The notes under the pieces: model-generated
Told to the model about the DNA's origin: nothing
Seen by the model: only the letters and a program-made list of their open reading frames with translations
Database searches by the model: none
Shown: positions 1-64,000 of the stretch, piece after piece
Position numbering within the stretch: the stretch's first letter is position 1
How the letters are laid out: each line of letters opens with the position of its first letter
Program-made: the position numbers and the translations under genes
Assembly (NCBI RefSeq): GCF_032854445.1
Contig: NC_088300.1
Location: 53,916,984 to 53,980,983, forward strand
From: Liolophura sinensis
Taxonomy: Eukaryota > Mollusca > Polyplacophora > Chitonida > Chitonidae
Length of the DNA stretch: 64,000 bases
Direction: 5' to 3'

Positions 1-40
1 TTGGTAGTAAAATGTACACGAGTTATATCACATATGAAAC
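1..40 (+). repeat. Truncated copy of the 136-bp repeat arm
   Basis: The first 40 bases match the end of the repeat arm at 43122-43161, with about four differences by hand count. They then pass straight into the 40-bp minisatellite. At the second locus 320 bp of other sequence separates the arm from the minisatellite. This shows that the copied region reaches or passes the left window edge. Confidence 0.75.
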
Positions 41-380
41 TGATGTACGGATATGTGGAGGAAACCACTTTGGCAAGTTACTGGTGTAGGGTATGTGGAG
101 GAAACCACTTTGGCAAGTTACTGATGTACGGTATGTGGAGGAAACCACTTTGGCAAGTTACTGATGTAGCGTATGTGGAGGAAATCACTTTGGCAAGTCA
201 CTGATGTACGGTATGTCGAGGAAACCACTTTGGCAAGTCACTGATATACGGATATGTAAAGGAAACCACTTTGGCAAATCACTAATGCAGTCTATGTGGA
301 GGAGACCACTTTGGCAAGTCACTAATGTACGAATATGTGGATGAGACCACTTTTAGCAAGTTACTGAGTACCATATTGGT
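41..380 (+). repeat. 40-bp minisatellite, copy 1
   Basis: About eight tandem units of 40-41 bp, each with the core 'ggaaaccactttggcaagt' followed by 'actgatgtacgg' and 'atatgtgga'. Units differ at a few positions. The same family recurs at 43494-43860 and 45688-45812, where it marks the left edge of the second copy. Short open frames here are repeat artefacts. Confidence 0.92.
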
Positions 381-3040
381 AGAAGAGCAGTGGTCTTCAC
401 TGATCTGCGCAAACGGTCATACAATCGACGTAGAGGGCTTATTGTCACCAAGAGTCCACAAACAGTGAATGCGGGGGTTTGCACAACTTCCCTGCATAAG
501 ACTGAAATTGAACCTGTACCTCGTATGTCCGAACAGTTGAGTGATAGACGCCTTCAACCACCAATGGCTTTTACAGTATTCAGTCTTTTATATTCATAAC
601 CACTTACTGAAGCCTGGCATTAAGCAAAATAATCACTTTTACTGAAAGGTTGATCGTTCAATGTTGAGATCATGATTATGGTGTCAGAATCTATAGCTCA
701 TTGATACGAAGCATGGGTCATTTGCATGCCTTCGTCCTGCAAAACAATGCATTTAACATTCAGTGCACGGATACGTGATGCGCGAGTTGAAGTTAAATAC
801 CGAGATATGTTGTCAATAACATTCGTAGCAAAACATGACAGGAGCGTAATGATCATCGGAGGTCCTCAGAATGGCAAACTTCGTCGTGTTATGGCGTTCG
901 ATACCGCTTTGTGACAAAAGCTTCAAAATTACGCAGGTTTTAGTTCTATTAGTGAAATGGCAAAATAGTGAGGAAAATGGCTATCAGAAGCGATACAAGC
1001 GTCGTTATATCGTCGGTCTGGGTAGAAACGGTAATCTAAACCTTTTACATAAGGTGTTTAGGTAAAATCGGAGACTCTCGCCATTCAGATAATGACCATA
1101 ACTCGTCAGTGACACGCGAAACTCATCAGTGACATAAACCGTTAGGGTTTAGAGAAGCCACTCAGCCCATTAACTAGTCAGTTACATTTAATTTGCAGAA
1201 AAATTACCCGGTGAAATAATATACGATAAGACTAAAATCAGACTTTTATAGGCTGATTCTGATTAAGTTCTTAATATAATCATTTTGGTTAGACCAATGT
1301 TGTAAGGCAGAGAAGAAACCAACAACCGAGGAGTAAAACTGGCGCTTATCGAACAGACAGTACATTACGATACAGGCACATACAAACATAACATATGTAG
1401 ATCAAATCAAGCTATCTACACGATGGGCGCAACCATATGGTATGTATGGACCTAGGACGAAAGATGGTCAAGTGACATGATCATCTCGGATCTTTCCGAC
1501 TGTTCTGGGCGATATTAAGGCCATGCGTGAGAGATCCTTGAGGTCGAATGACATTGTTTGATTTCTTTACGTACTATCCACGTACTATTACATATGTGGT
1601 ATAATGAACGCATTAGGCTATTACTGCATGTTGAAGAGTGGCAAGTCGTGATTTGTACAATAGGCACACAATGTTAGCTATACATCAGCTGTCAACATGT
1701 AACCAACTCAACTCTCATTTATACAATGACCCTGATTACAACGTAACATTGTATACTTCGGATTAAAAGTCCAAGGGAACAAATATATAGCCATGATAAT
1801 CTTCTCTTTACCACAGGAGATTCGCCATCAAACAAATCATAATGTTCCTCTCTTGAACGTGCAATACAAAATGCCATAATGTACAACATACAGCGACAGT
1901 CCAGTTATATATATATAGATCTGAGAAGACAATGATGACCTTTAGTAGAAGTTCCAAATTCAACTTGTAACTTGTGACTTCTAACTAGATTAGGTAAAGT
2001 AATTCTACTTTGAAATTACAAGTTACAACTCATGATAACTCTTACTAGATATTACACATCTTGAATTTATTAAATAACTCACGCAAAAGTATGTTTCCAA
2101 TAAAAAAGAGCCACTGGGATTTGAATTCTCAAAGAGATGTCCATTCTCTGCAAAGACTTCAATTAATTCAATATACTATGGACGCATCGGTTCGAACGTA
2201 GACAGCAATACGAATTTTAACCTAACCAAAAAATGATAAAACTGAAGACGAACATTAACCAAAACGAAACTTTGACAACACACAGAAATTCATAAGGGGG
2301 AAGTTCAGTAAGAATATTTTTCTTTCTTAATGTAATGTGCGTTATTTCAATAAAAATAATATCGCTGTTTTTGGAGGTTATTACTAAATAAACATCTTTT
2401 CTGTATGGTCAAAATACCTCTGACACGCAAATTTACAGCATTGTACTAAGAGTTTGAAACTGAAACTTTTTAATGGTACACAGCCGATTCTTCGCCTTAC
2501 CATACCAGGTCTTTTCAGCTGACCAAGTTGTTTCCTGAAGAGCTAAAACTGTTCATAACAATCGCCATTAGCGTGATTGAATGTACGGCATATTAACCGG
2601 GAGAACAGGATTCACGGCATCTGTAGAAGGGGCACAAAACAATTGCTCACGTCGAAAAACAAGAAAACTTGAAAGCCAGGAATATATTGAGAAACGATTA
2701 TGTCAAATTGATAAAATGACTGAGTGACGATGACTGAATGAATAGACTAATAGCGACCTGAGTGACGACCTGCTCTGTAAGCTTGGTTTGGCAGCCGCGT
2801 ATTGGCCGACTGGATTAGCTGCAAGTCATGGATTAACGCCGAGCCACTTATGATTTAAGCGTTTCTGGAGTGATGCTTGTCCCAGGTGTATTGCTTTATA
2901 AGTGCCAGAAAAATTATGCTAGGTTAGATGGACCTGACATACCATTCAATTCAACAGCAAGAGATGACATCATGCGTCAGACATACATTGTACCTGCCTT
3001 ATTAAAACCGATCTCCACAAATACATGTTTTATCAAATGC
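381..3040. other. Non-coding downstream block, copy 1 (left part)
   Basis: No gene is recognisable. The stretch aligns almost base for base with 45821-48530; several consecutive 60-base lines are identical. Two differences stand out. Copy 2 has 95 bp at 46996-47090 in place of 5 bp here at 1571-1575. The TA at 3022-3023 is the empty site of the Tc1-like transposon found in copy 2. Similarity of the small open frames between copies reflects the recent duplication and is not evidence of coding. Confidence 0.8.
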
Positions 3041-3044
3041 CTTA

Positions 3045-3500
3045 AGGTAGAGGAAGGTGTAAGGGAGAAAGGCGTAGTACAAGGGAAATTGTTACAACCA
3101 CAATCCAGACTGTCAACAGAAAAAGTGTAGTACAAGGCGAACTGTTAGAACCACAATCCAGGCTGTCAACCGATCAAAACGAAGCACGAGGCGAATTGTT
3201 TGAACCATAATTTAGGATGTCAACAGAAAGAGCGTAATACAAGGCGATACTGTTAGAACCACAATTCAGGATGTCAACAGAAAGGGCGTAATACAAGGCG
3301 ATATTGTTAGAACCACAATCCAGGATGTCAACGGAACAAAGCTTAGTACATGTACAAAGTGAATCGTTAGAACCAAAGTTCAATGCAGCCTGTCAAGGGA
3401 ATAAAACGAAGTAAAAGGCGAAGTAATCCAGGCTGTCAACAGAAATAAGCGTAGTACCGGGCGAGTTGTTAGAGCCACATTCAGGCTGCCCAACCAACAA
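3045..3500. repeat. About 50-bp minisatellite, copy 1
   Basis: Tandem units of roughly 48-52 bp with the pattern 'gtcaacagaaagagcg', 'taatacaaggcgatattg', 'ttagaaccacaatccag'. Roughly eight units; the right-hand ones are degenerate. Copy 2 (50055-50600) has a different number and order of units, so the array has changed length since duplication. Open frames across it are periodic repeat translations. Confidence 0.88.
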
Positions 3501-6370
3501 AGTGTGGTACAAGGAGAATTTTCTTCCACGGCTTGCTCGTGCAGGTTTAGTCAGTTTTAAATTAGTACATAAATAAATAGATTTTTGCCTACCTAGATCG
3601 AACGTTTGGTCTATTAAATCTCTCTTAGTATTAGTTTGCAAATGACAGGAAAGGAAATACGTTACAAACCAGGCTTCCAATTCAGCCAGCCTCACCTATA
3701 AAAGCAATGCACATGGAACATATCCCCTCCAGAGTTGTCGTTCCTGCATCGAGTGCATCCATACATGAGCCAACCTGTGAATGTCTTAATGTCGAAATCC
3801 GTGGAAAGCTACGGGACAAGCCTTTTTGTCTTTGTGTCCATCGATCACATTTGTGACAGTTTGATTACGTTACTGACGGATATAATGTTATCAACAAGCT
3901 ATACGAATACAGCTAAATGAGCGGAATTATATTACGATTTGGATATTTGTCGGGCACATTTAATTTTGACATACTGCTGAGCATTATCTATCAGTTCTAC
4001 CCTAGTTATTGGTGTCGGTTTCCCCGACAACCCAGCTGTAGTTTTCGTCTGTCGAATCTATTGTCAGCTGCCTACATAATACAAAAGTAGGCCTTAGGTA
4101 CGTTACAAATTCAATGAAACTGTACAGTACGTATTTAATTTTTGATATAATGCTGAGCATATTGATCACTACTTTGTCCTGGTTATAGCGCTGGGTTCCC
4201 AATGTATTTCTTTTATTAGAGGTTAACGCAGTATTAGGGATTGTCTTCAGGTGGAGGGAATTGGATTGATCGGAATAAACCCCCGACCTTTGGACAGTAA
4301 TTTTCACACCTGACGTACATGTGTTTGTTATATTTTTTCATGACATGTGCATCGCCCACGATCCACTTTAATGTCCCGCTTTTTTTCGAGAGCGTGATAG
4401 CGAATGTGTGACTGACATAGAAAAGAGCAATGCCATATGCTGCCTTAATAGAAACACTGCCTTTATGAGTAATTTTCACTTCCAAGGCGAAGAAAACGAA
4501 AACGTAATTCGACACACGAGAAGAGTTCAACATCTTACTCCCTGTCGGAAGAACTCCCAACCCTACACTCCCTACCCTCTTACTCTCTTGAAAACGACAA
4601 GGACGCTGAACTTACGATGATGAGACAAGGACTGATGTCAGAAAACTTAAAAATTCTGTTTCAGCCTTTGTTTGTTTTAACACTTCACACAAATGCATTC
4701 TCTTTATCTTAAGAAGATGACATCATGTACAACACGATTACAGGATTCCAAGGGATCCCTGAGGCAATTTTATTGACGAATGTCTCACAGGTTGCAAAGG
4801 TCAAGCTAGTCTAATGGTGGCAGTGATGAAAAGCGAGAGAGGCACATGCTCTGTAAGGAGTATTTCTTCCATGCATGTTGAAAACCATGTCTTACTCGAC
4901 TTCATAAACCAAAATACACAGCCATACTCCTTACAGCCCAGGCGTTGATTTCTATATTTCGCTTTACAACACTGCCACCAATAACCAATTTTGCACAGAA
5001 ATCTTGAACAACGCCAAGGTCACTAGGATCACGGTGATGACGCAGAAAGTGACGTCCGATAACACAATTAATCCGTCTGAACCTCTGTCTCTAGCAATTA
5101 TTTATACTCATACATTCTCTTTATCTAAAGTGTGTTATCAGCAAGTTATCTAACGAACACCTAAAATAATCTTATTGATGAATGCTGATTAAACAGTTCC
5201 GCGGTAGGACACAAGTGATGAGGCTAAGTCGAAACAAGCCTATATCCCTCCCACAGGCTCCAAATGTCAAGCTCGTCTGTTGCAAGCAATATTGTCTGGT
5301 TGCAGTGATGCAAAGCGAAAGGCAGAGATCGACTCATGCGCTATAAGGAGTATGATGCGTAGCGTGCATTGACGCTGACGTCATTATCCAATCGTTGTAG
5401 TTCCAAATCACGATTATTTTGTTTGAGGTTATCTAAGATTTTTATGATATTAAAGCTACAAGCATAGTGGGTATTATTCGACCAGTGACAACAGTGTGAT
5501 AGTTGGCAAATGCTCACACGTAGCCGGTGAAATCTAGTCTTCTGTCCGTTTTCCTCAGTTTTGGTTTATTCTAACAGCTCTTGTAAATGGTTTTAAATGC
5601 AGCACTTTACATACCCTCTAGCATAAGCAAAATTAGGTTTAAAAATGCAGTGACGTTGGTTGCAATTTATTAGATATCATTGGTCCAGGATTATTCACAA
5701 TGCAGTGTCGCAGTCATAGTCATATTTCAAATAAACGCTGGAAATAATGGCACACGTACGGCATAGAGAAAGAGAAGTCGTGCTGAATAAAGAAGTGCGG
5801 CTTAAGCCTTTATTAGAGCGTATGAATGTAGAACAAAAGTATAACCGGGCCACGTAACAAGGAATGGTTCTGACAATCTGCATGTAGTCAAAATCAACGA
5901 CAAATGACATGAAGATATGACCATTCTGAAGTGTTACAGTGAGCTGTGTGACAGAGTTGTATGTGCAAATAGTAACACATATTAAACGTCTGATATTATT
6001 TCAAGCAAACAATACACGCAGTCATAAGTACAGCATTATAAGTGCGTGGCCCAAAGACCCAAAGGAAAACTGCATTACGGCTTCATAAAATACAAAGGTA
6101 AACCATTATCCAATAAAGCATACCTACTGTTACTTGTCCATCCAAATACCTTGCCATATAAACAGGAGTCAATAACAATGAACATGTTAAGTCATTATCA
6201 CAAACATATTAATAGAACAACAAATTAAAAAACACATCTGAAATTAAGACCACCCCTCATCGTATCCCAATGAAAGAATAAAAATTCTCTTCGGGATAAA
6301 AGCACTCAAAAACAATCATGTAAATTAAGCACACGAAGAGAAACAACACAGACAATTCCGACAAATCTTT

Positions 6371-7860
6371 ATCACTGGTGTAGGTGTAAATATATAACGT
6401 AAACACCTTAAGTCGTCTCAACATGGAATGGTCCACTTGGAATACAGCACTAAACAGTAATGCTCAAAATTCATATCCTCAAAACTATCCTGCTGTATAT
6501 CCTTGAAAAAGGATATAGAAAGAGATTATATGACCATTATAAGGCTTCAAATTGGGATGCGGTAAATACTCATACATACAGGTGGTAACATACATTGATA
6601 TTGTTTCAAACGATCGTAGCGATTAGAAATTTGATAAAAACGATGACGGTACAATTATTACGTGTACCTCCATAATAAAACAGTAACCAATTCACAAAAC
6701 CATATAATACAAAGATAACGCTAGGCGACAATGTACTGTTCCCTAGTTCAAAGAATAAACATTACTAAAAATGACAAAAACAAACATTCATCCAATACCA
6801 AAAACATAATATAACAGAGAAAACATATAATAAAGAGAACATCTGGGATAAAGAACCTGTCATTTGCAAGGAAACACAAAATACCTTTGGTCCCATATTA
6901 TATAATATTTGATTCCCTATCAAGGTGTCAATGTAACACTAACATTAACAACTGGTTCTCATGTGAAATGGTTAGCATACAAAAATAAGCAGCACTTTAG
7001 AAAGGTATACTCAACCGTAACTGCACAAAACTATTGTACTGTATATACATGTAAATGAAGAAAAATATGGTAAATGGTGATATGCTAGATTTCAGTAGTC
7101 AAGCTGGAATACACTAAGTCCGTATACAAGTGGTATAACACACTGGTGTTTTTTCAAACAAAATCACCCACAATGTCGATTAAATTCAGTAAGCAAAGTT
7201 ACCAAGGCACTGCATTATGTAATCCATATACTCTAACCAATATTCAAAAGGAAAGTACAAACCAACACGGTATTGTTTAATACTTCCTTCCTCACTTGGC
7301 CAAAATACAGCTGGTTCCGTGAAACAATAAAATGCAAACCACTACTATCAATAACGGCAAATATTAATGATAATAATTGCACTGCATGGTATTAAGAAGC
7401 GTCTCCAACGTGTACCTGTCTTAAGAAATACAAGTTCCGTTCACATTATAAAAGACCCATCATCAAATTAAGTTGGCAAGCCTTGAAGAAGACACAAACA
7501 GGTCCTGTTCACTTTTAAAAAATCGTAATCCTTCATCAAGGTGTAAATGTGACATAAACCAAAGGATATGTGGTCCCCACGTAGAATATTCAGTGTGGAA
7601 ATACAGCAAAGGGATTGCTCATGATTCAAAACTAACTTACTGTATATACTGCTTGACGAGCAATGTATGGCAAAATATTATATATTCAATAGTTTCAAAA
7701 CTGAATTGCTCTACAACAAAAATTCGTACTAGTACTGATACACATTAATATTACTTCAATCAAAACTACACAAAATAATCCGTAGTTTGATAAAACCGTA
7801 ACTAAGTCACTGTATTATAAAACACCACAATAAACTGACAGAATATTGTTACATAGTTCA
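6371..7860. repeat. Three diverged tandem units of about 0.55-0.6 kb
   Basis: Similar landmarks recur in the same order starting near 6371, 6917 and 7536. First comes a motif like 'atcaaggtgtaaatgtaaca', then 'caaaactatcctactgtatat', then a segment like 'gatattgtttcaaacaaaa', then 'tagttcaaa'. The units are old and degenerate. The whole array is also present at about 55560-57060, so it pre-dates the block duplication. It lies about 1-2.4 kb beyond the gene A stop codon and could be in a long 3' UTR. Confidence 0.5.
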
Positions 7861-8161
7861 AAACTCAATCAAATATGTTCTTTCTTTTCCATAAAACAGG
7901 CTTCAAATAGGGTATATACGAGTATCTGGAGGCCAGAATCCTAATATGGCAACAAACAATACAAATATATGCCTTCTGGGAAAAGGATATTCTTCACAAG
8001 AAAATCAGTTAACTTTGCTGCACAAAGCTCTTTATAAACCGTTCCTCAATCTGTGCAAAAAATTACAACATCCAAAGTTCTTCAATCAAAGACATATCAT
8101 TTTACGACACTGTCTGTCAACATGACATTAAAAATATACATATAAAAAAAGCAGACAAACT

Positions 8162-8167
8162 TTTATT
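8162..8167 (-). promoter_or_regulatory. Possible polyadenylation signal for gene A
   Basis: The minus strand reads AATAAA here, about 650 nt beyond the stop codon. The hexamer is missing from the matching position in copy 2 (near 57350), so use of this site is uncertain. Other weaker variants exist nearby, including AATATA in the AT tract. Confidence 0.25.
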
Positions 8168-8476
8168 ATTTCACTACCATAGCGGTACTCAAACTGGATT
8201 TTCTGTTATTAACAAAACCAAGAAATTGCTTTCCAAACGAACGAAACAACCGATGCCACAGAATTATGTCCACGATTTAAATGTTAAACAACAATATTTC
8301 CAACTGTGCAGTATACGTACATAAAGATTTAAAGACAAGAAAACAATAAGTGGTGTAGTTATCTTCAATACAAACTTGAAATATCAGTATTTCTGACAGC
8401 AAGTAATCGCAAAATGTAAGCACTATAGAAGTAAGTAGTAAAAGATGGCGCCAACATTAGCCCATATATACAGGAT

Positions 8477-8478
<2 letters not shown>

Positions 8479-8516
<38 letters not shown>
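8479..8516. repeat. (AT)n microsatellite in the gene A 3' flank
   Basis: About 19 AT dinucleotides. The same site in copy 2 (57664-57673) has about 5, so the tract has expanded or contracted since duplication. Confidence 0.95.
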
Positions 8517-8519
<3 letters not shown>

Positions 8520-8818
8520 TTGCGGGTGTAAATATAGTTCAAGAAATATTAACACTTTTTGCAATGAAAAAGACATCTGAGCAAACATTTCAGGATTATT
8601 TGTACTCGCTGATCGATCTATTATGAATACCTTGCTCTTTGGAACGCCACACTTCCTGAACATCTTCAAGCATGTTTCCATACATTGGATACAATTCTGT
8701 CCAACATATGTTTGCTTGCTTACCCATAACCAAAGCATAATTTCGATGCGAAGACACCTACGTACCAGTGACAATAGTGAGAGTAATTTTCAACTTTCGT
8801 TTTCATTATATTATCTGT

Positions 8819-9112
8819 TCAATTGCAAAGGATTGTTAACACGTGATCAAGGATCTTCCCACAAAGACCCTTGCTTATCTCAGCCTGAGTCCACGTGTAC
8901 ACATCGGATGGTGTCTGCTGGCCGTGCAGCATGTCTGGATACCTTGTTCTCGTGTATCCCTTATATCCCAGCGTCGTTTCCAGTTCCTGGGCAAGTTGGG
9001 ACAATGTGGAGTCGTTAAGGCCGTCTGCAATTTTCTCCAACTCATGGGCTCGGATAGCGTTATGGTTGGCATTAGTCTTATACAATACAGCTTTAATGGC
9101 TTTTTCTGCGAC
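8819..9112 (-). CDS. SACS-like: Gene A exon 7 (HEPN domain, C-terminus)
   Basis: 97 codons plus stop. The acceptor is 'tatttttacag|GTC', phase 0. With exon 6 it reads '[15 protein letters not shown]', the core helix pair of the HEPN fold, then 'YTRTRYPD', 'PSDVYTW' and a final helix. In sacsin the HEPN domain dimerises and binds nucleotides, and no ribonuclease activity is established for it. Gene B has the same exon with nine amino-acid differences by hand count. Confidence 0.93.
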   Translation of the reverse strand, partial: VAEKAIKAVLYKTNANHNAIRAHELEKIADGLNDSTLSQLAQELETTLGYKGYTRTRYPDMLHGQQTPSDVYTWTQAEISKGLCGKILDHVLTILCN

Positions 9113-12100
9113 CTGTAAAAATATGTCATAACATGATGAAATTCATTAACATTTATCCGTTACATCAAAGATTTTACGTCTTAAGAAAGATTACAACTAT
9201 AAGAAACCATTTCTTTTCAACAATGCATTTTAAACATCGGATTCTACGAAGGTCTTTTCTGAAAATATTGTGATCAGTGGCGTGACGTGTGACAATGCTA
9301 GATCGCTACAATTACTCCCAGATTCAATAGATAACCGTAGAATCCTATATGTTTTTACTCGGTTTGAAACATTCTGAAAAATAAATCGTTTTCTGGACAG
9401 TGTTGTAATGGTCCTCCATCTGACATATACTTCAAGTTATTGTTTGTTTGCCTTTAAAAGAAAAGACAACACCAGAACAAATGTATACATTTATCGATAA
9501 AGTATACCAGAGGAAGTTAAAAAAGTACAACTTTATATTTTTGTGATGTTGCACAACCGAGATATTGCAGTTAAAAGAGCTGAATCACGCAAATTGCGAC
9601 AATCGAAAGCGCTGCCGTGTTATCAGATTTATTCGGAAATTCCACCAGACTCGAATTATTTCTATAACCTAAGCACGCGTCTGATTCCGCTAAAATCCTT
9701 CGAACCTTGTTTTGTCTCAAAACCATAGGTGCGCGTGGTACGCATCACGCAACATCATGTTTCCGGTTGATCTATAATGACGCATCCCATGTCTGCTTAA
9801 GAATTCCTAATCAGAAGCTGATTTGTAAAGTAACCCAGCAAGTAAACAAATAATGTCTACGGTCTGTTTCCATTCCTCCCACTAAATAATTCAGGTTATG
9901 TTATTTGATGTCTATTCTTTTAAGATTTTTGTGACATAATCTAAGCCATCTTCTTCCCCTGGAATTGAGAGAATACTCTACAGTAATTCAAATAAACAAA
10001 AGTACTGCCTTGTTGAAATATCAAGCATTTGACTAATAAGGATACCTGTTCAACTCCTTGCCAGCACTCTCCAACTCTTGATGTTTTGTAATTTACGTCA
10101 CAATATCACCCTCATGTTGCGCTTTACAAGTATGCAAAACTAGAGATCAGCGATTGAGCATCACCATCGTGTTGTTGTGCTCTATAAATATCCACAACCC
10201 GAGACCACTGATTAAACATCATCCTCATTTTGTTGTGCTTTACAAGTATGTAAAACCAGAGATCAATGAATAAACATCACCCTCATTTTGTTGTGCTTTA
10301 CAAGTATGCAAAATCCTAGATCAATGATTAAACATCACCCTCATGTCGTTGTGCTTTACAAGTATGTAAAACCAGAGACCAATGATTAAACATCAGCCTC
10401 ATGTTGTGCTTTACAAGTATGTAAAACCAGAGATCAATGAATAAACATCACCCTCATGTTGTGCTTTACAAGTATGTAAAACCAGAGATCAATGATTAAA
10501 CATCACCCCCATGTCGTTGTGCTTTACAAGTATGCAAAATTCTAGACCAATGATTAAACATCACCTTCATGTTGTGCTTTACAAGTATGTAAAACCAGAG
10601 ATCAATGAATAAACATCACCCCTATGTCGTTGTGCTTTACAAGTATGTAAAACCTGAGATCAGTGAATAAACATCACACTCATGTTGTTGTGCTTTACAA
10701 GTACACAGATCCCGAGATCATTCCAGGCAGTACTTTCTGAGTGAACATTTAACTTAAGACGGATACCAACACACAAAAGGCAAAGTCGTAAATTTTGTAA
10801 TTTACAGTAAATAATGCGCAGATAATGCATCAACGAACAATGCCTCAATTTAAATCATTGTGCTTCGACAAAACCTAAGATCTACATTTACACGGTGTAC
10901 AATTCAACATGCCGTCCATAGTCTAGTTAATGCTTTGCCCAGTTAGGGACGCCCAAAATCTTGGACGAAAATCTGATAAAGGTTACTTACCTGCTGACAT
11001 TTAAAACAAATCCAAGAATACGATGGTTTCGGGCCTTCCTCGTCGTTCCCGATGGCTTCGAAGTCAGCCTGTGCCTGACGGATCCAGCGGCGACCTTCTG
11101 ACGGCTGGGGGTTGGGGAAGTTAAATGAGGTGTGACCGTAATACCCTTGGTAGCGTCCGCCATCTGTCGTATCCCTGCTATTGAACGCTCTGAAATGCTG
11201 TCCATACTGGCTTCCTCTCCTGTTTGCTTTAGTGAAGAAATTTCCGTACGATCCTCCTGCGTAGAATCTTCCTCTCCTTGTAGTGTCACTAGTGTCATTT
11301 TCCTCTTCAAACGCAGAAAAGTCGCCATTTTCGAACCTCTTTACCAGTGCCAGTATATACTGAGCCACTTTAGTACAAAACTTTTCCCGTCCCGGATTTT
11401 TATCGGGATGCCACTTGAGAAGCAGTCTCTTTAAAACTTTCTTCTTTGTAAATTCATCTTTGTGCCATGCCTCTTTCAACAATTTGAAAATTTCCCTTTT
11501 CAACTCTTGTAAAGATTTGCTCTCTGTGGCGTCAGGTGTATGGGTGTTTGTTGCGTGTCCTGAGAAGATCTCTATTTCCCCTGTGGTAGATATCTGTTTC
11601 CTGTGGAATGCGTACAAGTCAGTGGCAGGAACAGTGATAATCTCGCCTATGTCAATCTTGTACTCTGTTTGCCAGTCTGAAGCGTCAGCCGCTGAACACA
11701 CTTCCTTGACAATGGCATATATGTATATTGCATCCCCATCTTCTGATGACAGCATTGGATCATACACTTCATACCCCACGTACTGCCCAGGTTCAAAAAA
11801 TGTGAAACTTTGGTCCAGCAAAAAATGAAATTTAACAGGGACGTAACTTCCAGGGATTGGAAGGTCAGGCTTTCCATGAAGTGGTTCGTTCATGCGGAAC
11901 TCTTTAATTCCTTGCTGGTTTAAATGCTCACGGACAGACTCGTCCTTGTAACCTACAAAAAGGACCTTTGGAATAAGTACGACTGCTTGTGATGGTAATT
12001 TGATGTGGTAATTGCAAAGGTATTTGCAGATCTGTGTACAACATTCATATTCATCATCGAGTAGTTTTTCGACAAAAAAGATGTGCATTTCAGAGGTGTT

Positions 12101-15100
12101 GTCTCCTTTGACTTCTTCACAGTGTTGCAAATGAGAAAAGTCTTCACTGTTTGAGATAATACTGCCTTGGTACATCAGACAAGTGCTAATTCCCGAACAG
12201 CAGAAGATTCTGATTGATGACAGAAAGCTCTGTACTTCCTCAATTTCCACAGTGCAGTCGTGGCGTCCTTCCTCAAACCTATAGTGTTTGATCAAACGTA
12301 TGATTCCATGTAGAACCTCAGGCGCGGACACCACATCTTGCAGCTTCAGACATTTTTCTGTCTGCTGACACTCAGACCTGCATGACTCTGTCAACTGTGC
12401 CTTCACCAATCTTGACAGAAGGCGGGGCCTGTGGCTGTCGGGAAGTTTGGCCCACAAGTCCATCTTATCAACATTTTCTTCTGGGTTTAGCAAGAAAACA
12501 AAATCGAGGTCTCCAGTAGCCCGTTTCTCCAAATATGAATTGTCAGAAACAACAATATCACATGACTTCTGAATGACACAGGCTTCGCCTTTTTTTCCCG
12601 GAAGATACAGTTTGCCTATTTGAACTTGTCCTTCAGACTTGCACAGCTTCTTGTACATTCCTTTCACTGCTTTCAATGCCGCCTTCATTTCGTTGGGTTC
12701 AAGGTCGTTATCCTGACAAGTTTCTCTTATCCGAAGAAGAACGTTGTTACTGACACCAACAGAGACCAATAGTTCGCAAAAGGGGCCCAACTCTTTAGGA
12801 AGCGTAAATAAATATGGAGTAATCTCTTTCACTGATTTCAGCTCCACCACCACTTGGTCTGGTTTAGCAAAGCATCCGTGATCCTTGATTATCACACAGG
12901 GTAAGTTATGAAGTATTTTCTTCAGGTCTTCGCTTAACTTCTTACTCTGAAGAAATGTGTATATGCCAGAGCAAATTTTCAACAGTGTGTCCAAGGTTTT
13001 GTGTTGATGCTTCTGCAGTTGTTTGTCATTGTTCATGCTCTGTACAATGTTACGCAAATTCTGAACAACTGCTTCGGAAGTTGGTTCTTTTTTGACACCC
13101 AATATATTCAAAATATGTTCTTTTCTCTTTTTGTCTTTTGGCACACAATACTCCCTGAAAACATCACAGCTTGACCACACCAGTTCTTGGTGTTCCGGCA
13201 ATGCTGAACCGTTAAAACAAGTCATTGATGGGGAAGATCTGTAACACGAAGCAATGGCTTGAAGCTCGTCACTCGCAGACTTGGAAACCAGGAACTTTAT
13301 ATTTTTAACTTTTTCAAGAAGAGCGGAATTTTCTTTTTGTTCACTAAACAAATTCTTTATTAAGCACTGGGATTTTTCAAGAATTGTCTTTTCTTCTCGC
13401 TCATTGCACCCACCTTCCTCAAGCTGTTTAGCCAGTTTCACAAACATGTCTGCCGACACCTTGTTGGTGAGTCCAGCTATAGTTAGCATGTGATACCATT
13501 CTTTTTCACAAAACGGTTCCGGGACAAACTGGTGCCTTTTCAGCATTGCCTTAAACAAATCATGTCTGTGATCATAAAAGAATGATGCTCTCTCTAATTT
13601 CTGGTTATAGGGAATGAATGACAGTTCTTGAAGGGCTGTCTGGAGAAAGGATAAGGTGCCGTCTCGGGCTTGTTGAATGAGGGCATCTCGGACGAATTCT
13701 AGATGAACAACCCTGGCTTTCTCGTCGAGGATGTCAAACGCTTTAAAAATGTACTTGCAATAGAATTCAATTTCAGAACAGTTGTTAAGTTCCAAGTAGC
13801 AGTACAGATTGGTGAGCACGCTGATTTCTTTCAAAAGCACCAACGATCCCTTCTGACACCATTTCTCCATACCAACGGAAGGTACAGTTTTCGGGAGGAC
13901 TATTGCTTTAACACCATTAATCTCAACCCCTTCGTCGTATACCGTCAAAAAAAACGGCATCTGTGCTAAAAGGACTTTGTGGTTTGGGATGTTCTTCACT
14001 TGTTCTAAGTGATCTGAAAAATACTGCAAAATTCCCTTGCAAACCTCAGGTATCAAAAGACTGATGACACTGCCTTTCATTGACGAAGACAATGTTTTTG
14101 TTATGCAGGTCAGAATGTCTCCTGCATCGGATAAATCAACTACCAATTCATTCGGAAGCGTAACAGTCTTGAGTAGCCACTCCATCTCATTATCAAACTT
14201 CTTAAAGATATAAAACCCCGCTTTACGCAAATGGTTAGAAATCATCCAAAAACTGTCCCTCATTACTTGATCAGCAAAACTTACAGGAACCAGATAGAGG
14301 CTTTCCTGTCCCTTTTGTGTCCTCGTGGCAGGTAACAAAGACCACGATAGAATGTCATTCAATGAACGGAGCATTGATTTCTGAGTTGCCTTCCCTTTTA
14401 AAGGCAGGGCTTTTTCGGTCAGATAATTCCAAACTGACTGCAACCACAACTCAGCAGGCGCTCTCCTATCACCCCAATGCACCGGTTGATTCCTCCCAAA
14501 CACAGACTCCTCCAACTCAAAAGGCAACAGCTTACTAAAATCTGTAATCTTAAAAGGTTTGACTTGCTGGACATTTTCCAGCTTTTCATCGTACAATCCC
14601 AGGATACTTATGGCAGATTGGTGAAGAAAGCTACCGGCGGAATGTGGAACTATCAGTGAGTATTGTGATACAAAAACTTTCTCAGACTCTCTGAAAACCC
14701 GCAAAGTTTCATCACAGGTCAACAGTAGCGGTAACCCCTCCAGAGACTCATTCAGCTTGTCACACTTTTTGCAGTATGACAATAGTTCAAAGAAACTGTC
14801 TTTTGTTTTTAAATTTGTCTGTCCTAGAGGACATGGAAGGTTGCCTATGACGCAAAGAGTGTGCTCATCTGAGTATGTTCCCAAAAAAATCACAACTGAT
14901 TCTGGTGAGACCACTTTTACGCCAATTTTGGCTTCACAAAAGTTTTTGTAAATCTGCAGTGGAGTGCTGACAAGATTGAAATCCAGGGCCAGTAAGAGAG
15001 ACGCCATTGTTGAAGACCGTCGTGACGGTTTCCTAGCTCTTTCCACTATGCCATATCCATAGAAACCCGACACAGTTTCGTCGTACTGTGTTTTCAAAGT

Positions 15101-18100
15101 ATTGAAGAATGCTTCAAGTTCATGTTGTCCAGTTGGCGGCAGCCATTTCTTCACGACCTCCTTCCCAGATTGGGTTTTGTGTGTCACACAGAGCACACGA
15201 CTGGATGTGGAATTAAGATGTTTGTAAACTGCTAAGCACAAATCCTTCCAGTAGAGGTCGGTAGCCTTCTTATTTAGAGGAAAAAATCCATGGTACTGTT
15301 CAATGGAACCTTGTACTGAATGAGTTTCTTGAAACAGTACTTCTTTTAAATCCACAATGCCTGAGGCATACAAATGTGCTAACAATTGCTCACCTAAAGC
15401 TTTGTTCCATTTTGTTCTAACATCTCCATGTGGCGAATTGTACAGGTGTCTTCGTTGTTCATAGTCCAATGCAAAGTCCCCATCAATGTGCACAGGCAGT
15501 CCTGTTAGCACTGGCAGAGGAAGGCCACAGAAAGCCTTACATTCTCTCTGTCTTTTCTGTATTAGCGGAAATGCCACGCCACCAATGGGCAAATGATTTA
15601 GTGTTTTTTGACTGATGGCTACCTTTAACTCATCTGGAACTTCTTTGGGATTTTCAAACCCAATCCTTTGCTTCACAAACCACCGTTCTGACGTCTGCTC
15701 TTCCTGTATTTCTACGAAGTATTTCACCTCTGTTGTGGTCACATTTTCAACAGACAATCCTGATTGTAATTCAGTGATAACATTTTGGCGTTGTAAATGT
15801 ATTTGTTTCTTCTGCTTTAAACTGTCTTCGTCCAAGCTGACTTTGATTTCATATACCGTTTTCAGAGTCCCGTCCTGCGTTACGTCAATAATCTTGATAG
15901 AGTGTACATTTTTGGTAAATAACAAGGCTTCTTTACCTTCTTTCTTGAATTCCTTAAAAAGAGCATTCAATTTATTCACCGATATTGGTTCATTTTTGAT
16001 CTCCGATTTTTCGGCCATACTCACGTTTCTTAAAGGAAATCTGAACAATGTACCAACGGTATTCTGATTAAGAATACTTTCCGGATAACAAGCAAACGAG
16101 TCCGGAAATCGCTTGCGAATCAGAGGTAGATTTTGCCATTTCATGCCACTCAACATTGGAGACATGTTTGGTATGTATTTGCGATTTGGATCAAATGCAC
16201 ACAATATTTCCTCTGTCTGCCTTTTGATCAGAAAAGACGGAACATCCGTCAAATGGTAAACCACGTTGAAGCCAATTCCATATTTCCCCGTTTTCAAAGG
16301 GTCATCTCTCTTGCTTCCCTTCCCAAGACTTTGAATTCCTTCCAAATCTTCGTCAGTAAAGGCTGCATCATTGTACACACACAAAGCAGGGCCTTGCAGT
16401 TCCTTCCATTCTTCAGAAAAAATCTTTTTACTCTCGTGAGATCTCCAGTCTTTAATGAACTGTATCTCTGTAGCACCAGCATCATCCGCATTCTGCAGAA
16501 GTTCTTTCAAAATTGTTGAATCACAAGGATAACCCTGTAATATTCCTTTTAGTCTGTTTGTGAGATCTTCCTTTTGACCAAACGGAATTTGAATGCCCTC
16601 AGCATTCTGAGATAAACACCAGTGCTGCTTGGTTTTTACTCCCAGCAGTTCGGCCGTTTCTTTGGAGACACTGGCGTGAACGTATCTCATCACTCCACTG
16701 GAATCCTTTATCCAAGAACAATCATCAAAGCACAGCATTTCCGACAAACAGAGTTTACCCTCTTTGTCTGGTAGCATTATTTCATTGAGGTCCTCTTTTA
16801 ACAGGGTGCTATGTTCAGATTCTACTGTCTCAACCAGAGCTGTCAGCATCCTAATCAAAAGGCGTATAGTGCTCAAGTCAAGTGTGGCGTGGTTGTATTT
16901 CTCGTAGAACTTCTGAAGACTTTGCACATAATCAAAACGACTAAAGTTTTTCTTTACACCAAGTAAATGCATTGTGTTTGGGTACAGTCTGCTATACCTT
17001 TCACTCAACTTAGACAAATACGGAGAGCATTTATAGTTGAACTCGATGGCTAGAGACTGAGGAGACACGTGTTCCTTCTCATGAAAAATACTGTTTAATT
17101 CTGTTATTGCCCTCATCCACCCCGGGATTTCTGTAGATTCTGTGCAACACTTCTCCAAAAAGACATACACCTGTTCATAAATCTTTTCTAAATTACTTAG
17201 GTCATCAGTGGAGAGCTCAGATGTTTCAACTTTCGTTAAAGCTTGCATATGCTTAACCAAGTCAACCACAGAAACTTCACTTAATATTCCAAGCTTTTTC
17301 AGAACAGCATTTGAACCAAGTCCTAGCCCGTAACAATTCAATACTAATCTCTGAGAACCTACAAGGTGATTCTCTTGCGCAAGGTACAGATTTCTTGGAC
17401 ACTCAAACGTTGGTCCCCCGTCTGCTTTCCACTGAAGTGATGAAGGCCAATGTGCAGGACGGTGCAGTACAGGAAGAAATCGTAGTGTGTTCAGCTTATC
17501 CTTGTCATCTGCAGTGAGATCCAGAGAATTTGTTCTGTTCATTTTCACAAGAACACGAATCAGGGCGTTGAACATACTGAGAGCTTTATCTGGCTGATGC
17601 TGACTTAGTCGTTCAATTGTACTTGCCCTACCTAGAACTTCTGCCGGAGGCAAGATGTCCTTTAACATTCCTAATTCTTTCAGGACATCCAGTATCAGGG
17701 GGTTACAGAACGTGATCTTATTTCCAACAGGAAATCGATTTTCCGAATCATCATAGAGGCAAGCTATTTCTCCCTCTGGATGTATCAGATCACAGGGCAT
17801 ACACAGTGATCCACAGTAGTCCACCGGAATACAACGTGTTTCTTTCAAAGCTCTCAATAGGATTGGGTCTCTACTCTTCAGAGCATGAAGCACCAACACA
17901 TCTCTCTGTTCGGGTTCTATTTCTTCTATTTTTGGCAGGAAAAGTTTCGTGTAAAATTGATGAATAGAGAATGTGTTTTTATCAACAAGCTGGCTTCGTC
18001 CAAACCTAGAAAAGCATTTTTGGATATCTTCGGGGAGGTCGACGGCAATCTTTTCTGTTTTCTTTAAAAGTTTATTAAAAACTTCAAAAGCCACTTGTCC

Positions 18101-21100
18101 GGTCTTCCCAGTATCAAATCGAAATTTGCTTTCGAGGAATACAGCATTTTGCATGTTGGTGAACCTATCTCTGCCTGGAAGTATTTCTTGCTGATCAGAT
18201 GACAGAGAGCCATAGAATCCGCGAAGAAGAGGCTCCAGGTAAGCGTCGCAGTTTGTTTCTGTTGGCCATAGCTCGAACATCTGCTGGTGCCCTTTGGCTG
18301 CTAGCAGTTGTAGGGCGTTGATATAGGATTTTGCCAACGAGTCTTCAAGGAGAATTTCATTCCACTCGCTCCCAAGGTTTTTCTTTTCATCGACATTTTT
18401 TTCAGACAGACGACGTCGATCAGATGTCACAGAAAAACTTCCGTTGATCAGAACAGGAAGTTTTGTGGGTATTGGCAATGGCAGATAGCAATAGACCAGC
18501 CCGTGTTTTAAAAATCCTGTGGGGCTCTTTTCAATAGGTATGGCTTCGTAAGACTGATTCCCTGTCGTTTGAACTGGGATGACCACACTCGCTTCAGGAT
18601 GAAGGGCTTCCATTTCTCGGTTTACTGACAGAAAATGAGAAACTCTTTGACCCCCCTCTGAATTACCCTTAAGCCAAGTAACTTCAGTTTTTCTTTCACA
18701 TGCCGGTTTCAAATTAAGCATCTCACATTTTTCATTGTCGTTAATCATTTGGACCATTATCATATGGTCATTATTCGACTTAGAAACTTCAAACAACGGA
18801 GTTTGTGTTGATGCATCAGTTTCCGTACTTGACAGATGGAAAAACTTGATGTTCGTCACATTTCGGGTGAACATGAGTAAATTCCCGGCACATTCTAAAG
18901 ACATTTGCAACAGTTTGATCATTTCTCTCTGATTGTAGTGTAGATTGCTGATCTGACTTCGGTGGGCCTGGTCAGACGTTCTCAGTGGAAAACGAAACAG
19001 CGTTCCCTGGAAATTCAAAGCGTCCTCTGTGTCAAAGTCACAACCGAATACACCGTTATATGGTTGAAACTGTTCTCTCAGCCGATTAACCATTCTTCTG
19101 TTTTTCCTAATGTTCATTTTTAATCCAGGTTTGCCAAGAAAAGTCTCATGAGGATCAAAGATGACAAAAAGATCCCTGCTAACAAAACTTGGCACATCTG
19201 TTAAGTTGTACACTGCGTTGAATCCTAATCCAAATTTACCAATCTTGGCAGCTTTGTACAGCTTAGTAGCCCCGCTTATTTTGGTGATGTTCTGAAAGTC
19301 TTCATCCGTGAACACTGCGTTGTTGTAGGTCCAAAGCGCTGGGCCTTGGCACTCCGCCATGTTTTTATGTATCAGTCGATTTCGGAAATTTGCATTCTGT
19401 CGTTCATCATAAAGAAAACACACTCTAGTTGCCCCGGCGTCATCAGCATTCTGGACAAGCTCTTTTATGACTGCAACCCCATCCGTGTAATGCTGTATTA
19501 GGTTTCTCAGGCGTCTCGTCAGGGGTTCTAACTGGCCGTAATTCATGTCTAATTCCTGAGCATCAAGCAATTTGTCCATGAGGGGTGACACTCCCAGGGA
19601 ATAAGCAAGTTCACGTGGGACATGTCTGTGTACAATATGCAAGTCTCTATCATCAGCTGAAATGTCCTCCACACTGATCCACTCGGAAGAGTCATAATAA
19701 ACACACTGATTGGCTGGCATCATTTTGAAACATTCGTCTTTACCAGCAACTTCCACCGGAATTAAAATCCTGGCTGCTTCCAGCAGATTTCCTTCCTCAA
19801 CATAGGCTGACAAGTGGTGTAACATCCTGAGAACAATCTGGATATCACGATGTACCTTTGCTTTTTGTCTTGCTTTTGGCTTTGAGTACTTTTTTTCTAT
19901 CATATGAAGAACGTCTAACATCATCTCTTGATCCTGATTTCTATGACACCCAAAAAACAAGAAGAAATCCTTCAAATCACGCATATCTACCGGCAGACAC
20001 ACCATGTATGGTGCCAGATCCAGGTCTTCATTTGCTTGCTCAACATAGATCTTTTGAGAAGAACTGAATTCTTTACCATTCCAAATCCACTTACATGTAC
20101 GATCAATTTTTTGGTCATTCATTTCTGACCAAATAGCTTGATAACTGAATTTCTGAAGTTCTCTGTAAATTTTTTTCACAGCCGTTACGAAGAAATCCAC
20201 ATTATCTGGATCGAAATTCCTCATAGTGATCTTCATTTGTTCTAGTAGCTTGGATAATGAAGGAGGGCGACTCAGTTCTAACATCTGCACCAAATTTGAC
20301 TTTTGAGTCTGTGTCAGATCATCTGGCAACACTGTAATTGGCATAACTGAGCCAATCAAATTTTGATATCTTTTGTCCATTGCCTCTGAAGGTTTAGCTA
20401 GAAATCCAGTTGAAGAAAACCAAGGCATTTTTTGTGGAAAATGACTTGGTCTGTCTCTCTTAATTGGCAAGATTGCCACTGTTTTAAGTTTATCCACAAT
20501 TCTTGATGACAGATCAGTCCGATCCGCTATGGCAGATATTACTGCACGACATTTTCGGTGCAGCACGTCGTGCTCTTTTTCTGTCTGCATCTTTTCCAGC
20601 TTTACAGCACAAGAAAGTAGATCCTGTTCTGTTGGCCTACTCTTTAAGCCTAGACTCCGAAGTATGTGTGTATAGTTTTCCCATTCTTTGCCTGGAAACA
20701 CATCTTCTCCCACAAACAGATCCCTCAGTTTAGGTATTGTCGGATCAAACAACTCTGATAGCTTTCGCAGCGTTTTTTCATCATCTGTACATGGTATAAA
20801 GGAAATATTTCCAACCAAATCCCAAACTTCTTTGTTCAAACCTGATGGATTGGAAAGGATATGTTCCATGAAATGAATCACCTGGGAACGCCTGTACGTG
20901 TTGGGCTCTAGCCGCATCTTTTGAAGTACTAGCAACACCAGATCTCCGCGGTTAAGCTGCTGAACGCCAAGCTTTGCACCCAGGCTTTTTTCTGCCAATG
21001 ATCCATACTTTATCAGTTTACAAGGAAAGGTGATCGGGATGACCTCTTCAGGAGCAGACTTTTGCAGTTCTTGAACAGAAACATGGCTGATATTTTCATT

Positions 21101-24100
21101 AGGGCCAAGAGCTTCAAATAATCGAAGAGAAGTAAGGAGTCTGTGTTCTTGAGTTGTAAACACTTTGTCACAACTGGCAATGAATGTCACAAATTCTGAT
21201 CTCTGCTCTTTTGTTAGTGACAGGTCCATTGTGTCATGGGTGTAGTCTCTCGCAGTAGACAAAGCTTGCAGAACTGAGCAGGCTGTCGGCTCAAGGATAA
21301 ACACACCAATAACATTTGGGTGCTTCAACACTTCTGGTACAACTTCTGTCAACACCTGGACGCCCATTTTCTTAACAACAGATTCCACAACATCTGACAA
21401 AACTGTCTTGCCATATCTCTTTAGGACATTCACTGGAGGACACTGAAGTTTTTCAAGAGTAACTCCAAATGCTGTTGAGATGGGGAGAAGGGTCACTCCT
21501 TGAAACTCGTGAAGGTTAGATGGGAATTCTGAGCACAATGCCTTCCAGACATTGGTTATCCACAGCTTGATACCTTCCCTATTTTGCCCACCAAAGATCT
21601 TAGTCACCTGTTCTATAAGCTTTCGGAAGTCATCCTTCCTGACAGGTCTCAGTTGTGTCTTCCCTGAATTAACCAACAGAAAATAAGTCAAAATGGTTGC
21701 ATAAGGTAACAGTGACCTAAATTCTAGTTTACTACCTGCAAATGCAAATGTGCCAGAAAATAGCAACAAGAATGGAAGATGAGCTAGAATCAGTGACTGT
21801 GGGTATTGATGCCCTGCTGTTGACTATTATACAACATATGTATACTCAAGTATAATGTAGAGAAACTTCAAGTATAATGTACAAACACATGAATGTCTGA
21901 TAGATCAGAAGATATGCCCCAACCACGAGCGCCCCGCACGCAGAATATACAGTAACCTATGGATTTCATGTACTCAATGGAACATGTGATTCTCCTGTAG
22001 TTGGTTTGGAAGCTATGAGCAAATTAAAAAAAACATGACCCTGTACATATAGAACTGCTGTATGGCCATTCTCTTTTCAACCTGGTTTCCTCGCTTGATT
22101 TGAATGAGAACCATACAATGCCTCTGCACACAAAATTTTTTAAACAGAATTGAGCAATATTATTTAGTGGTTATTGCACATAGACCAAAGACAATCAAAG
22201 AAAACCCTCAATCTGCAAAAACTTATGAATAAACCAGGCTAGTTTGTTAACTTGTATATTCTAAGTATCACCTGTGAGTTTCATGTAAAATGTTATGAAA
22301 ACTGAACAATATTTTGAGCAGTTTTTGCATGCCAGCAACAAACAATCAGAATCAAAGAAACTGTTACATGTGCAAAACACTGCCACCGAAAGCATCTAAT
22401 CTCCCTCTCACACAACCTCTCCTTACTTAGTGCAGGCAAGTTAATAATCTAAACAGATACAATAGGGCTTCCAGCCAAAGGTTTGAACCCCTGAACATTC
22501 CCACAAACATCATACCTGACTGAATTAAGATCTTCAGTTTCTTTTCCAGGCCATCCGGAAATTGATGTATTGGAGATTCAGTCAAAAACTGATTTTCTAA
22601 ACCTGGGAACAAACATCTGTCAAAGGTTTTCGTGGCACTGAACTTGGTCTCCTCTCTCTGTTAAAATAAAAGTTTTATTTCTGAGCGGCCAAATCCTGGC
22701 AGTGCCAAGACTTTTTTCGTTTCAATTTGATAAACACAAAACTATACTTTGCAACATTAAAATCACAGGCAATTTGTATGGAAGCACTTGTGTGATAAAT
22801 GTATATAAAGATGTTGCTATCCTGATTATTGCAAATAGAGGCCAGATGAAAGTGATAGGAAGCAAACTAAGAATGAAAATAAATATTTATTTAATTCTGT
22901 ATTATTAGCTTATATACAATATTATATACTATATACTCATTTCTATACAATGAAATGTAACAAATGTCAGGTCACAAATTATAGATAGTGCTGCACAAAA
23001 CATTTTCAATTTCAATTTCATTCGAAATTTGTCAACAGCTAGCATGCAACTTATCAAATGGGCTTTGTGGCTTTGTGACTTGGACTTTTCAAGCGTACAT
23101 GAAGCAAACAGCATTTAATTAGATATCTGTGGGAGTTTTTTACTTTTTTGAACATCCAAATGGCACAAAAGTCATTATTTGCTGAAGTTGGTTAGAGACA
23201 ATATTTCCAAAAAGGATTTTCACATGATTCGGAAAATCCATTAACACTTGTACGGACTAGAATGTTACTTAGTTTGGCTTCATATAGATTGTTTCATGAA
23301 CCATTTGTGATGTGCATTGATTGCACTAATGGTACATCCAGTTTGAATGGAGAAATGTAACGATCACAGTGGACATGAAAATGCATGTGGGTTTAGGTGG
23401 GGCTGTTATTTTGAGGCAAAATAGGTTTGATAGGAATAAGTGGCGAAACAACACCAACATCAGGGGTTCATAGAAGTCGTCGGGAAGAGCCAGTATTCGG
23501 TCTGTCATTTCAATAAAAAAAACTCAATAACTGGTTATAATTGATCAATTTGAGGTCGTGTTTTGATAGAAATATTCAAAAGTTCAATTTGAACATATTC
23601 AAAGTTCCGTGAAGGAAACTGCGTTACGAGTTATCTCTCTTTCACAGATATTTTCATGACCCTCTCCGTTGATTAGATTTAAGAAGTACAATTTTTGGAA
23701 GCTGAAGGGCGTATGAAATCAAACATGAAACATGGTAAATTTCTTTGGTCTCTGCCAAATAGGCTTTCACCGATAATTTGACATACTTCGGCTTCCGGTC
23801 GTTCTATTTATGACTTAGCGTTGCGCGAATGACTGCATGTGAACGCACGCGGTCTGACTGGTTTCCTTCTCCTGACACCAGTATCAACTAGCCATAGGAG
23901 CCAGCTTGAGTCCCTATATAGGCAGTGATAATTACTTCAGTCAGTGAAGTATAGCAACGTACTAAAATATTCAATTTTTGTATCTCAAATGGTATGTCGG
24001 AACAAAAAACCCCTCAATTTCAGTGGAAAAAACTATGCACCCCTGAATACAGGTAGGCCACATAGGTGGCCTCTTTCGCTATCACCGGAGAGTAGTGCCT

Positions 24101-27100
24101 GATAGCACAGAGGCTTTCCCCTGCCTGTTGGTTTCAGTAAATGAGCATCAATCACCGTTCACAGCACTGCTTATTGCTGTTGTATACTGTTGTGTGAGTG
24201 AATAAATCTGATCCGAATGTACATGCATTTGGTTTGAAACAAGGAAATACACACTTATTATGGCCGATCAATGATTGGCAGAAGTATGCAAGCTGCAATG
24301 CCATTACTGTACATAGAAAAGTTTTCAGAAACTGACTTCAGAAACAGCAAAAGTAAGGGTGACTAGAGAGCCTATAACGAGTATCAACCTTGTTGACAGG
24401 AAGATGAGTATTTCCCTCCCTCAACGAAGTGTCATCAAAATCTGCACAGTAATTTGGGGGGAGACATATGGACAAAATTGTGTCTACACGCAGACGCATG
24501 GGCAGGCAGGGTGATTCCATTTTACCCACCTCCCTAATGTGACGTGGGAAATGAACGAAACACACACACAACTTGTGGTGGCCAGGTCTTTATGTGTATA
24601 ATTTTCTTTACTGGTCCCATGAATACCCCCCCCCCCCCACCCCACCCCCCACCCCCCTCCCTGTTGACCAGGAACACACCAGGAGATACACTGCGTATCC
24701 AGACCAGAATACCGGTACATCACACAGTCAAGACATCTGTGTCTACGAGATTTCGCTCAGAACTCGGCAGTTAAATAATATAAAGCACTCCTTTCAGGAT
24801 AGCTGCAGACGGAGAGGCGAGAAGTGACGTCATACAAACTGCATCATAGCATGACATATCCCAGGCGTGTCATAACAAACTATATGTGGTATAATAATAT
24901 AAGTTATCCGCATGTTCAGAAAGATATATGGGGATTTAAACCCTAGGTGTTTTATGGAATGCGGGGTCACAAAGAAAAATGTCATTCTGCGCAGTAATTT
25001 AGATACACTGGGTATAATATTAGTATCACAAAGAAAAATGACGCCAGTCTGCTCAGTAATTCAACTATGCAAGGATAAAATCTCATATACCCCTAGTGGG
25101 CATGGCCTGAATTTCTGACAAGTGTATGTCAACATTTTAACCCACCTGATCAGCCAGTGGCAATCAAGAATGTCCTTTTTTAGGCTTAAACCTCTTACAA
25201 AACTAACAAATGACTTAAAGCCATTCATTCTTACCTGGTCTTGGAATGTTGTGAAAGTACCATCAGACAGTGGAAGAAGTCTTATTCCCCACAGGTCATC
25301 AAAGTCTTTGTTATCTACGAGATCCTCCATGATAAAGTTCAGAAGGTGCAGCTTTTGGAAATCACTCTCTTGTTCATATGCTAAGGTTTTCTTCAGCACA
25401 TTTCTAACAAATCTTGGTGTGACCTGCTTCATTTTATTCCCAACAAAATGACGGACTGTGTCAAATAGACCTTCTGGCACACAAGTCACTGTTATTCCCA
25501 GATGCTTTAGAATTCCTAAAACTTTCTCTGGAACATCTGACTTGTCCTTACAAAACACAGCTTCTCCGAACGTCACCCATTTGCCCCCACCTTCTTCTGA
25601 GAAGAAACATGGCTTGGTAAGGATGTGTTCGTAGAAGCCCTGAACCACACACACCCACATGTTGGACGCAGACCCTACTGAGGGGAATGCCTTGTAAACA
25701 GCCTGCACATAGTCCTGTGGATTTTTTTGTTTCTTGGAGGTCTCTATCAACTCGTCAATCAGCAAAGAGTAAACCTTTGGGACAGCTTCTGTCAACAGAC
25801 CACGGTTCCAGCGACAAGATTTATCCCTTTGGCTGTCCCAGCCTTGGTGCTCCTCATCTGCTGTTGGCCATTTTAGATGGTGTCGGTTGGAGCTGAGAGC
25901 AAAATACCCATTGACATGCACAGGGAGCCCAGTCAGACTGTTATGCTGAAGTGGGAGGGGTAGAAAACAGTACACATGACCTTGTAGAGCAGTTTCCATT
26001 AATTTCATGTCCAGAATGGTTTTTCTTGTCAACAATGGGACATCTACGACAGAAACTCCCACAAATGGTGGATAGGACAGGGCAGGATCGTCTGACAGAG
26101 CCCTCAGGGAAGAAGACATTTCATCTCTCCCCAACTTTATTGACTTCACAGTCCAGTTCAAACGAAAATTCAGTCCAGAAGAATGATCTTTGACTTCACA
26201 ATTCACTGAACTTGTCCATACTGAGGTTGACTCTGCTGCCAAAGCCTGGTTAAGGATCTCTTTTTGATCTTTTCGTTGTTTTGCACTTTCATCAGTAAGA
26301 CAAACACTGAAGGACAATTTGGGGGTCGCCTTCCCCTGTTGAGGACTCCAAATTTCAACACACTCCAGAGACTTTAGAAAGACAAGAACTATCATCATCT
26401 CAGTTCTGAAACATTTTAGGAGATCACACACTCTTCCATCATCATAAACCACGGGTGACAAGTCAGAGCAAGACTGTCGTAATGGGAATCGGAACACAGT
26501 TCCATCAAAGCCATCTGTTGTAGCTCTATCCAAACTGGACATATCCAGCACTTTCCCAAACACCTGTCTCATGCACTGCACTGTTTTGCTCTTCAGGTTA
26601 GAAAGCCGATAGGTCGCACACACTCTGTGCTCTAGCTTGCTTGGATCAAGAAGAAGCAGTGTGTCCCCGCTGGTGATGCTTGGGAAGTCTTCAAGGATAA
26701 AAAACAACAAAAAATAAGAATCACAACTTTCACTTTGTGTGCCTGACGTTTGCCTTTAAACTTGATAACCTCCCTGAATATTTAGCATGTTTAGGGGAAG
26801 AGTTACATCTGCAATATTATACAAGACACTGTCTTATCAAGTCTCTATCAAACTTTAATGAAAAATTCTTATTTTAATCTGTTCTCACGTACATTATGCT
26901 TAACACCAGAGTGAATCATCCTTCCAAACCAACAGAAAGAAACACTTATTTGCACATTTTTCAAATAACCACTGGAGGTATGGTTATCTCTTTTTGTAAA
27001 AAGATAATTGCAAATTTTGCTACTTCAAATGGGAAAAGGAACAAAGTCACCCAACATATGTTAATATAAAGTTAATGTCCTTATGCAAGCTATCTGAAAA

Positions 27101-30100
27101 AAAAAAATGATGCATATATAAATATATACTCAAGAATATTTCATTTTTACGCAAACAGTTATATTCATGGTTTGGGTGGGTGGGGATGGGGGAACCATGC
27201 AGGATGGGCGCATTGAAAGGCATTGCCATTCATAAGGGACATGTACCTGACAAACTCTGAGCTGTGAGAGCTGAAGAAATTGACATGGACAAATCTAGGC
27301 GTATACAGAAAGAGCAGGCCTTATCCTCATGGATAATTGTCTGGATGTATACTGTGTCCCTGGGTATACATGTAAATATATGCATGTGATTTCATATGCA
27401 GTCTCTTCTGCGATCGGTTTATTTTATTAGCAGGAGACTAGTCTGGAAACTACCGGGAATTATTCTTTTGCTTAATGGCAGCACAATGGCAGCACCAAAA
27501 TAATACAGTCGCTGGAGTGAAGAAATGATATTATTACTTCCATTGTCATTTCACTGATCTTTTGTCATAATGTGATCTTTTGTCATAATGTGACCTTTTG
27601 TCATAAAGGTAATTTGTCAGAAAAACCATGTGCATGTACCTGTTATGTGGAACACAGACTTAAATCCCAGTCCATAGCGGCCAACTTTCAATCGATCCAC
27701 CTCTTTGACACTTTTGCGCAACATCTTAATTCCCTTCCAATCTTCCTCCGTAAATCTGGCATTATTGCAGACATATATAGCTGGTCCCTGCAACAAAACC
27801 AAGTAAGTTGCAGATACTTGAACGCATGCATTTATGGGATGATGCTGTGCAACCCAAATAAGAAATGCACATCCTCACATGAAAACGTAATCATAACTGG
27901 GGGAGATGTGCTGACACGGACGCATTATCTACTCATTAAAGTCCCACATTGGAGGTAATCTTACTGCAGACAATCCTGAAAAATTATGAACATTCAATTC
28001 ACCTGCAATCTGTTACATTTTTATTTCTTTGACATTAGTTATTAAAAGGTTTTTATCCTTCTTCAATGAATGGAATGGTTTTCAACCTTCTTCTCAATGA
28101 ATAAAATAATGACAAAGTGCCCAAATTATTACCTGAAAATGAGGACAGGAACTTGTCTCGCGTTCTGCACCAAAACTGTCATAAATAATCCTGACTTGGG
28201 AAGCTCCAGCATCTTCTGCATTTTGTATCAACTCCTGAAAAAGTATATGCATTGTACGTAGTGGTTGTGGAAAGGCCACACTGTACCCGGTGTCCAATGG
28301 CAACGAAGGTATTAACAGGCTTGGTTTGTAAAATGGTGTGGTTGTCAGGGAACCTTGTGGGTTCAGGCACCTCAATATTAGAAGCACTCATCCAACCTTA
28401 AATGATGCCAGTGTTGGTTGCATGTGTAAACAGTGGTATAAATACTCCTTAGCATAAACTGTTTAACCCAATATATTTCTGACTGTTTCTCTCAGTTGTT
28501 AAAATGACAGTGTTAATACCACACTTTAATCTACATGACGCCAGCCTGATTACACTTACTAATGCATAGTTTAATAAGATGTTTGCTGACCTACTCATGT
28601 CCAACTTCTGATAGACACACAGGTTTATAATCCCACTAACTCATGGACAGCTTTATCACTCTGACTCATGCACAGTTTCATCACACTAACTCATGGAGAG
28701 CTTTATCACTCTGACTCATGCACAGTTTCATCACACTAACTCATGTAAAGTTTCATCCCACTAACTTATGGACAGCTTTATCGCTCTGACTGTGACACAG
28801 TTTCATCACACTAACTCATATAAAGTTTCATCACACTAACTCATGTATAGCTGCATCTTACTACTACTGTAACTCATGCACAACTGCATTGCACGACTTA
28901 CTCATGTACAGCTGCATCGCACGGCTAACGCAGGTACAACTGTATCACACTACACCTTGACCACATTATCAAACTCATGAACAGATTCATCAAGCATAGC
29001 TTCATCACACTAACTCATGTAAAGTTTCATCACACTATATCACGTACACCAGCATCACACTGCTAACTCATGTAAATCATCGCACTACTAACTAAATGTA
29101 CAGCTTCAACACACTACTAACTCATGTACAGCTGCATCGCATGACTAACTCATGTACAGCTGCATCACACTACTAACTCATGTGCAGCTGCATCGCACGA
29201 CTAACTCATGTACAGCTGCATCGCACGACTATGTACAGTTGCATCGCACTACTAACTCATGTACAGCTACATCACACTACTTACTCATGTACAGCTGCAT
29301 CGCATGACTAACTCATGTACAGCTGCATCGCATGACTAACTCATGTACAGCTGCATCACACTACTAACTCACGTGCAGCTGCATCGCACGACTAACTCAT
29401 GTACACCTGCATCGCACGACTATGTACAGTTGCATCACACTACTAACTCATGTACAGCTACATCACACTACTTACTCATGTACAGCTGCATCGCATGACT
29501 AACTCATGTACAGCTGCATCACACTACTAACTCATGTACAGCTGCATCGCACGACTAACTCATGTACACCTGCATCGCACGACTATGTACAGTTGCATCG
29601 CACTACTAACTCATGTACAGCTACATCACACTACTTACTCATGTACAGCTGCATCTCACTATTAAGTATTGTACAGCTGCATATCACTAACTCGTGCGCG
29701 GCTCTATCACACTATTAAATCATGTACAGGTGTACCTCACTAACTCATGTACAGCTGCATCACACTATTAAGTAATGTACAGCTTCATCACACTTACTAA
29801 CATACAGCTTCAACACACTAACTCATGTCCAGCTTCATCACACTAACTCATGCACAGCTTCATCACACTTACTCATGCACAGCTTCATCACACTAAGGGG
29901 CCTCCGTAGCTCAGTCGGTTAGCGCGCTAACCTAACTCACCTAAGTGAAATATTCTTGAGTGCGGCGTAAAACACCAATCAAATAAATAAATAAATCATC
30001 ACACTAAGTCATGTACAGATTACAGATTCATGAAACCAACTCTTACAGATTCTTCAAATTAACTTACGTAAACCTTCACCAAACTCACATACAGGTTCAT

Positions 30101-31436
30101 TAAACTAACTCATGTACAACTTCATCATCACACTATTTCATGTTCGATTCATCAAGCTAACTCATGCACAGTTTTGTCAAACCAACTCATCCACAGGTTC
30201 ATCATACTAGCTTATACACATCTTCATCACATTTTCATGATCACCTTGATCACACTAACTTATGAACAACTTAATCACGCTAATTTATGAACAGCCTAAT
30301 GACATTAACATATGATCACACTACTCATGATCAGTTTCATCACATTGAATTGAGGACATGACAGCTTAATCCTACTAGCCAATGAAAAGCTTCATTAAAC
30401 TAACTCATGATCAGCTTGTCCACGTGAACTCATCGCACTAATTCATGAAAGCCTTGATAAAACTACCTAATAAAAGGCTTGATCATGGTGTGATCACACT
30501 AATTCATGACCAGCTTGATCACACTAACTCATGAACAGTTTGATCACACTAATTCAAGAACAGTTCGATCACATTAATTCATGAACAGTTCGATTAGATT
30601 AATTCATGAACAGTTTTATCACACTAACTCATGAACAGTTTGATCACGCTAACTCATAAACAGCTTGATCACACTAACTCACGAAGAGCTTGATTACACA
30701 AACTTATAAACAGTTCCATTACACAAACCCATGAATAGGTTGATCACACTAACTTATGAAAAGGGCAAATATGTTGTCATATACGGGGTCATGATGTTGC
30801 TGGCATCTTGCCAAGATCGACCTGCACCTGTTCTGGATCAGTCAATTTGTCAAAATGGATTCCGCAATAACCTGACAAAATGTCGAGGTCGAATGAAGAA
30901 TGAAAGTTCAGATATTTAAAACAATCACTCTAATTAGTGTTGCCTCCATTCTTCTTCTCTTTTATTTGCATTCAAATTGCGCATCTAATTCATCGTCTGC
31001 TGGATACGCTTAGGGATGAAAGGACACATGGCTGGTTGGAAAGCAATTAACTAACATTTTTGTGAAATTTGGAGCATCAGAATGCAGGTTCTGATTTTTG
31101 CCTCACCTTTATTAAAACTGTACGCACATCTGTTTTACTGGCATATATCTCAGGAATTTCACTACAGAACTTTTTGTTTCACCAGAATGCATTACTATAA
31201 GCAATAAAATATAGTAAGATCAACTGTTTCTGTGATTTTATCAATGTGCATTACAGTGCAAATAGTGTGACATAATTTTGACATACTCTATGATCTAACT
31301 TATAATGAGATAAAAGAGTAACAACCTTAAATATCTGTCCATTATCAGGATACTCCTCCAGGATGGCTCTCAAGTCCCTCACCAGAGGAGGTCTCTTCAT
31401 TTCCGAGAAATTCTCCTCGGAGCCTGAACTCTCCAT
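8819..31436 (-). CDS. SACS-like: Sacsin-like co-chaperone, gene A (complete, seven coding exons)
   Basis: Join of exons 31436-31326, 28234-28133, 27787-27640, 26688-25235, 22657-22516, 21663-10991 and 9112-8819. That is 12,924 nt, 4,307 aa, close to vertebrate sacsin (about 4.5 kaa). Three GHKL/HSP90-type ATPase N-boxes of the SIRPT repeats are visible: '[11 protein letters not shown]' at residue 38, '[11 protein letters not shown]' at 1387 and '[11 protein letters not shown]' at 2373. Each is followed by GPA-type, 'FTEEDW/FTDED', 'GLGF/GIGF' and 'FRFPLR' motifs. A J domain with HPD at 4071-4073 and a C-terminal HEPN domain (about 4178-4305) follow. The family role is HSP70 recruitment and protein quality control, linked in vertebrates to mitochondria and intermediate filaments. 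No ubiquitin-like domain precedes the first ATPase, unlike human sacsin, and a further 5' exon cannot be excluded. Exon joins are inferred from splice sites, phases and motif continuity. Confidence 0.93.
9113..10990 (-). other. Gene A intron 6
   Basis: 1,878-bp intron separating the two halves of the HEPN domain. About one third is the 58-bp minisatellite (10107-10720). The rest shows no gene and aligns with gene B's last intron (58269-60214). The part next to the donor (10770-10860) carries 'gtcgtaaattttgtaattta', shared with the dispersed repeat at 31800-33060. Confidence 0.9.
10107..10720. repeat. 58-bp minisatellite in intron 6 of gene A
   Basis: About eleven units of 55-58 bp. The core is 'atcaccctcatgttgttgtg', then 'ctttacaagtatgtaaaacc', then 'agagatcaatgattaaac'. 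Shorter units lack one 'ttg'. Gene B has the same array with a different unit order and number. The unit resembles the middle of the dispersed repeat at 31800-33060 ('cccctcatgctattgtgctg' then 'atgtgtgcaaaacctgagct'). Confidence 0.93.
10991..21663 (-). CDS. SACS-like: Gene A exon 6, giant exon (SIRPT 1 end, SIRPT 2 and 3, J domain, HEPN start)
   Basis: 10,673 nt, residues 653-4210, without interruption. The acceptor is 'ggttaattcag|GG' and the donor 'CAGCAG|gtaagt', a consensus 5' splice site. The open frame extends to 21769 upstream and 10943 downstream, but both ends are intronic. N-boxes lie at 19430-19462 and 16472-16504. The J-domain HPD lies at 11402-11410, within '[12 protein letters not shown]'. 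A Gly/Tyr/Arg/Asn-rich linker follows before the HEPN start '[11 protein letters not shown]'. Human SACS also keeps most of its coding sequence in one exon of similar size. Relative to gene B this exon has lost 24 bp after 12745. Confidence 0.97.
21664..22515 (-). other. Gene A intron 5
   Basis: 852-bp intron, AT-rich. I see no repeats or genes in it. It includes the 105 bases that extend the exon 6 open frame upstream to an ATG at 21769. Confidence 0.85.
22516..22657 (-). CDS. SACS-like: Gene A exon 5
   Basis: 47 codons plus one base, residues 606-653. The acceptor is 'cttttattttaacag|AGA' and the donor 'CAGTCAG|gtatga' (phase 1). It encodes '[20 protein letters not shown]' and ends 'LKILIQSG', a sacsin-like stretch that lines up with neighbouring exons. 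It would be missed by a simple open-frame scan because it has no ATG. Confidence 0.85.
22658..25234 (-). other. Gene A intron 4
   Basis: 2.6-kb intron with no recognisable gene. It holds the C-tract at 24626-24661 (G-rich on the transcribed-sense strand). Otherwise it is ordinary AT-rich sequence. Confidence 0.85.
24626..24661 (-). other. Potential G-quadruplex in intron 4
   Basis: Plus-strand runs of 13, 4, 6, 6 and 3 C are separated by single bases. On the minus strand, the sense strand of gene A, these are five G-runs with one-base loops. This fits the G3+N1-7 quadruplex pattern in both DNA and pre-mRNA. Function is unknown. Confidence 0.8.
25235..26688 (-). CDS. SACS-like: Gene A exon 4 (rest of SIRPT repeat 1, N-terminal half)
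   Basis: 1,454 nt, residues 121-605. The acceptor is 'tccttgaag|ACTTCC' (phase 1) and the donor 'GACCAG|gtaaga' (phase 0). It contains '[12 protein letters not shown]' (near 183-192) and 'YCFLPLPL.....GLPVHVNG', both repeated in the second and third SIRPT units. The open frame runs past the donor to 25061, but that tail is intronic: the next exon joins in phase and continues the family sequence. Confidence 0.92.
26689..27639 (-). other. Gene A intron 3
   Basis: 951-bp intron without a recognisable gene. It contains an 18-bp direct repeat in three copies at 27556-27609 ('gatcttttgtcataatgt'), ending about 30 bp from the exon 3 donor. Confidence 0.85.
27640..27787 (-). CDS. SACS-like: Gene A exon 3 (ATPase core)
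   Basis: 49 codons plus one base, residues 72-121. The acceptor is 'ttttgttgcag|GGA' (phase 0) and the donor 'ATAACAG|gtacat' (phase 1). It includes '[20 protein letters not shown]' and '[14 protein letters not shown]', the motifs around the ATP lid and the glycine-rich G2 box. The split codon joins with exon 4 to give 'HITDFPS', matching 'NLTDVPS' and 'HLTDVPS' in the two later repeats. Confidence 0.92.
28133..28234 (-). CDS. SACS-like: Gene A exon 2 (ATPase N-box)
   Basis: 34 codons, residues 38-71. The acceptor is 'actttttcag|GAG' and the donor 'TTTCAG|gtaata', both phase 0. It carries the N-box E-x3-N-A-x-D-A that holds the Mg/ATP ligands in GHKL ATPases, then 'VRIIYDSFG', the strand that follows it in SIRPT domains. 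The link from here to the 'GPA' motif is short, but the frame is continuous. Confidence 0.88.
28620..30760. repeat. Large 25-28-bp tandem array in intron 1
   Basis: About 75-80 units of the type 'catcacactaactcatgtac' plus 'agctg'. The centre (29100-29700) has higher-order repeats of several units, marked by variants such as 'gcacgactatgtacagttgc'. The flanks are progressively degenerate; the right part shifts to 'gatcacactaactcatgaac' plus 'agctt'. A short open frame at 29506-29718 is a repeat translation. Confidence 0.95.
29897..29996 (+). mobile_element. Internally deleted tRNA-derived SINE
   Basis: The SINE head 'ggggcctccgtagctcagtc' plus 'ggttagcgcgctaacc' (tRNA A-box region) is joined directly to the SINE tail 'taagtgaaatattcttgagt' and 'gcggcgtaaaacaccaatca', ending in 'aataaataaat'. 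The middle of about 170 bp, including the B box, is absent. It is flanked by 'catcacactaag', either a target duplication or the host repeat itself. Confidence 0.85.
31326..31436 (-). CDS. SACS-like: Gene A exon 1 (N-terminus)
   Basis: 37 codons, starting [17 protein letters not shown] and ending DNGQIFK. The donor is AAG|gttgtt, phase 0. Joining to exon 2 gives '[15 protein letters not shown]', the standard sacsin entry into the ATPase fold, which fixes the splice. The ATG is the first plausible start. However, 'tttctgtttag' ends 8 bases before it and could be an acceptor for a 5' UTR or extra coding exon, because no in-frame stop lies between. Confidence 0.8.
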
Positions 31437-31799
31437 TGTGTAACCTAAACAGAAAATGAAATCAATCCGTCAACACCTGTATAATGTGCATGCATATTGT
31501 AACAGCCTTTATCATCTTGCACCATGCATTGAGCAAACTCAAATGAGCCCCTTACATGGATGAAAATGATGTGCATCTGTCTATCCGCTGGTCCGTCCAT
31601 TATCCCTTCTGTTTATCCATCAACTACCTACAGAACAGCCGGATCCTAGCTGAATATCCTACGCCTATTGTGACCGGATCTTACATGGACGGTCCGGCCA
31701 TCATACACGGTACAACCATGGGTATATCATCCTGCCATTCTGATCGGAACTTGGAATTGGGCGCAAGGCTACCAAAGAACTCACCTGTACAAGACACCT

Positions 31800-33060
31800 G
31801 AATGTAAAACTTCGGCTCAATTGCATAGAGAACTGAAATTGTGAGTTTAGTACATTAGGGTAATTAATATGCTCACAGAGCATCAGTGATGGAACATCCC
31901 CCTTACGTAACTGTGCTTTATATGCATGTAAAACGTCAGGTCAATACATACAATACTTTTTGAGATACCACCCCTAACATTTTGTTTAACTTTGATTCTA
32001 ATACAAAATACACAAAGTCAGAAATTCAGTAATTTACGGTACAATCAACGATGAAATATTCCCCTCATGCTATTGTGGTTCATGTGTGCAAGCCTTGAGC
32101 TCAATACCTGCAGTACTTTTTAAGATACCACCTCCTAACATTTTGCTTAAAATTGCTTCCTTTATTATTGCACGCTGACATAAGCTACGCCTGTACTTCA
32201 CAGGCGAGCTAAAAATTGTGTTGAACCCACATAAAGAAACATAAGATTTGGTATCAAGGTACAAAGAATGCAAAACTTCAGCTCAATACCTAAAGTACTG
32301 GCACATTTACTTCAACATGCATTTTAATTTAAAAAAAACCGAGAAAGGGAAATCATGAATTTTGTAATTTATGGTATTTACAATTTACGGTAATTTACAT
32401 GCACATAGCGCATCAACCATTTCACATTCCCTCATGTTACTGTGCTTTTTCATCCCTTTGCATCGTCTGAATGTTGTTGTGTGTTATATGTGATGACAAC
32501 ACAGCATTTTGAATACCTGTAATTCTAGACCAGTGACGTCTAATAAATTGTAATTTACATATCACCGCATTTTACCCCTAATTCTGCTTAAGCCATGGTT
32601 CTAGGGTGCCTGTAAAATGTTACTATTTATTCAATTACATGAGCAATCAGAATAAAACTGAGATAAATTGATAAGAGGCCATACTTCACCACTTACATGT
32701 GACCATTTGCCAGCTATCACACTGTTCTCACTGCTCACTGCTCTGGTTTTACTCTTTATGCTGCACGTCGTTAAGTATATGCATGAAAATCCTCAGCTCA
32801 ATATATGCAGAGCTATTTTGAGATACCACTTTACCTTAACATTGATTCTAATACTCCACACACTAGGTCGTAAATTTTGTAATTTACGGTTATTAATAAG
32901 CACACAGCGCATCAATTATGGAATGTTCCCCTCATGCTATTGTGCTGCATGTGTGCAAAACCTGAGCTCAGTAAAACTAAGTTTTAAGATACAACCCCTT
33001 ACATTCCCCTCAACACCACATTCCCTGCTTTTGGAAGCCGACGTCAATGGGTGAGCTAAA
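31800..33060. repeat. Cluster of about four diverged dispersed-repeat units upstream of gene A
   Basis: Landmarks recur near 31850-32010, 32030-32200, 32370-32520 and 32870-33060. The order is 'gtcgtaaattttgtaattta' and 'cggt', then 'cacagcgcatcaa', then 'cccctcatgctattgtgctg', then 'tgcaaaacctgagctcaata', then 'tttttgagataccacccct'. The same landmarks flank and make up the intron 6 minisatellites of both genes. The cluster lies directly 5' of gene A exon 1; a promoter could not be placed. Confidence 0.7.
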
Positions 33061-33289
33061 AATTGGGTCAGTCGGTAGGGAATTTAGTTTTATTTTTCTT
33101 CTGACTAACTATAAGAATAGGAATTTCAAAGAGAGAAATAAAAAAAATCCCAACAAAAAAAAATATTTTTACTGATGGTCACAAGTTCATGAGAAGGCCT
33201 AAAACACTTAATGTATCACCTCAAGTCGTGTTTATCCAAATAGGGAAACATTTAATTGTTTTTATTTTCGATGATGCTGGGTGAAAGCA

Positions 33290-33390
33290 AATACTGTAAA
33301 TGCGTTTTTTTCGCGGGCATAAACTTTCGAAGATTTGGCAAGAAGACACTTTCGCGGTAATCAACTTTCGCAGATCTTTCGCAGAGTTTT
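33290..33390 (-). repeat. Fragment resembling a common marine-invertebrate interspersed repeat
   Basis: It contains 'actgtaaatgcgtttttttc', 'gcgggcataaactttcg', 'gatttggcaagaagacactt' and 'tcgcggtaatcaactttcgc'. From memory this pattern of 'tttcgcg' phrases recurs in many mollusc and echinoderm sequences. Only one copy is present here, so its status as a repeat is not shown by the window. Confidence 0.35.
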
Positions 33391-34691
33391 TGGACAACTG
33401 ATCAAACTTCAATACAGAAATGTCAAGTAATAAAACAACTCAAGCATTCAGGTAACAATGTTATCATTTAAACTTGTTTGTACCTGTAAGATGTGACAAA
33501 AATTTTATACAATACAGTAACTTGATCAGACAAAGGAAGTTAACCCTCCTAAGCTTTTAATCTTAAGACTGTTAATCTTTACAAGATGCAGCCCTTACCC
33601 GCTGTGTCAACAAATATTCGTGTCGCTGACTCCGGGAGACGACGGAGGGTTAAATGTGATATCAATAAATCCTACTGTTTAATTCTCATGCATCATCAGT
33701 GTGAGTGAAACTTTGAGTGAACTGTGACAGATCTGAGTAAATTTCTAAGGAGTCATCATTATGAAAAGGAAGTTTGAAGTGCGGAAACGCCCGAGCGATG
33801 TATCGGGCGCGTCGGCGAGGTAATCTGACTGGAAGGCAAGTACAGTCGATAAAAAACAGCCTCTCTCATCATATGTATATCGTATCACGTACAAACAGCC
33901 AGTACAAATTATCGATTTGTATCTCTGCAACCGCGGCAATAAATCAACAACAACATGTTGACATGTTGAGGCTATCTAGCGCACAGCAGGTGAAAATAGG
34001 TTTTGGGTTATTGAACAGTGAACACTGGATATGTACTATGAGCTTAAGCTTGTAGAATTGAATGATCTCTAATCTAAGTTATTATGCTAGTCAGTAAAGA
34101 ATTCAAGTTCTGCCTTTAACTAACATATTATATAACGTACTGATTCTCAATTTAACTCTATATATGTAGGTCATTTCATTTACTGTCAATTCTCAAGCAG
34201 AACAAAGCCGATATAGCATTATGTAGTTCTGGATACCACTTAGTACATAAGTACCTACAGAGGTCATTGATGTCATTTCTGCACAATAACTTACTTCTGA
34301 GAAACATAAAAGCATAAATAGTCCATGGGCCAAGGCCCAAAATTCCACATATTGGTACAACCCAGGGTAGCTAAATATCCTTGCTATTTTTTGACAAACT
34401 CAAAGGTCGCCCACATCTCCAGGGAAATACATAGATGATACGTCAAATGTTTGCCCCTTGAGAAATTCACTGATAGCCCATACCTCTAGTGAAACACACA
34501 CGACTTATTCGCAACTCCACGGCCTTGCCGTACCATGACAAGGCGATGCAACATTTTACACAAATATACCTGTCTTCCACGAAGACTGAAGGTATGGAAC
34601 ACAGTTGCGACATGGAGACATGACGATTGTTTTACATGGATATTTATACAGGTATGTGAGAAATTTAACATAGTGTCTAGGAGAGATACAA

Positions 34692-34835
34692 GTTCTCGGG
34701 AGTTCCGCATGGGGGCGCTCGTGCATATACCAGAAGTTGGGGTTAGAACCCTGGCGGTACACAGCCTTCGCGCATGAGCGTTGGGCGAATGGAGAGTTTT
34801 CTAGCCCCAGCTTCGCACGCGGAACTCCCGAGAAC
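34692..34835. repeat. 17-bp perfect inverted repeat, 110-bp spacer
   Basis: 'gttctcgggagttccgc' at 34692-34708 is the exact reverse complement of 34819-34835. Pairing extends to 20 of 21 bases. The spacer is more GC-rich than its surroundings. No target duplication is evident. Confidence 0.85.
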
Positions 34836-35305
34836 TCTCAGAGGCCCAACACAGAGGTCCTCTGAATATTAAACCTAGCCCTTAATATAAAGAGATCCAG
34901 GGCCGCCTAAGTCCCGGAAGCTCTCGTCATTTATATCACTAGAGACACAATTTAGGCGATTTCTGGTGGAAAAATATTGTGATAACTCTGGGATAAACTA
35001 CATGTTGTCCTTTATGTATTCAGTATTTTTATTCAAAAGTCTTATCCGATGTCATTTGGTCTAGAGAAAAATAAACATTATTTCAGAGGGGGGGCTTTTC
35101 TCCCCTCACTACCCCCATATACACCCCCCCCCCCATCCCCAATTTCAACGCCTATGGAGAACCTTTAATAATGTTCTTTATTTCAAGGTCAGAGTCCTCT
35201 GTGGCTTTCAGTGACATACATTTCTCCATCAATCACAACCCACTACAAGCGCCCATTTTTCAAGCACCTACTGGTAACGAATAAATGCGTATCTATAGCT
35301 GGGCT

Positions 35306-35370
35306 AGCCTAATGGATTAGGCCTTGAATGCTAACGATTAGTTAGCGTACAAGGTCTAATCCATTAGGCT
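35306..35370. repeat. Hairpin: 20-bp arms plus nested 6-bp stem
   Basis: 'agcctaatggattaggcctt' (35306-35325) pairs with 35351-35370 at 19 of 20 positions. The 25-base loop holds a second stem, 'gctaac' with 'gttagc'. The arms resemble a tRNA A-box ('tagcctaatgg') in both directions, so this may be two opposed SINE heads. It could also be a fold-back element. Confidence 0.8.
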
Positions 35371-36733
35371 ATAGCTAGGCGTACAATCAAATGTGCTGTA
35401 CATTCCACAGCACTGTTTTAATATGCAGGTGGTCATTACTGTCTCATTCCATCTCAATTTGGCGTCCTGTGAAGTGTAAGACCACACAGTTTTCATCAGG
35501 TTTGTCCAACATCAGATGAGCTTTCCGTAGGACTTGAACCCCGATGTATCCTTACCTTATATCACATTCAAGACAGTAGCATTACCAATCAAAATTTCAG
35601 TCCCTCATCATCCAGCGAGTGAGAATTTATAACACCATCAAACCGAAAGTAAACCTGCACAATACATGAACTCCGACCCGTGTCAACTTCGATCTGCGTT
35701 GTCATACCAACCAAGCTATCGAGTTGGCCTGACGCTAAGAGCGCCAGATAACACGATATCTTGATGTCAATGTAGTTAAATATGGTTTTCTTGAGATAGT
35801 CATGTACAATTCAATACCGCTACTCATTTGCGTGGCATGGTTGTCACCCAACTAAGAGAACCACCGTGAAGTGCAATAGTACGACAGGTGGCGTATTATT
35901 AGTGTCATGTTATTTAATTTGGATGTTTTCCTGCCTTGAACACGCACTTGTAGAAGAAATAATTAACGGGCATCAGTTTTAAACAGCGGGTATGTACCTT
36001 GCAAGTTGCCTATGGTTAATATTTCCCTTGTTTTGTACCATGGACTATAAATAACGTTTATCTTGATTTGTTTTAAGAAAACTCAATGTAAAATTTCATT
36101 TATCTGCCTGGGATATGTACATGTAGGCCTATATTCGTACAGCAAAAGGGCGTGGAGTATAACTTCATGGTCAAGTGGAGTCAGGACCATTACTATCTTC
36201 AGTCCACCGATGTGTTGCCCTCATACATGGATGTTTTATTGTGCTTTCATAGCGTTAGTCGGTCGACGAAAAGTTGTTTATGGTGAGCTCGATAAAGAAT
36301 ATATCCAGGTCAGTTCATTGTTACCGAGTGCGGCAATGCAAATAGCGTAATAATTTGTGTTTCTATTCAGAGCTCTTCATAACTTCAGAGCTCGTTTGTG
36401 TCATCCCTCCACAAGAATATACTTCTCATACATGCACAGACATGTCAGGTACTGGTAGACCCTTCATGTTTACACATAAGTTACACTTATGTATGTCTTT
36501 ATTAGCTATATGACACATGCCACGGTGTCCAAAGCGGTAATGTAGGTTTTTTTCTCTTTTTTTCTTCTTAAACATACTCATTAATATCGTCTTAAAATCA
36601 TAAGTTTTTCAAATTCTAACTTTTATGTATGCCTGGATTTCTCGACAGTTAATTTGGACTGGGATTTTTGTGCTGAAATTAATTATAATTATATAATTAA
36701 GTATTAATTATATAAGGTAACTTCAGAAATGCC

Positions 36734-37004
36734 GGGGGCCTCAGTGCCTTAGTTGGTTAGCGAGCTAGAGCAGCGTAATGACCCAGAAGCCTCTCACCAA
36801 TGCGGTCGCTGTGAGTTCAAGTCTAGCCCATGCTGGCTTCCTCTCCGGCCGCATGTGGGAAAATCTGACAGCAACCTGCGCATGGTCTTGAGTTTCCCCT
36901 GGTTTCGGCCCGGTTTCCTCCCACCATAATGCCGGCCGTCGTCGTATAAGTGAAATATTCTTGAGTACGGCATAAAACACCAATCAAATAAATCAATCAA
37001 TCAA
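36734..37004 (+). mobile_element. Full-length tRNA-derived SINE with target-site duplication
   Basis: 271 bp. The head 'gggggcctcagtgccttagt' leads into a tRNA-like promoter region, including 'ctgtgagttcaagtct' as the B-box segment. A conserved body 'cctcccaccataatgccggc' and the tail 'taagtgaaatattcttgagt', 'acggcataaaacaccaatca', 'aataaatcaatcaatcaa' follow. The seven-base duplication AAATGCC at 36727-36733 and 37005-37011 defines both ends and shows target-primed insertion. This is the reference copy for other SINE pieces here. Confidence 0.92.
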
Positions 37005-38739
37005 AAATGCCTCTAGGACACTTACTTTTGGGACTTCAACCATTCTATACACCATGACATGCAATCTGAGATATTAAAGGAAGCATTCTGGAAGCATGGC
37101 TGTCGCAATCTATGTCCCTACCTCTTTAAGACACATCAAAATATTGTATAAAAAGTTCAGATAAGCGTCCTGAAAGTATTGTCAATAACGTGATGAATTT
37201 AATGCAGCTCTATCTCATTTTTGTCATAAATAATATAACACAGAACGTCACTCAAGGTGATTGCCCAGCCTGACAGTTCTTTCCAAATGGTAGAAATGAC
37301 TGGTACCAGATAGCATCATGATGCAGATATCTTCATACAAAATGAGATAAAATGCATATCTCACATGACAATTTGAAATGCGATCTTAAAGCTTATTATT
37401 CAGCTTTAGAAATTATTATTATGTTCCCTTGATCAATGTTATTTTAAGACAGATGTGTCTAAATTTCAACTTTCAGAACCAAAAACCAAGCATTTTGAAG
37501 AAGTTTTAAATTGTGACTTAAGTAATGGCTTTGTGGAATCGGCCCCGAATGTCTTGTATGGATTGAGCCACATGGTTTGGACAGGTGTTATCCTATTGGG
37601 GATGTTATTAACAGTTATTTTTAGTCACAAATTTTTTACTCTACTCACATATAAATGTGCATACGTAACTGAAACAATAGAAATTGTGACCTGTTTTACG
37701 ATCTTGTATGGATTTTCTTCTTTCTGTTTTTTTGCCGATTTTGGGACAATAAATTAACAACTTAATTGTGGCATGACACCCTCGCCATTCCTCACAACGA
37801 TCGCCATTAGGACATGTGTCTCACGATCCAATCCAATCGATCACTAATATGTCAGCATCCACCCTCCATGTAAATGCCACATATATTCTCATTTCCAATC
37901 AAAAATCCTCTACGGACTTTTAACTTGCTAAGTTTCTGATTTTGGACAATGTATAATTAATTAACATCCACAACATCGGCACTTGATATGCATTATAGCC
38001 ATCCTCAACAACTGTCGCCATAATTTCTATTTTCTCAGTTTGACAGGTTCAAGACGTGCCCCGTGTTGCATGAGACAGACATGGATACCATGGACTTCGA
38101 GTCTGACATAAAATTTTACAAGCTTAACAGATCGGCATTCTTACCTTAGGTCGCAGTCAGCGGTGCAGCATAGACGATATTTTCAGTTACCCCGTGACTG
38201 TGTCCGTGAGCAGCACTTATATAACTGTCAAACCGGAAGTAAAAATCTAAGCGGCTTAAGCGGGTTGGCTTACATAAATACTGAACTCTGAACTACTCTT
38301 AACCATGATTGTTGTAATATGACTGAAAACTTGCGAAATATGACGTTAAACCTCAAGCACTCACTCACCCAAACTACGAGCATAGTTGCTCACTTTATAC
38401 CGAATTCAAAAAAACGATGCGGAATAATTTTATTCGTCCTTCTGTCCCGCAAACATCATGAAAATGTTGTCATTTATACAAGAAAGTATTAGAAAGTGAC
38501 TTGAGCTGATTGTAGACTACCGGTTTAAAATAGTGCGTTTTTATGTCGGTGTGGTGTATTATTGCGTCCAGATGAGAACATAATGCTGTAAAGGTGATTG
38601 GTATTTTATTAATTCAGGAGATCTAAATTGAAATTGTAACATTAGCCTTTACCAAAGATTATGACATGAACAAATGAATTTACTCTTAAAAATATAATAT
38701 AGTATCTAAATTTGGCGATTATACATAACTTATGAATGC

Positions 38740-38995
38740 CATATTTATTTATTTCATTGATGCTTTACGTTGTACTCAAGAGTAGTTCACATTCACGACG
38801 CTTGCCAGCATTTAGGTTAAATGAAATCAGGCAGAGACGGAGGGAAGCTCAGGAAAATCCGCAGGTTGCTGACAAATCTTCCCACGTATACCACCAAAGA
38901 TGGAAACCAGCATGAGCTGGGAACGAACTCACAGCGGCTCCTAAGCCATAGTACTGCGCAAACACTCTATAACCAGTCCGCCACGAGGGTCTCTG
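38740..38995 (-). mobile_element. Old SINE copy, reverse orientation
   Basis: Its reverse complement follows the same order as the copy at 36734: head with 'ggttatagagtgtttgcgca', then 'gtgagttcgttcccagctca', 'gtcagcaacctgcgg', 'cttgagtacaacgtaaagca' and an AATA tail. It is clearly diverged, so older than the 36734 copy. Confidence 0.82.
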
Positions 38996-41350
38996 CGAAT
39001 GTCAAAAGATACTGTATTCAGGCAATGGGAACTCGATGTTAATATTTTTATAAAGAGTGTGGTCACGATGCACGGATGAATAAATATGTATAGACGTCGG
39101 GGCCCTACAAAACAGCCGGGACAGCTCGTGATCTGTCCGACAATCCGATGTAATCCCCTACCAATAGGTCAACATCCACTTCCAAATACATAACAATGAA
39201 ATCCATTGATGCTTTAAACTGTCCTGTATTTCTTATATCGAACATTATTTGTAACAATATAACTAGGTTAGTTCATTGTTAGTAACTACCACCCACATTA
39301 AATAGCGTGTACAGTATCTGAATACTGTACTATCTTATTTCTATCATAAGTACCTTCAGAGGTTAGCTGTGTCATTTCTCATCAACAACTATATTTCTGA
39401 GAAATATACACACATATATGCCGGGTTCACAGGTGTGTTATATATGATGCCATTTCTCTTAATTCACCTCCATGTATTTTAACAAAGATTGGAAAGGTGT
39501 CTGTGTACACGGTGGTAATGTATTTTTATGGGCTTTTTCTAGGTGTTTTATCGCAAGTTTTACTGTAAGAACTGGTGTGTCATGGTTACCCCAACTGACT
39601 CTTTCACTCAAGTTACAATGAGCAAAATTGTCGACTACTTGCTGATTTCATTCATTCCCCTTGCGTCATTCTAACATTATTGAAAACTGCTGACTGCTTC
39701 GCTTTGCATGACTGCGTCCTAATGGACATTTACTTGCCTAGTTCACATATTGGGCTACAATGCTGAGGCGTGGCTTCATCACCATTCGCAACACCTGTCG
39801 AAATTTAATACTGTCTAGGTCAATCTGAGAGGTTCGAGACATGAGTGCATGTCTTGCGTGATTAAAGTTACATGTACATGTAGCCAGGTATACAGATCTG
39901 TCAAGCTTATATAAACGTTCATGGGGGATATCTTAGTTATCTTAACTGACCATACCTGTGTGCTAGAATGTATACAATCGTCAAACCGAGAGTAAACTCA
40001 AACGGTCTAGTTGGTATACACCAAGTTCGTACTCTTATCCCATGTACGAGTTGAAGTTAACTAGCTGCCAAGAAAGCTGAGTAAATAAACATAAAGATTT
40101 AAAATGAATTCGTGGTTGCCGTGGAGACAAGTGTTAAATTTTTCGCAATGGTTCAACACAAAACCCCTGTTAGGTGCAAGATAAGGTTGAAATTCAGACT
40201 TTTTATACAACTATATTCGAGTCTCTCAGGGGTCATATCCTAATGTAGAGGTAATCTAAAGTTGCCTTGAAATAGCGTGACAATTTCATGTATACAGCTG
40301 CTGTATTTCATATCCCGTGACAATTTGCGGCATTCCGACCTAAAGGCAGATAATTTGGGCGATGGCAAACATTGTTGTTACAAACCTCATGCGTCGTGTG
40401 AGAATTGGTCCTGGCCGCATGGTTGACATGTTTGCATTTCAATCGTCGAGCACGTGTTCGTTCACTGACAAACTTTGACGGATGGAAGTAAGGAAGTTTC
40501 CATTCACTTTGATCCAGTATTTTCGTGACATTGGTGACAAGCGGACGTAAGACTGTTGGGGTGGTCTTACGTGAAGTTCATTGCAGATCACGTGCTGTCC
40601 ACCAAACGAGTTCGTCAAGTCCTTGTGCTTGCCAAAAAACTGGTGCAAGTAGACACATTTATCACATCAAACTGTAGGCTATGCAGGGCCGCCGTCAAAC
40701 AAATTTAATATTCTTGAGTGTCAGTAAATCGATAAATGAGAGGGTAAAAACATATAGCTTAGGTAATTTTGAACGATAAATAGACGGTGAGTAAATGGTT
40801 TGGGGTCAAGAAATAAGGCATCTAGCGTCTATGATATTCCTGAGTACCGCTCCCACACTATCCAAACCATTTCAACTATCAATCATTATCGTGCAGAGAA
40901 TAGAAAAATAGTTCAAATAAATTTGTATATGACAAGTAAATGGTTATAAGATTCAATAGAAAAGGCACCAAGAGTCTAGAACATTTTAGAAAGCAACATG
41001 AATCCATCGTTGGATTTCTGCCGACAACCACTACAAGCCCCGCCCTGACGACCCTTACTGAGGTTTTCGTCACAGCACATGTACATGTATAGGTCTGGTC
41101 CAAATATTGGAGGTAACGGCCAGAACCGTTAAACAAAAATTCCATCGATTGCCTTAGCCAAAATCTCTCGTATATGTTTATAACAACTTTTACTGACCAT
41201 GTGAAGATATCGCTCTATATTCGACCATGAAATGCCTATAATTGAAATCAGCTAAATGCCATTGGCACAGAAAGATATTCTTATATTTGTTAATACTGTA
41301 TATTGGATCATAACCGTGGAATCCCTTAATATCACGGACAGATGCAGAAA

Positions 41351-41486
41351 AACTCAAGTTTCATATGTGATATAACTTTTATACCTTTTACTACCAAGGT
41401 TTCAATTGTGATATAATCATTATATTGTGGTAGTCAATGGAAATGTGCTAATAGCGGTTTAGAGCGTAAAATAATATAAACTGGCT
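41351..41486 (+). repeat. 136-bp inverted repeat, left arm
   Basis: Starts 'aactcaagtttcatatgtga' and ends 'aatataaactggct'. It is the reverse complement of 43037-43172 with six mismatches by hand count (about 96% identity). No convincing target duplication is seen at the outer ends. The inner end abuts a SINE tail. Confidence 0.92.
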
Positions 41487-41582
41487 CTGCCTGGTCTCCT
41501 CCCACCATAATGCTGGCCGCCGTCGTATAAGTGAAATATTCTTGAGTACGGCGTAAAACACAAATCAAACAAATAAATAAAT
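41487..41582 (+). mobile_element. SINE tail fragment
   Basis: 5'-truncated SINE: 'cctcccaccataatgctggc', 'taagtgaaatattcttgagt', 'acggcgtaaaacacaaatca' and an AATA-type end. It begins exactly at the inner edge of the inverted-repeat arm. Confidence 0.85.
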
Positions 41583-43036
41583 TGTACAAAACAAGTTATA
41601 CAGATACCAGCACAGAGTGCATCGGGAACTGTTTCAAAGTTCAAACGTTTATCAGCAGATTCCATTTATTGGCAATTTCAGTATGTGCAAGTATATGATT
41701 ATTCGTTAGCATTTTTATCTTCTTTGAAACAATCATACGTATTTCTGATAAAATAATTTCAAACACTTCCTTGAACTGGGTTCGAAACAATATATTGTGG
41801 TACAGTGTTTATTGTTTGCAGGGAACGCAAGCTTTCCGGTAATTTTCCATCTTATCACTAAATGGAATCATCTAATTATCATTAATAAAGAGAATAGTCA
41901 ACGGCCTGTAGATGGTAACCGGTACTATCATATCCCATGCCGATCTTTCCAATGTTTATCCTTTGAGGATTGTTTTTCTCATGTTATATGCGTTTGATAA
42001 ATGTGGCGGCAACACAGTAATTCCAGAGAGGTGACCTTCACTGTACGAATTTGTTACTGTTTAAGCACTTAAACAATCATAAAAAACCTAACTGAGGTAA
42101 AGTGACATAGGGCAGAATTTTATCGCTTACTTTTAGGAATTTGCAACCTCTCACAATGTCGTGGCCCCTTAAGTTTAAGTCGCTATAATCTACCCACGGC
42201 CGGGATTGAACCAACACCACTGGTGTGTCGTGATTGGTGTTGAACATCTTACCAATGAGCCAAGTCCTTTTCTTCTTGTTGTCATGAGACATATTGTTCA
42301 TGACAATAAGGCATAATGCCCTGAGGTCTATTCAGTTTAACCAAATAAATTCATTCAATAAAACGAGAAAATTCATTAAGCCCTAGTTGGATGGGCAGGA
42401 AAGTGTGTTGTCTTCTGCAACACGCCCGTTTCACGTTTCGGCGTATAGAAAGTTCCAGCTGCCTGTTGTATTGGCGCGTTTCGTGCTGGCTCGCAAGTAG
42501 AGGCTGAAAGAGAGGTGTTAACACGATAAAGATGAGAAAGAGTAAGGGCAGAGCGTGTCATTCCCCTGAACACCGCGGAAAATCAATAGTAACTCTAGTA
42601 AGTGAAAGATAGCATAGGACATCAACGCGCGGTGTGCAGCCGGTGCGGTCTATGCTTTGTTATAGTTTCAAAATTTGATCTTTTTCATTATTTAATTTAA
42701 ATGGCTTATAAAATTTAGAAATTCTGAATGTCATATTTGGCTATATAGTATAAAGCTATAGTTTGACAGATGTTCTCTATATAAAGTGCGTCTGATTTAT
42801 TTTTTATAAAAAAATAAATAAAACAGATGTTCTATTCAATCGATCGTCATGAAAGCCTATAAACAATAATTTAGGCATGTATGCAGATGACAAGGGTGTC
42901 GTCCTAATACGCTTGAAGTTTAACAATGAAATGGCATTAAACTATGACCATGGGTCAAACGTGTATATACAGAGATTAAAGCCCGGAATTCACTTTTATT
43001 AGTTTTGACCCAGTTCCTTTCATATATAAGACTTTT
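41583..43036. other. Interior between the inverted-repeat arms
   Basis: About 1.45 kb without a recognisable gene. One piece at about 42180-42290 looks tRNA-like on the minus strand ('ggctcattggtaagatgttc' and 'ggttcaatcccgg', spaced like A and B boxes). It may be the head of another SINE family. Confidence 0.6.
42180..42290 (-). mobile_element. Possible tRNA-derived SINE head
   Basis: The minus strand carries an A-box-like 'ggctcattggtaagatg' and, about 45 bases on, a B-box-like 'ggttcaatcccgg'. It does not fold as an obvious intact tRNA and no tail was found, so a tRNA gene call is not supported. Confidence 0.35.
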
Positions 43037-43172
43037 AGCCAGTTTAAATTATTTTACGCTCTAAACCGCTATTAGCACATTTCCATTGACTGCAACGATA
43101 TAATGATTACATCACAATTGAAACCTTGGTAGTAAAAGGTATACAAGTTATATCACATATGAAACTTGAGTT
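43037..43172 (-). repeat. 136-bp inverted repeat, right arm
   Basis: Reverse complement of 41351-41486. The outer 40 bases also recur at window positions 1-40, so this is a repeated unit with at least three copies near the duplicated block. Confidence 0.92.
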
Positions 43173-43493
43173 GTAAAATGTACAGGAAAATGAATGCTTC
43201 AGGAGTGAAAAATTATTTTCGACATTAGTGTACAGCTCTTTAATATATACAAAGACGCCAACAATTTTTCAAGATATTGTAACAAGATCATACATGAAAC
43301 AAAAAACAAGACTAGTAACATTAAAAATAGAGAAAGCCACACGTTTCTAATGACATTTTAGGCACTGAACCTGTCAATAATTTATATACGTGTCTTAACA
43401 ATATTGACTGATTTATTTCTTTTTGTATTTAATTGTCGATTAATAACGTTCAATAATTCTTCACTTATATACGATGGTATTAGTTTCATGGGA
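43173..43493. other. Unassigned spacer
   Basis: About 320 bp between the repeat arm and the 40-bp minisatellite. Absent from copy 1, where arm and minisatellite touch. No feature recognised. Confidence 0.6.
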
Positions 43494-43860
43494 GAGAGAA
43501 ACCACTTTTACAAGTTACTGATCCACGAATATGTAGAGGAAACCACTTTGGTAAGTCACTGATGTACGGATATGTGCGGGAAACCGTTTTGGCAAGTCAC
43601 TGATGTACGGATACGTGGGGGAAACTGTTTTGGCAAGTCACTGATGTACGGGTATGTTTAGGAAACCACGTTGGCAATTCACTGATGTAGGGTATGTGGA
43701 GGAAACAACTTTGGCAAGTCACTGTTGTATGGATATGTGTAGAAAACCACTCTGGCAAGTTAATGATGCACGGATATGTGTAGGAAATCACTTTGGCAAG
43801 TTACTGATGTACGGGTATATGAATTAAACCACTTTGGCAAGCTAGTGATGTAGAGATATA
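43494..43860 (+). repeat. 40-bp minisatellite, second locus, left part
   Basis: About nine units of the same family as 41-380, with the 'accactttggcaagt' core. The array is cut at 43860 by a 1.8-kb insertion and resumes at 45688. Confidence 0.92.
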
Positions 43861-44488
43861 TTGTCATGTATGACTATTTAACGTTTTGATGTACTGTTAG
43901 TCTGCGGACCTTTGTGAAAGGGGGGGGGTGGGGTTGATTTGCACTGGCGCTTTTCCGGCCCAAAGGGCCGATGCGCGCCAAAACTTGGCGTCATTGAAAA
44001 TGCTTTTAAGCTGGATAGTATATAAGGGAAGAGTATATTATTTAGGACAAGAAGAAGAAGTTTCAATACTAGTGCTATGGACATTGTAGCATTATAGCCG
44101 ACTAATTTTGGGCTTGATGACTAAAAGAAGAAAAAAAAGTGTTTACAGAGGGTCATTATTCACTATGATGACCGTTTCTTAATGTAGTTATGCAATCCAT
44201 ATTTACAGTACAAGATGGGCAGGTACATGGGTTAAAGAGAGATTTTGGGAAAGGTGGGCGTTAGAACACTCAAGATGTTATAACATATACGGGACACAGA
44301 GTATAATACAGGAAGAGCTGAACAGTATACATACACAATACCTGGACAAAAAAACAGTAGAAGCGTCAGCTCATATCAGTTCTGTTCGGGTAAAAAAACG
44401 ACAACAACCACTTTAAAAGCAACAGATAGGCCGATCCAACCATGATAACATTAAAAAAAAAACAAAAAAACAAAAAAAAAACGGATTA

Positions 44489-44782
44489 TTAAAAACGACG
44501 ACATCTGCTAAGAAAATTGGCCAGGGCCTGGAAAGTCTTATTTCGGTTCGCTTTAGGATTTAAAACAGATGCTAACGTAAAATGCCGAAGGCCAACGGAG
44601 CGTAAGTCCCGGTAAAGAACACGGCGAGCGTTAGAGTGCCGGGTACACGTAAATAAGAGATGAGCGATATCATCGTTAACTAGGCATATGTCACATAACC
44701 CAGATGGGTGCAGACTCATTTGTGAAAGCATAACAGGCCCTGTTATATGTGTACAGCGCGGACCGGAACGAAAGCACCTTGT
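44489..44782 (-). pseudogene. C-terminal fragment of a non-LTR retrotransposon ORF2
   Basis: About 97 codons open from after a TGA to a stop. The residues 'HITGPVMLSQMSLHPSGLCD' followed by 'ICLVNDDIAHLLFTC' match the Cys-x2-Cys...His...Cys region that follows reverse transcriptase in LINE proteins ('C..C....E..HLL..C'). The family shown is the zinc-knuckle tail region. No reverse transcriptase catalytic core is present, so this is 5'-truncated and inactive. Confidence 0.6.
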
Positions 44783-44801
44783 TCAATGCTTTGTTTATTT
44801 T

Positions 44802-44868
44802 ATTGGCTGTTCATTGGCTGTTAATTCTGTGTTTAAGAATAGTTGAATCCACCTGGAACGTATATAAG
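44802..44868 (+). promoter_or_regulatory. Promoter-like cluster: two ATTGG boxes and a TATA box
   Basis: Inverted CCAAT boxes (ATTGG) lie at 44802-44806 and 44813-44817, and TATATAAG at 44861-44868. The spacing fits a Pol II promoter firing rightward. It belongs to the inserted sequence and no gene is recognised downstream. It may be a retroelement promoter remnant. Confidence 0.4.
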
Positions 44869-45687
44869 CCGTGTTTTCTGTGCAGAGAGGGAGGTATTTT
44901 TGCTGCATCCACTGGAAGCCAGGAGAATGTGCGACGCTCTCGTATCGAGTCCATTGTATTGATATGAGCTGGTGATGCCAGTTTCGTTTGGGAGGACAGA
45001 TTTCTATGCCGGCACCGTTTGTGTACCACAGTTGTACTGATGTCTGGTTTAAGTGAATTTCTGCGGAAGTCACGTTTATTGGTGTTCGGATCTTTATTAT
45101 GATTATACAGTGTTGACTGTGTAATTTGTTTAACACGCTGACCTCACCTGACCGACAAGGTCGTCACGGACTCTAATCGGAAGTTTTCAGTTTTGCAAAG
45201 GACGTTCGTTCTGCCACAAGGTGACATTACACTACGTCTCTGAACGGCTCGTTTGTGAGTTTCTGCGGGAGCTGTGACTGTTCTAAAGTGGATTATACCT
45301 CCATGCCTGGATTTACCCTGTGTTGTGCTCTGCGGGTGTGACGTCATTCAAAGGCTTGACTGTTCCAGTTCTGTGTAACCTGTGTACTGTGTTCGCGTTC
45401 GCTAACCTAGCGAAGTACCTGACTGGGACAATTTGTGACTTCTGTGAACTGTGTGTTTATCCCATGGTCTTTACGTTGGATCTCCTGGAATACGTTCCTT
45501 GGGATACAAAGGTGAACTGGAAACTTTTAAAGACCGGTAATACTGATGTGTATGTTTTTTTTATGTTGTTGTTGTTGAACTGTCTGTAAAACTGTACGTC
45601 TCATTTTATATATAAAGCATTGTTTACATTGTAATATTGAGTCACTGAGTCTGTTTTCTGTTGCTGTTTTCAATACCGTAACAATAT

Positions 45688-45812
45688 GAAGGAAACCACT
45701 CTGGCTAGTCACTGATGTACGGGTATGTGGAGGAAACCACTTTGACATGGTACTGATGTACGGATTAATGGAGGAAACCACTTTGGCAAGTTACTGATGT
45801 ACGGATATGAGT
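45688..45812 (+). repeat. 40-bp minisatellite, second locus, right part
   Basis: Three units continue the array cut at 43860. They then join 'gagtaccatattggtagaag', exactly as copy 1 does at 376. Confidence 0.92.
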
Positions 45813-48530
45813 ACCATATTGGTAGAAGAGTGGTCTTCACTGATCTGCGCAAACGGTCGCACAGTCGACGTAGAGGACCGATTGTCACCCAGAGTCCACG
45901 AACAGTGAATGCGGGGGTTTGCACAAATTCCCTGCATAAGACTGAAATTGAACCTGTACCTCATATGTCCGAACAATTGAGAGATAGACGCCTTCAACCC
46001 CTCGGCCATCAACGGTTTCGACAATATCCAGTCTTTCATATTCATAACCATATCCCGCAGCCTGGCATTAAGCAAAATAATCGCTTTTACTGAAAGGTTG
46101 TCCGTTCAATGTTGAGATCATGATTATGGGGACAGAATCTTCAGGTCATTGATACGAAGCATGGGTCATTTGCATGCCTTCGTCCTGCAAAACAATGCAT
46201 TTAACATTCAGTGCACGGATACGTGATGCACGAGTTGAAATTAAATACCGAGATATGTTGTCAATAACATTAGTAGCAAAACATGACAGGAGCGTAATGA
46301 TAATCGGAGGTTCTCAGAATGACAAACTTCGTCGTGTTATGGCGTTTGTGACAAAAGCTTCAAAATTACGCAGGTTTTAGTTCTATTAGTGAAATGGCAA
46401 AATAGTGAGGAAAATGGCTATCAGAAGCGATACAAGCGTCGTTATATCGTCGGTCTGGGTAGAAACGGTAATCTAAACCTTTTACATAAGGTGTTTAGGT
46501 AAAATTGGAGATTCTCACCATCCAGATAATGACCATAACTCATCAGTGACACCCGAAACTCATCAGTGACATAAACCGTTAGGGTTTAGAGAAGCCACTC
46601 AGCCCATTAACTAGTCAGTTACATTTAATCTGCAGAAAAATTACCCGGTGAATTAATATACGATAAGACTAAAATCAGACTTTCATAGGCTGATTCTGTA
46701 AAGTTCTTAATATAATCATTTTGGTTAGACTAATGTTGTAAAGCAGAGAAGAAACCAACAACCGAGGAGTAAAACTGGCGCTTATCGAACAGACAGTACA
46801 TTACGATACAGGCACATACAAACATAACATATGTAGATCAAATCAAGCTATCCACACGATAGGCGCAACCATGGACCAAGGACGAAAGATAGCCAAGTGA
46901 CATGATCATCTCGGATCTTTCCGACTATTCTGGGCGATATTAACGCCATGCGTGAGAGATCCTTGAGGCCGAATGACATTGTTTGATTTCTTTACACTAT
47001 TAATGGGGTTTTCCACTGTACTCAAGATTAATTTACATATTCAGTACTGTCAAATCCCGCTTCCCAACACGTGATTTAGGACAGGGCTTTATCCACGTAC
47101 TATTACATATCTGGTATAATGAACGCATTAGGCTATTACTGCATGTTAAAGAGTGAAAAGTCGTGAATAGGCACACAATGTTAGCTATATATCAGCTGTC
47201 AACATGACCCTGATTACAATGACCCTGATTACAATGACCCTGATTACAACGTAACCTTGTATACTTCGGAATAAAAGTCCAAGGGAACAAATATATAGCC
47301 ATGATAATCTTCTCTTTACAACAGGAGATTCGTCATCAAACAAATCATAATGTTCCTCTCTTGAACGTGCAATACAAAATGCCATAATGTACAACATACA
47401 GCGACAGTCCAGTTATATATATAGAGATCTGAGAAGACAATGATGACCTTTAGTAGAAGTTCCAAATTCAACTTGTAACTTGTGACTTCTAACTAGATTA
47501 GGTAAAGTAATTCTACTTTGAAATTACAAGTTACAACTCATGATAACTCTTACTAGATATTACACATCTTGAATTTATTAAATAATTCACGCAAAAGTAT
47601 GTTTCCAATAAAAAAAGAGCCACTGGGATTTGAATTCTCAAAGAGATGTCCATTCTCTGCAAAGACTTTGTTAATTCAATATACTATGGACGCATCGGTT
47701 CGAACGTAGACAGCAATACGAATTTTAACCTAACCAAAAAATGATAAAACTGAAGACGAACATTAACCAAAACGAAACTTTGACAACACACAGAAATTCA
47801 TAAGGGGGAAGTTCAGTAAGAATATTTTTCTTTCTTAATGTAATGTGCGTTATTTCAATAAAAATAATATCGCTGTTTTTGGAGGTTATTACTAAATAAA
47901 CATCTTTTCTGTATGGTCAAAATACCTCTGACACGCAAATTTACAGCATTGTTCTAAGAGTTTGAAACTTAAACTTTTTAATGGTACACAGCCGATTCTT
48001 CGCCTTACCATACCAGGTCTTTTCAGCTGACCAAGTTGTTTCCTCAAGAGCTAAAACTGTTCATACCAATCGTCATTAGCGTGATTGAATGTACGGCATA
48101 TTAACCGGGAGAACAGGGTTCACGGCATCTGTAGAAGGGGCACAAAATAATTGCTCACGTCGAAAAACAAGAAAACTTGAAAGCCCGGAATATATTGAGA
48201 AACGATTATGTCAAACTGATAAAATGACTGAGTGACGATGACTGAATGAATAGACTAATAGCGACCTGAGTGACGACCTGTTCTGTAAGCTTGGTTTGGC
48301 AGCTGCTTATTGGCCGACTGGATTAGCTGCAAGTCATGGGTTAACGCCGAGCCACTTATGATTTAAGCGTTTCTGGAGTGATGCTTGTCCCAGGTGTATT
48401 GCTTTATAAGTGCCAGAAAAATTATGCTAGGTTAGATGGACCTGACATACCATTCAATTCAACAGCAAGAGATGACATCATGCGTCAGACATACATTGTA
48501 TCTGCCTTTTAAAATCGATCTCCAAAAATA
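45813..48530. other. Non-coding downstream block, copy 2 (left part)
   Basis: Near-identical to 376-3021. No gene. A 95-bp segment at 46996-47090 absent from copy 1 contains 'ccactgtactcaaga', which resembles a decayed SINE tail in reverse. At 47206-47252 a 16-bp unit 'atgaccctgattacaa' is present three times, once in copy 1. Confidence 0.8.
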
Positions 48531-50036
48531 TACTATCCAAAAAAAGAAACGCATAACCCGGTTTTTTGCGGAGGTGATGCAGTCTTTTCAATTATGCATA
48601 ACTAAATAAGAATTGCTATTCTGCAAATATTTTTTTACACAGATTAAGGAAGGGTCCATATCTAGACAACAAGGCCATCAACTTGAGGTAAGACACTCAC
48701 AATGAGTCTCCCACTTGAGTGGAATGTCAGTATCTGTTGTGACCACCACGGGCACGAATAACAGTTCTGACACGCCTTGTCATGGACTGGATGAGACGCT
48801 GGATAGAGGCCTGGGGAATGTTCTGCCACTCCTCCTGCAAACATGCAACTTGCTCTTGAAGCGTTTGGGGTTGAGGTTGACGTTGGCGTAGACGTCGATC
48901 AAGTTTATCCCACAGATGCTCAAATGGGTTAAGATCCGGGGAACGGGACGGCCAGGGTAGCACATTTACATTGTTTTCGGCGAGGAAGTCCCTTGTGACA
49001 CGTGCCGTGTGCGGTCTGGCGTTGTCCTGCTGGAACAACTCCCGCTGAACGTCAATGACAGGTAAGAGGTGTGGCTGCAGGATGGTGTCTCGGTAGCGTA
49101 CGGCCGTAAGATTTCCCTGAACGTGGACAAGATTTGTACGACCAGTATACGATATTGCTGCCCCTATCATTACACTCCCTCCACCAAATCTTTCCACTTG
49201 GCGTACGCAGTTAGGGGCATAACGTTCGTGAGCACGTCTGTAAACCCGGTTTCTACCATCACGTCTCTGCAATAGGAATCTGGACTCATCACTGAACAGT
49301 CCATGCAGTCACGTTGTTACACCATCGGAGGCGATTGGCGCGATGGTGAGGACGCAGCACGATCCCAACATAGTCCTGGCTCTCAGTCCATGTTCCCTCA
49401 GCCTGTTCCGCACTGTCTGACCTGATATCCTCCTCAGTCCCGGTATGCTGACTGCTGTGCTTTCAGCTGTAGCACAACGGTCACGCAAATGGAGGACCCT
49501 TATGTAGCGATCTTGGGCTGCTGTAGTGACACGTGGTGGACCTGAACGCCGACGGTCATTTGTTGTCCCAGTATTGTTGTAGCGGGCAGCAAGCCGTGAA
49601 ATCGTGCTCTGGCTGACGTGTAGACGCCTAGAAATGGACGATTGGGACTCTCCAGCTTGAAGTCTTCCAATGGCAATATTTCTTGTGACAGTGTCAAGAC
49701 GTGGCATGTTGAATCAGCTTGAAAACACCACTTGAAAGACGCCGATTTCCGGCCCAAAGTTGGGGTTTTATAGTCACACACTGCAAGCTTTCCATGCGTA
49801 AGTTCGGCGTGTAAGTCTGCACGTGATGCAGTGTGTTGCTGTATTTTTTACTTCTTCCAAAAACGGCCTCCAAACTCAACATTTTCAACCAAGAAATGTT
49901 TTGAGGAATAAAATGTGTGCTAACTGTGACTATTAACAATATTAAAACACATTTTGCTCATGAAATGAAGACAAAATGTATTTATTTCATTTTAAAATAA
50001 AACAAAACACCTATGCGTTTCTTTTTTTGGATAGTA
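48531..50036 (-). mobile_element. Tc1-type DNA transposon
   Basis: 1,506 bp with terminal inverted repeats: 'tactatccaaaaaaagaaac' then 'gcata' at the left, and its reverse complement at 50012-50036. TA is duplicated at 48529-48530 and 50037-50038. The matching place in copy 1 (TA at 3022-3023) is uninterrupted, so both boundaries are confirmed by an empty site. The transposase lies on the minus strand and is broken. Confidence 0.95.
48727..49707 (-). pseudogene. Tc1-like transposase, frameshifted
   Basis: The N-terminal 110 or so residues hold two helix-turn-helix segments ('SSISRRLHVSQSTISRL'). The C-terminal part, about 180 residues, has the catalytic 'QQDNARPHTA' and, 34 residues after that Asp, the Glu in 'NPFEHLWD', the DD34E spacing of Tc1 elements. 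The first catalytic Asp lies in 'FSDES' just before the ATG of the second open frame. The two halves are in different frames, and the link between about 49285 and 49380 reads in a third, so at least two indels broke the gene. It acted by cut-and-paste at TA sites. Confidence 0.9.
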
Positions 50037-50054
50037 TACATGTTTTATCAAATG

Positions 50055-50600
50055 CCTTAAGGTAGAGGAAGGTGTAGTACAAGGGAAATTGTTACAACCA
50101 CAATCCAGACTGTCAACAGAAAGAGCGTAATACAAGGCGATATTGTTAGAACCACAATCCAGACTGTCAACAGAAAGAGCGTAATACAAGGCGATATTGT
50201 TGGAACCACAATCCAGGCTGTCAACCGATCAAAACGAAGCACGAGGCGAATTGTTTGAACCATAATTTAGGATGTCAACAGAAAGAGCGTAATACAAGGC
50301 GATATTGTTAGAACCACAATTCAGGATGTCAACAGAAAAAGCGTAATACAAGGCGATATTGTTAGAACCACAATCCAGGATGTCAAGGGAACAAAGCATA
50401 GTACATGTACAAAGTGATTCGTTAGAACCAAAGTTCAGACTGCCAGCCGAATAAAGTGTTGTACAAGGCGAAATGCTAGAACCTCAGTCCAGCCTGTCAA
50501 GGGAACAAAACAAAGTAAAAGGGGAAGTAATCCAGGCTGTCAACAGAACTAAGCGTGGTACCGGGCGAATTGTTAGAGCCACATTCAGGCTGCCCAACCA
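50055..50600. repeat. About 50-bp minisatellite, copy 2
   Basis: Same family as 3045-3500, with more units. It includes extra near-identical units at 50090-50210 and an extra one at about 50430-50490. It starts 17 bases beyond the transposon's TA duplication. Confidence 0.88.
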
Positions 50601-51310
50601 ACAAAGTGTGGTACAAGGAGAATTTTCTTCCACGGCTTGATCGTGCAGGTTTAGTCAGTTTTAAATTAGTACATAAATAAATAGATTTTTGCCTGCCTAC
50701 GTCGAATGTCTGGTCTATTAAATCTCTCTTAGTATTAGTTTACAAATGACAGGAAAGGAAATACGAACACGTTACAAACCAGGCTTCCAATTCAGCCAGC
50801 CTCACCCATAAAAGCAATGCACATGGAACATATCCCCTCCGGAGTTGTCGTTCCTGCATCGAGTGCCTCCATACATGAGCCAACCTGTGAATGTCTTAAT
50901 GTCGAAATCCCTGGAAAGCTACGGGACAAGCCTTTTTGTCTTTGTGTCCATCGATCACATTTGTGACAGTTTGATTACATTACTGACGGATATAATGTTA
51001 TCAACAAGCTATACGAATATAGCTAAATGAGCGGAATTATATTACGATTTGGATATTTGTCGGGCACATTTAATTTTGACACACTGATGAGCATTATCTA
51101 TCAGTTCTACCCTAGTTATTTGTGTCGGTTTCCCCGACAACCCTGCTTTAGTTTTCGTCTGTGGAATCTATTGTCAGCAGGCTACGTAATACAAAAGTAG
51201 GCCTTAGGTACGTTACAAATTCAATGAAACTGTACAGTACGTATTTAATTTTTGACATAATGTTGAGCATATTTATCACTAGTTTGTCCTGGTTATAGCA
51301 CTGGGTTCAC
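50601..51310. other. Non-coding downstream block, copy 2 (middle part)
   Basis: Aligns with 3501-4200 of copy 1 with scattered substitutions. No gene recognised. Confidence 0.75.
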
Positions 51311-51489
51311 CCGCCATCGAGCTGTGGTTTTGATGTGTCGTTTGTACATATTACCAGGAGATAACATCAGGGAAGGCCTAATTTTAGAAACGCTGACAGA
51401 TACAAGTGTTCTGGAAACGATGGAAGCCACTAACACTTAATACGGCTGGCTTTTAAATCAAGCTCCTGATCACAATGTTGTGGTATTAT

Positions 51490-51755
51490 CTCTCAACCGA
51501 GGGGATTAGCACGCCAGGGCGCCGGAATGACCCAGGAGCCTCCCACCAATCAGTCGCTTTGAGTTCAAATCCAGCTTATGCTGGTCTCTTCTCCTGGCGT
51601 TCGTGAGAAGGTCTGGGGGCAACCTGCAGATGGTCGTGAGTTTCCCCCGGACTCTGCCCGGTTTCCTCTCACCATAACGCTGGCCGCCGTCATATAAGTG
51701 AAATATTTTTAAGTACGGCGTAAAACACGAATCAAATAAATAAATAAATCAAACA
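51490..51755 (+). mobile_element. SINE copy
   Basis: Same family as 36734-37004: 'ggattagcacgcc', 'aatgacccaggagcctccca', 'gagttcaaatccagc', 'cataacgctggccgccgtca', 'aagtacggcgtaaaacacga' and an AATA tail. The 5' end is degenerate. Confidence 0.85.
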
Positions 51756-51864
51756 TATGTCAAGAATGAATGATTGAATCAGTATGGATTAACGCCATTT
51801 ACCTCAACAAGTTGGTTATGTAGTTGCCTGGTGGCTGATGGTTGTCAGCGTAAAATAAAACACA

Positions 51865-52183
51865 CACAAAAAACACTTGTGTTCTTTGCAACGAAAGCCT
51901 TGTGTCATATTTGAGCAACTGTATCCTGATGTGTTGGATGCTACACATAATACTCGTGATGCAAAATACATCAGTTTTTGTTGTATCAACACGAGTTAGG
52001 TTGTTATTCAGCAAATGACCTTATCTTGGTTTATCACAAGGTTGTGTTTTATTATTTTGTAACACAAACATGTATACTTCACATTTATTTAACACATGTT
52101 TGTGTTGGGGTAACACATGTCTGTGGTGAATGAAAACAACACAAGTTATTATGTTAGATTTCAACACAAGTGTTTTTTGTGTT
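51865..52183. repeat. MITE-like unit with 19-bp perfect inverted ends
   Basis: 'cacaaaaaacacttgtgtt' at 51865-51883 is the exact reverse complement of 52165-52183, 319 bp overall. The interior is dense in 'ttgtgtt/aacacaa' phrases. No target duplication was identified, so a transposon assignment is tentative. Confidence 0.6.
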
Positions 52184-53337
52184 GCCTTCTCGCATCAACC
52201 AAACAAATAGAGTTATTTATCTTATGAAGTTGTGCCTCTACCGATTGTATATGCATTAAAAAAAACACCCAGCTAAAAACATTTCCATGCATACTTATGG
52301 TACACTTCCCGCCATCTTGACACCTAATAGCAAAGGTTTTTCACACTAACGTTATAGGAAAATGCTAAAATTCAAGACAACCATTTCACCTCAGGGTGAA
52401 TTGGAAATATTTTTCTCGGATAATTTTTAAATATTTGTGTCACTTGTATAGTGATTCAGAGGAAAAATATTTTCAACAAAGCAACTATACCAATTGAAAA
52501 TAACGACGAAATTTGGTTTCTATATTGGCAATATCAGCAATTTAAAGGATTATAATGAGTGAGACGTAGCTCAGTGGTAATGTACCTTGTAGGAACCATC
52601 TTTGAAATAAATTGTGAGTTTTGAAATGAAAATTACTTTTGTTATAAAAACTGTCCATTTTTGAAATAAGTTCCATTAAATGTGACTTCTCTCGAGGAGA
52701 ATCACTGACATCCAACAGCATGCACAATATCTATATTATGTATAAATATGGCCAACTATCCACAGTCCTTGTTTGCATACATGTTATGGTCATACAAGGT
52801 ACTGATATCAGAAAGGTTTTTATTTCTTCACAAATTCTGACTGATGTTTTTCAAGGCACTAGTATAGAAGATCAATATACCTACACTGTTTAGCGTTAAG
52901 CCAAGGGCCGCTACTCTGAAGCCACAACTTCAATCCAATGTTTATTTTCATCATCTAATCCACTAATTCCGTTTATTTATTGACAACTATAATAGAGCTG
53001 GTCATCGTCAACCCAAATCACTTGTAACAGAGATGTCAGTTTCGTGAACTCACCTTGCGCTTACAGAAATACTGTACTGTGTACGGGTGAATGCTTGAAA
53101 GCTAGTATATCATGTATCTGGTTGTATTTTGTTTTTGTGTTTCGCGTTAATACGACAACTAGCTTTCTCAATCGTGGAATACATTTTGTTTATAGATCAA
53201 ACTGAGCGGTCTAGGACCCGAAGAAAAACCGCCTCACCTCAGCAATTTCTCGATGATCTCTTCCACGATTAGCCATACAAATAGATCACACAGACGCAAA
53301 CATATGCAATCCTTGAGCTATGAACGTTTTCTTTGAA

Positions 53338-56300
53338 AATGTATTTCTTTCATTAGAGGTTAACGCAGTATTAGGGATTGTCTTCAGGTGGAGGGAATTG
53401 GATTGATCGGAATAAACCCCCGACCTTTGGACAGTAATTTTCACACCTGACGTACATGTGTTTGTTATATTTTTTCATGACACGTGCATCGCCCACGATC
53501 CACTTTAATGTCCTGCTTTTTTCGAGAGCGTGATAGCGAATGTGTGACTGACATAGAAAAGAGCAATGCCATATGCTGCCTTAATAGGAACACTGCCTTT
53601 ATGAGTAATTTTCACTTCCAAGGCGAAGAAAACGAAAACGTAATTCGACACACGAGAAGAGTTCAACATCTTACTCCCTGTCGGAAGAACTCCCAACCCT
53701 ACACTCCCTACCCTCTTACTCTCTACGTTCGCTGTAGATGATTGTCACCACCAACAAATTTTGTAATGAAAGCCTGAAAACGACAAGGACACTGAACTTA
53801 CGATGATGAGACAAGAATTGAATTCAGAAAACTTAAAAATTCTGTTTCAACCTATGTTTGTTTTAACACTTGACACAAACGCATTCTCTTTATCTTAAGA
53901 AGATGATATCATGTACAACACAATTACAGGATTCCAAGGGATCCCTGAGGCAATTTTATTGACGAATGTCTCACAGGTTGCAAAGGCCAAGCTAGTCTAA
54001 TGGTGGCAGTGATGAAAAGCGAGAGAGGCACATGCTCTGTAAGGAGTATTTCTTCCATGCATGTTGAAAACCCTGTCTTACTCGACTTCATAAACCAAAA
54101 TGCACAGCCATACTCCTTACAGCGCAGGCGTTGATCTCTATATTTCGCTTTACAACACTGCCACCAATAACCAATTTTGCACAGAAATCTTGAACAACGC
54201 CAAGGTCACTAGGATCACGGTGATGACGCAGAAAGTGACGTCCGATAACACAATTAATCCGTCTGAACCTCTGTCTCTACTAATTATTTATACTCATACA
54301 TTCTCTTTATCTAAAGTGTGTTATCAGCATGTTATCTAACGAACACCTAAAGCAATCTTATTGATGAATGCTGATTAAACAGTTCCGCGGTAGGACACAA
54401 GTGATGAGGCTAAGTCGAAACAAGCCTATATCCCTCCCACAGGCTCCAAATGTCAAGCTCGTCTGTTGCAAGCAATATTGTCTGGTTGCAGTGATGCAAA
54501 ACGAAAGGCAGAGATCGACTCATGCGCTATAAGGAGTATGATGCGTAGCGCGCATTGGCGCTGACGTGATTATCCAATCGTTGTAGTTCCAAATCACGAT
54601 TATTTTGTTTGAGGTTATCTAAGATTTTTATGATATTAAAGCTACAAGCATAGTGGGTATTATTCGACCAGTGACAACAGTGTAATAGTTGGCAAATGCT
54701 CACATGTAACCGGTGAAATCCGGTCTTCTGTCCGTTTTCCTCAGTTTTGGTTTATTCTAACAGCTCTTGTAAATGGTTTTAAATGTAGCACTTTACATAC
54801 CCTCTAGCACAAGCAAAATTAGGTTTAAAAATACAGTGACGTTGGTTGCAATTTATTAGATATCATTGGTCCAGAATTATTCACAATGCAGTGTCGCAGT
54901 CATAGTCATATATCAAATAAACGCTGGAAATAATGGCACACGTACGAGAAAGAGACTTGTCGTGTTGAATAAAGAAGTGCGGCTTAAGCCTTTATTAGAT
55001 CGTATGAATGTAGAACAAAAGTATAACCGGGCCACGTAACAAGGAATGGTTCTGGCAATCTGCATGTAGTCAAAATCAACGACAAATGACATGAAGATAT
55101 GACCATTCTGAAGTGTAAGAGTGAGCTATGAGACAGAGTTGTATGTGCAAATAGTAACACATATTAAACGTCTGATATTATTTCAAGCAAACAATACACG
55201 CAGTCATTAATACAGCATTATAAGTGCGTAACGACCCAAAGGAAAACTGTATTACGGCTTCATAAAATACAAAGCTAAACCATTATCCAACAAAGCATAC
55301 CTACTGTTACTTGTCCAGCCAAATACCTTGCCATATAAACAGGAGTCATAAACAATGAACATGTTAAGTCATTATCACAAACATATTAATAGAACAACAA
55401 ATTAAAAAACACATCTGAAATTAAGACCACCCCTCATCGTATCCCAATGAAAGAATAAAAATTCTCTTCGGGATAAAAGCACTCAAAAACAATCATGTAA
55501 ATTATGCACACGAAGAGAAACAACACAGACAATTCCGATAAATCTTTATCACTGGTGTAGGTGTAAATATATAACGTAAACACCTTAAGTCGTCTCAACA
55601 TGGAATGGTCCACTTGGAATCTAGCACTAAACAGTAATGCTCAAAATTCATATCCTCAAAACTATCCTGCTGTATATACTTGAAAAAGGATATAGAAAGA
55701 GATTATATGACCATTATAAGGCTTCAAATTGGGATGCGGTAAATACTCATACATACAGGTGGTAACATACATTGATATTGTTTCAAACGATCGTAGCGAT
55801 TAGAAATTTGATAAAATCGATGAAGGTACAATTATTACGTCTACCTCCATAATAGAACAATAACCAATTCACAAAACCATATAATACAAAGAAAACACAA
55901 GGCGACAAAGTACTGTTACTTAGTTCAAAGAATATTGTTTTATAAACCTGACTAAAAATGACAAAAACAAACATTCACTCGGTATTAAAAACATAATATA
56001 ACAGAGAAAACATATAATAAAGAGAACATCTGGGATAAAGAACCTGTCATTTGCAAGGAAACACAAAATACCTTTGGTCCCATATTATATAATATTTGAT
56101 TCCTTATCAAGGTGTCAATGTAACACTAACACTGACAACTGGTTCTCACGTGAAATGGTTAGCATACAAAAATAAGCAGCACTTTAGAAAGGTATACTCA
56201 ACCATAACTGCACAAAACTATTGTACTGTATATACATGTAATTGAAGAAAAATATGGTAAATGGTGATATGCTAGATTTCAGTAGTCAAGCTGGATTACA

Positions 56301-57974
56301 CTAAGTCCGTATACAAGTGGTATAACACACTGGTGTTTTTTCAAACAAAACCACCCACAATGTCGATTAAATTCAGTAAGCAAAGTTACCAAGGCACTGC
56401 ATTATGTAATCCATATACTCTAACCAATATCCAAAAGGAAAGTACAAACCAACACGGTATTGTTTAATACTTACTTCATCACTTGGCCAAAATACAGCTG
56501 GTTCCCTGAAACAATAAAATGCAAACCACTACTATCAATAACAGCAAATATTAATGATAATAATTGCACTGCATGGTATTAAGAAGCGTCTCCAACGTGA
56601 ACCTGTCTTAAGAAATACAAGTTCCGTTCACATTATAAAAAACCCATCATCAAATTAAGTTGGCAAGCCTTGGAGAAGACACAAACAGGTCTTGTTCACT
56701 GTCAAAAAATCGTAATCCTTCATCAAGGTGTAAATGTGACATAAACCAAAGGATATCTGGTCCCCACGTGGAATATTCAGTGTGGAAATACAGCAAAGGG
56801 AATGCTCATCATTCAAAACTAACTTACTGTATATACTGCTTGACGAGCAATGTATGGCAAAATATTATATATTCAATAGTTTCAAAATTGAATTGCTCTA
56901 CAACAAAAATTCGTACTAGTACTGATACACATTAATATTACTTCAATCAAAACTACACAAAATAATCCGTAGTTTGATAAAACCGTAACTAAGTCACTGT
57001 ATTATAAAACACCACAATAAACTGACAGAATATTGTTACATAGTTCAAAACTCAATCAAAAATGTTCTTTCTTTTCCATAAAACAGGCTTCAAATAAGGT
57101 ATATACGAGTATCTGGAGGCCAGAATCCTAATATTGCAACAAACAATACAAATATATGCCTTCTGGGAAAAGGATATTCTTCACAAGAAAATCAGTTAAC
57201 TTTGCTGCACAAAGCTCTTTATAAACCGTTCCTCAAGCTGTGCAAAAAATTACAACATCCAAAGTTCTTCAATCAAAGACATATCATTTCACGATACTGT
57301 CTGTCAACATGACAATAAAAATATACATATAAAAAAAGCAGACAAACTTGCATTGTTCCACTACCATAGCGGTACTCAAACTGGATTTTCTGTTATTAAC
57401 AAAACCAAGAAATTGCTTCCAAACAAACGAAACAACCGATACCACAGAACTATGTCCACGGTTTAAATGTCAAACAACAATATTTCAAACTGTGTAGTAT
57501 AAGTACATAAAGATTTAAAGACAAGAAAACAATAAGTGGTGTAGTTATCTCAATACAAACTTGAAATATCAGTATTTCTGACAGCAAGTAAACGCAAAAT
57601 GTAAGCACTATAGAAGTAAGTAGTAAAAGATGGCGCCAACATTAGGCCATATATACAGGATTGATATATATATTCATTGCGGGGGTAAATATAGGTCAAG
57701 AAATATTAACACTTTTTGAAATGACAAAGACATCTGAGCAAACATTTCAGGATTATTTGTACTCGCTTGTCGATCTATTATGAATACCTTGCTCTTTGGA
57801 CCGCCACACTTCCTGAAAATCTTCAAACATGGCCCAAACATTGGATACAATTCTGTCCAACATATGTTTGCTGTCTTACCCATAACCAAAGCATAATTTC
57901 GATGCGAAGACACCTACGTACCAGTGACAATAGTTAGAGTAATTTTCACCGTTCCTTTTCATTATATTATCTCT
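53338..57974. other. Non-coding downstream block, copy 2 (right part)
   Basis: Aligns with 4201-8818. It contains the diverged 0.6-kb repeats (about 55560-57060) and a short (AT)5 tract at 57664. No gene recognised. The section next to 57974 must include the gene B 3' UTR. Confidence 0.75.
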
Positions 57975-58268
57975 TCAATTGCGAAGGATTGTTAACACGT
58001 GATGAAGGATCTTCCCACAAAGATCCTTGCTTGTCTCAGCCTGAGTCCACGTGTACACATCGGATGGTGTCTGTTGGCCGTGCAGCATGTCTGGATACCT
58101 TGTTCTAGTGTATCCCTTATATCCCAGCGTCGTTTCCAGTTCCTGGGCAAGTTGGAACAATGTGGGGTCGTTAAGGCCGTCTGCAATTTCCCCCAACTCA
58201 TGGGCTCGGATAGCGTTATGGTTGGCATTAGTCTTATACAGTACAGCTTTCATGGCTTTTTCTGCGAC
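57975..58268 (-). CDS. SACS-like: Gene B last exon (HEPN domain)
   Basis: 97 codons plus stop. The acceptor is 'tatttttacag|GTC', phase 0. It begins '[20 protein letters not shown]' and ends 'ILHHVLTILRN'. It has the same length as in gene A, with nine substitutions and no indels. Confidence 0.92.
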   Translation of the reverse strand, partial: VAEKAMKAVLYKTNANHNAIRAHELGEIADGLNDPTLFQLAQELETTLGYKGYTRTRYPDMLHGQQTPSDVYTWTQAETSKDLCGKILHHVLTILRN

Positions 58269-61200
58269 CTGTAAAAATATGTCATAACATGATGAAATTC
58301 ATTAACATTTATCCGTTACATCAAAGATTTTACGTCTTAAGAAACATTACAACTATAAGAAACATTTTTTGCAACACTGCATTTTAAACAGCGGATTCTA
58401 CGAAGGTCTTTTCTGGAAATATTGTGACCAGTGGCGTGACGTATGACAATGATAGATCGCTACAATTACTCCCAGATTCAATAGATAACCGTAGAATCCT
58501 ATATGTTTTCACTTGGTTTAAAAAATTCTGAAAAATAAATCGTTTTCTGGACAGTGTTTTAATGGCCCTTCATCTGACATATACTTCAAGTTAGTGTTTT
58601 CTTTGTCTTTAAAAGGAAGGACAACACCAGAACAAATGTATACCTTCATCGCTAAAGTATACCAGAGGAAGTTAAAAAAGTACAACTTTATATTTTTGTG
58701 ATGTTGCACAACCGAGATATTGCAGTTAAAAAAGCTGAATCACGCAAATTGCGATAATCGAAAGCGCCGCCGTGTTATCAGATTTATTCGGAAATTCCAC
58801 CAGACTCGAATTATTTCTATAACCTAAGCACGCGTCTGATTCCGCTAAAATCCTTCGAACCTTGTTTTGTTTCAAAACCATAGGTGCGCGTGGTATGCAT
58901 CACGTAACATCATGTTTCCGGTTGATCTATAATGACGCATCCCATGGCTGCTTAAGAATTCCTAATCAGAAGCTGATTTGAAAAGTAACCCAGCAAGTAA
59001 ACAAATAATGTCTACGGTCTGTTTCCATTCCTCCCACTAAATAATTCAGGTTACGTTATTTGATGTCTATTCTTTTAAGATTTTTGTTACATAATCTAAG
59101 CCATCTTCTTCCCCTGGAATTGAGAAAATACTCTACAGTTATTCAAATAAACAAAAGTACTGCCTTGTTGAAATATCAAGCATTTGACTAATAAGGATAC
59201 CTGTTCAACTCCCTGCCAGCACTCGCCAACTCTTGATGTTTTGTAATTTACGCCACAATATCACCCTCATGTTGCGCTTTACAAGTATGCAGAACTAGAG
59301 ATCAGCGATTGAGCATCACCATCGTGTTGTTGTGCTCTATAAGTATCCACAACCCGAGACCACTGATTAAACATCACCCTCATGTTGTTGTGCTTTACAA
59401 GTATGTAAAACTAGAGATCAATGAATAAACATCACCCTCATGTTGTTGTGCTTTACAAGTATGCAAAATCCTAGATCAATGATTAAACATCACCCTCATT
59501 TTGTTGTGCTTTACAAGTATGTAAAACTAGAGATCAATGAATAAACATCACCCTCATGTTGTTGTGCTTTACAAGTATGTAAAACCAGAGATCAATGATT
59601 AAACATCACCCTCATGTCGTTGTTCTTTACAAGTATGCAAAACCAGAGATCAATGATTAAACATCACCCTCATGTTGTTGTGCTTTACAAGTCTGTAAAA
59701 CCAGAGATCAATGATTAAACATCACCCTCATGTCGTTGTTCTTTACAAGTATGCAAAACCAGAGATCAATGATTAAACATCACCCTCATGTTGTTGTGCT
59801 TTACAAGTCTGTAAAACCAGAGATCAATGAATAAACATCACCCTCATGTTGTGCTTTACAAGTATGCAAAACCCTAGATCAATGAATAAACATCACCCTC
59901 ATGTTGTTGTGCTTTACAGGTACACAAATCCCGAGATCATTCCAGGCATTCCGTCTTAAGTTAGTCAACATTTAACTTAAGACGGATACCAACACACAAA
60001 AGGCAAAGTCGTAAATTTTGTAATTTACAGTAAATAATACGCAGATAATGCATCAACGAACATTGCCTCAATTTAAATCATTGTGATTCGACAAAACCTG
60101 AGATCTACATTTACACGGTGTACAATTCAACATGCCGTCCATAGTCTAGTTAATGCTTTGCCCAGTTAGGGAAGCTCAAAATCTTGGACTAAAAATCTGA
60201 TAAAGGTTACTTACCTGCTGACATTTAAAACAAATCCAAGAATACGAAGGTTTCGGGCCTTCCTCGTCGTTCCCGATGGCTTCGAAGTCAGCCTGTGCCT
60301 GACGGATCCAGCGGCGACCTTCTGACGGCTGGGGGTTGGGGAAGTTAGATGAGGTGTGACCGTAATACCCTTGGTAGCGTCTGCCATCTGTCGTATCCCT
60401 GCTATTGAACGCTCTGAAATTCTGTCCATACTGGTTTCCTCTCCTGTTTGCTTTAGTGAAGAAATTTCCGTACGATCCTCCTGCGTAGAATATTCCTCCC
60501 CTTGTAGTGTCACTGGTGTCATTTTCCTCTTCAAACGCGGAAAAGTCGCCATTTTCGAACCTCTTTACCAGTGCCAGTATATACTGAGCCACTTTAGTAC
60601 AAAACTCTTCCCGTTCCGGATTTTTATCGGGATGCCACTTCAGAAGCAGTCTCTTCAAAACCTTCTTCTTGGTAATTTCATCTTTGTGCCATGCGTCTTT
60701 CAACAATTTGAAAATTTCCCTTTTCACCTCTTGTAAAGATTTGCTCTCTGTGGCGTCAGGTGTGTGTGTGTTTGTTGCGTGTCCTGAGAAGACCTCTATT
60801 TCCCCTGTGGTAGATATCTGTTTCCTGTGGAATGCGTACAAGTCAGTGGCAGGAACAGTGATAATCTCGCCTATGTCAATCTTGTACTCTGTTTGCCAGT
60901 CTGAAGCGTCAGCCGCTGAACACACTTCCTTGACAATGGCATATATGTATATTGCATCCCCATCTTCTGATGACAGCATTGGGTCATACGCTTCATACCC
61001 CACGTACTGCCCAGGTTCAAAAAATGTGAAACTTTGGTCCAGCAAAAAATGAAATTTAACAGGGACGTAACTTCCAGGGATTGGAAGGTCAGGCTTTTCC
61101 TGAAGAGGTTCGTTCATGTGGAACTCTTTAATTCCTTGCCGATTTAAGTAGTCATGAATAGACCGCTGATTGTAGCCAAGAACAAGGACCTTAATAATAA

Positions 61201-64000
61201 GTACCAATGCTTTGGGTGGCAATTTCATGTGGTAATTGCAAAGGCAATTGCAGATCTGCATACAACATTCATATTCATCATCAAGTAGTTTTTCAATAAA
61301 AACGATGTGCATTTCAGATGTATTTTCTCCTTTGACTTCTTCACAGTGTTGTGGATGAGAAAAGTCTTCACTGTTTGAGATAATACTGCCTTGGTACATC
61401 AGACAAGTGCTAATTTCCGAGCAACAGAAGATTCTGATAGATGACAGAAAGCTCTGTACTTCCTCAATTTCCACAGTGCAGTCGTGGCGTCCTTCCTCAA
61501 ACCTATAGTGTTTGATCAAACGTATGATTCCATGTAGAACCTCAGGCGTGGACACCACATTTTGCAGCTTCAGACATTTTTCTGTCTGCTGACACTCAGA
61601 CCTGCATGACTCTGTCAACTGTGCCTTCACCAATCTTGACAGAAGGCGGGGCCTGTGGCTGTCGGGAAGTTTGGCCCACAAGTCTATCTTATCAACATTT
61701 TCTTCATCTAGGTTTAGCAAAAAAACAAAATCGAGGTCTCCAGTAGCCCGTTTCTCCACATAAGAATTGTCAGAAATAACAATATCACATGACTTCTGAA
61801 TGACACAGGTTTCGCCTCTTTTTCCCGGAAGATACAGTTTGCCTATTTGAACCTGTCCTTCAGACTTGCACAGCTTCTTGTACATTCCTTTCATTGCTTT
61901 CAATGCTGCCTTCATTTCGTTGGGTTCAAGGTCGTTATCCTGACAAGTTTCTCTTATCCGAAGAAGAACGTTCTCGTAGTGACTTACGGCCACGTTGTTA
62001 CTGACACCAACAGAGACCAATAGTTCGCAAAAGGGGCCCAACTCTTTAGGAAGCGTAAATAAATATGGAGTAATCTCATTCTCTGATTTCAGCTCCACCA
62101 CCACTTGGTCTGGTTTAGCAAAGCATCTGTGATCCTTGATTATCACACAGGGTAAGTTATGAAGTATTTTCTTCAGGTCTTCGCTTAACTTCTTACTCTG
62201 AAGAAACGTGTATATGCCAGAGCAAATTTTCAACAGTGTGTCCAAGGTTTTGTGTTGATGCTTCTGCAGTTGTTTGTCATTATTCATGCTCTGTACTATG
62301 TTCCGCAAATTCTGAACAACTGCTTCGGGAGTTGGTTCTATTTTGACACCCAATCTGTTCAAAATGTTCTCTTTTTCCTTTTCGTCTTTTGGCACACAAT
62401 ACTCCCTGAAAACATCACAGCTTGACCACACCAGATCTTGGTGTTCCGGCAATGCTGAACTGTTGAAACAAGTCATTGATGGGGAAGATTTGTAGCACAA
62501 AGCAATGGCTTGAAGCTCGTGACTCGCAGACTTGGAAACCAGGAACTTTATATTTTTAACTTTTTCAAGAAGAGCGGAATTTTCTTTTTGTTCACAAAAC
62601 AAATTCTTTATTAAGCACTGGGATTTTTCAAGAATTGTCTTTTCTTCTCGCTCATTGCACCCACCTTCCTCAAGCTGTTTAGCCAGTTTCACAAACATGT
62701 CTGCCGACACTTTGTTGGTGAGCCCAGCCATAGTTAGCATGTAATACCATTCATTTTCACGAAACGGTTCCGGGAGAAACTGGTGCCTTTTCAGCATTGC
62801 CTTGAACAAATAATGTTTGTGATCATAAAAGAATGATGCTCTCTCTAATTTCTGGTTATAGGGAATGAATGACAGTTCTTGAAGGGCTATTTGTAGATCG
62901 GATAAGTTAACATTTCCATCTCGCTTAATTAGATTATCTCGGACGAATTCTAGATGAACACTCCTGGCTTTCTCGTCGAGGCGGCCAAACCCTTTAAAAA
63001 TGTACTTACAATAGAAATCAATTTCTGAACAGTTGTCAAGTTCCAAATAGCGGTACAGGTTGATGAGCCGGATGTTCTCTTTCAAAAGTACCAACGATTC
63101 CTCCTGAGACCATTTCTCCATACCAACACAAGGAACCGTTTTCGGTAAGACTATTGCTTTAACACCATTTATCTCAATACCTTCGTTGTACACTGTCACA
63201 AACAACGGCATCTGTCCTAAAAGGGCCCTATGGTCTGGGATCTTCTTCACTTCTTCTAATTGATCTGAAAAATGCTTCAAAATTCCCTGGCAGAGCTCAG
63301 GTTTCAGGAGATCGATGACATTGGCTCTCAATGACGAAGACAATGTTTTTGATATGCCCGTCAGAATTCCTCCCACATTGGACAAATGAACTACCAATTC
63401 ATCCGGAAGTGTATCAGTCTTTAATGTCCTAACATTCTCATCTAAACTGTGAAAGATGTAAAATCCTCCCTGACGCAGATGCTCAGAAATTGGAAAATGA
63501 CTGTCCATAAATACTTGATCAGCAAATCTTACAGGGACCAGATAAAGGCATTTCTCTCCCTTTTGTGTCCTCGTGGCAGGTAACAAAGACCACGATAGAA
63601 TGTCTTCCATCGATTTCTGAGCTTCTTTTTGCTTTGGACGCATGATCTCTTCAGTCAGAAAATGCCACACGGATCTCAACCAGAAATTATCAACCACTGT
63701 CCTGTCATCCCAATACACGGGTTCATTGCTTCCAAAAACCGACTCATCTAACTCTTTCCGCAACAGAGTACTGAAATCCTTGATTCTAAATTGTTTCACT
63801 TGTGGGATCTTTGGCAGGTTTTCATCATCCAAACTAAGGATGATTCTAGCACGGTGGTGAAGAAAGCTACCGGCAGAATGTGGAACTACCTGTGAGTGTT
63901 TTGATACAAAAACTTTTTCCGACTCTCTGAAAACCTGCAACGTTTTATCATAGGTCAACAGTAGCGGTAGCCCTTCAAGGGACTCATTCAGCTTGTCATA
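57975..64000 (-). CDS. SACS-like: Sacsin-like co-chaperone, gene B (partial, 5' end beyond window)
   Basis: Join of 64000-60215 (frame open to the window edge) and 58268-57975. That is 1,360 codons including the stop. It corresponds to the last third of gene A: the end of the SIRPT 3 region, the J domain (HPD at 60626-60634), the Arg/Gly/Tyr/Asn-rich linker and the HEPN domain. The intron phase and position are the same as in gene A. From about 62888 to the edge it is only about two-thirds identical to gene A; after that it is nearly identical except for one patch. It keeps eight residues (within 'VAVSHYENVL') that gene A lacks. Nothing seen is broken, so it is likely functional. Confidence 0.93.
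58269..60214 (-). other. Gene B last intron
   Basis: 1,946-bp intron homologous to gene A intron 6, with the minisatellite in the same place. No gene seen. Confidence 0.9.
59254..59940. repeat. 58-bp minisatellite in the last intron of gene B
   Basis: About twelve units of the same family as 10107-10720. A two-unit block ('gtcgttgttctttacaagta' followed by 'gttgttgtgctttacaagtc') is repeated in tandem at about 59610-59820. This higher-order duplication is not seen in gene A. Confidence 0.92.
60215..64000 (-). CDS. SACS-like: Gene B giant exon, 3' part
   Basis: 1,262 codons without a stop from the window edge. The first residues '[15 protein letters not shown]' match '[15 protein letters not shown]' in gene A, so this is the interior of an exon and the ATG at 63958 is not a start. 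The donor is 'CAGCAG|gtaagt', identical to gene A; the open frame beyond it to 60176 is intronic. Confidence 0.95.

Follow-up and report, generated by a model that had tools for sequence, protein, structure and literature searches.

The tandem duplication behind two neighbouring sacsin genes, A and B, of the chiton Liolophura sinensis forms a mosaic with three or more depths of divergence, and the abrupt identity step between the two genes is one edge of an island of divergence in this mosaic. We analysed a window of 64,000 nucleotides. Coordinates are window positions (1-64000), numbers above 64000 lie to the right of the window on the same scaffold, and for comparison with copy B the sequence was extended by 10 kb to the left of the window and 30 kb to its right. 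The probable origin of the mosaic, in our judgement, is an old tandem duplication of the sacsin gene that was mostly homogenised by gene conversion, with islands that escaped.

The two units form a collinear self-BLAST chain with offsets of ~45.4-49.4 kb. Unit B lies at 45684-87703 (~42 kb), and a third, diverged sacsin gene, gene C, was found on scaffold C3. The main features of unit A are as follows.

254 to 41352, no strand: tandem duplication unit A, alignable extent ~41 kb, from the collinear self-BLAST chain and segment divergences
8828 to 9124, minus strand: HEPN exon of copy A, found by tblastn with the HEPN frame of gene C (46% identity to each copy)
10946 to 21823, minus strand: giant exon of sacsin copy A, open over 3626 aa (Pfam SACS PF25794, E 1.2e-154)
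25064 to 26755, minus strand: upstream sacsin exon frame of copy A, 564 aa; of the 562 residues aligned with copy B, 528 are identical
37001 to 41352, no strand: right outer flank of unit A, ~11% divergent from B (318/2877 aligned sites, blocks j-o)

In copy B, the HEPN exon is at 57981-58280, the giant exon at 60179-71035 (3619 aa open, partly beyond the window) and the upstream exon frame at 74259-75998. Within the giant exon of copy A, aa 762-1003 match sacsin SR1 structure sequences (chains 5v44-5v47, E ~1e-50), aa 3442-3502 match the J-domain 1iur (KIAA0730), and aa 3573-3616 match 3o10 (HEPN), which continues in the next exon. An N-terminal ubiquitin-like domain is a further feature of sacsin. 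The splice donor CAG|GTAAGT that closes the giant exon is kept in both copies, and judged by their sequences neither copy appears to be an obvious pseudogene. The intron before the HEPN exon holds in both copies a tandem array with a period of ~58 bp (10102-10720 and 59257-59939), and each unit has a large imperfect tandem repeat array on the upstream side of its sacsin exons (28635-30283 and 77845-79421).

The base counts given for the step in the initial annotation are exact: 13561-13637 and 62812-62888 differ at 2 of 77 sites, and 13638-13691 and 62889-62942 at 20 of 54. When identity was binned in 200 alignment columns, it dropped at 13637/62888 as proposed, from 95.0% in the bin at 13431 to 70.5-86.0% in the six bins of 13631-14830, but it recovered to 90.5% at 14831 and 97.0% at 15031. 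From 15031 to 28600, all aligned bins were at least 94% except four (16631-17430, 81.5-91.0%). To the left of the step, the lowest bins were those at 11858 (82.5%), 13031 (92.0%) and 12058 (93.0%). Since high identity returns 1.4 kb further on, the step is the edge of an island and not the border of a homogenised third of the gene. This high identity lasts for ~20 kb past the first island, except for the second island, the repeat array and an insertion, and a single BLAST alignment of 10115-29896 with 59328-79243 is 93.3% identical over 20 kb.

A hidden Markov model (HMM) was run on 33,864 aligned A-B sites. Sequence lacking a counterpart was kept out of the divergence counts, as were the repeat part 3021-3517 and two tandem arrays (~10102-10720 and 28600-30300). 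A single rate was rejected against two (log-likelihood -6418 and -5937, respectively). By BIC, three states (11864.0) were best, compared with 11916.7 for two and 11882.5 for four; the better fit of three states than of two indicates that the divergence depths are graded. Unless otherwise stated, island coordinates are those of the two-state path, with sub-blocks merged by hand.

13635 to 15034, minus strand: divergence island 1 of copy A, aa ~2264-2730 (HMM), whose low-coordinate edge, at the 3' side of the gene, is the reported step
62886 to 64000, minus strand: divergence island 1 of copy B (alignment, HMM), cut by the window edge and continuing to ~64270
16627 to 17574, minus strand: divergence island 2 of copy A, aa ~1417-1733 (HMM), 110/948 sites differ; its B counterpart, 65863-66810, lies outside the window
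11872 to 12132, minus strand: divergence island 3 of copy A, aa ~3231-3318 (HMM), 45/261 mismatches
61096 to 61356, minus strand: divergence island 3 of copy B (HMM)

After merging, island 1 has 262 differences at 1385 sites. Its sub-blocks of 679, 532 and 93 sites hold 134, 115 and 12 mismatches, respectively, and are split by two short low-mismatch runs. All three islands lie in the one giant exon with high identity on both sides of each. Together they span 5.7 kb, amid ~36 kb of otherwise 2-4% divergence, and their overall mismatch is 12-19%. At 18069-30700, which includes exon and introns, 209 of 10,887 sites differ. The core is also interrupted by shorter runs of high rate, 5-97 bases long. 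The clustering of mismatches is far beyond chance within the giant exon: in 2000 codon shuffles of its 3608 aligned codons, the highest value stayed below the observed maximum for all four window sizes used. With an 18-codon window the observed maximum was 23 against a highest shuffle of 18, and with a 467-codon window it was 258 against 130.

These results change the geometry proposed earlier, in which two older paralogs had their 3' thirds recently homogenised while the rest stayed old. Identity is high both left and right of the step, and the low stretch beside it is one of three islands, 1.4 kb in length. Moreover, the 1232 codons at 18100-21800, far towards the 5' end of the exon, give a dS of 0.032, lower than the 0.066 and 0.057 of exon parts on the side described as near-identical. 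The initial annotation had taken the end of the window for the end of the pattern. Its statement that the right-side proteins are about two-thirds identical holds inside the window but fails beyond 64000, where identity is at least 94% from ~15031/64267. Near identity of everything on the left is broadly correct (3-4% mismatch in alignment blocks b-d), except for island 3, two insertions of ~1.5 and 2 kb in B, and the left end of unit A (254-700), where 55 of 443 sites differ. Gene conversion between older tandem paralogs, the process it suggested, remains the best supported one on indirect evidence, although the geometry drawn for it was wrong.

Differences in depth between islands and core are clear at synonymous sites. 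Nei-Gojobori estimates between A and B gave dS of 0.358 (0.279-0.444), 0.181 (0.119-0.249) and 0.407 (0.210-0.701) for islands 1, 2 and 3, with dN of 0.178, 0.110 and 0.154 and dN/dS of 0.50, 0.61 and 0.38, respectively. The four core exon segments gave dS of 0.032, 0.077, 0.066 and 0.057 and dN/dS of 0.56, 0.34, 0.45 and 0.34; intervals of dN/dS are wide in islands and core alike. Fourfold sites differ at 36/145 in island 1, 12/104 in island 2 and 4/18 in island 3, and for island 1 the contrast with 35/961 in the four core segments summed is strong (Fisher p 1.4e-15). With high dS in the islands and similar dN/dS inside and outside, the islands differ from the core in depth and not in constraint. 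When selection keeping a divergence peak was sought by dN/dS, the values were 0.38-0.61 in islands and 0.34-0.56 outside with wide intervals, and thus gave no support for it; single sites or short blocks may still be selected. No named domain found in the exon overlaps an island, an observation of little weight because such domains cover only ~16% of the exon. Structure prediction of aa 2200-2799 (three sequences) gave a mean pLDDT of only 34.

Faster evolution or positive selection in segments of a uniformly aged duplicate could in principle produce such islands with no exchange at all. The islands are indeed somewhat less conserved against gene C, from which 56% of their residues differ compared with 48% elsewhere, and a 60-codon block of island 2 (aa 1501-1560) has a dN of 0.208, above its dS of 0.124. 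However, dS is raised where dN is, by a factor of roughly 5-13 in islands 1 and 3 and roughly 2-6 in island 2, and dN/dS stays similar. Gene C, which appears once in the assembly, has an open frame of 2598 aa and is 46-47% identical to A and B in the main match. For the 852 island residues, the ratio of the A-B protein distance to that from C is 0.33 (0.28-0.38), compared with 0.079 (0.062-0.097) for 1407 residues outside the islands. Relative to gene C, the islands are thus four times deeper than the remainder, and rate differences visible against C do not explain them. In addition, aa 2201-2300, 3101-3200 and 3501-3600 are just 41-43% identical to C yet 91-96% identical between A and B, and A-B identity is only weakly correlated with A-C identity over 23 windows (rho 0.37, p 0.085). 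For local rates to account for the islands, differences of the required size would need to be nearly absent from the long branch to C. We regard evolution without exchange as very unlikely.

An assembly artefact, either uncollapsed haplotypes placed in tandem or a switch between haplotypes or paralogs at 13637, might also mimic a step. The genome was first published as L. japonica (PMC11068029) and later corrected by its authors to L. sinensis (PMC12441733). In the available text of the former, heterozygosity is 1.24%, HiFi coverage is 14X with a mean read of 8,347 bp, and purge_dups was used (PMC11068029). Core divergence of ~2-4% is not far above this heterozygosity, and the coverage is low. 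But mismatch in the right outer flank (11%) and in the islands (12-19%) is far above it, the window and the 40 kb added around it contain zero N, duplicates had been purged by the assembly authors, and the third sacsin gene is present once. Moreover, islands and core alternate within 5.7 kb, which is shorter than the mean read and makes a haplotype join at the step unlikely. As a whole, we consider an artefact highly unlikely. Other observations on the assembly concern different sequences. Contig C99 carries seven COX1 copies ~15.5 kb apart, apparently a mitochondrial-genome concatemer left in the assembly, and contig C632 carries one more. The reading frame of the mitochondrial COX1 stays open if TGA encodes Trp, and a plant origin of the DNA, considered at first, was dropped on this ground. 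Searches of the mitochondrial stretch for Rfam families and tRNAs gave no matches. Scaffolds C6 and C3 lack the telomere motif in the terminal 1,500 bases of both ends.

According to our preferred reading, conversion would have acted on an old duplicate, and the depth of the outer flanks of the units, 11-12%, is what is expected if the middle of the unit was homogenised later. For the stretch 37817-39229 of the right flank, only A and B are full length among the matches listed, and the other 42 fall in an embedded ~200-bp repeat (best 40 of 5297 candidates scored). This dispersed repeat, at 38742-38936, is on many scaffolds among the best 40 of 5297 candidates scored. Likewise, the 3 kb between exons at 21900-24900 matches end to end only at A and B among the matches listed, and the others fall in a dispersed repeat (57 matches; best 40 of 794 candidates scored). 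Unit A also carries a clean ~2.2-kb insertion at 33192-35390, with B uninterrupted at 82502/82503 and no inner frame above 104 aa. Unit B has ~2 kb without A counterpart at 51308-53338, where A is uninterrupted at 4198/4201, and this insertion contains ~250 bases resembling 36757-37008.

Our reading fits least well with the depth of island 1, which exceeds that of the right outer flank (36/145 fourfold sites against 318/2877 sites, p 7e-6), because a simple old duplication with a homogenised middle should give both the same depth. The graded depths found by the HMM also count against it, as does the somewhat lower conservation of the islands against gene C. The flanks may have been partly converted, or their divergence may be biased low since only alignable parts were counted. 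Alternatively, the tandem duplication would be more recent, and one copy would then have received short segments from a more divergent source, either a lost third copy or an old allelic sacsin lineage. The greater depth of island 1, and of island 3 by point estimate, than of the flanks of its own unit would follow, and the sharp edge, with 20 mismatches among 50 sites at 13637-13686, would agree with it. However, several imports into one exon are needed, and the flanks at 11-12% still require later homogenisation of the 2-4% core. The islands of neither copy are conspicuous: private changes against C at 13638-14870 are similar in A and B (66 and 77 nucleotides), and GC and GC3, tried as a polarity test, differ little between the A and B islands. 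Moreover, no source was found in the assembly. When it was searched at the DNA level, island 1 of A and a 2-kb piece of B that includes most of this island each gave three matches, namely A, B and a weak match of short length in C. At the protein level, an 867-aa query gave only A, B and C, and the 12 matches of a SACS family search (11 over cut-off) all fall at these genes. The assembly could be incomplete and lack a donor. Such imports seem to us unlikely.

Another way to account for the mismatch between island and flank is that islands 1 and 3 may predate the duplication. In that case two ancient sequence types of particular sacsin segments, derived from an old, balanced lineage of alleles or from a third paralog since lost, would have been fixed one per copy and held apart by selection against conversion. 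This variant is unlikely in our estimate.

Under the explanation that we favour, one duplication would have made two tandem sacsin copies in units of 41-42 kb, earlier than most of their present similarity suggests. Repeated interlocus gene conversion would later have overwritten most of the unit (~0.7-36.5 kb) and brought it to 2-4% divergence. In the giant exon, at least three stretches would have been spared in recent times and would retain older divergence. The reported step would then be the gene-3' edge of the largest escaped island. Islands may persist where locally high mismatch blocks more conversion, perhaps aided by selection for copy-specific function. We infer conversion from one genome, which shows no such event directly.

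Sacsin is known mainly from a human ataxia. The chiton pair offers a large natural example of conversion against divergence, with ~36 kb mostly homogenised and three islands in one exon. Whole-gene sacsin trees, ages or dN/dS from L. sinensis could thus mislead. If the islands are older than the duplication, segments of sacsin would be under selection to differ, and if two ancient types exist, sacsin would be a gene with kept-apart variable segments, like recognition or defence genes. According to the available text of an oyster study, a sacsin-like gene lies in the highest-FST region for herpesvirus resistance (PMC9437489), which gives no more than a loose lead towards a role of sacsin in defence.

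Within the sacsin (SACS) family, chiton copy A shares SR1, the J-domain, HEPN and Pfam SACS, and differs in being one of a tandem pair with a third gene elsewhere. In this pair of tandem duplicates, stretches of low and of high synonymous divergence alternate with sharp borders between them. RHD/RHCE is reportedly a duplicate pair under a divergence peak with interlocus gene conversion. Human red and green opsins are described as having such a peak in exon 5 (PMC3924837). As in the available account of the opsins, divergence in chiton sacsin is confined to a stretch and the surroundings would be kept similar by conversion, but its dN/dS is not raised, it has three islands in one exon, and it comes from a single genome. 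In the copepod Tigriopus californicus, GOT1p1 and GOT1p2 are described as a mosaic of high and low divergence with low Ka/Ks in an intron-less sequenced stretch, ascribed to ongoing conversion (PMC3728101). Like them, the chiton copies carry islands of divergence in high-similarity duplicates, whereas the GOT1 case, as presented there, rests on four populations and conversion-detection software. In the titles and abstract openings of literature pairing sacsin with gene conversion, no conversion mosaic in sacsin is reported. The pattern is thus a known one in a new gene and animal, the sacsin of the chiton Liolophura sinensis.
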